Shown piece after piece: positions 1 through 50,636 of a stretch of DNA of 50,636 nucleotides (position 1 is the stretch's first letter; each line of letters begins with the position of its first letter). A program made the translations under genes and the position numbers. This DNA is from an uncultured Rhodocyclaceae bacterium (GTDB lineage Bacteria; Pseudomonadota; Gammaproteobacteria; Burkholderiales; Rhodocyclaceae), in NCBI GenBank assembly GCA_907163075.1, contig CAJQTY010000003.1:1-50636 (forward strand), read 5' to 3'. Under the pieces are notes generated by a model. The model searched no databases. It saw only the letters and a program-made list of their open reading frames with translations, and was not told where the DNA came from.

Positions 1-1065
1 GTGCAATTGCTGCCGGAGCATCTGCGGGCCCGGCGGGCCGCAGAATGGCCGATTACTTTGGCCACCGTAGAAAACGCAGGTTGGCGACGAATCCCCTTCG
101 TCACCAAGGGCCCATATCACGCAGCCGTTGAGATTCCGCCTGGACGGCTTGGAGCGGGCAGGGGAACGATCAGATCAGCAGGGCGCGGGCGTGTCGTGCG
201 GGCCGGACGATGGTGAAATCGGACGTCCCCGGATGAAAGCGCAGGCGGTCGAGGTCGTTGTGAGTGGAGATGCGCGGGTAGGCCCCCCACGGGGATATGA
301 CCTTCAGCTTGGCGCGGTCTGGCTTCCTTGGTACGCGGGACGCATCTTCGGCACGCAGAGAAGGCCGTGCAGGTAGGGCAGCACGCCGAGGACCGGTGCG
401 GTAACGCTCTTCAAGCCAGGCGCAGGGACGGATTCAAGCAGGGCCGATGTCACGCACGGAAGCGGTGAGACAAAAAACCCTTCACCCCGCGACTGCTCGC
501 TCGGGCGGAGGGCAACTTCAGCGTGCCGACAAAAATGCGCGAAGGATGCCACACGGTCAAGTCGTGCAACCAAGAATGGACGGACAATCGACCAAATTCG
601 GCAAAGCCATGGTTGGGCGGATGTCGCGGTCGCCCGGTGATCTCGGCCGGGTTGGCCGGCGCCTTCGACGATCACACCATCGTGGCGGGGACACAAAAAG
701 ACGTCCCGGATTCGAGCACGGCCTTTCAGGCCCGCGGTTTGTACTCTGGTAACGCGGGCGTTGAAGAGTTGAGGTCGCCTCATCGCTTGCGTGGATGATG
801 ACCTGAGCGCGGCTTGTCGGTGGAGGGCTTGAGCAGGATCGGTTGAAGCGATGGCGCCGGAAACCGCCGGCCGCCAGCGGCCTGTAAGGCCTGCGCACGG
901 CCAATCGGCGCCACCGTCGATGGGTGCCGCCGAAATTGAGCGCCATGGTTTCTGTGGCTGAACGGGGCGGACGCGCCACGCCACGGGACGGGGGCGGAGT
1001 ACTCGAAACAAGGCAGGCGCAAGAATGGTTTGCCGGGCGCCGAGGTGCAGCCTGAACATCAGCTG
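1..1065 (-). pseudogene. cobQ: Cobyric acid synthase, degraded and cut by window edge
   Basis: Remnant of adenosylcobyric acid synthase, the glutamine-dependent amidase that converts cobyrinic acid a,c-diamide to cobyric acid in the cytoplasm. No frame is open throughout, but family motifs appear in order across frames: IGRAQALQA near 905-870, QPILLKPS near 845-822, VIVEGAG near 675-655, and PVLGVLPYLHGL near 396-361. These are characteristic of the N-terminal dethiobiotin-synthetase-like half of CobQ. The C-terminal amidotransferase half lies beyond base 1. The start is placed near 1,065 only because recognisable sequence begins there. The frame changes come with the same homopolymer-rich texture as other parts of the window, so sequence error is as likely as true decay. 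It is the last recognisable gene of the cobalamin operon. Confidence 0.72.
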
Positions 1066-2090
1066 GGGGTGGCGTTGGGGGTGTTTGGGGCTATTCATCT
1101 GTTCCGTTCGACTTCTCAAAATTACGGTCCGGCTCTGTCGGCGGCTTTGCAGAAACAGCGACACATCCGCGTCGGGCCAGACAACACACTGGCCGATGAC
1201 GACCACAAAGGCAGGCGGGCGGATTCTCTCTAGACGGCCCGGTGACGCCAGCTCAGCCAGTGTTGTCCACGACGAAGCGCTCGTTCAGGCAGGGTCGCCT
1301 GTAGACGAAGGCGGCCGGAGTTGCCCGGATAGTCCGGCTTCATCACAGACTCGATTGGGAAATGATGCTGGAGCCGGTTATCCCATGTAAGAAAACCAGC
1401 CGTCTGACCCCCCACCGCGCAAGGGCAGCCAATCAAAGATCGGACCGCTGTGTCCTTAAGATGGCCCGTCCACAAAAAACACAAACTCTGAGGCGTTGCT
1501 CACGATGCGGTTCAGGGGGAACCCGCAACACTGCGGCGGACCTAAAAGCGGCACCCCAACGTCCGTCGTTCGTGGTTAAAATGCCTGGGACAAGCTTAAG
1601 CATTTTACCCTGGCGGCCTGCCGGCTCTGCAGAACTTCCATCTCTTCGCCCGCGGCGGCCGAAAAAAAAGGGTCCCCGCCTTTAGGCGGAAACGGACATG
1701 TTGCCGGGGACTGTGCCAGGCCGTAACAGCAACGCTGGCTTGATTTCTTCTGCGGCAAAAAGGTAATGGTGACCCGCCTTTCCCGACACGAGATACGCTC
1801 TGCGCTAATTTGCGGGGAGGGTCGAGAATCTTGAATCCCGACCGTTGTTCGTATTAGACCACGAACTCGGCTGATCAAGCAGAGCGCAAAAGCCTTCAGG
1901 GGGTAATCAATACGGAATTCCCCGGCTGCGCCCGAACGAGCGCCCACCATGCCCTTGGTGCCGGATCGACCTTATTCACGTTTTCCTTCCCACTTTCAAA
2001 ATTTGTTCAAAAATTAGGAACGTACGCCGCGCCCGTGCAACAACTCGCGTGTCCGTTCATTTTTCACCTCCACTTCTGTGCAATTGGCTC
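1066..2090. other. Degraded stretch between cobB and cobQ, no gene identified
   Basis: About 1 kb with only short open frames on either strand. A good ribosome-binding site (GGAGGTG) followed by ATG is readable on the minus strand near 2070-2054, just past the end of cobB, so a gene probably started here. In such operons this place is often taken by cobD/cbiB or a cobC-type aminotransferase, but no diagnostic motif of either could be read. The size would fit one gene. No identity is claimed. Confidence 0.4.
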
Positions 2091-2094
2091 GGAT

Positions 2095-3002
2095 TCATGG
2101 CAGGGAAGAGGCCGCACCGCCCGCCGGATTGGACGGAAAGTAGAAGGGGAGGGTAGGGACGCCGTAAGTCTTTGTCTGAGCCCAGGGACCGGCTTCGCCA
2201 CTTTGGCCATCGGGGACGAGTAGCCTGCCGGCCGGCGGGGAGACAGGTCGGTTCACCATTCGGGAATGAGGGAAGGGATGGCCACGGGAAGAGTACCTCT
2301 TCAGCCACAGTTCGACCTGGCGGGGAAGCCCAGCCCGCAGCGAGGGGGCGTTTGCCCATGACTGTTTCTTCCGGGCAGCACGCCCCATCGTGTTGCGGAG
2401 CTGCCCGCCAGATTCGATCAGGCGTGTCGAAATCAAAGGCCATCATTCCACGCACTCGGCCACAGCGGTTTTCGGCTTCAACCCTGTGTTTGTCAATTGC
2501 GCCAACAAAGCGCCGGAGAAAAAAACACGCGGATTTAGCCGTATTGGCATGAAGCTCGGGATAGCCGCCCCTGGTAGCCAGGACCGCCATTCGGCAAACG
2601 GCAAGGCGTCGCCAGCCAGGGCGAGAAGAAGCACACGATGCGCCCCATGGCTGCGGAGCAACTCGAAGATTGGCCGGATAGATGAAGCAGAAATAGGCCG
2701 GCGTCACAGCGCGATAAAGCGGAGCGTAGAGACTGCAAAGTGAGCGGGTAGCGGCGCACTGCCAAGGGGCATCAAAAGTAAAACCGCTTGCGCGTCCGCG
2801 AGATTGCGGGCGTGGCTGGCGAGTGCATACGCGGAGAAAGGTCGATTACGCTGCATGAGTCATCGATTTCGCTTGCGGGCAGTAGACACAAATGGCCGTG
2901 TCTGGATAGGAGTACCGCACCGGCATGTCGCTCCAAGCGCACCGGGAAACCAAACGAAATCGGAGGGCAAGGGCTGTGTGCAGCATCTCGCGTGGCGGTG
3001 GC
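2095..3002 (-). pseudogene. cobB: 3' two-thirds of cobB, frame-broken
   Basis: Continuation of the cobB gene beyond the point where its frame breaks. Family motifs persist in changing frames: a residue string like LLPASEID near 2880, FIYPANL near 2685, GGYPELHA at about 2569-2546, HSRM near 2265, and FYFPSNPA at about 2145-2120. These correspond to the central and C-terminal class I glutamine-amidotransferase-like domain of cobyrinate a,c-diamide synthases. The gene would end near 2,095, giving the usual length of roughly 430-450 codons. Several insertions or deletions per 100 bases are needed to restore one frame. Confidence 0.75.
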
Positions 3003-3461
3003 ACTGCCGACGCGGTTGGCAAATACGCCGTGGAAAGGAAGTCCCGGTCGAAAGTTTGCCAGTCCGAAGGCAACGGCAGCAAAAGTCTGCGCCATCGCCC
3101 GGGCATCAATGATGGCAAGGACCGGTAAGCCAAAGCGCTCGGCGATGTCAGCGCTGCTCGGCAGACCGTCAAACAGGCCCATGACGCCTTCTATCAGGAT
3201 CAGGTCCGCCTCTCGTGCCGCCGCTGCGAAGCGGGCACGAATATCGTCTTCACCGCAGATCCACATATCAACGTTGTCGCAGGGCGCACCACTGGCCATG
3301 GCGTGGATCTTCGGATCCAGGAAATCAGGCCCGCACTTGAACACCCGCACACGCCGGCCACTGCGCGCGTGAAACCTCGCCAGTGCCGCGGTGATGCTGG
3401 TCTTTCCTCCACCCGATGCGGGTGCAGTAATTAATAGGGCTGGACAGCTTACGCGGTCCAT
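2772..3461 (-). CDS. cobB: Cobyrinic acid a,c-diamide synthase, N-terminal part
   Basis: ATP- and glutamine-dependent enzyme that amidates the a and c acetate side chains of (cob)yrinic acid, cytoplasmic. The first about 153 residues are clean: P-loop-like APASGGGKT at residues 13-21, GPDFLDP at 44-50, and EGVMGLFDG at 91-99. After HGVFANRVGS the frame slips, so the remaining residues down to base 2772 are not native; the true continuation is in other frames (separate entry). The start ATG at 3461 lies just after the cobO stop codon (3463), so the two genes are probably co-translated. Clean upstream and ragged downstream within one gene argues for a sequence-quality boundary near base 3,000. 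Confidence 0.85.
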   Translation of the reverse strand: MDRVSCPALLITAPASGGGKTSITAALARFHARSGRRVRVFKCGPDFLDPKIHAMASGAPCDNVDMWICGEDDIRARFAAAAREADLILIEGVMGLFDGLPSSADIAERFGLPVLAIIDARAMAQTFAAVAFGLANFRPGLPFHGVFANRVGSATATRDAAHSPCPPISFGFPVRLERHAGAVLLSRHGHLCLLPASEIDDSCSVIDLSPRMHSPATPAISRTRKRFYF

Positions 3462-3462
3462 T

Positions 3463-4068
3463 TCAGAACTCCATTCCCGGCATCGCTGCGACGCCTTCTT
3501 TGTAGGCGTGCTTGATCATCGACACGTCACTCACGGTGTCTGCGGCTTCAATTAGAGCGGGTGGCGCGGCACGCCCGGTGATCACCACATGTTGCATCAA
3601 AGGGCGGGACCGCAAATCAGTAAGGACTGCATCGAGCTCAAGCCATCCATACTTGAAGGCGTAGGTCAGCTCATCCAGAACCAGCAAGCCGATTCCTGGA
3701 TCAGCAAGATATCGTTGTGCTTGTTTCCAAGCCTCACGTGCTGCAATGGCGTCGCGCTCTTTGTCCTGTGTTTCCCAAGTGAATCCCTGGCCCATTACAT
3801 GCCACTCGACATTCTCGCAAAGGCGGAAAAATCCTTCCTCACCGGTGTCTGAGCGGCTTTTGACGAATTGAATAACCGCCACCTTGAGACCATGCCCGAG
3901 AGCACGCGCCACCACTCCGAACGCCGCGGACGATTTGCCCTTGCCATTCCCTGTGTTGACCACTATCACTCCCCGCCTAATCTGTGCGGCCTCGATGTGT
4001 TCATCGATGACTGCTTTCTTATGCTGCATGCGCAGAACATGACGTTCATCAGCGCTATTCGAATTCAT
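3463..4068 (-). CDS. cobO: Corrinoid adenosyltransferase CobO/BtuR type
   Basis: 201-residue ATP:cob(I)alamin adenosyltransferase of the CobA/CobO/BtuR family. It attaches the 5'-deoxyadenosyl group from ATP to reduced cobalt, making adenosylated corrinoids for both de novo synthesis and salvage. Visible features are the P-loop GNGKGKSS at residues 40-47, the VIQFVKS strand at about 65-71, and a Walker-B-like LLVLDEL at 128-134. Length and layout match the family. The start ATG overlaps the stop of an upstream small gene as ATGA, and cobB follows 1 base downstream, so it sits inside the cobalamin operon. It is fully intact although flanked on both sides by frame-broken sequence. Confidence 0.95.
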   Translation of the reverse strand: MNSNSADERHVLRMQHKKAVIDEHIEAAQIRRGVIVVNTGNGKGKSSAAFGVVARALGHGLKVAVIQFVKSRSDTGEEGFFRLCENVEWHVMGQGFTWETQDKERDAIAAREAWKQAQRYLADPGIGLLVLDELTYAFKYGWLELDAVLTDLRSRPLMQHVVITGRAAPPALIEAADTVSDVSMIKHAYKEGVAAMPGMEF

Positions 4069-4230
4069 GCTTCGATGGCCTCCTCGTCGCCCGCCTCAAG
4101 CACAAGCGGTTCGCTGAGCACAGCCGCGATGTAGTCTTCGGGCAGACGATACTGTCTTGCCAGTTCGGCGGGCGTCTTGTTGCTGGCATGAATAGCTGTA
4201 AGCCAGCCATTAAGCCCGGTCGACAGCGAT
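4065..4230 (-). CDS. 3' end of an unidentified small operon gene
   Basis: An open frame ends with a TGA overlapping the cobO start (ATGA). Its last about 45 residues read cleanly and include SNKTPAELARQYRLPEDYI and an acidic end, LEAGDEEAIEA. The helix-rich text looks native, and the 4-base overlap is typical of co-translated operon genes. Upstream of about base 4,230 the frame is lost in degraded sequence, so neither the start nor the family can be named. It lies between cobJ and cobO, so a role linked to cobalamin is an inference from context only. Confidence 0.45.
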
Positions 4231-4324
4231 CTGCCCAGCCGGTCTCGCCCTCGCGGGCGCCACCACTGCGGCCAGCTCGACCAATTGTGTTTTTCGTTAT
4301 TGTTGGAGTAGCCGCGGGCGGGGG

Positions 4325-4344
4325 TTTTTTTTTTTTTTTTTTTT
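4325..4344. repeat. T20 homopolymer
   Basis: Twenty consecutive T on the plus strand, just past the recognisable C-terminal end of cobJ. Such a run is out of keeping with GC-rich coding DNA and matches the other homopolymers in the degraded blocks (C10 at about 8650-8659, a T run near 9074). Most likely a sequencing or consensus artefact. Confidence 0.9.
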
Positions 4345-5171
4345 CGCCCTTCGTGATATCAAGGACCCGTGCTTGACGAAAGGTGTTGGGATTGCCGTAT
4401 AGCACCGTCGTTCAGATTTACCGAGGTCGGCCTCGCCAATTCTTTCCAGCGGGTGGAATTCGATGCGCTGCTTCGGGGACGATACGCCGACTTGACGAGG
4501 GAGCCACCTGGCGTCTTGCGGGTTCGCGGTTTGGCGCAGGGATAGATGCGCTGCGCCTCATCGAATTCGACGCGTCCACGGCCGACCGCTTTTTCGGTTG
4601 TAGAGCGCGACGGACCCGACGAAATCCGGCCATAGGCCACCGCCATTGAGACGGCGGGCGATGGTCGGGCCACGGGGTGAGCAGGTCACGACCAGCGAGA
4701 TGGGACGCAGGAAGGTCCATGCGGTCAGCTCAGGCGCGCCGGACCACCCCCCCGCGCGGCGCAGGTATTGAGGGCGCCGACGGGGAACCGGGAACGATCT
4801 CAACTTCGATTGCCCGAATCGGTGGTTCCAGCCGGCCTGGAAAAAAGGCACTTCGAGGTTTCGGCCGGCCATAACCCCGTTAACGCGGATCCCCCGGACG
4901 ACACGATGGCCCCACTTTCTTGCCTGTTTGGCCGCGTCTTCCGTAGGCTTCGTGATGGCGCTGGTTCCGAGACTCTTCGGGGTCAGCGCCTTCTTGGCAT
5001 CAATTCCTTGCCGTCGAGCAGGTCCTTGACCAGCCCGGATTGTAGGTGGGCGTAGCCGATCACCGTGTCGGATTCGGGCTGGCGGCGCGGGCGCGGGCGG
5101 TGAGGTAATCCGTGGGCTGCCCGGGGCCGAGGCCGATGAGCATGATCTTTCCGTGTTTCGGTTGCGGTCAT
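4345..5171 (-). pseudogene. cobJ: Precorrin-3B C17-methyltransferase, frame-broken
   Basis: Remnant of the SAM-dependent methyltransferase that methylates C17 and contracts the corrin ring (CobJ/CbiH). The reconstructed N-terminus follows ATG at 5171: MTATET, then KIMLIGLGPG across a frameshift, then SDTVIGYAHLQSGLVKDLL near 5065-5010. Near 4560-4480 EAQRIY and LVKSAYRPR are readable, and the C-terminal YGNPNTFRQ lies at about 4399-4373. All are in the right order and spacing for CobJ (about 250 residues), with the locus inflated by roughly 8-10 percent by insertions. It lies directly after cbiG. Whether the breaks are real cannot be settled from this sequence. Confidence 0.8.
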
Positions 5172-6300
5172 TCTGCCAATCCTTGCGATGGAGACGGTGG
5201 CGTTGCCGCCCGGCAGGGCCCGCGCAACTTGTGTTTTGCGCAGACGGAGGAGCTGAGGGTTCGGGTCGACGGCCCGCGGACCACGCGTGGCGGCGGCAGT
5301 CGGACAAACGGGGGGGGAGGCGTTGCCGGTGTGATGGCGACCGGTTTCCGAGGGGTTGGACAACCGTCGACCGACAGCCAGTTCGGCCGGCTAGGTAAGA
5401 AATGGACTCGTTCCAGCAAGGCTTTTCGGCCACCTTGAAGAAGACACGTGGTTCAATGGCCGACTTTGCAGGTCGATTGCTGGCGACCGCGGCAAAAACG
5501 TCGGGCCAGTTGCGGGCCACAGGGACGGGCCAAGCGCCTCCCGGCGATAGACGTGTTCGATGGGGGAGGACGGTTTCCTGCTCCGGGTCCGCAGCCCAGG
5601 CCGACGAGCGGCTTTCATGTCTTGGGCCCGGTCTGGTAGTCACGCAGGCGTCACGGGTCGCTTGCTTCAATATCAGCCGGCATTTGGACGCGGGCTGATC
5701 CACAAGCCACGGCGCGGCGAAGCGGTCGGTATTCAATTTCTTCAAGTGCCAAAAAAAACAGCGGATGGCCGGCAGCGGCAAGACTGGCGGCCGTTGGAGT
5801 GACGGTGGCCAACCAGTCCGTGGCTGCCGCTGCCTGCCACCAGGGCCACGCTCGTCGTTCACCACGGGGTCGGCCGAGGCGGCTGGCGCAGAGGGAGTGG
5901 CGTCAGGGCCTCGCCTCTAGGCCAGCGCCCAGTCTTCCGCGGCCCCCGAGACAGATCGACACGTCCAAGGTTTTTGGGCGAAAACGTCGGATGAGCCGTG
6001 GTGTTGCACATACGGGATCGCGGCCCTTAGTGCTTGTGTCGCCAAAATGCCTCCACAGGCCAGCGCACGTTGGCGCCACCAAGGTGCCGGAGAGCATTCG
6101 GGCATGACGAACTTCCCGGCTTCGTCAAGGCACGAATCCACCGCCGGAGTTCGAGTCCCTTGGATTTCAGTGCGGGGCGATCAGGGCGAAACCATGGACC
6201 CGAGCCGAGGGGACGGATGGCAAGAAACGATTGGCGCGTCGAAGGCGCGAACAGCGCCGGACAATTGGTTCACCGGTGTTACGCCCGCTGTTAACGGGCG
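5172..6300 (-). pseudogene. cbiG: Cobalt-precorrin-5A hydrolase CbiG-like, frame-broken
   Basis: The best-preserved pieces are the C-terminal end, RALPGGNATVSIARIG at about 5222-5175, immediately before cobJ, and LNTDRFA near 5730, which matches the CbiG motif that precedes its conserved aspartate and tryptophan region. CbiG opens the delta-lactone of cobalt-precorrin-5A and releases acetaldehyde in the anaerobic pathway, consistent with cbiX and cbiD in the same operon. The 5' limit is uncertain because the N-terminal domain is too damaged to follow. Confidence 0.6.
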
Positions 6301-6744
6301 GGCGTGATCGGGCCGCAGCCGCCTCCGCTTCGCACGGAACTTTTACGGCGCAACAAAAGAGCATGGTGCGCCGGGGAGCGGCCGCGACGAAACGACCCAC
6401 CAGCGTCCCCAGAGCACGGGCGGGTTAATGGCCGAACGACGGCGATTTCTAGCGGGCGGGTTACCGGCGCTTTCGTTGCCGCCGCTGTCGCCGGCGTACG
6501 AGCCGCACCGCAAGCGGGACGCGGACGAGGCCCGGACGGGCTTGGGCGGCGCGTTCTGGTTCCGTTGCCAGCGGTTGGCTCGGGGCGAGCGAGGGGGGCC
6601 GCCCGCTTCGCGGATGCTTTCAGGCGATCACGCATTGCCGCGCTTGACTCCTGGGCGTTCTTGCGCTGGCGGCAACCGCCGGCCGCAGTTCGCCACGATC
6701 GACTTAATGCCTGCCACGTTCCCCGGCAGCTTGGGAATTAGCCC
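6301..6744. other. Degraded stretch, probably 5' part of cbiG
   Basis: No readable motif on either strand. It lies between the C-terminal end of cobI and recognisable cbiG text, and could be the damaged cbiG N-terminal domain with inserted bases or a short extra gene. Runs of CGG/GCC-rich text dominate. Confidence 0.4.
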
Positions 6745-7525
6745 AATTTTTTCGACGTGCCCAAGGCTCATCTCAGCGCCTGGACATGTAGTTGGGACCT
6801 TCCGCCCTTCAGGCTCGCCACGTCGCGCACGATGCGTTCGTCGGGCGAACACCGACCTTTTCGATGATGAAGCAGCTGGGTGGCAGCGCCAGGCCGCGCC
6901 GTTCGAGCAGGGTCAATCACGTCGTCCATCAGGGCGGCTTGACCTGAAGCAGAACCAGCGTTCGGAACTCGTCGATGGGAGGTGGGTCAATGACGGGGAC
7001 CCCACCGTAGGCCGCCGGGATGATGGGCCAGGGTTTCGTCCTCTTCGGCCAGGCTCAATTCGCCGCGCCTCAGCGGCCCGCCGCGGCAATACGGACGAAA
7101 AACACGCCGGGATGGTCTCACCTCAACCTCGGGCACCAACTCGCGCCGGGACACGGGGAGATGGCCGAAGGTGCGCAGAAGGTCGAGGCAGCTGCGCTTC
7201 GACTAGGAAAGACCAGGATTTCGCGCCCCTCGGGAGCAGTTCGACCGGTAAGCAACACCGCGGCGCATTGGGCCCAGCTTTGAGGCAGGATTTTCCGCAT
7301 CGCGTGTCATCGGGAAGGACGGCTCCTCGGCATCGGCCGGAAACGGCGAGTCCGCCGCGTTCGACGATGGAAGGGCCAGTAGGACGGATTCTCGGCCTTT
7401 TTCACCGGGTTCAGCAGCGTGCGCGCGGGGACTGCACACAGAACGGGCCCAGCTGCGCCGGGTGGTAATGAGTTCACGGGTCGCGGGGCCGGAGTGAGGC
7501 GCGATCAGTTTTCCCGTACAACGAG
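6745..7525 (-). pseudogene. cobI: Precorrin-2 C20-methyltransferase, frame-broken
   Basis: Remnant of a tetrapyrrole methylase, best matched to CobI/CbiL, which methylates C20 of (cobalt-)precorrin-2 using SAM. The minus strand near 6950-6860 reads VIDLLERRGLALP and CFIIEKVG. After adding one base it continues DERIVRDVASLKGGKVP near 6845-6795, a typical C-terminal part of this methylase family. A piece resembling GREILVFPS at about 7228-7202 fits the middle. The size of the interval (about 780 bases) matches a 240-residue enzyme. Assignment to CobI rather than another methylase of the pathway rests partly on it being the one otherwise missing. Confidence 0.6.
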
Positions 7526-7526
7526 G

Positions 7527-8165
7527 TCATTTGCGTTTTCTTGCGTGCGCTAACAATCCACACCGGTTTTGCGCGGACCATCCGAGGGCAGTGTCTAGAA
7601 TCGGTTGGCTGCGCGAAGGCACTGAAGCTGGGGACGACGGCCCAGCAGGCGCCGTAGCGGTCAGTTTTCGTGGGGTGGCGGTGGCCAGGGTTGTTCCCGG
7701 GGTGACAGAAAGGTTCATCACCAGGCGGCCCGCCAGGCTTGAGGCGGCCGAGGAATCAGGCGGATCGCGCGGCCAGTTCGCCGGCCCGGAGCAGGCGATT
7801 GGCACGACGCATCGTCGGGCTCGGGCCCAAGGTAGAGTGCGTTTGGGCGCCCTTGCCTTCGCGCGGAGCGTGTCGTTGCCAACCCTTAAAACGGGACCGC
7901 GTTGGCACGCGCATTGGCGGGCGTTTTCGCCTTCGTCTTTTTCGAGGGCCCAGAACGTGGTCGTGCGGAAGCCGAGTCCAGCGCCCCACGCTTCCCGGGA
8001 CCAAACCGAGCCGGACAAACCCGGCAGCGATGATCCCCAGGACGATGGCGTTGCCGGTGTCAGCCAGGCGAAGGCTTGGACAGCGAGCAGGCCGCGCGCG
8101 CTTTTCCTGCTTGGTGATCAAACCCCTTTTCGGGGTGCGCTGGAGGTACTCGAGGTCGTCAAGGG
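7527..8165 (-). pseudogene. cbiT: Cobalt-precorrin-6B C15 decarboxylating methyltransferase, frame-broken
   Basis: CbiT methylates C15 and decarboxylates the C12 acetate of (cobalt-)precorrin-6B/7. Pieces in order: ITKQE at 8118-8104, RLADTGN near 8064, then in another frame GFRTTTFWALEKDEG near 7970-7926 (SAM-binding fold and following strand), RVGNDTLR near 7880, GRLVMNL near 7727-7707 and SRSQPILD near 7608-7585, ending in KRK near 7530. All match CbiT or the C-terminal half of CobL. Several frame changes are required. It directly follows cbiE sequence and may have been fused to it as CobL. Confidence 0.75.
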
Positions 8166-8930
8166 CCGAAGGCAGGCTGGACGGGCTGGGTTCGGGGCGG
8201 TCGATAAGGACGACGTTTGGCCCGGGGAAGGTCCATGGCCGCCGACTCGGGGGTTGCCAGGACCGGGGAAACAGTGACTGATGCGGGCAGAAGCAGGCAG
8301 CGCAAGGCGACCGGCTGAGTCTGATCCCTCCTAGGCCGGCGGGTGATCAGAGCCCCGCCCGCCAGGGACGCGCAGGTGTTGTTTTTCAGGGACCGTGGAA
8401 GGTGGCGACGTGTGTTCCTGGGCGACGGACCAAACGCATCAGCGGGGAGCCCATGTTCGGATCGTTTCGCTACGACCAAAACAGGGTCTCCGGCATCGGC
8501 ATACTGGTTGGCCAGGCGGGACCGGGCAATCTTCACGTCCGACAAAGGCATGCTGAAGAGGCAGCGAAGGCCAAGTGGCAACGTGGATGAACGGCCGGGG
8601 CAGGATCTCGAAAGCCGTCACCGCCACGGCGTTTTACGGTCAGCCACGACCCCCCCCCCGGCCCAACCCTTCCCGCCGTGGGCAAAAAGGGTCGCCGGTG
8701 GTGTTGGCGGGAGCGCCACAAAAACAGATGGCCGGTCGCGCGTGCAGTGGGCGATTCAAGGCAAGGTGACCTAGACCGAGGAATCGCCGTGTCCATTGTC
8801 TTCAGGCGGGCCATTTTGCCGAGTGTGGGAGCGCACCCAGTTCCAGGGCGTACGGACAGGCGCCGTGCACTACCGTAGCCCCATGGCCAGGTGCTTGGGC
8901 GGGCCAGTATCCGACAGGCCGGGCCCAAGC
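8166..8930 (-). pseudogene. cbiE: CbiE-like precorrin C5-methyltransferase, frame-broken
   Basis: A weak remnant upstream of cbiT. Readable text includes SDVKIARSRLANQYADAGDPVLV at about 8539-8471, in short pieces, which resembles the stretch of CbiE/CobL before its conserved glycine-aspartate loop (consensus like RLA..YADGGNPVVLASGDP). Position and size fit the N-terminal half of CobL, which methylates C5. The identification relies on context as much as on sequence. Confidence 0.5.
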
Positions 8931-9322
8931 CCGTCATCGAAGGATGAACGATCAGGGACGCCTGCAGTTTTCAGGAGGGCTTCATGTCCTCCACACGAAA
9001 AACATGAAGCGCCCGTCGAAATGCAAAAAACATGGACATCTCAGGTTGATTAGGGCCACGGGTAAAACAGGATTTTTTTTTGGAGGCTGCGGAGGATGGC
9101 TTTTTTGGCCAGGGGGGCGCGGTGGAAATTCGACGGGTCAGGCCCGAGCGCCGGCGAGGAGCGAGGTTTACGGCGGCAAACGCGCTGGTTTACGGCGAGC
9201 GAGTGGATTTTCCCTCACCCAGATCGGCTTGCGCAACCGGACCCTCCACGGGGAGCGCAAGACGGGCGAGAGGGGCAAGGGTCCGATCATCGGCCTTTCC
9301 AGGGAATGGGGTAAACCAGACA
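8931..9322 (-). pseudogene. cbiD: Degraded 3' end of cbiD and junction to cbiE
   Basis: The clean cbiD frame loses similarity at about 9,323, some 70 codons short of the family's usual end (about 365-375 residues). The missing tail must lie here in broken frames. Long homopolymers (T run near 9074-9082) are present and no other gene is seen. Confidence 0.6.
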
Positions 9323-10211
9323 GGCCCTGCCCCATCTTGGTCAGCTTGCCGGCCATCGCGCCGACGTGAATGTGCGCCATCTTGTGCTTGTTGGCGGTGG
9401 CAAACGCGGCCTTGACGAAATCGCCCATCTGCACGAAGCAGGATTCGTCGAGTTCCGGCAACTGGCGCATGGCGAATTTTTCGCTGCGCCCGCCGGTGGT
9501 GAACACGATACTGGTCTGCCCCTGACGCGCGGCGACATCGATGGCCTGCACCACGCTGGCGCGAAACGCCGCCGTCGAATACGGGCGCACGATGCCGGTG
9601 GTGCCGAGGATGGAAATGCCACCAAGAATGCCGAGGCGCGCGTTCAACGTCTTCTTCGCCATCTCGTCGCCACCGGGAACGGAGATGGCGACTTCCAGGC
9701 CGTCGTGGGCTAGCAATTCGGCGGCCACGGCGCTGACGTTGTCGCAGATATTGCGACGCGGAACGGGGTTGATCGCCGGCCCGCCAACTTCAAGCCCGAG
9801 CCCCTCCTTGGTGACCTTACCAACACCGGGACCGCCCGTGAGGACGATTTCACCGGCACGCCCGGCGAGCAGGCGAACGTCAGCCGTCAGGTGCGCGCCG
9901 TTGGTGGCATCCGGGTCATCGCCGGCATCCTTGATGATGGCGGCGTGGGCGGTGCGTTCAAGGCCCTCACCTTCAACACGGCCTTCAATCACCGCAAAGG
10001 TCACTTCCTGGCCATTCGGCAGGCGGCATAGCACGCTTTCCGGCACCGCGCCGTTAACCAGGCCAAGCGTCGCCGCACGTGCGGCGGCCGCCGAACACGC
10101 ACCGGTAGTAAAGCCGGTGCGGTTGCCGCGCTGACGGCGACCGTCGCCCTTGCGCACCTTGCCGGCGTGACTGCCGAAAGGCGATTCGGCCGGATTGGCG
10201 GTTTCGCTCAT
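9168..10211 (-). CDS. cbiD: Cobalt-precorrin-5B C1-methyltransferase
   Basis: CbiD methylates C1 of cobalt-precorrin-5B using SAM, a step of the anaerobic (early cobalt insertion) B12 route. Residues 1 to about 297 are a clean match: TGFTTGACSAAAARAA at 32-47, the glycine-rich GGPGVGKVTKEGL at 126-138, INPVPRRNI at 147-155, and GTTGIVRPYS at 203-212. The start at 10211 is chosen because it overlaps the cbiC stop as ATGA; the longer open frame above it runs into cbiC. After KLTKMGQG the text stops resembling CbiD and the remaining open frame to 9168 is not native, so the gene is broken at the edge of the degraded block. Confidence 0.9.
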   Translation of the reverse strand: MSETANPAESPFGSHAGKVRKGDGRRQRGNRTGFTTGACSAAAARAATLGLVNGAVPESVLCRLPNGQEVTFAVIEGRVEGEGLERTAHAAIIKDAGDDPDATNGAHLTADVRLLAGRAGEIVLTGGPGVGKVTKEGLGLEVGGPAINPVPRRNICDNVSAVAAELLAHDGLEVAISVPGGDEMAKKTLNARLGILGGISILGTTGIVRPYSTAAFRASVVQAIDVAARQGQTSIVFTTGGRSEKFAMRQLPELDESCFVQMGDFVKAAFATANKHKMAHIHVGAMAGKLTKMGQGLSGLPHSLERPMIGPLPLSPVLRSPWRVRLRKPIWVRENPLARRKPARLPP

Positions 10212-10897
10212 GCGACCCGTTTTTGCGCCGCTTCGGCCAGACCGAGCAGGGCGTGAATGGCGGCGACCACCAGCGTCGACCCACCCTTGCGGCCACGAAT
10301 GGTGACCCATGGGACGTCATTGACGGTCATCAGCAGATCCTTCGATTCCGCCGCCGAGACAAAGCCGACCGGCATGCCGACGATCAGCGCCGGTTTAGCG
10401 CCCTCCTCGCGGATCAGGCGGATGACTTCGATCAGGGCCGTTGGCGCATTGCCGATGCCGACGATCGCGCCGTCCAGCTTGCCTTCGCGGTGCGCCTTGC
10501 GCATGGCCTGCACGGCGCGCGTCGTTCCCTCGGCCTTGGCCTGTTCGATCACGTCCGGGTCGGAAATGTAGTGGTGCGTTGTCATGCCGAAGTGCGCCAG
10601 ACGCGGCTTGGACAAACCGACGCAGATCATCTCGACATCGGCGACGATGGGCGCGCTGCCCTTGAGCACGGCCGCGAGGCCGGCCTGCATCACGTCCGGA
10701 TGAAAGGCCGTGAGGCCGTTGAACTCGAAATCGGCGTTGGCGTGGATCATGCGGCGCACCAGCGGCCACTGTTCGTCCGTGTAGTTGTGCGGGCCGGCCT
10801 CGGCGTCGATGATGGCAAAGGAATCGTGCTCGATGGCCCGGCCGGCGGCGGTGAGTTGCTCGGTAATGGTATTGGCGGTCGTGGTAGTCATGGGCAT
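10208..10897 (-). CDS. cbiC: Precorrin-8X methylmutase
   Basis: CbiC/CobH moves the C11 methyl group to C12, giving (cobalt-)cobyrinic acid. 229 residues, slightly longer than most because of a threonine-rich start (MPMTTTTAN). Visible family features are FAIIDAEAG near 27-35, the histidine in RRMIHANADFEF near 49-60 (the proposed catalytic acid), GNAPTALIEVI near 150-160, and VGFVSAAESKD near 178-188. An ATG two codons downstream (10891) is an alternative start. It overlaps cbiD at the 3' end and follows cbiX by 6 bases. Confidence 0.95.
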   Translation of the reverse strand: MPMTTTTANTITEQLTAAGRAIEHDSFAIIDAEAGPHNYTDEQWPLVRRMIHANADFEFNGLTAFHPDVMQAGLAAVLKGSAPIVADVEMICVGLSKPRLAHFGMTTHHYISDPDVIEQAKAEGTTRAVQAMRKAHREGKLDGAIVGIGNAPTALIEVIRLIREEGAKPALIVGMPVGFVSAAESKDLLMTVNDVPWVTIRGRKGGSTLVVAAIHALLGLAEAAQKRVA

Positions 10898-10903
10898 GGC
10901 AGC

Positions 10904-11836
10904 TCAGGCATTCGCGTGTTGGCAGTGGTGTGCTTCGGCATGATCATGCGCAGGGCCGTGATCGTGATGAACCGCGCCACAGCCGCCGGTCGCGGTGTGG
11001 CTGTGATCGTGCAGGTGTTCGGCTTCGGCGGCTTCGCGGTACTTGCAACCGTCGCATTCGAGCAGGCTGCCGGCCTTCAACTCGCGCCCATCAACCTTGG
11101 CGTCAAGCAGATCGAAGACGCCCTTGTCAAAGCCAAAATGCGTGCCGAGCGCGAAGGCGATCTGCGGGTATTGTTGCTTCAGGCGTTCGACCTGATTCTT
11201 GATGCGTTCGATCAGTACTCCGGTAAACAGATAGACGGGGACGATGCAGACCTGCGTCATGCCCAGCTTGATCTGGCGCTGCACAACGATTTCCAGACGC
11301 GGCCAGGTGACGCCGGTGAAGGCCAGATCCACGAGTTCGTGGTCGTTGGCTTCGAAGATCCAGCGCGCCATGCGTGCCAGTTCGCCATTGGCGCCGACGT
11401 CCGACGAACCGCGACCGAGCAGGATGACACCGGTGGTTTGCGGATCGGGCACGTCGAGCGCCCTCATCAGGCGGTCGAGCTGGCCTTGCAGGACGACCAG
11501 GATTTCGCGTCCCATGCCAAGGTGGCGAGTGACGACGAACTCGACGTCCGGATGACGCAGGCGGGCCGTTTCCAGGGCGGCCGGCAACTCCATCTTGACG
11601 TGGCCGGCGGCGTTCAGGATGAAGGGGATGAGCACGACGCGTTGCGCATCCTTGGCGGCGCGGTCGAGGCCGTCGTTCAGGAGCACGTCGGCGTGCTCGA
11701 TGAAACAGACCTCGATGCGCCAGTCGGGGTGTTTTTCTCGCCACTGCGCCGCAAAGCGTTCGATCTCGTCGTTGCCCTCACGATTGCGTGAGCCGTGGCC
11801 GGCGAGCAGGAAGGTTGTCGTGCGGGTATCAGTCAT
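10904..11836 (-). CDS. cbiX: Sirohydrochlorin cobaltochelatase, His-rich long form
   Basis: CbiX inserts cobalt into sirohydrochlorin, the entry step of the anaerobic pathway. 310 residues, the long (CbiX-L, two-domain) type. LLAGHGSRN at residues 10-18 carries the first metal-binding histidine (H14), and PFILNAAGH at 71-79 the second. The C-terminal tail after about residue 265 has DGCKYRE followed by a histidine cluster (HDHSH, HHDHGPAHDHAEAHH), probably a metal store or delivery tail. The start at 11836 is chosen because MTDTRTTT begins the conserved fold; it overlaps the cobM stop by 8 bases. Upstream in-frame residues belong to cobM sequence. Confidence 0.93.
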   Translation of the reverse strand: MTDTRTTTFLLAGHGSRNREGNDEIERFAAQWREKHPDWRIEVCFIEHADVLLNDGLDRAAKDAQRVVLIPFILNAAGHVKMELPAALETARLRHPDVEFVVTRHLGMGREILVVLQGQLDRLMRALDVPDPQTTGVILLGRGSSDVGANGELARMARWIFEANDHELVDLAFTGVTWPRLEIVVQRQIKLGMTQVCIVPVYLFTGVLIERIKNQVERLKQQYPQIAFALGTHFGFDKGVFDLLDAKVDGRELKAGSLLECDGCKYREAAEAEHLHDHSHTATGGCGAVHHDHGPAHDHAEAHHCQHANA

Positions 11837-12644
11837 TGCTGTTCTCCGAGTGCTTTTCTGATTGATCAACCACCCCGCGCCGGAAGCGGTGCGTGAAGGA
11901 CGGGTCGTACAGTTTGGAACGGACCAGATCGTCCCAGTCGGCCGCACCCAGTGTCGGGCTGGCAACAATCATGGCCTGGCTGCCGACCTTCTCGGTCTGG
12001 CATTTCTGCTTGATGTCGGCCAGCGTGCCGCGAATGATTTTCTCCTCGCCGGGCCAGCTGGCTTTCTGCACGACGAGGATGGGGGCGTCCTCATTCCAGC
12101 CGGCGGCGCGCAGGGCGTTCTGGACCTCGTGCAGCAGGGTAATCGAGAGGTAGATGCACAGCGTGCAGTGATGCGCTGCCAGCGCTTCGAGGTCTTCGCC
12201 CTCGGGCATCGGCGTGCGCCCGGCAACGCGGGTGAGGATCACCGTCTGCGTCACTTCGGGCAGCGTCAGCGTTTCGCCGGCCGCAGCCATCGAGGCCATG
12301 GCCGAGGAAACGCCGGGAACTACGGCCCAGTCGACACCGGCGGCTGTCAGCGGCCGAGTCATTTCGATCAGTGCGCCATAGAGGCCGGGATCACCGGTCT
12401 GCAAGCGAACGACCGTGGCGTGGCGGCTGGCCTGATCGAGCAACCAGATCGTCATTTCGTCGAGCGTCATGTCCTTCGAGTCGCGGATCGCGCAACCGGC
12501 CGGGGCATGCAGTGTGGTGGCCTGATCGACCAGCGAACCGGCGTAGAGAATGGCGCCGGATTCTTCCAGCAGCCTGCGGCCCTTGACCGTGATCAGGTCG
12601 GGGTCGCCGGGACCAGCGCCGACAAACCAGATCTTGCCGGGCAT
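11829..12644 (-). CDS. cobM: Precorrin-4 C11-methyltransferase
   Basis: CobM/CbiF, 271 residues, methylates C11 of (cobalt-)precorrin-4 with SAM. The tetrapyrrole methylase signature VGAGPGDPDLIT lies at residues 7-18, followed by YAGSLV near 34-39, TGDPGLYGA near 92-100, and VVPGVSSAMA near 117-126. The start at 12644 gives MPGKIWFVG, the usual N-terminus; the open frame extends further up but that text belongs to the cbiO 3' end in another frame. It lies 19 bases after cbiO and overlaps cbiX. Confidence 0.95.
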   Translation of the reverse strand: MPGKIWFVGAGPGDPDLITVKGRRLLEESGAILYAGSLVDQATTLHAPAGCAIRDSKDMTLDEMTIWLLDQASRHATVVRLQTGDPGLYGALIEMTRPLTAAGVDWAVVPGVSSAMASMAAAGETLTLPEVTQTVILTRVAGRTPMPEGEDLEALAAHHCTLCIYLSITLLHEVQNALRAAGWNEDAPILVVQKASWPGEEKIIRGTLADIKQKCQTEKVGSQAMIVASPTLGAADWDDLVRSKLYDPSFTHRFRRGVVDQSEKHSENSND

Positions 12645-12663
12645 CAGTGCTTGCTCCGATGGG

Positions 12664-13518
12664 TTAGCGACATGTTTCGTCCTTTGCGTGGTTTGTTGAA
12701 TCGAGCAGGGCCAGCAGTTCGGCGTGCGTGCGCGGCGCGGGTCGCTTCGCGAGCAGACCCTGCGCGGCGAGGCGGCGATGCAGTTCGACAACGGTGGGCA
12801 GCGACAGGCCGAGCGCCGACAGGGCGTCGCCCTTCTCTGCCAGATCGGTGGCGTCGAGCGAGGCGGCGCACTGACCAGCGGCCATCAGGTGAATGCGATC
12901 CGCCCAGCGATAGGCAAAATCGATGTCGTGCGTCGCCAGCAGCAGGGTGATGCCCTGCGCGTGCAGGCCATCGAGTACGGCGAGAAATTCGGTCCGCATC
13001 CTGTGGTCGAGACCGGCCATCGGTTCATCAAGCACCAGCAGCTCGGGTTGCATGGCCAGGACACCGGCGATGCAGACGCGTTTCTTCTGGCCGAAACTGA
13101 GGTTGTGCACGGCTCTTTCGGCGCAATCGGCCATGCCGACAGCGTACAGGGCTTCGCTGACGCGGCGGCGCACGGTAGCCTCGTCGAGGCCGAGGTTGAT
13201 CGGGCCGAAGGAGACGTCTTCCTGGACGCTGGCCGAGAACAGCTGGTGATCGGGATTCTGGAAGACCATGCCGACCTGGCTGCGCAGCTGGCGCAGGCCG
13301 CCACGGCTATAGTCGAGTGCGGCCCCGGCATACCGCAGCCGGCCGGACTGTGGGCGCAGCAGGCCGTTGCAGTGCTGGAACAGCGTTGTTTTTCCGGAGC
13401 CGTTGGCACCGATCAGGGCGTTGCGAGTTCCTCGCTGGATGGCGAGCGAACAGCCGTTGAGGCCAACGCTGCCATCGGGATAGCTAAAGCAGACGTTATC
13501 CAGTTCAAGCAGGTTCAT
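12664..13518 (-). CDS. cbiO: Cobalt ECF transporter ATPase
   Basis: 284-residue ABC ATPase that energises the CbiMNQO cobalt importer at the inner face of the membrane. Walker A GANGSGKT at residues 37-44, Q-loop FQNPDHQ near 86-92, signature LSFGQKKR at 140-147, Walker B LLVLDEP at 160-166, and H-loop histidine at 197. The C-terminal about 60 residues are family-typical and less conserved. It overlaps cbiQ by 4 bases, fitting co-translation. Confidence 0.96.
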   Translation of the reverse strand: MNLLELDNVCFSYPDGSVGLNGCSLAIQRGTRNALIGANGSGKTTLFQHCNGLLRPQSGRLRYAGAALDYSRGGLRQLRSQVGMVFQNPDHQLFSASVQEDVSFGPINLGLDEATVRRRVSEALYAVGMADCAERAVHNLSFGQKKRVCIAGVLAMQPELLVLDEPMAGLDHRMRTEFLAVLDGLHAQGITLLLATHDIDFAYRWADRIHLMAAGQCAASLDATDLAEKGDALSALGLSLPTVVELHRRLAAQGLLAKRPAPRTHAELLALLDSTNHAKDETCR

Positions 13519-14261
13519 GACAGCACCACGGCCAGGGCGATCAGCAGGCCGCCACTGGCGGCGGCAAGGGCACTGTCCAGGCCGGCATTGGCGAATGTCG
13601 GTTCGAGAAAGCGCAGCGGGCCGTCGCTGTTGCGCGCTTGTGCGGCGATGTGGAGGTCGTGTGCGCGTTGCCAGACCTGCACGGTCAGGTTGGCCGCCAG
13701 ACCACCGAGCGAGCGTAGCGACAGGCGCGGGGTGGCATATCCGAGGCGCGCGGATTGAGCCCTTACGGTGTCATGCATGGCTTCGGAGAAGACGAAGAGC
13801 ATGCGATAGCAAAGCACCATGATCTCGAGCAGGACTTCGGGGGTTTTGAGGCGGCGCAGCAGGGCGATGAGGTCGATCAGCGGGGTGGTCAGGACGAGGA
13901 AGAGCAGTGACGCCAGTGCGCCAAGCGAGCGGGCGCTGACGTCGGCCACGTTCTGTAGACCGGTTGGCGTCAGATGGAGTGAAAGTGCTCCGCTCTGCGC
14001 ATCGCTGCCCAGTGAGAAGGCCAGCGACAGACAACTCGTAGCGAGGAAGAAGAAGGCCGGTGCGGCCACCCGAAGGTAGCGCCCAACCGGGACGCCGGCA
14101 CCAATCCAGGTCACGGCGGTGAGCAGGCAAACGACAGCAAGGGCCACCAGCGGCGTGCCAGCGGCAAAGGACGCGACGAGACCGCACAACGCAAAGAGGG
14201 CTTTCGCGGCCGGGGAAACCCGCCGCCAGCGGTTGGCGTAGGCGCACTGTTCAATCAGCAC
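13515..14261 (-). CDS. cbiQ: Cobalt ECF transporter T component
   Basis: 248-residue integral membrane protein that couples the ATPase CbiO to the substrate-binding subunit CbiM. Several hydrophobic segments are visible (about 22-75 and 95-130) and the sequence around residues 150-190 carries the EAM/RAQSARLGY-type coupling helices of the T family. It overlaps cbiN by 11 bases and cbiO by 4. Length is normal. Confidence 0.93.
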   Translation of the reverse strand: MLIEQCAYANRWRRVSPAAKALFALCGLVASFAAGTPLVALAVVCLLTAVTWIGAGVPVGRYLRVAAPAFFFLATSCLSLAFSLGSDAQSGALSLHLTPTGLQNVADVSARSLGALASLLFLVLTTPLIDLIALLRRLKTPEVLLEIMVLCYRMLFVFSEAMHDTVRAQSARLGYATPRLSLRSLGGLAANLTVQVWQRAHDLHIAAQARNSDGPLRFLEPTFANAGLDSALAAASGGLLIALAVVLS

Positions 14262-14625
14262 GGGTCGGGTTCTCCGAACGCGCCTGAGCTTCTAACTGCG
14301 CCATGATCAGAAGTTCGCGCTTTAGTCGTTCCCGGGTCACCGAGACGCCAAGGTAATAGCCAATGAAACCCGCGCCCAGCGCCGCTTGCAGGGCAAACAG
14401 GAGCGAGGCGATTTCGCTGCTAGCCGGTTCCAGGACGGGTTTGAACCACTGGACGTAGTTGGGTGCTATGTCGCCAATCAGGGCCATGGCCTTGTTGTCG
14501 GCGCCGGCAAAGAGTTCGACGGGCTGGCCGTTGGCGTCCGGCAAGGGTTTTTGCACCAGCCATAGCGGTAGCGCGGCGAGCAGAACGACGGCGAGCAGCA
14601 ACAAGATGTTCTGATGGCGTTTCAT
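14251..14625 (-). CDS. cbiN: Cobalt transport protein CbiN
   Basis: 124 residues with an N-terminal membrane segment (about 6-24), a soluble loop containing FAGADNKA and the IAPNYVQWF motif (residues about 53-61), and a second membrane segment (about 78-97). CbiN is the small auxiliary subunit that loads cobalt onto CbiM. It is longer than enterobacterial CbiN (about 93 residues) through a charged tail after the second helix. It overlaps cbiM and cbiQ. Confidence 0.9.
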
Positions 14626-15299
14626 GCGCGCAGCTCCGGCGGCCTCACGACGTTCATGTCCTTGAGTTCTTGCGGGTTGAAACGCGCCAGCGCGTTAAAA
14701 ATGACGACGGTCAGCAGTCCTTCGCTGATCGCCAGCGGAATCTGGGTAATGGCGAAGATGCCTGCAAACTTGGCGAAGGAGGTGACAAAGCCGCCGGTCG
14801 GGTCTGGGAAGGCCCACGCCAGCTGCGCGGAAGTGGTGACGTAGGTCAGCAGGTCGGCCACGCTGGCGGCGATGAAGACGCTGACGGCGAATGAGAGTGT
14901 CAATCGACGCGCCAGACGGAACAGGGCGGCGGCGGCAAACGGGCCAACGATGGCCATCGAGAAGAGGTTGGCACCGAGGGTGGTCAAGCCGCCATGCGCA
15001 AGCAACAGGGCCTGGAAGAGCAGGACGACCAGGCCAATCGGGGCCATCGCCGCCGGGCCGAATAACAGTGCGCCCAGCCCGGTGCCGGTGGGGTGGGAAC
15101 AACTGCCGGTGACTGAGGGCAGTTTCAGGGCGGACAGAACGAAGGTGAAGGCGGCGGCAACACCAAGAAGCATGCGCTGTTCGGGATTGGCATCGATCTG
15201 CTTCTTGATTGAACCAATACCGTAGGCAACAAATGGCATCGACGCGACCGCCCAGCCTACGGCATGTTCAATCGGCAGGAAACCTTCCATGATGTGCAT
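14622..15299 (-). CDS. cbiM: Cobalt ECF transporter substrate-binding subunit
   Basis: 225-residue membrane protein that binds Co(II). The start at 15299 gives Met-His-Ile-Met-Glu-Gly; in this family the N-terminal amine and His2 are metal ligands, which decides the start over the ATG three codons later. An AGAGAG-type ribosome site precedes it. Six or so hydrophobic segments follow, and [13 protein letters not shown] near residues 70-82 is the family's conserved loop. First gene after the cobalamin riboswitch, so its translation is probably the regulated step. Confidence 0.95.
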
Positions 15300-15454
15300 G
15301 ACTTGCTCTCTCTGTAAAACCGTTCTACGGTCAGGAGAGGGAGTCAGGACGGAAGATGGGCCGATGTGGAATTCGTAGCGAAATACGCTCACGCACGAAT
15401 AACCGGGCGAATCAACAGAACCTTTCCCCTCACCCCGAGGATTGGTACGACGTT

Positions 15455-15615
15455 CGTTCCAGGCCGGTCTTCTGACTCGCCATCGTCCTCCTCCAGCGCC
15501 TTCCCATGCGAACGGTTGAATACGTCGCGCAGTGACATTTTGCTGGAGTCGTCCGGCTTACAGCAGCGGGGGGCTGTGCCGGAATGTCTGCAGGGCAGAG
15601 TCACCGGCTTCCCGT
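15455..15615 (-). promoter_or_regulatory. Cobalamin riboswitch
   Basis: On the minus strand the leader has the classic parts in order: GGGAAGCCGGTGA (about 15613-15601), a CCCGCTGCTGTAAGCCGGA element (about 15572-15554) corresponding to the CCCGCAACTGTA consensus, GGGAAGGCGCTGG (about 15507-15495), and the B12 box GAGTCAGAAGACCGGCC (15478-15462). It ends about 155 bases before cbiM. Binding of adenosylcobalamin should repress cobalt uptake and corrin synthesis. The bases between box and cbiM can form the expression platform; the exact alternative pairing was not computed. Confidence 0.93.
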
Positions 15616-15763
15616 TTATCCCGCTCCAAAAATCTGGAGCAAGGAACCTGAAACCTTTCAAAAAAACTAAATATCAATACTTCAATTGTTCAAAAAGCCG
15701 TCAAACAAAGTTTATGTAGCGCAAAGGTCGACGGCCACTCAAGGATTATCCCAGAAACAGGCT

Positions 15764-16765
15764 CTATTTTGCATGCTTCCCGCATCCACACATCGCATTA
15801 ACCTTCGCCATGATTGTCTTTTCATAACCCGGCATACTCAATACATCGCATTCACTGCTGATGATGAAGGGGTGGCCAGTCGCGCGCAGTTTCTCCTCAA
15901 TTTCATTCACCCTTCCTTCGATTCCATCCAGAGGCACCTCCTCGTCGGAATAGAATTTCTTGGTCGGGAGGTTGCCGAACATGACTACATCTTTGGCCAC
16001 GTATTGCTCGATTTCCCAGAGTTTGACCGGGCTGCCGAAGCTGATGACTTTCGGGTTCAGCTTGCCAAATGATGTGATCATCTCCGGAATCAGTTCACCG
16101 CAGTCATGGAACAGGAGATCCGTGCCTGTTTCATCAAACAAGGCTTTCAGGCGCAGATTGGGTTGGGTGACGAAATCGTCGTAAACAGTTGAGCCTTCCC
16201 GAATCTGGTTGGGCGAGAAGAACACCAGGTTGGCCGCAGGTTCGCACAGGAAGATGGCCCGGGCACCCGCTTTGATCTGGGCTGCACAGGTGGCGTGGAT
16301 AATTGTCTCCGCCAGTTTGAGCAAGGTGTGAATCATCTCCACCTCCTCGTCGTCTTCCGGTTCGACGCCGCTGCCGGCCATGTAGATCGCAGTGATCGGG
16401 TCCTTGACCAGCTTGGTCAACAGCGAGAACGGGCCAATGCTCATCCCGACAGGAATCACTTTGCCGCCAGCACGCAGGATCGACAGCGCCTCACAGTTGG
16501 CCTTGATGCGCGGAAGCGTCAAAACGTCGACGTCGGTCCGTACTTTGGCACAGCGCTCAGGATCGGGAACGGCGATAAAGTGAAACGCTTCGGTCTGATC
16601 TGCAGGAACGCCCATGGTCCGCAGCAGAATATCCTTCTCCAGTGTCAGATCCATCACCGGCAGCGCCAGCGGGTTATTGAAGCGCTCAGCCGTTTCCAGC
16701 ATCACGGCGGCCATACGTTCGCCATCTAGCAGGATGGCTTCCGCATCGGCCTTCTCATGAAGCAC
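15764..16765 (-). CDS. URO-D family methyltransferase-like protein, 5' truncated
   Basis: 333 readable residues of a uroporphyrinogen decarboxylase-superfamily protein of the MtaA/corrinoid methyltransferase kind rather than housekeeping HemE. Visible are LDGERMAAVMLETAERFNNP near 13-32, PVMDLTLEKDILL near 36-48, LFHDCGELIPEM near 220-231 and a C-terminal SSECDVLS...CGCGKHAK. His-Cys and late cysteine pairs suggest zinc- or thiol-linked methyl transfer. The open frame begins at a GTG exactly where transposase sequence ends (about 16,775), so the native N-terminus is missing. It lies upstream of, and on the same strand as, the riboswitch-led operon, suggesting but not proving a B12-related role. 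Confidence 0.75.
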   Translation of the reverse strand: MLHEKADAEAILLDGERMAAVMLETAERFNNPLALPVMDLTLEKDILLRTMGVPADQTEAFHFIAVPDPERCAKVRTDVDVLTLPRIKANCEALSILRAGGKVIPVGMSIGPFSLLTKLVKDPITAIYMAGSGVEPEDDEEVEMIHTLLKLAETIIHATCAAQIKAGARAIFLCEPAANLVFFSPNQIREGSTVYDDFVTQPNLRLKALFDETGTDLLFHDCGELIPEMITSFGKLNPKVISFGSPVKLWEIEQYVAKDVVMFGNLPTKKFYSDEEVPLDGIEGRVNEIEEKLRATGHPFIISSECDVLSMPGYEKTIMAKVNAMCGCGKHAK

Positions 16766-16778
16766 CAGGTGGGTGGCA

Positions 16779-17292
16779 ACAGTCCCGCGACGGTCTGTTC
16801 GACGACCTCGTGGTGATCAAGCAGCGCATCCATGGCGCGCAGCAGTTGGTGATGGCTAACCGACTTCAGTGCCAAGCCGGGCAGCGTCACCGTTTCCAAC
16901 CAGCGCCGCACGCCGAGCTTGGATTCAGGGTCACACAAGCGGTTGAACACCATGATGCGCAGGAGTGCTTCGACGTCAATTTCATGGCGAGTTCGGCGAA
17001 AGACGCGCTGCAGCTGATCGAATCCCAGTTCGTGCCACAACTCCGTCAGTGCCCAGACGTCACCAAACGCACGGGCGGATTCATAGACGATGGCGGGCTG
17101 CGCATTGACGGCAATTGGCTTGCCGGTGGCCCGTGCCAGACCGGCAATGACCTGATCGAGTTGGCCGTCAAGCTGATCAAGTCGGCCCAGCGTGGCGACC
17201 GTGCGCTGTTTGGGCTTGCCGTTCTCATCACGGTAAGCCTCAACCAGTTGCAGGTAACGGCGTGAGCCGGACGAAGTAACTTTGACAAACAT
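16779..17292 (-). pseudogene. IS1634-family transposase, N-terminal fragment
   Basis: About 172 residues (from MFVKVTSSG) matching the N-terminus of IS1634/IS4-group DDE transposases, which are normally about 550 residues. Readable text includes LQLVEAYRDENGKPKQRTVA, LGRL, and a helical LLRIMVFNRLCDPESKLG. Similarity stops after HHEVVEQTVAGLL at about 16,779, where the sequence passes into the URO-D gene, so the catalytic DDE part and the far inverted repeat are gone. A junction cutting both genes indicates deletion or recombination after insertion. Confidence 0.85.
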
Positions 17293-17359
17293 GCCGTTAC
17301 TATACAACTCAAAATAGTGCCGTCAACTATTGCCTTTATTCAGATGTAAAAATGAAAAC

Positions 17360-17373
17360 GTGCCATTACACAA
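17360..17373 (-). repeat. Probable terminal inverted repeat of the truncated IS1634-like element
   Basis: Read on the minus strand, TTGTGTAATGGCAC lies about 70 bases before the transposase start. The intact-looking IS at the right end of the window has TTGTGTAGTGCCAT in the same position relative to its transposase (48962-48975). The shared pattern suggests both mark the left tip of IS1634-type elements. Confidence 0.6.
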
Positions 17374-17941
17374 ATTTTAGAAAATCCGGCCTGAAACCCG
17401 CTTAAACACTGGCGGTGGGGGTGAAAAATCGGTGTTTTTAGACTCGAACTGTCGAACCCGGGAGAACAACTTTACATGGCGGTCCAGGATGTGGTCGACG
17501 GATTGACTCGTTGGGCCCACAGGATAAGTAGCAAATTTCGAGAAGCTGGCGATCAGATTCACCGACCCCGGTTTTTCAACGAACAAAACTGAATGGCCGC
17601 AATGTGCTGAGGTGCTGTCGCCCAAGTGGCAAGGCTTGTATGACCGTTCAGGCCGATTAGCTGCCCGATAGGTTTGGAGATAGTACGTCGGCAATGTGAT
17701 GAGTAACCAGTCGTTCGGGCTAGGTGATTTCCAACGACATCAACCACCGGAGCTGGCCGGATGTACGCATGGAGCCATGCTAAGGCAAGCGATCAGTGTT
17801 CAATTCAGGAATAATCACACTACTATCCGTCAGCGTAGTGCACACACTTCTGCTCGACGACCAGCGAAAGCTGCGGCAAAATACCAACGAGCCAGTGGTG
17901 CCTACTGCCTGCGCGACGCAGTTTATAGCGAGAACATCTGG
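17374..17941. other. Mosaic flank without a supported gene
   Basis: Open frames here (minus 17377-17694; plus from 17696) have poor codon texture and no recognised motif. It sits between the IS remnant and the wHTH gene and probably holds remains of earlier insertions. Confidence 0.5.
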
Positions 17942-18211
17942 ATGCACGATGTAGTCGGAAAACAGCCGCCTGTCCAGAGCGTTTATACTGCAAAGCAGGG
18001 GCAGTACCTCGCCGTCATCTACTACTACACAAAGATTCACCGCCAGTCGCCTGCTGAGGCGGACATGCAGCGCTATTTCCAAGTGTCGCCACCGTCCGTC
18101 CATCAGATGATACTGAGCCTGGAGAGGTTGGGGCTGATTGAAAGAATCCCGGGACTGGGCCGCTCGATCAAGCTGCTGTTGGCCCGAGAGCAGTTACCCG
18201 ACCTGATATGA
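17942..18211 (+). CDS. Small winged-helix DNA-binding protein (LexA/MarR-like)
   Basis: 89 residues from the ATG at 17942; the open frame extends further up, but that part does not look like protein. The core YTKIHRQSPAEADMQRYF...PPSVHQMILSLERLGLIERI has the helix-turn-helix-wing layout of LexA N-terminal or MarR-like regulators (recognition helix about SPPSVHQMILSLERLG). No sensor domain is present. It is followed 14 bases later by an unknown gene, which may be its operon partner. The target is unknown. Similar short proteins occur beside mobile elements, so a local regulator is likely. Confidence 0.65.
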   Translation: MHDVVGKQPPVQSVYTAKQGQYLAVIYYYTKIHRQSPAEADMQRYFQVSPPSVHQMILSLERLGLIERIPGLGRSIKLLLAREQLPDLI

Positions 18212-18225
18212 GAGCGTGACAAGCG

Positions 18226-18660
18226 ATGGGAATATCGTGCCGCATGTTTCTCCTCGATATGGACGACAGCCTCTATCGCCTGCCGAACGCCAAGTTCAAC
18301 CAAATACTCCGCGACCCGACCAGTTGTCGCTTCACCCGTTTTGCTGGAACTCGGATGCGGATGACCGACGTCGCCGTAGAACTCATTGACCGACAGCCGA
18401 TTCGAGTCGTCTGGATAACGTTCGGGTTTCTTGCCTTTGATGATGACGGTTACTTCGACCTCGCCGCTTATGATCGCCATCAACGCGCCCGCGCGGAGTT
18501 GGCTTTAGCTCTCCCGACCACTGAGCCCAAAAGTGAAAGAATGGTCGTCGAGGCTGCCAATCGCTTCGTGGCCCAAGGCGGTCGCTGGACGCCATCAAGA
18601 GCTTTGCAGCAGCGTATTGACGCGGCGGCGCTAGAGCAAGTGAAATGCGCCCGGCTTTAG
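18226..18660 (+). CDS. Protein of unknown function beside the wHTH gene
   Basis: 144 residues with no membrane segment or signal peptide. Recognisable text includes LDMDDSLYRLPNAKFNQIL near the start and DRQPIRVVWITFGFLAFDDDG in the middle. A short ATG start at 18226 or slightly inside (18241/18259) are all possible; no strong ribosome site helps the choice. Codon use is coding-like. Family not recognised. It and the preceding wHTH gene form a probable two-gene unit in the left flank of the conjugative element. Confidence 0.55.
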   Translation: MGISCRMFLLDMDDSLYRLPNAKFNQILRDPTSCRFTRFAGTRMRMTDVAVELIDRQPIRVVWITFGFLAFDDDGYFDLAAYDRHQRARAELALALPTTEPKSERMVVEAANRFVAQGGRWTPSRALQQRIDAAALEQVKCARL

Positions 18661-18703
18661 TTCGGTCTAATCTGCCCCGCTCCTGATCAGCACGCCACAC
18701 AAT

Positions 18704-18732
18704 CAGACTCCGATCAACCCCGAAGGAGTCTG
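18704..18732 (+). promoter_or_regulatory. Inverted repeat enclosing the integrase ribosome-binding site
   Basis: CAGACTCC (18704-18711) and GGAGTCTG (18725-18732) are a perfect 8-base inverted repeat with a 13-base loop. The GGAG of the right arm is the ribosome-binding site for the ATG at 18735 (6 bases away). Folding of the mRNA would hide it, so translation of the downstream gene may be held off unless the hairpin opens. Confidence 0.6.
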
Positions 18733-18734
18733 AC

Positions 18735-19070
18735 ATGGAATCCAATCAAACGAGGGAACCCTGGAACAAAGGAAGCCTGATTGAGCAGAAGCCGCCGCTC
18801 AAGCCCAAAGACATCTGGGCTATCCACATTCGTCTTCAAAACGCCCATCAGGTTCGAGATTTGCCGATGTTCAATCTCGCCATCGACAGCAAGTTGCGCG
18901 GCGGCGACCTCGTCAATCTTCGCGTTTGCGACATCACCCATGGGAACCAGATTTTGACTCGCACGATGACCGGCAGTTGCAGTATTCCGCAAGCGACGGC
19001 ATCAATCGATCCTTGCGTATGGCAAGAAGATCGGTTGCCAATTTTTTTTGCAAATGCAATTGCCATCTAA
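18735..19070 (+). pseudogene. Tyrosine recombinase (integrase), truncated
   Basis: The first about 76 residues match a widespread family of short tyrosine recombinases: LIEQKPPLKPKDIWAIHIRL, NLAIDSKLRGGDLVNLRV with the first catalytic-region arginine (KLRG), and HGNQ. In intact relatives the chain continues for about 130 more residues with the H-x-x-R and tyrosine motifs. Here similarity stops near 18,965 and about 35 unrelated residues follow before the stop. No catalytic tyrosine remains, so it cannot recombine DNA. It marks the left border region of the conjugative element and may be a relic of an earlier insertion rather than the element's own integrase. Confidence 0.8.
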
Positions 19071-19196
19071 TATCGTAAATGGATATGCTATCCGTCGCCC
19101 TGACCAACTCATCGCAAAAAATCGCTCACGAGCGGTTCACTCCGCCGATGGCTGAGACGCTAGCCGTACGACCAGGGCTAACCGGAGGATAGACTC

Positions 19197-19496
19197 ATGA
19201 GTCATGTGACGCTTTCCGATGCCGAGTGGATCAACTTGAACGTGCTTGCCGTCATTCATGCGGGTCTTCAGCACGACCGGCCTTCGACCTGCTGCAAGTT
19301 TGCACTCGACGTCAAACAGGCCGACTACCTCAATGGATTAAGTCTCGGCGATCTGTGGTCTCTGGTAATTCACGTGGGTGACACGACCCTGTTCCCTCCA
19401 CGCGCCGATCTGCTGACCTTGTTGACTATCCCACGGCCATTGGCTGGACCGTTGGCGCTGGTCCATCCCCCCACTCCGATGGGAATCCGCCTTTAG
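19197..19496 (+). CDS. FlhD-like activator subunit (SetD/AcaD type)
   Basis: 99 residues. The region INLNVLAVIHAGLQHD...CCKFALDVKQADYLNGLSL follows the E. coli FlhD pattern (DINLSYLLLAQ..., FRLGI, LAALTL) through about residue 65, with a divergent proline-rich tail. Together with the next gene it should form a FlhD-FlhC type complex, as SetCD does in SXT/R391 and AcaCD in IncA/C, which switches on conjugation operons with sigma-70 RNA polymerase. GGAGGAT lies 8 bases before the ATG at 19198. Its place just upstream of the transfer genes supports the master-activator role. Confidence 0.75.
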   Translation: MSHVTLSDAEWINLNVLAVIHAGLQHDRPSTCCKFALDVKQADYLNGLSLGDLWSLVIHVGDTTLFPPRADLLTLLTIPRPLAGPLALVHPPTPMGIRL

Positions 19497-19508
19497 CACC
19501 GAACGCCG

Positions 19509-20147
19509 ATGTCCACCCGAGGCGACCGGCATCTGTGGGCCATTCAATTGGCAAAGCACCTGGCCGCGCTTGGTGCTCGACTGAAAACGATCCATCTCAT
19601 CACCGGCATTCAACCTCGCCAGGTACAGAGTCTGTTCTTCCCCGATGCCCGCTCCATCCCACGCGGACGCGCCCCCGATTCAGCCGAGTGGTACCACGGA
19701 GCCAATCTCATCCTGCGTACCGATGCCTGCATCATCGGCGCCAAGTACAAACAATTGCGCAACCAAGGGCTCACCGCTGGCGAATCCCTGATCCTTGCCT
19801 ACCGATCCTACCAGGCGGCCACGTTACCGCCGTACCGTATCAGTCTCGACCGTGCCTTCAATCTTGTTTCCTACATTGACGGCATCTGGCTGGCTCGCGA
19901 GCCGACGCTGTCCATTTTGACCTGCTCGGCCTGTAACTGTGAGTTCATAGCGGCCGTCGGCACCGTGACGCCACCCGGCGAAGCGTGCCTTTTCTGCAAG
20001 CTGGTGGAACGTTTCCATGTAGACCATCGCATCCAGGCGTCCTACCCGGTTCACCCCGTCATCGACATGGCCGAACATCAATTGGGAATGCTCGCGCTCT
20101 TGCACAAGCTGAACCCCGGTGCCGAAGGCAATACCCCCAACGAATAG
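19509..20147 (+). CDS. FlhC-like transcriptional activator (SetC/AcaC type)
   Basis: 212 residues with clear FlhC-family text: AIQLAKHLAALGARLKTIHL at 11-30 (E. coli IQLAMELITLGARLQML), SLILAYRSY near 93-101, DRAFNLVSYI near 114-123, and a zinc site with C139-x2-C142 and C160-x2-C163, almost the same spacing as in FlhC. FlhC supplies DNA binding in the heterocomplex. It follows the FlhD-like gene by 12 bases and precedes traI by 78 bases. Known relatives in SXT and IncA/C elements are required for transfer. Target operators were not identified here. Confidence 0.85.
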   Translation: MSTRGDRHLWAIQLAKHLAALGARLKTIHLITGIQPRQVQSLFFPDARSIPRGRAPDSAEWYHGANLILRTDACIIGAKYKQLRNQGLTAGESLILAYRSYQAATLPPYRISLDRAFNLVSYIDGIWLAREPTLSILTCSACNCEFIAAVGTVTPPGEACLFCKLVERFHVDHRIQASYPVHPVIDMAEHQLGMLALLHKLNPGAEGNTPNE

Positions 20148-20225
20148 ACCCCGTTTCGGCGCGACACGCGAAGCCGCCGGCCGAAGAATGGCGCTTCGTC
20201 CTGCTTCTGGAATCGTTATGCCGCC

Positions 20226-21896
20226 ATGGCCGCCACACCAACACCTATCAGTTACTACCCAGCCTCAGACCCGGGCTTCGCCGCACTGCCGGTCAATGAT
20301 CTGCTGGCCAACGAAGCGGACCTGATCGCACGCATCAAGTTATGCTACGGCACTGATCGGGACAGTTTCGAACGCGACGTGCTGCCGCTGGTGCGCCGCT
20401 ATTCCGCCTGCGTTCATCTGTTACCGGCAACTGCCGACAACTACTTCAGCACGCCCGGTGGACTCTTGCGGCTTGGTCTGGAGACCGCTTTCTTCAGTCT
20501 ACAAGGGACCGACGCGCACATCTTCTCGGGGCAGATGAGCATCTCGGCCCGCCGACAACTGGAACCGCGCTGGCGGCATGCGACCTTCATTGCTGGCCTG
20601 TGCTGCGAACTGCATCGACTGATGAGTCATGTCATCGTCACCAATGCCGTCGGCGACACTTGGCCGGCCTTTCTGTTGCCACTGGCAGACTGGCTGGCGG
20701 CCCGTAGCTCGGAGCGCTACTTCCTGCGCTGGCGCCCTCACGCTGTCGAAACACGCGGATTGGGCCTGTTCGCCCTACCCCATGTGGTGCCGCCTGCGGT
20801 AATTGCTGACCTATCCGAGGGCAACACAGTCATCGTGCCGCACCTGTTGGCCAGTATCAGTGGCATCCCGGTCTATCGCGAACACAACATCCTGGACGAA
20901 CTTGTCCGCCGCTCGCTGGCGTTGGTCATCGACCGCAACCTGGCGGCCAGCGCCGACCGCTACGGTTCGCCACAGTATGGATCACATTTGGAACGCTATC
21001 TGGTCGATGCCCTGCGACGGTTGGCCAGTGACGACTCCGCCTGGGTCGCCAATCGCGAGAAATCTCGACTATGGTTCGGGCAGGACGGACTGTTCCTGAT
21101 CTGGCCCGGTGCGGCCGAGGATGTCCACCAGTTGCTCGAGGCCGATCAACTGGCCGGCATTCCCAAGGCTCCCGAAACCATGCTGGAACTCCTCATAGCC
21201 GCTGGGGTATTCGAAGCGGCAGCGGCGAGCCGCTCGACCTGGTCCATCCAGCCGCCCGGTGCCAGGATCCCGTTGGAAGCCGTCAAGCTCTCGGCGCCGG
21301 ACATTCTCCTCGCGGGGATCGATCCACCACCGGCCGCTCTGCTCCAGGCGCTCGAATTTACGCCGATGCAGACCCCTGCCCCAGTTAATCAGCAAAAGTC
21401 AGCACCTCCGCCAGCCCCGGTGAAAATCGGCACACAGTTGTCGCTGATTCCTCCGCCTGAACCCGTTGCCAACGGTGAGACACTGTCGCTGCCGGTCGTA
21501 GAAACGCCCAAGCCTGCCTTGTCGGAATCTGTTTCAGCATCGCCCTCTGCGCGATTCGGCCTGCAGGCCCCGATGCGCTTGACTCAACTGGTACGAGATG
21601 TCCTGGCCGATGCTGTCCGTACGCTCAATGATGACCTGGGTCCGGCCACCGTCTGCACTATCGCCCAAGGGGTGTTCGTGCCTCTCGAGGAATTTGCACG
21701 ACACGGTGTCCAGCCCTCGCTGGCCATGCGTGCGCTCATGGAAACGAACATGCTCGTAAACACGAGCAGCGACGGCCCGCCGACGCTGTCGCGCGAATTC
21801 AATGGCAAACCTGCCATCGGCATCGTGCTTGACCCACGCTACGTCGATGGCCTCGATCTGGCCGGCTTTGCCGCACCACCTGCGGAGAAAAACTGA
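20226..21896 (+). CDS. traI: TraI-like MOBH-family protein with degenerate metal motif
   Basis: 556 residues: an N-terminal TraI_2 (HD-like) domain to about 320, a proline-rich linker near 380-440, and a C-terminal TraI_2_C-type winged-helix domain near 440-550. In MOBH relaxases the motif is H-Q-x2-P-A-S-E-x-H-H-H-x3-G-G-x3-H; here the matching text is HLLPATADNYFSTPGGLLRL at 64-83, so the three histidines read NYF and the last one L. The HD step (AGLLHDxGK in relatives) reads AGLCCELHR at 123-131. The fold seems kept and the metal ligands lost. It overlaps nothing upstream and is followed one base later by traD. It may be an accessory protein rather than an active relaxase. Confidence 0.8.
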   Translation: MAATPTPISYYPASDPGFAALPVNDLLANEADLIARIKLCYGTDRDSFERDVLPLVRRYSACVHLLPATADNYFSTPGGLLRLGLETAFFSLQGTDAHIFSGQMSISARRQLEPRWRHATFIAGLCCELHRLMSHVIVTNAVGDTWPAFLLPLADWLAARSSERYFLRWRPHAVETRGLGLFALPHVVPPAVIADLSEGNTVIVPHLLASISGIPVYREHNILDELVRRSLALVIDRNLAASADRYGSPQYGSHLERYLVDALRRLASDDSAWVANREKSRLWFGQDGLFLIWPGAAEDVHQLLEADQLAGIPKAPETMLELLIAAGVFEAAAASRSTWSIQPPGARIPLEAVKLSAPDILLAGIDPPPAALLQALEFTPMQTPAPVNQQKSAPPPAPVKIGTQLSLIPPPEPVANGETLSLPVVETPKPALSESVSASPSARFGLQAPMRLTQLVRDVLADAVRTLNDDLGPATVCTIAQGVFVPLEEFARHGVQPSLAMRALMETNMLVNTSSDGPPTLSREFNGKPAIGIVLDPRYVDGLDLAGFAAPPAEKN

Positions 21897-21897
21897 G

Positions 21898-23805
21898 ATG
21901 CTGATTCGACGTTACGAAATGCCGTGGCGCCGAGCCTACGAAGTTTATTCCGGCCTCGTCTGGTGGCTGGCTCTACTGTATTTCGTGAGTGTGGGCGTGG
22001 TCGGTTCACTTCCCCGGCAACTAGCGTTGCCGCTATCCCTACTCTGCTTCTCGATGGGTGTACTACGGATCGCTCAGGCTTTACGCATGCTGATCTTGCG
22101 CGCTTCCCTCGGCGGACGTGGCATCGAGATCATTGGCACCGATGAACTGAGCAGGTGGTGCAAGGACCCGGCCTCGGTGTTCCTGGGGTTCGGCTTCGAA
22201 TGGCGGCCAGAGCATTCGCAACGGCTCTACGAACTCGCCAAGATCAACTATCAGGACTACGCCGTTTCACCGTGCCTGCTGCAACTCCTGGGCTATGACA
22301 ACAAGCCTCAGCCCGATGCCGAAATCGGTCTGCCCTACATCCATGGCGTCGAACCAAAGGAAGTCCCTCTGCACCGACCGCTGCAGAACTTCGAGGGCGG
22401 CACCCTGCTGGTCGGAACAACCCAATCCGGCAAAGGGGTAGCGTTGGCCAACCTGATCACCCAGGCCATCCGGCGCGGCGACGTGGTGATCGTCATTGAC
22501 CCGAAGAACAGCCGCCGGCTCAAGCGCGTGGTCGAGCGCGCCTGCGCAGACTACCGCGAGCCGGACACTTTCATGGAATTCCACCCCGCTTTTCCGGAAC
22601 GCGGGGTACGACTCGACTTCACCTTCAACTGGCAGAAACCCACCGAAATCGCCTCGCGTATCCAGTCGATCATGCCACCGGACACCGCCGGCGCGTTTTC
22701 GGCCTTCGGCTGGGATGCGGTCAACGTCGTGGTGCAGGGTCTGGTCGAAATCGAAGAGCGACCGAACCTGATGAAGCTCACCAAGTACATCGAAGGCGGC
22801 ATCGAGCCGGTACTGGAAGGATCGCTGCGCCGCTTTTATGACCAGACGCTGGGCGCGGGCTGGCGCGAACTGCCCGAGATGAAAAAAATGCTGCACGAGG
22901 CCCATCGCGGCAACATGAAACGGCCGTCAGAAGCGGCCAGCGCCGACCTGATGGCCTTCGTCGCTTACTACGAGCACCACATTGCGCAAAACCAGCGCAA
23001 CAAGGTCATCGACGCCCAGGTGCGGACTTTCCGCCACAATCGCGAGCATTACCAAAAGATCACCGCCAACCTGCTGCCCATCCTGTCGATGCTTACCTCG
23101 GGCGACCTCGGACGCAGCCTCTCGCCCGACCCGTTTGATGCGGACGACACGCGGCCGATCATGAATTTCGAGAAAATCGAGCGCGCCGGTCATGTGCTCT
23201 ACATGTGCCTCGATTCACTGCCCGATCCGTCCGTCGCCTCAGCCATCGGTGCCCTGGCGCTCGCTGATCAGGCGGCGCGCGCCGGCATGCGCTACAACCT
23301 GGGCAGCTACCAGCGTATCGCGCTGTTCGTCGATGAAGTGTCCAATGTCATCAACCAGCCGCTGATCGAGATTCTCAACAAGGGCGCCGAAGGCGGGATT
23401 TTCACCACCTGTGCAATGCAGACCCTGGCCGATCTGGCCAAGCGGTTGGGCAGCGAGAATGCGGCGCGCATGGCGCTGGGCAACTTGAACAACCTGATCG
23501 CGTTGCGCACCAAAGACCGACCGACACAGGACTTCGTCGTCGAGACCTTCGGCAAGACGGCCATCCACACGGTACGGGTTGGTCTGAGCCACGGCTCGGA
23601 TACCCATCTCGGCGACTTCTCGTCGAGCTATTCCACCCAGCTTTCCGAGAGTTTCGAGGAGATGGTGCCGGCCGACGTGCTGGGCAAACTGCCCAATCTC
23701 CAGTATTTCGCCTCGGTATCCGGGGGGCGCATCATCAAGGGCCGGTTTCCGATCCTCGATCCAGATGCAGCCCCGCACCGTGCCCCCGCGATGGCGGCAG
23801 CATGA
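21898..23805 (+). CDS. traD: Type IV coupling protein TraD
   Basis: 635 residues, the membrane-anchored ATPase that brings the relaxosome to the secretion channel. Two hydrophobic helices lie at about 18-38 and 43-66. Walker A GTTQSGKG is at 173-180, VIVIDPKN at 197-204, and a Walker B-type IALFVDEVSN near 474-483. The C-terminal part carries the typical GRIIKGRFPIL. The start at 21898 follows a GGAGA site within the traI 3' end; the longer frame reads into traI sequence. Most similar in organisation to SXT/IncA/C TraD. It overlaps the next gene by 4 bases. Confidence 0.95.
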   Translation: MLIRRYEMPWRRAYEVYSGLVWWLALLYFVSVGVVGSLPRQLALPLSLLCFSMGVLRIAQALRMLILRASLGGRGIEIIGTDELSRWCKDPASVFLGFGFEWRPEHSQRLYELAKINYQDYAVSPCLLQLLGYDNKPQPDAEIGLPYIHGVEPKEVPLHRPLQNFEGGTLLVGTTQSGKGVALANLITQAIRRGDVVIVIDPKNSRRLKRVVERACADYREPDTFMEFHPAFPERGVRLDFTFNWQKPTEIASRIQSIMPPDTAGAFSAFGWDAVNVVVQGLVEIEERPNLMKLTKYIEGGIEPVLEGSLRRFYDQTLGAGWRELPEMKKMLHEAHRGNMKRPSEAASADLMAFVAYYEHHIAQNQRNKVIDAQVRTFRHNREHYQKITANLLPILSMLTSGDLGRSLSPDPFDADDTRPIMNFEKIERAGHVLYMCLDSLPDPSVASAIGALALADQAARAGMRYNLGSYQRIALFVDEVSNVINQPLIEILNKGAEGGIFTTCAMQTLADLAKRLGSENAARMALGNLNNLIALRTKDRPTQDFVVETFGKTAIHTVRVGLSHGSDTHLGDFSSSYSTQLSESFEEMVPADVLGKLPNLQYFASVSGGRIIKGRFPILDPDAAPHRAPAMAAA

Positions 23806-24425
23806 TCCGCGTCGTCACGGTAGTGTCGCTGGTGATTCTCCTTATCCTGGTGTTGTATGTGCCTGCGGTTCATCCGCCGCAACGCTTCCTGGCGCAGCTG
23901 CGCGCCGAACAGGAGGTAGCCACTGCGTACTGGGGTGCCGAGCCCGCCATCCGCATGCTGAATCGGGCGGTGAACATGCAGGCGGCAATGACAGGCGTCA
24001 CTCCGATTCCCGCGGCCAAGGATGCGCCGTCCATAGCCGACGTAAACGGCGCGGTGTCACGGGAAATGTCCTCGGTCAATCAGCGGCTTTTCAACAACAG
24101 CTACTTTCGTTCTGTGGACGCCTTGCTACTACTCGCCAGTTATCGGCTGTCCACCCTGCTCGAATGGCTACCCTGGCTGGCCGCATTCGTTCTGACGGCG
24201 ATAGTCGACGGTGGATTCACACGGTTGATCAAAGCCAAGGAGTTCCGGCAACACGATCCGGAAATGTTCGCGCTGCATGCCAGCCTCGGCATCGTGGTGG
24301 TGTGTGCGACCGTCATCGGCTTCGTGCTGCCGGTGACTCTGCATCCGCTGTTACTGCCATGCGTGCCGCTGGTGGTTGGCGTGCTGGCGGGACGCGCGCT
24401 GGGGTGTTTTCATCGGCGGGGCTAG
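23802..24425 (+). CDS. traJ: TraJ-like membrane protein (DUF4400 type)
   Basis: 207 residues with an N-terminal membrane helix (about 4-22), a periplasmic-looking segment (about 30-100), a hydrophobic pair near 105-145, and two further helices near 170-205. In SXT/R391 and IncA/C elements a DUF4400 protein follows traD in this position and is called TraJ or s043; here it overlaps traD as ATGA. Its exact role is unknown, and a link between coupling protein and channel is the usual suggestion. Confidence 0.8.
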   Translation: MIRVVTVVSLVILLILVLYVPAVHPPQRFLAQLRAEQEVATAYWGAEPAIRMLNRAVNMQAAMTGVTPIPAAKDAPSIADVNGAVSREMSSVNQRLFNNSYFRSVDALLLLASYRLSTLLEWLPWLAAFVLTAIVDGGFTRLIKAKEFRQHDPEMFALHASLGIVVVCATVIGFVLPVTLHPLLLPCVPLVVGVLAGRALGCFHRRG

Positions 24426-24775
24426 ATCTACGGACACGATCGAAAATAATCAAGCAATGTGGCGGTAGGCAGACGCGTTCCATGCGCAGCCCCCGACATT
24501 CAGGGACTGTACTGGATTTCCCGGCAAAATGACCGGTCACGAGCCATGATGTTATTCGGCGACCGCGTTGACACCACGACGTTGATACCGCGGTGCACCT
24601 CACGAAACGAGTTGCTGGATATGAACGCCTATGCCGAAGTACTGGCTTTGGCGAACCGGATCGGCGTCATGCTAATTGCGGGGAAATCCTGACGGACAAG
24701 ACACCAATCTTCTATTCTCGGTAACAGCCTATTCCACCAAGGGTGAACGAGGACATCGCCAGGAACCAGAAACAA
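24426..24775. other. Intergenic stretch after traJ
   Basis: A 77-codon open frame (24459-24692) ends here but has no recognised family, no clear ribosome site and mixed codon use. Nothing else is seen. The gap separates the relaxase-coupling operon from two genes on the other strand and is a plausible cargo insertion point. Confidence 0.5.
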
Positions 24776-25192
24776 TCACAGACGCGCATTCCTCCGTTGT
24801 ACCTCGATGGCTTCTAGCCGCTCTTTGGCCAATTCCGGATGATCCATCCAAGCGTCACCCGGATAGCGAACACGCACACGAAACAACCACGGAGACAAGG
24901 CCACAAACAAACAGATCAATGCCCCCATAGTTGTGATACTTCTCATCCGTTCACCGTACCCGTCCAAGCTTGCCAATATCTGACCCGCTATCGAGAAATC
25001 GTGCCAGCACCAATCCATCAGCATCAGTCCCGCGACCGAGAATGAAAGGCTGGCAAGCGCTGCCATCTCATCTCGTTCCTCACGCTCTTTGGCTTCTGCC
25101 TTCTCGACCTGCAATATCCAGAACGTATCTTTGTCTCTGAGCGCACATAGTTTTGCATCAATCACCTTAACCTGCCCCCAGAAATCTGCCAA
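24776..25192 (-). CDS. Two-helix membrane protein of unknown function, second of pair
   Basis: 138 residues: an amphipathic, charge-rich N-terminal half with a coiled-coil-like KAEAKEREERDEMAAL near 30-45, a membrane helix at about 47-66, a second at about 88-108 (MGALICLFVALSPWLFRV), and a charged cytoplasmic tail ending RLEAIEVQRRNARL. Family not recognised. Its start lies 26 bases inside the preceding gene in another frame, a translationally coupled layout. Opposite orientation to all tra genes suggests cargo. Possible roles such as entry exclusion or defence are guesses. Confidence 0.7.
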   Translation of the reverse strand: MADFWGQVKVIDAKLCALRDKDTFWILQVEKAEAKEREERDEMAALASLSFSVAGLMLMDWCWHDFSIAGQILASLDGYGERMRSITTMGALICLFVALSPWLFRVRVRYPGDAWMDHPELAKERLEAIEVQRRNARL

Positions 25193-25487
25193 GCCGGGTA
25201 TTACTCACTGACGAGACCACGTACTCCACGAAGTAGCGCACTAGCGGTGAAAGTGCAGCCATCCAAAAGACATAGGCCACCGCTGCAAGACCGAGCTTGG
25301 CGATACTGCCAGCGCCGAACATCGACCAGTCCACTGTCAGAACATTTCGATTGGTGATCCATGCCATGGAAATATCGAATGCAATGGCCACTGAAAGCAA
25401 AGCTAATGCGAATCGAAATTCGGTCACCTTGTCGAGCAGCCGCAATCCTTGTTCCGTAGCGCCTTTTACTGCACTTCCTGCATCCAT
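25167..25487 (-). CDS. Two-helix membrane protein of unknown function, first of pair
   Basis: 106 residues with an N-terminal amphipathic stretch (GATEQGLRLLDKVTEF), a membrane helix at about 25-45 (LALLSVAIAFDISMAWIT) and a second at about 66-85 (LGLAAVAYVFWMAALSPLV), then a basic tail. No catalytic motif. A GGAG-like site precedes the ATG. It overlaps the next gene by 26 bases, so the two are probably made together. Family not recognised. Confidence 0.7.
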   Translation of the reverse strand: MDAGSAVKGATEQGLRLLDKVTEFRFALALLSVAIAFDISMAWITNRNVLTVDWSMFGAGSIAKLGLAAVAYVFWMAALSPLVRYFVEYVVSSVSNTRLGRFLGAG

Positions 25488-25693
25488 CCTCTTTCTCCCT
25501 CATGTTGATTGACTCTGCCAATTCACGACCCCATCAGCAAGATTGTAGAGTCCAATTGCTCGGATCATCGTGTGCTTTGATGCCGAAACCCCGTCCAAAA
25601 TAGCACCATTCTAAAGAGACGCTATAACCTCAACTGCCTATCCTTCGATCATGGCATGGAGCAATACGTTGCCACTGAATCGAGGTAAGCCAC

Positions 25694-26191
25694 ATGTTCA
25701 CCACCACACCGACGACTCGCCTGCACATCACCACACTGCCCTCACAGGAGACCGGCCCGCAAGATGTCATCGAAACACGCCTGTGGCTTAATGAGCACGA
25801 CTGGCTCTATGGCCTGCTGCGCAGTGAAGACAACGTGTCGCCAACTTTCCGCTTTCCTGACCTGATCAGCGCCTGCATCTCGCTGGTTTTCGCGGATCAG
25901 GATGCCTCTGCGCGTATCTTCCAGTTTCTCGGAACCAAACTGGTTCTTCGCTCGCCTCAAACGCCACGCCGCCGCGAATCGATGTGGCGGCCGCAATACC
26001 AGTTGCTTTTGGACCTGCAGCGCTCACCGGCCAACCGGCACCCTAACCCCAAGTTCCAACTCGACCAACTGACGACAGCCTGCGTCGCCCTATGCCAAGA
26101 GTTGGATAAATCGGGTGAAAGCATCTTGCAGCAAGCACGCCGCAACATGGCAGCGCGAACACAGCAGGGACGGACAGCGCTACCAAGTTGA
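25694..26191 (+). CDS. Protein of unknown function with a twofold internal repeat
   Basis: 165 residues, soluble, no signal peptide. Two segments look alike: FRFPDLISACISLVFADQD near 53-71 and FQLDQLTTACVALCQELDK near 118-136, each followed by helix-rich text, suggesting a duplicated small helical unit. The ribosome site AGGTAAG precedes the ATG. It stands alone between the opposite-strand membrane pair and the lytic transglycosylase, in the plus direction of the tra genes. No family is recognised; a small DNA-binding or accessory transfer protein is possible but unproven. Confidence 0.65.
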   Translation: MFTTTPTTRLHITTLPSQETGPQDVIETRLWLNEHDWLYGLLRSEDNVSPTFRFPDLISACISLVFADQDASARIFQFLGTKLVLRSPQTPRRRESMWRPQYQLLLDLQRSPANRHPNPKFQLDQLTTACVALCQELDKSGESILQQARRNMAARTQQGRTALPS

Positions 26192-26395
26192 GACTTGCCT
26201 CATCCCAGCCACTGCCCATGATTGACATTCATTAGTCCCTTACTCTGATCCTGTCCCACTCGCTCAACGTCACCCTGCCCGGCTAGCCACCGGACCGACC
26301 CGAACCTGACCCTGACCGTCCGCGTACTGCCGATGGCCCAGACCTCACTGCCCGCTACCCGGCGGGTCATTCCGGTTCCGTTGGAGAGGTGACAC

Positions 26396-26935
26396 ATGCG
26401 TCTGGCGCAACTTGCAGCCTGGGCCGTCCTGGCAACCACGCCCAACTGGGCGTGGGCTTGCTGGGACGATGCTGCCCAGCGCTACGGAGTATCAGCCGAC
26501 CTGCTTTATGCCATGGCCCGGGTCGAGTCAAACTTGAACTTCAAGGCCGTCAATCGTTCGCACATCCAACGCACTGGTTCCTACGACATCGGGTTGATGC
26601 AGGTCAACAGCAGCCATCTTTCGACTTTGTCTCGTTACGGCATCAAGGAAGTTGATCTCTTCAATCCCTGTACCAACATCCAGGTCGGCGCCTGGCTCCT
26701 GGCCGATCTCTTTTCCCGCCATGGAGAGACCTGGGATGCTGTCGGTGCCTATAACGCCTCCTGCTCGCAACTCAAAGAAGAGGCGTGCGCTGCGGCACGC
26801 GCCAAATACGCCTGGCAGGTGTACCGCCAATTGCCCGCGCAACGTCGCGTCTGGCCTGTCACGGGGATGCCGGTAGTCAGGCAGACGAACCCCGCTGAGG
26901 CGTTCGCCCTGATGATGGTGAAGGTGTCGCCATGA
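26396..26935 (+). CDS. Lytic transglycosylase of the transfer operon
   Basis: 179 residues with a signal peptide (cleavage likely after AWA, residue about 21) and an SLT domain: catalytic glutamate E44 in ARVESNLN, GLMQVNSSHL near 68-77, and AVGAYNASC near 115-123. It cuts peptidoglycan to make room for the mating channel. In SXT-like elements a similar enzyme is encoded with the transfer genes. GGAG lies 7-10 bases before the ATG. Its stop overlaps the next gene's start as ATGA. First gene of the long T4SS operon. Confidence 0.92.
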   Translation: MRLAQLAAWAVLATTPNWAWACWDDAAQRYGVSADLLYAMARVESNLNFKAVNRSHIQRTGSYDIGLMQVNSSHLSTLSRYGIKEVDLFNPCTNIQVGAWLLADLFSRHGETWDAVGAYNASCSQLKEEACAAARAKYAWQVYRQLPAQRRVWPVTGMPVVRQTNPAEAFALMMVKVSP

Positions 26936-27588
26936 AGGCACACATCCTGAGCCGGAGTGCACTCGGCCTTATGGTCTGCGGCACACTCCTTGCCGCATCG
27001 TGCAGCTTGTGGCGTACACAGGTAACTTCCAATCTCCCACTGGACACGCCCGCAGCGGCGCCTGCACAACTGGCCCAAGTCCGTTTCGGCCGCCAGGTCG
27101 TGTTTGCGCACTGTGTACCTCCAGCATGCCCTGTGCGTACACCAAAGACGCTTGCACCCAAATCACCAGGCCAGTCTATCGACCGCGAATCCATCTCGCC
27201 TGCCCCGATCCTGAAAAACCCCATCCCCAAGGCAGAATTCCCACGCACCGTCATCGTGCAATTCGGTCTCGCCAGCGCAAAGCTGAGCACCACTGCCCAG
27301 GCCCAACTGAACGACGCAAAAAGTGACCTGCGCATGGCGCGCCGTATCACGATCTTCGGCCGCACCGACAGCACTGGCCCATTGGCATTCAACGAAGAAT
27401 TGGCTCTGGCGCGCGCCCTCGCGGTTCGCGATTACCTGCACCAGAGGCATCCGACGTTGGCGGCCCGTCTGACGCTGAAGGCACAAGGCGCGTGCTGCTT
27501 CATCGCGTCGAACGACACCGTCGCCGGCCGCACGCAGAACCGTCGGGTCGAAGTGATTGTTCACAGGAACGAGGACGACCCACCATGA
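26932..27588 (+). CDS. OmpA/MotB-like lipoprotein
   Basis: 218 residues. The N-terminus MKAHILSRSALGLMVCGTLLAASC is a signal with a lipoprotein-like AAS-C, followed by an extended linker. The C-terminal 100 residues form an OmpA-type peptidoglycan-binding domain: IVQFGLASAKLS, GRTDSTGPLAFNEELALARA and GRTQNRRVEV. It would anchor the transfer apparatus to the cell wall. Such a protein is not a standard member of the F operon but occurs with related elements. Two cysteine pairs (LWRTQ... and GACC) are present. It overlaps the transglycosylase gene by 4 bases. Confidence 0.8.
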   Translation: MKAHILSRSALGLMVCGTLLAASCSLWRTQVTSNLPLDTPAAAPAQLAQVRFGRQVVFAHCVPPACPVRTPKTLAPKSPGQSIDRESISPAPILKNPIPKAEFPRTVIVQFGLASAKLSTTAQAQLNDAKSDLRMARRITIFGRTDSTGPLAFNEELALARALAVRDYLHQRHPTLAARLTLKAQGACCFIASNDTVAGRTQNRRVEVIVHRNEDDPP

Positions 27589-27721
27589 GACCGAACATAG
27601 CATTCGCTGATTTCGCTGTCCTTTACCCGTCGAGCGCTCGCGCTCACACCCGCTGGCCTATCCCTATGCCCACCTGCTTCGATGCCCTCATTCAACACCC
27701 AAATATTGCACGGAGGTTTTC

Positions 27722-28072
27722 ATGAACACCGCCACTCTTGTTTCGTCCACCCGCATTTCCTTACGCAGACCGCTGACTATCGCGCTGCTGCTGGCAATGG
27801 CTGTTCTCGGTCTCGGCACCGCTTTTCCCGGCTACGCCCTGGATCTGGTCGCCTTTACCGGCATCACCGGACCGCTCACCTCGGCCCTGACCCAGATCGC
27901 CGCACTCGGACCGGGAATCAAGGCGCTGGTCGGTTTCGTCGGTTTCGTGGTCGCGCTCATCTCGCTGTCCGCGCTGCGCAACTTCGGCCCCGTCCTGTTC
28001 TACATCGGCCTGGCCATTTTCGCGGCGGTGGGTCTGGTGATCGCCGGCGCGATCATGGGCGCTGTGATTTGA
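27722..28072 (+). CDS. traA: Conjugative pilin precursor TraA
   Basis: 116 residues. A long signal (residues 1-39, ending PGYA) precedes a mature part of about 77 residues with two strong hydrophobic helices (about 66-84 and 90-114) and a short hydrophilic loop with LRNFGP, the pattern of F/VirB2-type pilins. GGAGG lies 8 bases before the ATG. The 130-base gap upstream contains a small inverted repeat (GAGCG-CTCG-CGCTC near 27635-27648) and may hold its own promoter. Next to traL, as in F. Confidence 0.85.
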   Translation: MNTATLVSSTRISLRRPLTIALLLAMAVLGLGTAFPGYALDLVAFTGITGPLTSALTQIAALGPGIKALVGFVGFVVALISLSALRNFGPVLFYIGLAIFAAVGLVIAGAIMGAVI

Positions 28073-28102
28073 ACTGCGGGCATCGGCCTTCAGGAGATCG
28101 GC

Positions 28103-28402
28103 ATGCAGGCGGACACCTATATCCCACGACGCCTTGATGACCAGTGGAAGATCGGCTTCTGGGATATCGATGTCGCCGCGCCGATCCTGTTCATGTTCTT
28201 TGTCGGCTACCTGTCCGGCAAACGAATGTCCTTTGCTGTCTGCATCGTACTTGGCCTCTTCGTTTCGCGCTGGATCGCACGTCTGAAGGCGGACAAGCAC
28301 CCGGCCTTTGCCATCCACTGGCTGTACTGGCACCTGCCCGCCAGTCCGCTGACAGCGATGCGCGCGACACCGCCCTCGCACCTCCGCCGCATGGTCGGCT
28401 GA
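28103..28402 (+). CDS. traL: Type IV secretion protein TraL
   Basis: 99 residues. A short cytoplasmic N-terminus (YIPRRLDDQWKIGFWDID) is followed by two membrane helices (about 29-47 and 49-62) and a C-terminal HWLYWHLP motif, matching TraL/VirB3-like proteins that help assemble the pilus at the inner membrane. GGAGA lies 7 bases before the ATG. Between traA and traE as in other F-type systems. Confidence 0.92.
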   Translation: MQADTYIPRRLDDQWKIGFWDIDVAAPILFMFFVGYLSGKRMSFAVCIVLGLFVSRWIARLKADKHPAFAIHWLYWHLPASPLTAMRATPPSHLRRMVG

Positions 28403-28418
28403 GCTTGGGAGAAAACCC

Positions 28419-28985
28419 ATGGACTTCGAACGGCTCAACGCCGACATCAAGGTAATGCGCCGGCGCAATCGGGGACTCGGCCTGGCGGTCGGCGCACTGG
28501 CCGCCGGTCAGATCCTCGCCCTGCTGGTCATCGTTAACCTGCTCGGAACAGTGCGTACCGTGGTCGTACCGCCATCAATCGACAAAACCTTCTGGGTCAC
28601 CCGCGACAAGGCCAGCAACGAATACCTCGAACAGATGGGCAGTTTCATCGCCTGGCTGGTACTCGACGTGACGCCGGCCTCGATCGACTGGAAGAAGGAC
28701 ACCCTGCTCGGCTACGTCGAACCCGATCAGTACGGCCCCCTCAAGACGCGCCAGGAAGTTGAAGCTGAACGTCTGAAGCGCATCAACGCGGCCACCGTGT
28801 TCGCACCCCAGCAACTGGTGCCCAGCGAAGAAGGACAGAGCGTCGTCATCCGCGGACGCTTGCGTACCCTGGTCAACGGCTTCGAAACCGCCAACGATCT
28901 CAAAGCCTATCGGGTCGAGTTCAGCCATGCCGGCGCACGCATGCATCTGAAGAGTTTCAAGGAGATTCCCAATGCCGGCAACTGA
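28419..28985 (+). CDS. traE: Type IV secretion protein TraE
   Basis: 188 residues, single N-terminal membrane helix (about 22-44) and a periplasmic VirB8-like domain: VPPSIDKTFWV near 50-60, YLEQMGSFIAWL near 69-80, and RGRLRTLVNG near 144-153. It is a core scaffold of the inner-membrane complex. GGGAGAAAA precedes the start. Its 3' end overlaps traK by 14 bases. Confidence 0.95.
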   Translation: MDFERLNADIKVMRRRNRGLGLAVGALAAGQILALLVIVNLLGTVRTVVVPPSIDKTFWVTRDKASNEYLEQMGSFIAWLVLDVTPASIDWKKDTLLGYVEPDQYGPLKTRQEVEAERLKRINAATVFAPQQLVPSEEGQSVVIRGRLRTLVNGFETANDLKAYRVEFSHAGARMHLKSFKEIPNAGN

Positions 28986-29862
28986 TCCCATCCGGGCCCC
29001 ATCCCTGCCTGTTCTCGTCCCGACGCCTCAGCGCAGCGGAGCCATGAGTGCCGCGATCACGGCCATCGCAAGCACCCTTGTCGTCGCGATGACGACCACG
29101 TCGGCTCAGGCCCTGCAGATCGTCGAGGCCAGCGACGGGGTGTCCGTCGAAGCCATCCTGTCGATCAAGGAGCCGACCCGTATCCGCATCGAAGGGGCAC
29201 CGATCACCGATGTCTTCGGCAACATCCATTCGAGTCACTGTGGTGCGCCGCCGGCATTCCCTGCCATGCCGGGAACGGCGCCGACAAGTGCCGTTTCACC
29301 GGCCATCAACCCAGCCGGCGAGATCGTACTGGAGTGCGACCGCGACAAGGGCGAAATCTACGTTCGCCCGGTTGGCGACTCCGCGAAGCCGATCAATCTG
29401 TTCGTCTCCTCGGCGAATTCCACATACACGCTGCTGCTGCGCCGCTCGGATACGCCCGCCGACACCATCGTCATTCGTGACAGAACACCGAAGGCCCTGA
29501 AGTCCGCGACGTCGAGCCAAAACTCGGCCGGACCCGCGCCTAATCCGGTACGTGCGATGAAGGCACTGTTGGTAGCCATGGTGTCGGACCGCGTACCGCC
29601 CGACATCCGGGTCGAAGAAACGCAGGGCTCGATCCCGCTGTGGGCCGAAGCGCGATTCTCGCGGATACGCCAGTACGAAGGGCGCGGCCTGATTGGCGAG
29701 AAGTACCTGCTGCAGAACATCAGTAGCGCACCCATGGTCCTGGCCGAACAGGAGTTTGATCGCGAGCACGGCAGCGTCGTCGCCATCGCTGTCGAGCAGC
29801 ATAACCTGCGCCCCGGCGAGACCACCAGCGTCTATGTCATCCGGCGCGGAGAGCGGCCATGA
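28972..29862 (+). CDS. traK: Type IV secretion secretin-like TraK
   Basis: 296 residues. AAGGAGA 7 bases upstream supports the ATG at 28972; the secretion signal (MSAAITAIASTLVVAMTTTSAQA) then starts at residue 25, so either the N-terminus is extended or the start is the ATG at 29044. The mature part has the VirB9/TraK beta-rich fold, with RIRIEGAPITDVFGN near 63-77 and a C-terminal LAEQEFD...VAIAVEQHNLRPGETTSVYVI. It forms the outer ring of the core complex with TraV and TraB. Confidence 0.92.
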   Translation: MPATDPIRAPSLPVLVPTPQRSGAMSAAITAIASTLVVAMTTTSAQALQIVEASDGVSVEAILSIKEPTRIRIEGAPITDVFGNIHSSHCGAPPAFPAMPGTAPTSAVSPAINPAGEIVLECDRDKGEIYVRPVGDSAKPINLFVSSANSTYTLLLRRSDTPADTIVIRDRTPKALKSATSSQNSAGPAPNPVRAMKALLVAMVSDRVPPDIRVEETQGSIPLWAEARFSRIRQYEGRGLIGEKYLLQNISSAPMVLAEQEFDREHGSVVAIAVEQHNLRPGETTSVYVIRRGERP

Positions 29863-31220
29863 ACACGCCTCATCAGCCTCTGCGCGGCCTGCCGCAGCAG
29901 TTGTTGCAACACCTGTCGCCCAGGCAACGCCAATACGCCATGCTCGGCACCCTCATGGCAGGCGGAATCGGGCTGCTCTGGTCGATTTTCGCGTTCACCG
30001 GCAACAGTCCACAAACCGGCGTCGCCCAAGCCTCGGCCGGGCAAGCGAGTGCGGTCACCAACATCGGCGTGATGCCACCCGGCGCTCAGGTCAATCCGGT
30101 GGACCAGTGGGTCGGGACGGCCGGACGCAAGCTCGCCCAGTACGAGAACGAGCGCGAAGAGCAAGGACGGCTGAACAAGGATCGTCAAACCTTCGAAGCG
30201 AAGACGCTGCAACGTTTCGCGGAACTGGAACAGCAACTCACCTCGACGCAGCAGGCAGCCGCCGCCCCGGTGGCTCGGGCCCCCGCTGCAATTACGCCGA
30301 CTACCCTGCCTCCTGCGGCAAGCCTGCCACCGGCCCCGCCGCCGCCCAAGGCTTCTCCTACCGGGGTGATGCCGAGCGGTTTCCCGGGTGAGGGGCTGGT
30401 ACAACCGGTGCCCGCGATCACGCGCGTCACCATCGCGGACCGATCCCTGCCCGCCAACAATGGAGCGAAAACGGAGCACACCTCGGGCACCGGCACCCAA
30501 ACCGCCGCCCGGAACGTCTCGACTTTCCTGCCGGTGAGTTTTACACGCGGCACGCTGCTGGGCGGCCTGGATGCCCCCACGGGCGGTCAGTCCCAGTCCA
30601 ACCCCCACCCGGTCCTGATCCGTCTCTCGGACAACTCGGTCTTGCCCAACCGCTTTCGCGCCGAATACCGCGAGTGCTTCGTGATCGCGGCGGGCTACGG
30701 CGACATCAGTTCCGAGCGCGCCTATCTGCGTACCGAGAGCCTGTCCTGCGTGCGCACCGATGGCGCCACACTGGAAGTAAAGATTCAGGGCTCGATCTAT
30801 GGCGAGGACGGCAAGGTCGGCATGCGCGGGCGTTTGGTCACCAAGCAGGGCCAGATGCTCGCCAATGCCCTGCTGGCCGGTGTGGTTAGCGGCATCGGCC
30901 AGGGCCTGGCCACGTCGTCGACGGAATACAGCACCTCAGCCTTGGGCACGGTCGCCAGCGCCTCCGGGTCCGATGCCTACCGCGCCGGTCTCGGCACCGG
31001 CGTTGGCAAGGCCCTCGACCGACTGGCCCAGTACTACATCAAGCTCGCCGAAAACACCTTCCCGATCATCGAGATCGACGCCGGCCGCGAAGTCGACGTG
31101 GTGATCACCCGAGGCGTGCACATCGACGTACCCATGACGACGGGGGACCCGTCTTCCGCGCGCCTCGCCAACGCCCCAGAAACCCGTTACCTGGAGACCT
31201 CCGACGATGGCAACTACTGA
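29859..31220 (+). CDS. traB: Type IV secretion protein TraB (VirB10-like)
   Basis: 453 residues: an inner-membrane helix at about 29-47, a coiled-coil stretch near 80-130 ([19 protein letters not shown]), a proline/alanine-rich spacer near 135-175, and the C-terminal TrbI/VirB10 beta-barrel domain ([16 protein letters not shown] near 228-243; [19 protein letters not shown] near 273-291). It spans both membranes. It overlaps traK as ATGA and the next gene by 14 bases. Confidence 0.95.
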
Positions 31221-32037
31221 ATTCGTGCCCGGCCGACTTGTTGTTGCGGCGCTGGTCACCGCACTGGCGGGCGCCGTCCCACTGGCGGATGCCGCGACCA
31301 TCGACGAAAGCCGGCTGCTTGCCTCCCTGCAGAAAGCCCACCCGGGCACGCACTTCACCGAAATCACCCGTTCGCCCCTTCCCGGCCTCTACGAAGTCTG
31401 GATGAATGGCAATGTGGCCTATGTGTCGGCCAGAAGCCCACGCTACTTCCTCTTCGGACACCTGTTCGACACCAAGACCCTACGCGACATGACCGGCCCG
31501 AAGCTGGCGCAGGCCATCGGCACCAACGGCCCAAGTCGCGTGACGACAGAAACAGCGCGCGCAGTAGCGGCACCCATTCAGTTCGACCCGTTGCCGCTGG
31601 CCGACGCGATCAAGACAGTACGCGGCACCGGCCAGCGTAAGGTGGCCGTCTTCAGCGACCCCGGTTGCCCCTACTGCAAACAGTTGGAGTTTGAACTGGC
31701 CACGCTTGATGACATCACCGTCTACACCTTCCTCGTGCCCTTCCAGGGCGAGGCCAAACCCATCGCGGTCTGGTGCGCGACGGATCGCGCAGAAGCCTGG
31801 CAACGCCTGATGCTCCATGACGACGAGCACTTGCTCAACACCGGGGCCGCCTGCGAACACCCCATCGTCCGCAACCTGGCGCTGGCCCGCCAACTCGGCA
31901 TCCAGGGCACGCCCACCCTGATCTGGGCGGATGGCACGCGTACCGACGGCGTCGTCGGACGTGCCGTGCTGGAAGCGCGACTCGCACAGGCCTCTTCACC
32001 AACACCTCCGCAAACCACACCGGAGAAGCAGCCATGA
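31207..32037 (+). CDS. DsbC-like thiol:disulfide isomerase of the transfer operon
   Basis: 276 residues. A signal peptide (about 1-30), a DsbC-type dimerisation domain (31-125), and a thioredoxin fold with CPYC at 154-157 and the cis-proline GTPTLIW near 242-248. It should shuffle disulfides in the cysteine-rich periplasmic subunits TraN, TraU and TraH. SXT/IncA/C-type operons carry a dsbC at this point. The ATG overlaps the traB end. Confidence 0.9.
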
Positions 32038-32615
32038 AATCGCTTGTCCTGCGATTTGGAGCCATCAGCCTGCTGTTACCGTTGAGCGCGTGCATGAACA
32101 TGTCCGGACTGGGTGGCGACTCGACGTACGCCTGCAAGGCCCCCGACGGGGTGGCCTGCGATTCGGTATCCGGCACCTACGCCAACGCGGTTCACGACAA
32201 GCTACCCAGCCAACAGCGGCAGCGATCCGCCACCACCCAAAAGGAATATTCCGAAGTAAAACGCCCCACGGAGACCATGCGCGCCGCATCGTCGGTAGCG
32301 GCCGGCGATCCCGTTACCGCCACCAGCCCCTTGCGCTCCCAGGCCCGCGTTCTGCGCTTGTGGATCAAGTCGTGGGAAGACACCGATGGCGATCTCTACG
32401 ACCAGGGTTACATCTACGTGCAGGTAGACAACGGCCAGTGGCTGATCGACCACGTGCAGCGTCAGATCCGCGACGCCTATGCGCCACTGAAGCCACCACC
32501 CAAGCCGGCCAACGACAGCGCTGCCGAGCCGAATCCAGCCGCCAACACGTCGAACTCGCCGATGGTGCCACTGCGTCCCCCATCGACCGGGTTCGGCGTC
32601 ACCCCGGTGCAATGA
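32034..32615 (+). CDS. traV: Type IV secretion lipoprotein TraV
   Basis: 193 residues. The signal ends LSAC, with lipidated cysteine at residue 20. The conserved TraV stretch [20 protein letters not shown] lies at about 30-49. The C-terminal half ([24 protein letters not shown]) is also family-typical, and the last 40 residues are proline-rich. It forms the outer-membrane ring with TraK and TraB. It overlaps the dsbC-like gene as ATGA. Confidence 0.93.
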
Positions 32616-32622
32616 GGCCTTC

Positions 32623-35190
32623 ATGAACACACCGAACTGCAACGCCCCCATGATCCCTCAGCGCAACCGCTGGTACGCGCCGCGCTTTCCCTTCAGCCAA
32701 CCGGTGGATACGCCGGCCGAACAGTTTGCCAATTGGCTGCCCTACTCCGCCTACCTCGCTACCGAGAAGATCTTTGTTAACCGCGACAGCCTGGGCGTCA
32801 TGCTCGAACTGATGCCGCAGTCGGGTGCCGACGAACGCATGGCGGAAGTGCTGATCTCGCTCTACGCCAACTGCCCACCTGGCACCGGTATCCAGTTTCA
32901 TCTTTTCGCTTCGCCTCAGGTGCGCACGCAGTTACACCACTACGCCAACCTGCGCATCGAGGACGACGATCAGGCCGAGCAGGCCAGGCAGTGGGGGCGA
33001 CCCGCGCGCAACGCCAACCTGTTTCGAAAGCTTGCCCGCCAGCGCGCAGGCCACCTGCTGCGCGGTGCGCAGAAATCGCTGACGGCCGGCTTCCACTACA
33101 CGATCCGGGATTTTCGTCTGATGCTCAGCGTCGCGTTTGCCGGCGACCCCGAGGATCTCAACACGCGCGACGAACTGATGTCGCTGCGCGACTCGATGTC
33201 GTCCACCCTGCGCTCCGCCTCGCTGCCCAACCGCGTCTGCGATGCCGCCGATCTGATCAACTGGTGCGCACTGTTCACCAATCCCGACCGTATCTCCCAG
33301 ACCGACGCGCCGGACCTGCACTACGACGATGGACGGGAACTACGCGACCAGATCGTGGACTTCGACACCATCCAGGACCCGCATCCAAGCGGCCTTACCT
33401 TGTGGAAGGAAGCCAGCCCCGACGTGCTGGAGGCGCGCTTCTACTCGATCAAGAGTTTTCCGGAACGCTTTGCCCTGTGGCAAATGGGTTCCCTGATCGG
33501 CGACCTGATGCAGCCGGCGCTGCAGTACAGCGCACCGTTTCTGCTGACCCTGGGCGTGCACGTGCTCGACCCCAACGTCACCAAATCGGTGGTCACCGCC
33601 AACCACGTGCGCGCAACGCAGAACGCCCGGTCGAAGATGGCCGACGTCATGCCCGACGTGAATAAAAAACTCCAGGACTGGACGGCGGCAGCCGATGTCC
33701 TCGATACGGGCGGCAACCTGGTCAGCCTCTATCACCAGCTGGCGCTGTTCACCACCCCCGACAAGGCCGTCGCCGCACACGAGGCGGCCAACGCCATCTG
33801 GCGCGGACGCGGGTTTCAGTTGAACGCCGATGCCTACATGCACCGCCAGGCCCTGCTCGCCAGCCTGCCGATGACGCTGACCGAGAAATTTCACAAAGAC
33901 CTGGTCAAGATGCGTCGCGTCACGCGCAAGACCATGGCCAATGCCATCCACATGGCCCCGCTGATCGCCGAATGGCGCGGCACGCGCACCCCGGCCCTGA
34001 TTTTTGGTGGTCGGCGCGGTCAGTTGATGACCCTGGACGTTTTCGACAACGACCTGGGCAACGCCAACTTCGCCATCATCGGCGCCCCCGGCTCGGGCAA
34101 ATCGGTGCTGATGAACGAGATGGCCTGGTCCTACCGGGCCATCGGCGCCAAGGTCTGGATGCTCGATCTGGGACGCAGCTTCGAGAAACTGTGCCGCAAG
34201 GCCAAGGGCACCTATATCGAGTTTCGACCCGACGTCAACATCTGTCTCGATCCGTTCACTCACATCGTCGACATCAACGAAGACATCGACATGCTGGTGC
34301 CAGGGATCGCCAAGATGTGCTCGATGCAGCACACCCTGGAAGAAGTCCAGTACAAGGCGATCTCGGCCATGGTTCTCAAGCTCTGGCGGGAGTACGGCAA
34401 CGAACTGCGCATCACCGGCCTGCGCGATGCCTTCAAGACGGGGACCATCGAGGAACTGGGCATGGTCGGCGACCAGCGCATCAAGGACCTGGCGATCATG
34501 CTCAATCCCTACTCGCGGGGTGGGCAGTACGAGCGCTTCTTCGAAGGGCGCAACAACATCGATTTTTCCAACGATTTCATCGTCATCGAGAACGAGGAAC
34601 TGAAGCGCCGCCCGGACCTGCACGCGGTGGTCAACATTCTGCTCCTGCATCGCATTACCGGCGAGATGTACCTCACTCGCAATCGGCGCAAAGTACTCTT
34701 TGTCGATGAGTTGAAGCAACAACTCGGCGATATCGGCGCCAACGATCCGGTCAAGGCCGCAGTAATCGAGGAAGCGGCCCGACGCGCCCGCAAATACGGC
34801 GGCGCGCTCGGCACGGCAACGCAAAGTGCCGACGACTTCTACGGCTCGGCGCAGATGGAAGCCGCTTTCAACTGCTCGGACTGGGTCTTCCTGCTGCGCC
34901 AGAAACCGGAATCCATCGAAATGCTGGACCGCAAGGGCCGACTCACCATGGACGAACCGAAGAAGCGCCTGCTCAATTCGCTGCGCACCGAGGCCGGTGT
35001 GTTTGCGGAAGTCTACATTTCCTCGCCGGTCGGTGAAGGCGTGGCGCGCAACATCCTCGACCCGGCCACCCACCTGCTGTTCTCCAACAAGCTGGAAGAT
35101 AACGCGCCGATTGACGAATTGCGCGCCCAGGGCCTGTCCATCGACGAGGCGATCAGCGAACTGTTACAGCGTCGCGGGCATGCGACATGA
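32623..35190 (+). CDS. traC: Type IV secretion ATPase TraC
   Basis: 855 residues, VirB4-class cytoplasmic ATPase that powers pilus assembly. The N-terminal TraC_F_IV domain (about 25-450) is followed by the P-loop GAPGSGKS at 487-494 and Walker B VLFVDEL near 691-697. The late motif ATQSADDFYGS near 728-738 is typical. Length matches IncA/C and F relatives (about 800-880). It overlaps trbI by 4 bases. Confidence 0.96.
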   Translation: MNTPNCNAPMIPQRNRWYAPRFPFSQPVDTPAEQFANWLPYSAYLATEKIFVNRDSLGVMLELMPQSGADERMAEVLISLYANCPPGTGIQFHLFASPQVRTQLHHYANLRIEDDDQAEQARQWGRPARNANLFRKLARQRAGHLLRGAQKSLTAGFHYTIRDFRLMLSVAFAGDPEDLNTRDELMSLRDSMSSTLRSASLPNRVCDAADLINWCALFTNPDRISQTDAPDLHYDDGRELRDQIVDFDTIQDPHPSGLTLWKEASPDVLEARFYSIKSFPERFALWQMGSLIGDLMQPALQYSAPFLLTLGVHVLDPNVTKSVVTANHVRATQNARSKMADVMPDVNKKLQDWTAAADVLDTGGNLVSLYHQLALFTTPDKAVAAHEAANAIWRGRGFQLNADAYMHRQALLASLPMTLTEKFHKDLVKMRRVTRKTMANAIHMAPLIAEWRGTRTPALIFGGRRGQLMTLDVFDNDLGNANFAIIGAPGSGKSVLMNEMAWSYRAIGAKVWMLDLGRSFEKLCRKAKGTYIEFRPDVNICLDPFTHIVDINEDIDMLVPGIAKMCSMQHTLEEVQYKAISAMVLKLWREYGNELRITGLRDAFKTGTIEELGMVGDQRIKDLAIMLNPYSRGGQYERFFEGRNNIDFSNDFIVIENEELKRRPDLHAVVNILLLHRITGEMYLTRNRRKVLFVDELKQQLGDIGANDPVKAAVIEEAARRARKYGGALGTATQSADDFYGSAQMEAAFNCSDWVFLLRQKPESIEMLDRKGRLTMDEPKKRLLNSLRTEAGVFAEVYISSPVGEGVARNILDPATHLLFSNKLEDNAPIDELRAQGLSIDEAISELLQRRGHAT

Positions 35191-35555
35191 AAACGACCGT
35201 TCCCCAACTGCTAGGTCAGGGCTTGTTCTCCCTGTTTGTGGTGGCCATGGCGCTCGCCACCTACGACCGACTGGTATTGCGGCCGGCGCTGATCATCGGC
35301 ATGGTCGATGTGGCCGAGGTCTACCGGGCCAAAGAGGCCGAGTTCACCCAGATCCTCACCAAGGCCAGTTCGGCGGACGACCGGCAAAAAGCGCTGCTCA
35401 TGGCGCAAGCCTTTGCCCAACGTCTACCACTTGCCCTCGACGAGTTGCCTCGGGAATGCGGCTGCCTCGTGGTCCTCAGGACGGCGGTGGCCGGAGCGAC
35501 GCCGAACACCATCGACCTGACCGCCCGACTGCGCAGAAAAGTGGACGCCCCATGA
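35187..35555 (+). CDS. trbI: Type-F transfer protein TrbI-like
   Basis: 122 residues with one N-terminal helix (about 12-28) and a periplasmic domain containing AEVYRAKEAEFTQIL and a cysteine pair in PRECGCLVVL. It matches the size and position of F TrbI, which affects pilus extension and retraction. It overlaps traC and the next gene as ATGA on each side. Confidence 0.75.
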   Translation: MKTTVPQLLGQGLFSLFVVAMALATYDRLVLRPALIIGMVDVAEVYRAKEAEFTQILTKASSADDRQKALLMAQAFAQRLPLALDELPRECGCLVVLRTAVAGATPNTIDLTARLRRKVDAP

Positions 35556-36148
35556 ACTCCGCACCGGTCCAGCAAGCGGCTCCGCGTAGCGCGTCGATTC
35601 CCGTCCGAGGGCAGCGCGTCCTCAAGCCTTTCGCCGAGGTCTTGCGCCATGTTCGCTGGCACTGGCCCCTCTTCCTGCCAATCTTCGTAATCTGGGCCTT
35701 CGCCTACGTGCGCCTGTTCGTCGATCCGACGCCGCGCCTGCCGCTGCTCTTCAACCTGACACCGAGCCTGCCGTATCGTATGGCCGTGCTGAAGTACGGC
35801 GCACACACCTTGCGGCGGGGTGACGTCATTGTCTTCGCGTTTGCTGGTGAGGCGCAACAGCGTTATCCCGGCTTGCGCGGCCAGCCCTTCTTCAAAATCG
35901 TGCGAGGCATGCCGGGCGACGCCGTGACCGTCGCCGGCCGACAGGTAGCGGTTAACGGCGAGGACGTCGGGGTGGCCAAGACACAGGCCTACGACCATCG
36001 ACCGCTCACACCGATCATGCCGACCATCATCCCGCCCGGGCACTATTACGTGCAGGGCACCAGTCCCGACTCCTTCGACTCGCGCTACCAGGACAGCGGA
36101 CTGATCCGGGCCGAGCAGGTGATCGGCGTCGCGATCCCGTTATTTTGA
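35552..36148 (+). CDS. S26-family signal peptidase (TraF/TrhF type)
   Basis: 198 residues with one membrane helix at about 39-57 and the S26 catalytic pair: Ser72 in LTPSLPYRM and Lys115 in FFKIVRGMPGD, then VNGEDVG and a C-terminal GHYYVQGTSPDSFDSR. It is the type that processes or cyclises pilins in RP4 and IncH plasmids. The start at 35552 is decided by ATGA overlap with trbI; the longer frame upstream reads through traC in another frame. With TraA in the same operon it probably acts on the pilin. Confidence 0.88.
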   Translation: MNSAPVQQAAPRSASIPVRGQRVLKPFAEVLRHVRWHWPLFLPIFVIWAFAYVRLFVDPTPRLPLLFNLTPSLPYRMAVLKYGAHTLRRGDVIVFAFAGEAQQRYPGLRGQPFFKIVRGMPGDAVTVAGRQVAVNGEDVGVAKTQAYDHRPLTPIMPTIIPPGHYYVQGTSPDSFDSRYQDSGLIRAEQVIGVAIPLF

Positions 36149-36158
36149 GACGCACACC

Positions 36159-36557
36159 ATGCCCAGAGCCTTCCTCGCCTTTGCGTTCTTCGGCCTTTTG
36201 ACCAGTGCCGCCGCCGGCGCCCAAACCCGTCCGGCCCTTCCAACCTTCAAGGTGGCCCAAGACAGTACACCAGAAATTCAACGGAATCACCACGCCGACG
36301 CTATGCCGCTGGCCGACTATCTCGGCCTCCTGCGGCAAATCGCTCCCGCTGCCGAAGCGGGAACCAAGGATTATCTGGCTGCCTTCGAACGACGCTGCGG
36401 CCGGACACTCTCCACGACCGAACTGCGCCGCGCGATGTCGCAAGGCGACGGCGATCCGGTGCTGATGGGACTGATCCGCGCGAGTTACCAGCGGGATAGC
36501 GCTGCCCGCGAACAACTCGCCGGACAAATGAGTTGCCTGGGCAAAGGGGCACCATGA
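36159..36557 (+). CDS. Exported protein of unknown function in T4SS operon
   Basis: 132 residues with a signal peptide (cleavage likely after AAAGA, residue about 21). The mature protein is mostly helical, with two cysteines (RRCGRTLS and GQMSCLG) that may form a disulfide. No family recognised. It lies between the S26 peptidase and traW, overlapping traW as ATGA, and has codon use like its neighbours, so it is probably a working accessory subunit. Confidence 0.7.
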   Translation: MPRAFLAFAFFGLLTSAAAGAQTRPALPTFKVAQDSTPEIQRNHHADAMPLADYLGLLRQIAPAAEAGTKDYLAAFERRCGRTLSTTELRRAMSQGDGDPVLMGLIRASYQRDSAAREQLAGQMSCLGKGAP

Positions 36558-37189
36558 AACACCTCATCTCCTTCGTCTCACTGATGCTTGGTCTGATACT
36601 GGACACGACGGGCGTGCGGGCCATGGAACTGGGCTCCCTCGGTCCGACCTATGAGATCAGCGAGCCCCACCTGCTGCAGATGATCGAGCAGCGCCTGCGC
36701 GAAAAGGAACGCAACGGGGAACTCAAGCGCCTGGAAGAACAAGCTCTGGAGCGAGGCATTGCGACCGTGAAGAACCCGCCGCCGGTCGCGGGCCTGAACC
36801 CGACCGAAACAGCGCGAACCTTCTACTTCGACCCAGGCTTCACGCTCGACCGCAATCTCCTCGGTGCCAAAGGCGAACTGCTGTTTGCCGCCGGCACGTA
36901 CAAGAACCCGCTGGAGGTCGTGTCCTTGTCCCGTCACCTGCTGTTTTTTGATGCGCGCGACACGCGTCAAGTCAGCAAGGCGCGTCAGTTGATGGCGTTC
37001 TACCAGGGACAGGTGAAACCGATCCTGGTCGGCGGTTCCTACCTGGAGCTGATGAAGTCCTGGCGCCTGCCGATCTACTACGACCAGCAGGGGCGGCTCA
37101 CGCGACGCCTGGGCATCACCCGGGTGCCGGCACTGGTGTCGCAGGAAGGGCTGCGGCTGCGCATCGACGAACTGGCTCTCTCCCCATGA
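36554..37189 (+). CDS. traW: Type-F transfer protein TraW
   Basis: 211 residues from the ATG at 36554, which overlaps the previous stop as ATGA (the longer frame from 36533 is less likely). A signal peptide (about 1-23) is followed by the TraW core: LGPTYEISEPHLLQMIEQRL near 27-46, RTFYFDPGFTLDRNL near 86-100, and RLGITRVPALVSQEG near 180-194. It is needed for F-pilus assembly, working with TraU and TrbC. It overlaps traU by 4 bases. Confidence 0.94.
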   Translation: MKHLISFVSLMLGLILDTTGVRAMELGSLGPTYEISEPHLLQMIEQRLREKERNGELKRLEEQALERGIATVKNPPPVAGLNPTETARTFYFDPGFTLDRNLLGAKGELLFAAGTYKNPLEVVSLSRHLLFFDARDTRQVSKARQLMAFYQGQVKPILVGGSYLELMKSWRLPIYYDQQGRLTRRLGITRVPALVSQEGLRLRIDELALSP

Positions 37190-38217
37190 ATGCGCGTCGC
37201 AACCGCTTCGGCCTTGTTCCCCTCCTGCTCGCCTCCGTGCTCACCCTCGCCGCCGATCCGGGTTTCGCTGCCGGTGCCGCCACCTGCACCGGCAAGTTTC
37301 CGAATCCGATCACGGATATCTGCTGGTCCTGCATCCTCCCGATCAGTATCGGCAGCGTGCGCATCGCCAACTTCGGCGATCAGGAGGATACCGACAACCC
37401 GGCCAGTCCCGTGTGCAGTTGCGGCGTCAATCCGATCATCGGCCTGTCCATTGGCTTCTGGGAACCCGCGCGGCATGTTGAAGTGGTGCGTAAACCCTTC
37501 TGTCTCGTATCACTCGGCGGGATCGACCTCGACCCGGGCATCCCCGCCCCTGAAGCCGCACGCTTTACCCGCCCGGAAGGCGATGGCGACGGCGGCAGTT
37601 TTTATCAGGCGCACTTCTACATCAACCCGGTCCTGTACTGGCTGGAAGTGGTGACCGACTTCCCTTGCCTGGAAAAGGGAGCCTTCGATCTCGCCTACCT
37701 CACCGAGGTCGATCCGCTGTGGGCTGACGATGAACTGACCCTGATCCTCAATCCGGACGCCGTTCTCTTCGCCAATCCGGTTGCCATCGCCGCCTGCGCC
37801 GCCGACTGCGTGGCGGCCTCAGTGGGCTTCGGCATCCGCGAGCTGTTCTGGTGTGCGGGCTGCCAGGGCGGCATCTACCCGCTGAACGGGCATGTGCCCT
37901 ACCACCTGGGCGGCGTGCGTACGGCCGCGCTAATGGCCCAGCGCCTGACCGCCAAGATGCACCGCGAGTTGATCGCCTGGGGCTGGCACGGCACGCCCGG
38001 CCTGTGCGGGCCGTATTTCGAGCCGGTGATGGACAAGACCGCCTACAAGACCCAGCTCACCTACCCCATTCCCAACACCGGCAAGGAAGGCGGTCGCTGC
38101 TGCCAACCCTTCGGTCGCACCACCGTGACCTGGGGCGCCGGCAAGGAATACCCGGTGCGCGGCGAGGATTTCGCGTTCATGCTGTTTCGCAAAAGGAACT
38201 GCTGTGTCGGCTACTGA
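37186..38217 (+). CDS. traU: Type-F transfer protein TraU
   Basis: 343 residues with a signal peptide (about 1-28) and a cysteine-rich periplasmic domain typical of TraU: ITDICWSCILPISIG near 43-57, CSCGVNP near 84-90, EVVTDFPCLEKGAFDLAY near 151-168, and HRELIAWGWHGTP near 258-270. It helps pilus assembly and DNA transfer. It overlaps traW and trbC at its ends. Confidence 0.95.
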   Translation: MNARRNRFGLVPLLLASVLTLAADPGFAAGAATCTGKFPNPITDICWSCILPISIGSVRIANFGDQEDTDNPASPVCSCGVNPIIGLSIGFWEPARHVEVVRKPFCLVSLGGIDLDPGIPAPEAARFTRPEGDGDGGSFYQAHFYINPVLYWLEVVTDFPCLEKGAFDLAYLTEVDPLWADDELTLILNPDAVLFANPVAIAACAADCVAASVGFGIRELFWCAGCQGGIYPLNGHVPYHLGGVRTAALMAQRLTAKMHRELIAWGWHGTPGLCGPYFEPVMDKTAYKTQLTYPIPNTGKEGGRCCQPFGRTTVTWGAGKEYPVRGEDFAFMLFRKRNCCVGY

Positions 38218-38965
38218 CCTCCGCCGCATGGCCTCAACCCTCGTCCTCGGCCTGACGGCAGCACTCACTGCGTGCAACCAGGCCCTGGCACAGAATCCAC
38301 CCCTCGTTACGGAGACGGACATCGAACGGGTACGTCGCGAGACACCCACCGTCACCGAACAGGACATTGACGCCGCACAGCGGAAATACGGCCCGCCCAG
38401 CGATACGGAACTCCGATCCGCACCGATGCCAATCCGCCCCAATATCGAGGCGCTGCCGCAACCCGCTTCGCGCACCTCGATTGACCTTGAAGCACTGGCT
38501 CGCGGCTATGCCGCGCAGAGCAATACAATGACTCAGGCGCGGGGACTCACGAGCGGACCAGGACTCTTCGTCTTCGTCAGCCTGTCCATGCCCCGGCCCA
38601 CACTGCAGCGCCTGGTTGACCAGGCTGCACGGGCACAGGCCTCGATTGTCATCCGGGGCTTTGCCAAGGGTTCTCTGCGTGACACCGTCGCGCAGATTCA
38701 GGGCTTGATCGGCACGCGGCAGGTGGCGGTCCAGATCGATCCGCTGGCCTTCGACCGCTTCGCCATCGCCCGCGTGCCCAGCTTCGTGCTGGTGCGCGAA
38801 GGCACACGCCCCGTTTCTTGCTCCGTCGGCAACTGTGCGCCAACCGACAGTTTTCTGCGCACCTCCGGCGACGTCAGCCTGGACTACGCGTTGGAACATA
38901 TGCAGCGATCCGCCCCCGGCTTCGCTCCGGCCACTGAGCTCTTTCTGAAACGGATTCGGAGATAG
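38204..38965 (+). CDS. trbC: Type-F pilin assembly protein TrbC
   Basis: 253 residues from a GTG at 38204 with AGGA 8 bases upstream; an ATG at 38228 is the alternative. A signal peptide ends near ALAQ. The C-terminal thioredoxin-like TrbC domain begins GLFVFVSLSMPRPTLQRLVD near 114-133 and continues IVIRGFAKGSL and ARVPSFVLV. It works with TraW in pilus assembly. The frame overlaps the traU end by 14 bases. Confidence 0.92.
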   Translation: MSATDLRRMASTLVLGLTAALTACNQALAQNPPLVTETDIERVRRETPTVTEQDIDAAQRKYGPPSDTELRSAPMPIRPNIEALPQPASRTSIDLEALARGYAAQSNTMTQARGLTSGPGLFVFVSLSMPRPTLQRLVDQAARAQASIVIRGFAKGSLRDTVAQIQGLIGTRQVAVQIDPLAFDRFAIARVPSFVLVREGTRPVSCSVGNCAPTDSFLRTSGDVSLDYALEHMQRSAPGFAPATELFLKRIRR

Positions 38966-41095
38966 GTGACCACGATGCGTCGACTGATCATCCAGATCAC
39001 GCTCGTCTGCTTCATCACCACGCAGACCGCCGCCGTCGCCGGTCCGTTCGAAGAGGGAACCGCCGCCGGCCAAGCCGCCAACCCGGTCGTCCGCAGCACG
39101 CTCAATGCGTCGAGCGCCTCGTCCGCTGTTCCCGGCTATACCATCACGCCGCCGGAGACCATGTATTACGGCCAGCCCAGCCTGACGGGAGCGGCCAATG
39201 CCCGCCTGAGCGCCTGCGCGACCAGCCCCAACGATCCCGTCTGCCAGGCCCAGAGCGGCGCACTGACCTCGGCCAATACCCCACGTACAGCCATTTCGCC
39301 CTACGACCCGGCGGTGAGCACCGCAGGCGATATCGCCGCTAACCCATCGATTGTGCTGGGCAGCCTGGCCAGCTATTACTCGGGGTGCACCACCGCCGAA
39401 ATCAGCACACCGGCAGGCACCGCCACCAAGGTCTGCAACCGCTACAGCAATATCGGCAACTACAGCACGCGGCGCGAGCTCACGGTGCAGGTGGAACTGT
39501 TGCCCAGTTGCAGCGAAGGCACCTGGTTCGCCCATGGACAAGCCAATCGTAACGGGGCCGACACCATGGTGGCCGAGGCGCAATGCCATATTCGTGCCGA
39601 CGGCAGGCAGCGTTTCCGCTTTTATGCCGCCGGCGGGATGGGGGCCTGCATCGGCTGGCAGACGGTCGACCTGCCGACCTCACCGGCCACTCAGGCCGTT
39701 CAAGTCACCGATCTCTCGCCGCATTGGGAAGGCTATTGCTGGCGTCCGCTCCAGGTCCTCATGATGCCGGGCTCGGGCTGCACGGGCGGAACGTGCAACT
39801 ACACGTTCCAGTTCAACGCCCTGACAGAAGGCTCAACTTGGAGCCTGCCTTTGTCGTTCGTCCAGCCGACCATGGAGCAGCACGAGACGGACGTCTGGGT
39901 CGACCGCAGCGCAATGCTGGCTGACGGCGGCCGCTGCACGGTAAGCACGGCCGACCGCTGCGTCGATGGCCCCGCCACCAAATTTATCGACGGCCGCGCG
40001 GTCACCCGTGCCTGCTGGTCCTATGAGCGCACCCTGACCTGCACTTCGGGCGCACCGGTCGATGAGTGCACCCCGTTGGCGAGTAGCGGCTGCACACCGG
40101 TAACCAGTACCTGCAAGCAGGCCAATGCCACGACGGGCTCGTGCGAGGTTTTCCAGGACACCTACACCTGCCCGGTCGCCGCGCAGACAGTCACCACGGC
40201 GTCGAACTGCCCGGCTAACGTCTATTGCCTGGGCGCGAACTGCTTCAACACCCGTTACACCAACGATACCGACTTCGCGCGCTCGATGTCCCTGATGGAA
40301 GCCGTACGCGAGGCCGGTGTCTACCTCGACCCGAACACCCTGCAGGTCTTCAAGGGCGAGGGCAACCGGTGCCGCGACCGCTTGTTCAAAAACTGCTGCT
40401 ATTCCGATTCAGCGGGTGCCGGCATGAGCAATCAGAGCTTGTTCGGCGTCGGCTCGCGCCTGGTGTTCGATGTCCTGATGAACGCCAACAATCGCGAGTT
40501 TCTTTACCAAGGCATGAAGGCACTGCTGCTGGGCGGCGGCTTCAGCGGCACGTTCACGACCTATGGCGTGACCGTGGCGATCAATGGTGCCGCCCTCCCC
40601 GCAGGCTCGGCCGTTCTCTACGCCGGCGACAGCCTGGTCGTCGCCTTCGACCCCTGGTCGCTGGCCATCGCAGTGATGATTTACATCGTCATGTCGATGT
40701 CCTCGTGCAACTCGGATGAAGGAAAACTCGCCATGAAGGAAGGCGCCGGGCTGTGCCATACCATCGGCACCTGGTGCTCGTCCTGCATCCGCATCTTCGG
40801 CCACTGTGTCTCCTGCATCGAGCACAGCACCGGCAAATGTTGTTTCAACAGCAAGCTCGCGCGCATCGTTAATGAGCAGGGTCGTGTACAGGTCGGCAAG
40901 GCTTGGGGCTCCGGCCAGAACCCGGACTGCTCAGGTTTCACCATCGCCCAACTGCAGCGCCTGGATTTTGCGGCGATGGACCTCACGGAGTTCTACGCCT
41001 CCATCGTCCCGACCTTACCTAATGTCGGGACGATTCAGGGCAGTAATGCCTCGCGCCTGACGACCTGCTACTACGGACAGGGGAAGTGCCAATGA
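38966..41095 (+). CDS. traN: Mating-pair stabilisation protein TraN
   Basis: 709 residues from a GTG at 38966 (an ATG at 38975 is also possible). A signal peptide (about 1-26) is followed by a long cysteine-rich outer-membrane adhesin, more than 30 cysteines, with clusters such as DRLFKNCCYSDS near 473-484 and a C-terminal GLCHTIGTWCSSCIRIFGHC near 597-616. TraN contacts the recipient surface, and its variable N-terminal third decides specificity. It overlaps the next small gene by 4 bases. Confidence 0.94.
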   Translation: MTTMRRLIIQITLVCFITTQTAAVAGPFEEGTAAGQAANPVVRSTLNASSASSAVPGYTITPPETMYYGQPSLTGAANARLSACATSPNDPVCQAQSGALTSANTPRTAISPYDPAVSTAGDIAANPSIVLGSLASYYSGCTTAEISTPAGTATKVCNRYSNIGNYSTRRELTVQVELLPSCSEGTWFAHGQANRNGADTMVAEAQCHIRADGRQRFRFYAAGGMGACIGWQTVDLPTSPATQAVQVTDLSPHWEGYCWRPLQVLMMPGSGCTGGTCNYTFQFNALTEGSTWSLPLSFVQPTMEQHETDVWVDRSAMLADGGRCTVSTADRCVDGPATKFIDGRAVTRACWSYERTLTCTSGAPVDECTPLASSGCTPVTSTCKQANATTGSCEVFQDTYTCPVAAQTVTTASNCPANVYCLGANCFNTRYTNDTDFARSMSLMEAVREAGVYLDPNTLQVFKGEGNRCRDRLFKNCCYSDSAGAGMSNQSLFGVGSRLVFDVLMNANNREFLYQGMKALLLGGGFSGTFTTYGVTVAINGAALPAGSAVLYAGDSLVVAFDPWSLAIAVMIYIVMSMSSCNSDEGKLAMKEGAGLCHTIGTWCSSCIRIFGHCVSCIEHSTGKCCFNSKLARIVNEQGRVQVGKAWGSGQNPDCSGFTIAQLQRLDFAAMDLTEFYASIVPTLPNVGTIQGSNASRLTTCYYGQGKCQ

Positions 41096-41484
41096 ACCCC
41101 ATCAAGTTACTGAAATTTGCCATCGCCGCCTTGCTGCCAGCCGCATTCATGTCACCCGTCTTCGCCGACGACCCGGTTCGGATCCCGGTGCCCGATGCGC
41201 GCCCGGTGATGCGGGCCGCCCTCCAAGCCACCGACGGCCAAGCTTATGGTCTCCTCACCGGTGAGATGGCCGAGGCGATCACTCAGCGTTTCCGCGCCAC
41301 CTCGCCGATCTACATCGATGTCACCACCGAGAAACGTTACGCCCAACCAGGTTGCAGCCGCCTGAAAGTCTCGTTCTGGCAGGACGGCGTATTGCTGCCC
41401 GGTGCGACGGCCCCACGCCGGCAAACGATGGAGTTCGGCATCAATTATTGCCTAGATGGCCGTCCACCAGAATCGCTCATGTAG
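41092..41484 (+). CDS. Exported protein of unknown function after traN
   Basis: 130 residues from the ATG at 41092, which overlaps the traN stop as ATGA. A signal peptide (about 1-24, ending VFA) precedes a small domain with two cysteines (QPGCSRLKV and INYCLDG). Two hydrophilic halves surround a beta-rich KVSFWQDGVLLP. No family recognised. Its place between traN and traF suggests a small periplasmic T4SS accessory protein. Confidence 0.7.
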   Translation: MNPIKLLKFAIAALLPAAFMSPVFADDPVRIPVPDARPVMRAALQATDGQAYGLLTGEMAEAITQRFRATSPIYIDVTTEKRYAQPGCSRLKVSFWQDGVLLPGATAPRRQTMEFGINYCLDGRPPESLM

Positions 41485-41493
41485 AGGCCACGC

Positions 41494-42360
41494 ATGGAAA
41501 CCCCTGCCTGCTACCCATCCTGGCTCCCGTTTTTCCGCCTGCTGTTGGCGCTAAGCTTGATGCTGGATGTCTGCGCTTCCTCGGCCCAGGATGTTACGTC
41601 GCGCTACTGGTCCGACCGTTGGCGCGGCTGGCATTTCTATGAGGACCCCGCACCCACAGAACGAGAACGCCCGGTGCTGACGGACAAAGCCATGCCCGTC
41701 GCACCACCAGTCGTGCCCCTGCGTGCGCCGGAACTGGTCGAGTTCGAGCGCCTGCAGAAAACCCTGGAGGACACCCGCAACATCGCCATCATGCGGCCAA
41801 GCGAGGCGAATGTTCGGCGCTACATGGAACTGGAGTCCCAGGTCGTTACACGCGCCTCCCATTTCGCCGACGTGGCGCAGCGTGTCGCCTGGGCGACGCC
41901 GGAGCTCGATCCGACGCTGCACGGCCGGCCGGTCAATGCCAAGGCGCTGGAGGTGTTCGAGCAGACCGAGTTGGCGGATCACTCACGTTCCATAGGCGAG
42001 TTGGGCAAGGACCATGTGCTGTTCTTCTTCTATCGTTCGGACTGCCCATACTGCCACGCCTTCGCACCGACGCTGGAGGCTTTCCAGGCCCGCCACGGCA
42101 TCCAGGTCGTCGCCATCAGCGTGGACGGTGGCCCGATACCAGGTTTCCCGAACGCACGTCCGGACAACGGCATCGCCACCGCCCTGAAGGTCACGCAGGT
42201 ACCGGCCGTTTTTCTGGCCCAGCCCTTCACCGGAAAGATCACGCCCATTGGATTCGGCGTGCTCTCCGAATCCCAGTTGCTCGAACGCATTGTCGCCGTT
42301 GCATACCTCCAGGCCGATACGATGGCCCCCAGTTCCACACCGCAGATCGTCCTTCAATAG
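41494..42360 (+). CDS. traF: Type-F transfer protein TraF (thioredoxin-like)
   Basis: 288 residues. A signal or membrane anchor (about 10-30), the TraF-typical WSDRWRGWHFYEDP near 39-52, and a C-terminal thioredoxin fold with CPYC at 184-187 and cis-proline VPAVFLA. Unlike F TraF it keeps both active-site cysteines, so it may be redox-active. Part of the TraF-TraH-TrbB group that assembles the mating pore. Confidence 0.93.
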   Translation: METPACYPSWLPFFRLLLALSLMLDVCASSAQDVTSRYWSDRWRGWHFYEDPAPTERERPVLTDKAMPVAPPVVPLRAPELVEFERLQKTLEDTRNIAIMRPSEANVRRYMELESQVVTRASHFADVAQRVAWATPELDPTLHGRPVNAKALEVFEQTELADHSRSIGELGKDHVLFFFYRSDCPYCHAFAPTLEAFQARHGIQVVAISVDGGPIPGFPNARPDNGIATALKVTQVPAVFLAQPFTGKITPIGFGVLSESQLLERIVAVAYLQADTMAPSSTPQIVLQ

Positions 42361-42369
42361 GAGGCCCCC

Positions 42370-43821
42370 ATGGCTGATTTCATGCGCTGCTGCACGAAGC
42401 AAAGAGTCACGGCATTCGCGATGGCCTCGCTTCTGGTCGCCACATCCACACCGCTGCACGCGGGCGACCTCAACTCCGAGGTGAACAACATGTTCAACAA
42501 TCTCGGTGCCATCGGCAATTACACGGCACCGGGAGCCTTCCGCGGACAGACCTTCAACACCTACACCGGCGGTAACCTGATGATGCGTTCACCGAACAAG
42601 GTCTACCAGCTTGCGGCCATCCAGTTCCCCAGCGCCAAGGCGGGTTGCGGCGGCATTGACGTGTTCGGTGGCAGTTTCAGCCACATCTCGGCGACCGAGT
42701 TCAAGAACATGCTGCGGAACATCACCGCCGCCCTGCCCGGCATCGCCTTCCAGCTCGCTCTCGAAGCGGTGTCGCCGCTGCTCGGCGGCCTCACCAAATG
42801 GGCCAAAGGTCTGGAGACGTGGATCAACAACGCCCGCATCAACTCTTGCGAAACCGCCAAGGCCATCGTCAGCACGGCGGCAGAATCGATCGGCTACAGT
42901 TCGCAGGAAACCTGCGCTGACCTGGCCGTCGAAATGGGCCTGGAAAGCGACCGCGATGCGGCGCGTCGGCGCTGCGCCACCGACCGGCCCAGCATCCTGT
43001 CGTCGGCACGCTCCTCTTCCGATCCGAACGTGAAGAACAAGGCCCCCTTCGTCGGCAACCTGACCTGGAAAGCCCTGCAGTACACCGGTTCCTATCTCGA
43101 TGACGCGGAGCGCGAGTTGATCATGAGCCTGGTCGGCACCATCATCTTCTACCCGGAAGAATCAGCCCGCGACCCCGAGCCCATCGCACCCACGCTGACC
43201 TCGATCAGCCAGTTGCTCTACGGCCAGAGTGCGGCGAGCGGAACGGATGTTGTGCAGCACCTGCTGAAGTGCAACGACTATACCAACTGCGATGGGGTCA
43301 CCCTGAACACCGCCTACACGCACACCCCGTTCACCGCCAAGGTGGAGACGATGATGCGCTCCATCGCGGAGAAAATCACCACACGTACCGCCATTCCCAA
43401 CAACTCGACCGAGGTCGGCTTCGTGAACCAGACTACCGAGCCGGTCTACAAGATGCTTTCCATCGGTACCAGCATCCCGGTGTCGGGCCTGTCCGACAGT
43501 CTGATCGCCCAGTACCGCGACGTGATCGCGGCCGACTATGCCTACGTCTTTCTCGAACGCAACCTGCGTCTGGGCATGGCCGCCCTGGACAAGAACTACA
43601 CGCTGCAGCAGACGCAGCGCGAGCAGGCCAACCAGATCCGTCAGCGTGCACAGGCGATGCTGCTACAACTCTCGCAGGAGAAGAACCTGCTCTACCAGAA
43701 GGTGGGTTCCTTCCGGGCGGTGGCCAGCCACCTGGAACAGCTCGAACGCCAACTGCGTTCCAGCATGCCGCAGCACGTGATGGACATGCTCGGCCAGCAA
43801 GCGGCTTATCTGTCGCCATAG
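42370..43821 (+). CDS. traH: Type-F transfer protein TraH
   Basis: 483 residues with a signal peptide (about 1-35) and a conserved N-terminal motif NNLGAIGNYTAPGAFRGQ near 42-59 plus GGIDVFGGSFSHI near 94-106. The C-terminal 80 residues are coiled coil (YTLQQTQREQANQIRQRAQ). It is a periplasmic or outer-membrane pilus assembly protein. GGAGGCC precedes the start. Confidence 0.94.
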   Translation: MADFMRCCTKQRVTAFAMASLLVATSTPLHAGDLNSEVNNMFNNLGAIGNYTAPGAFRGQTFNTYTGGNLMMRSPNKVYQLAAIQFPSAKAGCGGIDVFGGSFSHISATEFKNMLRNITAALPGIAFQLALEAVSPLLGGLTKWAKGLETWINNARINSCETAKAIVSTAAESIGYSSQETCADLAVEMGLESDRDAARRRCATDRPSILSSARSSSDPNVKNKAPFVGNLTWKALQYTGSYLDDAERELIMSLVGTIIFYPEESARDPEPIAPTLTSISQLLYGQSAASGTDVVQHLLKCNDYTNCDGVTLNTAYTHTPFTAKVETMMRSIAEKITTRTAIPNNSTEVGFVNQTTEPVYKMLSIGTSIPVSGLSDSLIAQYRDVIAADYAYVFLERNLRLGMAALDKNYTLQQTQREQANQIRQRAQAMLLQLSQEKNLLYQKVGSFRAVASHLEQLERQLRSSMPQHVMDMLGQQAAYLSP

Positions 43822-43856
43822 TGCGCACCTGATCGCCAGACCGGGGGGGAAACACC

Positions 43857-46634
43857 ATGTGGGAAATCTACGCCTACCAGAATGCCGACAGCCTGTTTGG
43901 CGTCTTCAACGCTGCGGCGGCAATCCATGCGTCGAGCGATTATTCCGCCGCAGTGGCCGCAGTGGCCTTCTGCGGCTTTGTTGCGGCCCTGGTGGCCTAT
44001 GCGTTCGCCCCCGAAAAGTTGCAGGGCTGGAAGTGGCTGGCGACGGTGGTACTGGTGTTCTCGGTGCTGATCGTCCCCAAGGTCACCGTCGGCATCGTCG
44101 ACAAGACCGGCGGCTCTCCGGTCAAGGTGGTGGGTAACGTGCCTTTCGGTGTGGCCATGCTGGGCAGCACGACCAGCAGCATTGGCAATACATTGACCGG
44201 CCTGTTCGAAACGGCCTTCCAGGTCATTCCCGGAGTGGGGGCACTCCCGGTTGAATTGCGTTACCAACAGAATGGCTTGATGTTCGGCAATCGCCTGATC
44301 CGCGAAACCGGCAACGTGGTGTTTCAGGATCCGGCCTTCCGTACCGACCTGATCAATTTCATCCACAACTGCACCACCTACGACCTGATCGACGGCACCC
44401 TCGATCCGGCGACGTTCTCGGCGGCGACCGATGTCTGGTCGCTGATGGCCTCGCCCAACCCGGCGCGCTTCACTACGCTGACTGCGGCGGGTGGAAGCGT
44501 CGGCGTTGATACCTGCCCCACTGTCTATCTGAGCCTCAATGGCCGCCTGCCGGCCCAGATCACCCGCATTCAGGGGCGCCTGGCCTTCCAGCTCAACCCG
44601 ACGCTGCCGGCTGCGGCTGCAGCGGCAGTCATCGCCGGGCAAATCCAGCAGGCCTATCTGAAGAACAGTATTGCCACCGCAGCCGCTACCGCCGCTGACA
44701 TCATCCGCCAGAACGCGGTACTCAATGCGATTGAGGACACCAGCAAGATCGTCGGGCAGAAGGTGAATGATCCGGCGGCGATGGTGCTGGCCGTCGGCCG
44801 GGCCCAGGCGGTGGCCCAGCAGAACGCGTCCTGGCTCAATTACGGCAAGGTGGCGGAGCAGGCGTTGCCGGTTTTCCGGAACGTGGTCGAAGCGGTGACT
44901 TACGCGATGTTTCCCTTGTTCGTGATGCTTCTGCTGCTCACCAGCGGACGGGAGACGATGCTGGCCTTCAAGGGCTATGCGGCCGTACTGATCTGGATTC
45001 AGTTGTGGCCACCGCTCTACGCGATCCTGAATTATATGGCCTCGATTTACGCGGCCTATGATTTGGCTGCGGCGGCTGATCTGGGGACGGGCACCAAGGC
45101 GCTTGCCCTGCAGACGGCTTCGACGATCTACTCGCGGGCGATCTCGGGCGAAGCCGTCGTGGGTTACCTGGCGATCAGCATTCCATTCATTGCCTGGGCA
45201 GCGCTCAAGCGGATGGAGAACTTCGGGACGGCGCTGGTTGGTGGTCTGTCCGGGTTGCAGGCGATGATTTCAGGTGGAACAGCGGCCTCTACCGTCGGTA
45301 ACGTCTCCATGGGAAACGTCGGGATGGACCAGATGCAGTTAGCTCCCAATCGTACATCGGCCTTCATGGGCAGTTGGCAAAACGACATGAGCGGGAACAC
45401 CTTCTCGTCGAATGCGCTGACCGGACGGACCGCGGTCAGTCTGTTGCGCAACCAGGGATTTGCCTCGCGAATGGTTTCCATGCGGGTGTCCGAGCAGGAC
45501 GTGGCCCAGGCCAGTCGGCAAGCGGATGCCGCGCGCGGCGACGCGGTCTCGGCAAATACCGACCGATCAGCAGCACTTACCGATACCTTTACACGTGGCT
45601 TGGCAAAATTACGATCATCTCGATACAACAACGGGACAAGTTCCAGCAGCTTCGAGCAGATGGGCGAAACACTCAACCGGCTGGATCAGATTTCGAAGAA
45701 CGTGGCAGATAGCACGGGTTTAACCCAGAGCCAGGTGGCACAGATCGCTTTCGGCGCTTCTGGTCATTTGGGGATCAATACTTCCATAGCTGGAGCGGAA
45801 CTTCAGGCCAAGGCCGGAAAAAACTACTCTTCAGGATTATCCGCTGCCCAGCAGAAGGTGCTCAACAGCCTGACACAAGAGCAAATCGCGGAGTTCAAGC
45901 AGTTCGGCGACAGAGTGTCCCGGGATTCTAGCGTCATCAGCAGCTTCGCCAGCGATTCCCGCGAGGCTCAGGAGATGTCGTCAAAGTTGACCACTACTAC
46001 GTCCCGAACAGAACGTGCTGATGCGACCTTTGCCAAAAGAACAGCATTTGCGGAACGCGTCTCGTCGGCCAAGGACAGGGGAGAGTCAATTTCGCTCGAC
46101 ATCGCCCAGGACCCGCACAACCTGGAAATGTTCTTGCGCTTTGCCGAGCAATACGGTGGTGACAGCGCCTCCGCTTTTTCGATGTTCGATGCGGAACTGG
46201 CGCGCCAAGGGCTCAAACCCAACCGAGTGTTCTCTGATGGCACAGCGCTACCAAATTCCTTCGCCGATATAAGCACTATTCATGACCACCAAGCTTCTGA
46301 TCCCGCGCTTTCACCAGACATCATGGCCATAAATCAGCAACAACGCGCGAAAGTTGAACAACCCAAACACCCCACACCGAGCACACTCTCCGACGTGGGC
46401 ATATCGCCACTACGAAACGAAGTGAAATTACGTGGCAGCACCATCAGGGACGAAACTGGCTCGGCCAGTTCCAGCTTTGAACGAAATACAGAAATCGTCG
46501 CCACCGATGATGGATCTTTGGTCACGAAAAAATCACTGCTCAAGCAGTCTGGCAAGCAGGTCATCAATGATGGCGAAGCATCTATCGATAACGCAAAGGC
46601 TGCCGTGAAGGGATTACTTCGCCAGGATGAATGA
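43857..46634 (+). CDS. traG: Mating-pair protein TraG
   Basis: 925 residues. The N-terminal half is membrane-bound: helices at about 38-55, 60-78, 345-365, 372-395 and 430-455. The C-terminal half (about 480-925) is a soluble, serine/glutamine-rich region with low GC and no strong conservation. In F and SXT the C-terminal TraG domain stabilises mating pairs and is recognised by the exclusion protein Eex. From about 45,550 onward base composition is clearly poorer in GC than the rest of the operon. Last gene of the T4SS operon. Confidence 0.93.
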   Translation: MWEIYAYQNADSLFGVFNAAAAIHASSDYSAAVAAVAFCGFVAALVAYAFAPEKLQGWKWLATVVLVFSVLIVPKVTVGIVDKTGGSPVKVVGNVPFGVAMLGSTTSSIGNTLTGLFETAFQVIPGVGALPVELRYQQNGLMFGNRLIRETGNVVFQDPAFRTDLINFIHNCTTYDLIDGTLDPATFSAATDVWSLMASPNPARFTTLTAAGGSVGVDTCPTVYLSLNGRLPAQITRIQGRLAFQLNPTLPAAAAAAVIAGQIQQAYLKNSIATAAATAADIIRQNAVLNAIEDTSKIVGQKVNDPAAMVLAVGRAQAVAQQNASWLNYGKVAEQALPVFRNVVEAVTYAMFPLFVMLLLLTSGRETMLAFKGYAAVLIWIQLWPPLYAILNYMASIYAAYDLAAAADLGTGTKALALQTASTIYSRAISGEAVVGYLAISIPFIAWAALKRMENFGTALVGGLSGLQAMISGGTAASTVGNVSMGNVGMDQMQLAPNRTSAFMGSWQNDMSGNTFSSNALTGRTAVSLLRNQGFASRMVSMRVSEQDVAQASRQADAARGDAVSANTDRSAALTDTFTRGLAKLRSSRYNNGTSSSSFEQMGETLNRLDQISKNVADSTGLTQSQVAQIAFGASGHLGINTSIAGAELQAKAGKNYSSGLSAAQQKVLNSLTQEQIAEFKQFGDRVSRDSSVISSFASDSREAQEMSSKLTTTTSRTERADATFAKRTAFAERVSSAKDRGESISLDIAQDPHNLEMFLRFAEQYGGDSASAFSMFDAELARQGLKPNRVFSDGTALPNSFADISTIHDHQASDPALSPDIMAINQQQRAKVEQPKHPTPSTLSDVGISPLRNEVKLRGSTIRDETGSASSSFERNTEIVATDDGSLVTKKSLLKQSGKQVINDGEASIDNAKAAVKGLLRQDE

Positions 46635-46638
46635 ACGA

Positions 46639-46956
46639 TCAATCCGCAACCCCACCGGTACCGCCAAACGGCTTGCTGTCGGGCGAAGGTGGTTTCATGA
46701 ATTGTGGATGCCCCTCATCGCGCCAATAGTTGTCCATGAGGTCATCAGAGGTAGTACCGAGCCCACGAAGAGTCTCATTCCGATGAAACATCAGTCCACC
46801 TCGACCCATCCTCGATAGAGCACCACCTGCCACAGTTCCGACAAGAGCACCAATGCATATCATGAGTAGTTTGAGAGCCCAACTATCGCCTACCGTTGAC
46901 AACAGCCCGACAGCCGACCCAGCGACGATGAATCCAATAAAGATAAGTTTTCGCAT
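46639..46956 (-). CDS. Small two-helix membrane protein next to traG
   Basis: 105 residues with AGGAGG 6 bases before the ATG at 46956, so it is very likely translated. Two hydrophobic helices (about 4-22 and 28-47, GALVGTVAGGALSRMG) are followed by a hydrophilic tail. It is convergent with traG and ends 4 bases from it. In SXT/R391 the entry-exclusion gene eex is close to traG, so exclusion is one possibility, but no eex similarity is visible. Confidence 0.7.
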   Translation of the reverse strand: MRKLIFIGFIVAGSAVGLLSTVGDSWALKLLMICIGALVGTVAGGALSRMGRGGLMFHRNETLRGLGTTSDDLMDNYWRDEGHPQFMKPPSPDSKPFGGTGGVAD

Positions 46957-47233
46957 TTGGACCTCCTGCGAAACAGCCTATAGGTGCTGCCGCAGGTTTC
47001 AACTCCTGGACACGGACAAATAGGTGTCGCCATCCCCAAGCCACGGGGATTCTGGGGTCTTGAGTTATTCGACCAAACTGCCATCTTCACATGCAGATAA
47101 CCGCCGACGCCGGCGCAATCGAGCCACGGGTGTGCCACGACGGCACCGAAAGGTAGATCACCTTGACCAGTGACCCGATATCCGTTTGAAGCTCTGTCGC
47201 CTCAGTCCAGTGAAATCCTATGGGCTTGTAAAG
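46957..47233. other. Intergenic stretch between transfer region and AbiE pair
   Basis: No gene or recognised element. Holds the upstream parts of two divergent genes, and short GC-rich inverted repeats near 47030-47060 (CCCCAAGCCACGGGG). Confidence 0.5.
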
Positions 47234-47261
47234 TGTCAGAAGTAGTATAATAATTCTGACA
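47234..47261 (+). promoter_or_regulatory. Palindromic operator overlapping the -10 box of the AbiE genes
   Basis: TGTCAGAA (47234-47241) and TTCTGACA (47254-47261) are a perfect inverted repeat. The 12-base spacer contains a consensus -10, TATAAT (47246-47251). A possible -35 is weak or too close (TTGTAA 47226-47231, spacing 14). The AGGAG ribosome site is at 47265-47269. AbiEi-type antitoxins are known to bind inverted repeats in their own promoters, so this is the likely autoregulatory site. Confidence 0.7.
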
Positions 47262-47277
47262 ATCAGGAGCTATCACC

Positions 47278-47874
47278 ATGCAGACCCTCGCCAAACAAAT
47301 TTTAGAGCACGCCGCCGAATTGCCGGAAGGCACCCCTTTGGTTGCCAAAGAACTGTTGCACTTGGGCAATCGCGCCGCCGTAGATCAAACGTTGTCTCGC
47401 TTGGTACAGCGCGGCGACCTATTGCGCGCCGGCCGCGGCATCTATGTTTTGCCTGTTGAGAGCCGCTTTGGTACCCGTGCGCCATCTGCCGTAAAGATGG
47501 TCGAGGGCTTGGCAAATCAACGGGGAGAAACCATCGTGGCACACGGCGCCGCGGCCGCAAACACGCTGGGCTTAACCACGCAAGTACCGATGCGTGCTAT
47601 CTATCTCACGTCGGGCCCTAGTCGCCGCTTGAAATTGGGCGCGCAGACAGTTGAGTTCCGGCACGCGCCACTCTGGCAATTGATTTTTCCGGAGCGGGCC
47701 GCTGGCGAAGTAGTGCGAGCTCTGGCGTGGCTGGGCCCAGAAAAAGCGGGTGAAGCGATCCGGACGCTGCGTACAAAACTGACGCCGTCCGTGCTGAAGG
47801 AAGTCACGTCGGCACGAGCACGCTTGCCGACCTGGATGGCTCAGGAGATCAGTACGCTGGTGATCAATGGCTGA
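47278..47874 (+). CDS. AbiEi-type antitoxin (DUF6088-like)
   Basis: 198 residues. An N-terminal winged helix (LVAKELLHLGNRAAVDQTLSRL near 22-43, LLRAGRGIYVLP) binds DNA, and a C-terminal domain carries HGAAAANTLGL near 88-98 and PLWQLIFPERAAGEV near 129-143. It would neutralise the AbiEii toxin and repress the operon. It overlaps the toxin gene by 8 bases (ATGGCTGA). No signal or membrane part. Confidence 0.85.
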   Translation: MQTLAKQILEHAAELPEGTPLVAKELLHLGNRAAVDQTLSRLVQRGDLLRAGRGIYVLPVESRFGTRAPSAVKMVEGLANQRGETIVAHGAAAANTLGLTTQVPMRAIYLTSGPSRRLKLGAQTVEFRHAPLWQLIFPERAAGEVVRALAWLGPEKAGEAIRTLRTKLTPSVLKEVTSARARLPTWMAQEISTLVING

Positions 47875-48943
47875 GTTCTTTCACCTCTCGACCGCTGAGC
47901 GCTTGGAGGCGCTCGATTTGGCAGCTAACAGTTCTGGGCGCCCACCCCATCTGCTTGAAAAGGACATCTGGGTGGTCTGGTCATTGCAGCACCTCTTCGC
48001 TGGACCCTACGCTGACCACCTGGTATTCAAAGGCGGCACGTCCTTGTCAAAGGCCTACGGTGTTATCCAGCGCTTTTCCGAGGACGTGGATCTAACATAC
48101 GACATCCGTGCCATCGCCAGCGATCTGGTAGGTGATGCAGATGCGCCGCTACCGTCCAGCAAAAGTCAGGAAAAGAAGTGGAGCAAGGAGATTCGTGCAC
48201 GCCTGTCGGACTGGGTCGCTGTCGAAATCGTGCCTCGTCTCCAGCATGACCTTGCACGGCATGAGTTACTAGCAACCGTGCGTACTGAGAGCGACAAAGT
48301 GTTTATCGACTATGCACCACTGAACACGGGCAGCGGCTATGTCGCGCCTGCCGTCATGTTGGAATTCGGTGCCCGCTCGACCGGCGAACCCAGTGAGCCG
48401 CGAACCATCCACTGTGATGCAGCCGAGTATCTGCCTGACGTGGAGTTCCCGACCGCCACACCGCGAGTCATGCGCGCCGAGCGCACTTTCTGGGAGAAGG
48501 CCACGGCAATTCACGTATTCTGCGAGCAGGGTGAATTTCGGGGTGGTGACCGCTTCGCTCGTCACTGGCACGACCTGGTGCGACTGGATGCTGCCGGCTT
48601 CGCTGACAGAGCCATGGCGGACAAAACTATTGCCAGTGCCGTTGCAGAACATAAGAGCGTGTTCTTTTTTGAAAAGAATGCACGTGGGGATGCCATCGAC
48701 TATTACGCCGCCGTCGCGGGTGGACTCAAGCTTGTACCCAATGACAGAGCGTTGGCCAAATTAGCTGACGACTATCAGCACATGGTTGATGACGGCTTAC
48801 TTCTCTATGACGCAGAACCTTTCGATGTTTTACTGGAACGATGCCGATCAATTCAACAGCGTGCTAACCCGAGTTTAACGACTTTCCCCCGGTTTTCGCT
48901 GATTTTGGTGTGGAGCCACCCCGCAAGACCGCATGGTTGCTAG
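47867..48943 (+). CDS. AbiEii-type nucleotidyltransferase toxin
   Basis: 358 residues. Nucleotidyltransferase motifs: GGTSLSK at 56-62, hFSEDVDLTY at 69-78, and RTFWEKATAIHVF near 206-218. Members of this family are type IV toxins that transfer nucleotides to RNA targets such as tRNA acceptor stems and can act as phage abortive infection systems. The last about 17 residues (after SIQQRANP) do not look native: the reading frame runs into the hairpin at 48916-48949, so an insertion may have replaced the original end. Translation starts inside the antitoxin gene. Confidence 0.85.
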   Translation: MAEFFHLSTAERLEALDLAANSSGRPPHLLEKDIWVVWSLQHLFAGPYADHLVFKGGTSLSKAYGVIQRFSEDVDLTYDIRAIASDLVGDADAPLPSSKSQEKKWSKEIRARLSDWVAVEIVPRLQHDLARHELLATVRTESDKVFIDYAPLNTGSGYVAPAVMLEFGARSTGEPSEPRTIHCDAAEYLPDVEFPTATPRVMRAERTFWEKATAIHVFCEQGEFRGGDRFARHWHDLVRLDAAGFADRAMADKTIASAVAEHKSVFFFEKNARGDAIDYYAAVAGGLKLVPNDRALAKLADDYQHMVDDGLLLYDAEPFDVLLERCRSIQQRANPSLTTFPRFSLILVWSHPARPHGC

Positions 48944-48949
48944 GGGTGG
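48916..48949 (+). other. Long imperfect hairpin at the AbiEii 3' end
   Basis: CCACCCCGCAA (48916-48926) pairs with TTGC and GGGGTGG (48937-48949, TA bulge); the inner CCGCATGG adds a second small stem. There is no U-tract, so not a typical terminator. It lies 13 bases before the IS1634-like tip and may be a REP, an element end or an attachment-type structure. Confidence 0.55.
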
Positions 48950-48961
48950 TCGGCGAAATCG

Positions 48962-48975
48962 TTGTGTAGTGCCAT
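48962..48975 (+). repeat. Probable left terminal inverted repeat of IS1634-like element
   Basis: TTGTGTAGTGCCAT lies 53 bases before the transposase start and resembles the tip of the truncated element at 17360-17373. The other end is outside the window, so the repeat cannot be confirmed. Confidence 0.6.
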
Positions 48976-49027
48976 AATATTTTTAATTAAGTGGTCCAAA
49001 CGTTTTGACTTCGGCTATCCTTGCCGA

Positions 49028-50636
49028 ATGTATATCCGCCGTGTGATCACCCGCCGAACGGGCGGCGAAGCCTACTACAGCGTTCGCCTGGTCGAATCCC
49101 GGCGCGAGGGCGGTCGCATCCGGCAGGTGACCCTGCTCAATCTTGGCAGTCATTTTGAATTGCCGGAGAACCAGTGGACCGCGCTCTGCCTTCGCCTGAA
49201 TCAACTGCTCGGCCAGCAGGGCGTGCTGATTCCTTCCGAACTGCCCGAGGCCGTCGAAACGACCGCCCAGGCGCTGGCGGCGCGGCTGGTGGCCCGTACG
49301 CCGACTGAGGTGACGCAAGCGGAATTCGTCGAAGTCGATGTGGCGTCGCTCGAACTGCTTCAACCACGCTCGGTCGGGGTTGAACATGTCGGGTTGTACG
49401 CCCTGGCACAACTGGAGTTCGAGCCCCTGCTTCAGACGCTGGGGATCAACGCGACCACGCGCGCGATGATCATGGCCCAGGTGATCGGCCGCATGGCGGC
49501 ACCGGGCTCGGAACGGGCCACATGGGGATGGTTCAACGAGCGTAGCGCCCTGGACGAATTGCTCGATCTGTCGCGGCCCGACGGGTCGATCATGCGCCTG
49601 TATCGAGCGGCGGACGTGCTGGTCAAGCACCAGGCGGCGATAGAATCTCATCTCTTCGCTCGGGTGCAGGATCTCTTCGACCTGCCGGCCACCGTCTCCC
49701 TCTACGACCTGACCAACACCTATTTCGAGGGCGCGGCGGAGGCGAACCCAAAGGCTCGACGGGGTCACTCGAAGGAGAAACGGACGGACTGCCCGTTGCT
49801 GACCTTGGGACTGGTTCTCGACAGCAGCGGCTTTGTCAGGCGTTCGCGCGTCCTGGCCGGCAACGCTGTGGAATCTCGTACGCTCGCCGGGATGCTTGAG
49901 GACCTTGACGCGCCAGTGGGTGCCCTGGTCGTTATGGATGGCGGCATTGCGACCGAAGCCAATCTGGTCTGGTTGCGTGAGCAGGGCTACCGCTATCTGG
50001 TCGTCAGTCGCGAGCGGACGCGCGTGGCGCCGCAGGGCGATGCGACGGTAACGACGGCGGGCGGCGAAGCGATCCGGGTCGAGAAGGTGGTCGACGCCGC
50101 CGCGGGCGAAGTCAGGCTCTATTGCCATTCGCCGGGGCGAGAACTGAAGGAAGTCGGCATCAGCGGGCGTTTCTCAGCACGCTTCGAATCGGGTTTGCAG
50201 AAACTGGCCGACGGCTTGGCTAGCCCTCGCGGCGCCAAGCGTCCCGAGGTCATCCATGAGCGGATCGGCAAGCTCAAGCAGCGCAGTTTCGGCGCGGCCC
50301 AGCATTATGCGGTCACCGTCCAGACCGATCCCGGACAGACCAAAGTCACCCGGATTTCTTGGGAGAAGAAGCCGGTGGCCGGAACGATGCTGACCGACCC
50401 CGGCGTCTATTGCCTGCGCAGCAACGAGACGGACTGGGACGAGGAGCGCCTGTGGCGGACCTACATGATGCTGACCGACCTGGAGTCCGTCTTCCGGAGC
50501 CTGAAGTCGGAACTCGGGCTGCGCCCGGTCTATCACTTCAAGGAAGGGCGCGGCGACAGTCACCTGTTCATCAGTGTGCTGGCCTACCAGTGCGTGCAAC
50601 TCCTCCGCCGGCAACTCAAGGGCAAAGGCATCGACT
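49028..50636 (+). mobile_element. IS1634-family transposase, cut by window end
   Basis: 536 residues in one uninterrupted frame to the last base. The DDE positions are near residue 227 (LYDLTNTYFEG), near 303 (LVVMDGGIATEANLVWL), and near 486 (LTDLESVFRSLKSELGLRPV), as in IS1634 and IS4-group enzymes with the large insert before the last glutamate. It differs from the fragment at 16.8-17.3 kb (only loosely similar N-terminus), so it is a different element. ATG at 49028; ends unverified. Confidence 0.9.

What the first reader, a model, noticed from the sequence alone, without database searches (positions are those of the whole stretch)
20226..21896. TraI-like protein without the MOBH histidine and HD motifs
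The canonical HHH is NYF, the last motif histidine is leucine, and the HD pair reads CE, while the fold and the next gene (traD) are kept. Either this subfamily uses another active site, or it is a structural accessory and the true relaxase is elsewhere or has been lost. This could be an unrecognised mobilisation system.
Basis: partly seen in the sequence, partly recalled or inferred. Interest (0 to 1): 0.75.

Follow-up and report, generated by a model that had tools for sequence, protein, structure and literature searches.

The report
DNA-transfer protein with dead active site
A protein that normally cuts DNA to start its transfer between bacteria has, in one large old branch of its family, lost its known cutting residues while staying strongly conserved, and a different kind of DNA-cutting enzyme often sits where a usual helper gene lies, so the cutting job may have changed hands.

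Summary
Window 20226-21896 encodes a 556-aa MOBH-type TraI (NCBIfam MobH 331 bits, cut-off 200) with NYF for HHH, Leu for the next His, CE for HD; a later His and Asp are gone too. Of 120 aligned MOBH proteins (window included), 26 have HHH, His and HD and 94 have none of them intact; none is mixed. With motif columns masked, the H-less proteins in a 47-row tree form one group (100/100), so one old event is likely. The HD part is the most constrained part (dN/dS 0.07-0.15): not a decaying gene. No D/E/H/Y reaches 90% conservation across deep H-less lineages. Two genes change with it: MobI (7 of 8 HHH plasmids, 0 of 10 H-less) is missing, and a tyrosine recombinase appears (9 of 10 H-less plasmids, 0 of 8 HHH; 14 of 14 close-relative genomes), in those genomes divergent from ParM across ~1.1 kb, the slot of MobI in SXT. 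Best reading: TraI is a non-cutting adaptor, and another enzyme, most likely this recombinase (compare MpsA of SGI1), starts transfer. Nicking and oriT are untested; dimer resolution is a serious rival role for the recombinase.

The parts
20226..21896 (+). H-less MOBH TraI (556 aa): HD-like domain without HHH/H/HD, low-confidence linker, C-terminal domain
20439..20447 (+). codons 72-74 (NYF) in place of HHH
20472..20474 (+). codon 83 (Leu) in place of the next motif His
20604..20609 (+). codons 127-128 (CE) in place of HD
20916..20918 (+). codon 231 (Leu) in place of the downstream Asp conserved in HHH proteins
21558..21893 (+). C-terminal region, residues 445-556
19197..19496 (+). 99-aa gene before flhC in H-less elements (called FlhD-like by position only)
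19509..20147 (+). FlhC-family regulator
   Evidence: PF05280
21802..23805 (+). TraD coupling protein (ORF overlaps traI; true start may be the later Met near 21898)
23802..24425 (+). DUF4400 protein (as TraJ, listed as Dtr auxiliary in Rts1)
   Evidence: PMC10838148 passages
25694..26191 (+). 165-aa gene (c27), in 7 of 10 H-less stretches compared and 0 of 4 HHH ones; no Pfam match
26396..46634 (+). F-type mating-pair genes: SLT, OmpA, TraE, TraK, TraB, DsbC-like, TraC, TraU, TrbC, TraN, TraF, TraH, TraG by family search (some below the curated cut-off); TraV and TraW by clustering with annotated genes; TraL and pilin not identified

Best explanation
The protein belongs to an old, still selected branch of MOBH TraI that lost its metal-dependent nuclease centre as a unit. 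It keeps the domain, the C-terminal part and the traI-traD-DUF4400 operon, so it most likely works as a relaxosome adaptor that binds transfer DNA or the nicking complex and docks it on TraD (inferred). The strand cut that starts transfer is made by another enzyme of the same element. The best candidate is the tyrosine recombinase 'c76' (428 aa in the window genome, G000:C2:648080-649366), divergent from ParM across ~1.1 kb that would hold oriT (inferred). Shown here: the loss, its grouping on one branch, purifying selection, the missing MobI, the presence and intact catalytic residues of c76. Inferred: adaptor role, nicking by c76, oriT in the ParM-c76 gap.
Against: No nicking, binding or transfer data exist here for any member. 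c76 could be a dimer-resolution recombinase paired with ParM. The Azonexus H-less plasmid gave no c76; Methylobacter's hit is weak, partial and has a stop; the G198 and G082 genes hold one stop each and G200's is in pieces. In 6 c76 plasmids (W04, W07, W09-W12) no ParM was found within the short flanks, and in pSTJ1 only by annotation. L248 has Ala for the second His of HxxRH. Related recombinases occur in 4 of 7 HHH genomes (G109, G028, G187 without ParM found nearby; G165 also carries an H-less TraI). MobI was found in only 1 of 3 HHH genomes. The c76 and MobI queries were each built from one side only, so sensitivity is uneven. E128 and N72 are invariant in the close clade and could matter there.
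Confidence: 0.4

Rival explanations
1. H-less TraI is a non-cutting adaptor, but the nicking enzyme is a protein other than c76 (for example DUF1173 or another hypothetical gene); c76 is a multimer-resolution recombinase that works with ParM.
For: A recombinase beside a partition gene fits dimer resolution. DUF1173 (Pfam model, so no query bias) occurs in 7 of 10 H-less and 1 of 8 HHH plasmids, and in 10 of 198 genomes, 8 of them among the 11 in which I read an H-less TraI. It has conserved Cys/His and a near-invariant GExK.
Against: DUF1173 is absent from three H-less plasmids and from G165, G174 and G126, and present in G048 and G134 without a TraI hit; its AlphaFold2 model failed (pLDDT 33), so no nuclease fold is shown. 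c76 tracks the trait better.
Confidence: 0.28
2. H-less TraI is still the relaxase, using a rebuilt active site (for example E128, H130, N72 or Y73 in the close clade).
For: N72 and E128 are invariant and Y73 and H130 nearly so in the 49-row alignment; the domain is under strong purifying selection.
Against: Y73 is Phe or His in Piscinibacter, Janthinobacterium, L120 and L127; none of these residues holds across the deep H-less lineages; the motif residues are all gone at once.
Confidence: 0.14
3. The H-less system no longer exports its own element: the machine is kept for another cargo, such as DNA release, protein export or helping other elements.
For: PF03432 and PF03389 give no match in the window genome, TraI_2 gives only this gene, and the TrwC hits are weak. 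MOB-suite of 10 H-less plasmids non-mobilizable.
Against: MOB-suite also of 8 HHH plasmids non-mobilizable, so its silence means little. The relatives lie on plasmids and in many genomes, which suggests transfer.
Confidence: 0.11
4. The H-less gene is a decaying pseudogene.
For: Loss of all known catalytic residues.
Against: Open frames in the 80 loci read, two of them cut by contig ends; dN/dS 0.07-0.15 in the HD part; one old origin.
Confidence: 0.02

Closest known systems
MOBH relaxase TraI of SXT/R391, IncC, Rts1 and the gonococcal genetic island
   Same: TraI_2 domain, position before traD and DUF4400, F-type operon, FlhC-type regulators in several
   Different: 3H and HD motifs absent; downstream Asp absent; MobI not found in the 13 H-less records searched
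SGI1 mobilisation module (MpsA/MpsB, proposed Tyr-recombinase relaxase, transfer through an IncC machine)
   Same: Suggested division of labour: a Tyr-recombinase-type enzyme starts transfer, MOBH TraI helps later; FlhDC-type regulators
   Different: Here TraI itself has lost its cutting motifs and lies in the same element; c76 was not compared with MpsA; MpsB and the sgm-sRNA were not sought
MOBM TcpM (pCW3) and MobK (pIGRK)
   Same: Tyr-recombinase-like relaxases as precedent (named in passages)
   Different: Other hosts and transfer systems; c76 has no shown nicking; no sequence comparison made here

Membership tests
MOBH relaxase | TraI_2/MobH sequence family | tested here: met
   PF07514 221 bits, NF041494 331 bits
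MOBH relaxase | 3H motif with following His | tested here: not met
   NYF and L83
MOBH relaxase | HD motif | tested here: not met
   CE
MOBH relaxase | HD-hydrolase fold | tested here: inconclusive
MOBH relaxase | Site-specific cleavage at oriT | not testable with these tools
   needs biochemistry
MOBH transfer module (SXT/IncC/Rts1) | traI-traD-DUF4400 order and F-type mating genes | tested here: met
   TraL and pilin not identified
MOBH transfer module (SXT/IncC/Rts1) | MobI | tested here: not met
   no hit in G000 or the 12 other H-less records; 8 of 11 HHH records hit, two of which supplied the query
Tyr-recombinase relaxase (MOBM/MpsA/MobK type), for c76 | Catalytic R-K-H-R-H-Y | tested here: met
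   invariant in the three aligned; complete in 28 of 29 readable loci, L248 differs, L268 not readable
Tyr-recombinase relaxase (MOBM/MpsA/MobK type), for c76 | oriT upstream of the gene | tested here: inconclusive
   gap of 1.11-1.29 kb with conserved blocks and one 8-bp perfect inverted repeat found in the G000 copy; no oriT shown
Tyr-recombinase relaxase (MOBM/MpsA/MobK type), for c76 | Required for transfer, nicks oriT | not testable with these tools
   needs mating and nicking assays

The most novel reading that the evidence does not exclude
A self-transmissible F-type system in which the relaxase gene became a pseudoenzyme adaptor and strand cleavage passed, once and long ago, to a tyrosine recombinase at a ParM-linked oriT: a relaxase function split into a cutter and a carrier.
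Probability: 0.3. Interest if true: 0.87.

Novelty: new variant of a known kind. Interest (0 to 1): 0.72.

Why it matters
The label 'MobH family relaxase' is taken as a sign of a cutting enzyme, and NCBI's model gives it to these proteins without the cutting motifs. If the reading is right, a widespread set of mostly betaproteobacterial elements uses an initiator outside the usual MOB lists, and the non-cutting job of TraI (handing DNA to the coupling protein) could be studied apart from cutting. The open question of how MOBH DNA, for which no covalent intermediate was detected (PMC12857230, passages), is recruited to the coupling protein would become directly testable.

Tried and rejected
Tyr-recombinase-like protein next to DUF1173 (324 aa, often ~10 kb upstream of traI, opposite strand): in 5 of the 6 NYF genomes among 198 (plus two weak hits elsewhere) and in 8 of 8 further ones, but it lacks the catalytic Tyr and His, so rejected as relaxase. 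DUF1173 as nuclease: AlphaFold2 failed. HHH control structure: the HHH query found no relative in viral contigs; the H-less and DUF1173 queries found none there either. Y73 as catalytic Tyr: not conserved in basal members. Catalogued relaxases in the window genome: PF03432 and PF03389 none; PF08751 gave three partial hits, one just over the cut-off; the one ORF I read looks, by recall, like an IS91-type transposase, the other two were not read; MOBV, MOBC and MOBT models were not searched. Cluster 40 was first thought to be MobI; its sequences look FlhC-like by eye. Searches failed or gave no result through script errors and were redone. Many antisense ORFs are artefacts. Rows: I left out L003-L008 as taken to be duplicates and L031 (no frame passed), L018 lacks the region, and L014 and L209 are the same plasmid, as are G046 and pSTJ1, so genome and plasmid counts overlap. 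Other TraI hits in G082, G046 and G174 were not all read. Papers, what I saw: passages of PMC4036041, PMC12857230, PMC5714925, PMC8716806, PMC9299015, PMC9345347, PMC10838148, PMC6414798; search listings only for the rest; Heilers 2019 is not held. No paper on a motif-less MOBH clade appeared in the listings of searches of the held open-access library. On re-checking I lowered the best explanation from 0.42 to 0.40 and the novel case from 0.32 to 0.30, because query rows were inside the counts, ParM was not found beside c76 in six plasmids, and the fold match is weaker than first written.

Full report
Check. The gene is at 20226-21896 (+), 556 aa. It scores 221 bits with Pfam TraI_2 and 331 with NCBIfam MobH, cut-off 200. 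Against the published MOBH motifs (PMC4036041, passages), HHH is NYF, the next His is Leu and HD is CE, while the frame around them (PA, GGL, EPRW) aligns without gaps. A later His (176) and Asp (231) of the HHH proteins are lost too.

Breadth. A genome scan found 133 relatives; the 80 best kept are 47-82% identical, by record title mostly from Betaproteobacteria, and none has the motifs intact. Of 121 aligned MOBH proteins one lacks the region; of the other 120 (window included), 26 have HHH, His and HD, 94 have none of the three intact, and none is mixed. The rows are not independent (many close copies; L014 and L209 are one plasmid). Some copies keep one or two of the three His as relics (KHH, HHF, NHH). 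A careful tree of 47 rows chosen by hand, motif columns masked, puts all 26 H-less rows on one side of a branch, support 100/100, one change, in all 200 bootstrap trees. Some H-less rows are long branches, so their inner order is unsure, and the root is not inferred.

The element. traI is followed by traD, DUF4400 and most of an F-type set; TraL and the pilin were not identified. In the window genome the rest of the element is probably on contig C2: a 19-bp exact repeat links the 3' part of tRNA-Val at C3:53042-53060 with C2:644428-644446, an integrase (66.7 bits PF00589) lies beside that tRNA at C3:51619-52851, and both halves point the same way. That gives about 160 kb if the contig ends join, which I could not show. 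The genome has one TraI_2 protein and no PF03432 or PF03389 match.

What replaces the cutter. Gene content was compared between stretches of H-less and HHH elements. In SXT R997, ParM and mobI are divergent, 464 bp apart, with a small hypothetical gene between. MobI was detected in 7 of 8 HHH plasmids (two of them, R997 and Thiodictyon, supplied the query), 1 of 3 HHH genomes, 0 of 10 H-less plasmids and 0 of 3 H-less genomes. H-less elements instead carry a tyrosine recombinase, c76 (PF12834/PF12835): 9 of 10 H-less plasmids (two of them supplied the query; not Azonexus; Methylobacter only 4e-17, partial, with a stop), 0 of 8 HHH plasmids, 14 of 14 NYF genomes (G000 supplied the query; the G198 and G082 genes hold one stop each, G200's is in pieces), and G174 and G126. 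Fisher on 9/10 against 0/8 is 0.0004, with query rows inside. Four of 7 HHH genomes have a related recombinase: G165 also carries an H-less TraI on the same contig as a c76-ParM pair; G109, G028 and G187 show c76-like genes without ParM found nearby.

Where it sits. ParM lies divergently beside c76 in all 14 NYF genomes, in the Piscinibacter and Janthinobacterium plasmids and in G165; in pSTJ1 the annotation shows a ParM-like gene about 1.6 kb away; in six other plasmids none was found within the short flanks. The distance is 1.11-1.29 kb in the 17 loci measured, and nine aligned gaps share conserved blocks. G205, with two H-less traI loci, has two c76-ParM pairs. Catalytic R, K, HxxRH, H and Y are complete in 28 of 29 readable loci; L248 has Ala for one His; L268 is fragmented.

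Reading. SGI1 offers a precedent: MpsA, a Tyr-recombinase-type protein, is its proposed relaxase, SGI1 transfer occurs at lower frequency without IncC TraI, and its authors suggest TraI helps in unwinding or transport (passages of PMC9299015 and PMC6414798). The H-less elements look as if that split of labour became fixed inside one element. The adaptor role, the oriT position and nicking by c76 are inferences. The plainest rival is that c76 resolves dimers together with ParM and that the cutter is still unknown. DUF1173 is a weaker candidate: 10 of 198 genomes, eight of them among the 11 in which I read an H-less TraI, and 7 of 10 H-less against 1 of 8 HHH plasmids.

Caution. The H-less plasmids were taken from the best tblastn hits to the window protein and the HHH ones are a hand-picked spread, so the groups are not random samples and members are not independent. 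The c76 query came from H-less elements and the MobI query from HHH ones, so each search is more sensitive on one side. MOB-suite found another relaxase (MOBP) in 2 of 10 H-less plasmids, but it also of 8 HHH plasmids non-mobilizable, so its silence is weak evidence. The PLSDB gene tables of the Piscinibacter plasmid and pSTJ1, which may be incomplete, list mobH as the only relaxase.

Noticed in passing
window 9168-14261: Cobalamin-type genes (CbiD, CbiX, CbiQ matches) lie upstream of flhC-traI; if contigs C2 and C3 join, they are cargo of the element.
   Followed up: partly
L038:983-2215 (G000:C3:51619-52851) and tRNA-Val at C3:53037-53112: Probable integrase and attachment site at the right end of the element, with a 19-bp repeat at C2:644428-644446.
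   Followed up: partly
window 18735-19070: Short frame that resembles a piece of a tyrosine recombinase (by eye; no Pfam match), upstream of the flhD-like gene.
   Followed up: no
G000:C2:665842-667957: DUF1173 gene beside a tyrosine-recombinase-like gene that has lost its catalytic Tyr and His; the pair recurs in many of these elements.
   Followed up: partly
stretch C2 at 59054 (about G000:C2:679053 onward): A 4655-aa frame on the minus strand in the presumed cargo; not identified.
   Followed up: no
window 47278-48943: AbiEi-like gene (weak NCBIfam match, below cut-off) and a 358-aa partner after traG; a similar pair occurs in G096.
   Followed up: no
window 48962-50635: IS1634-family transposase at the right end of the window.
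   Followed up: no
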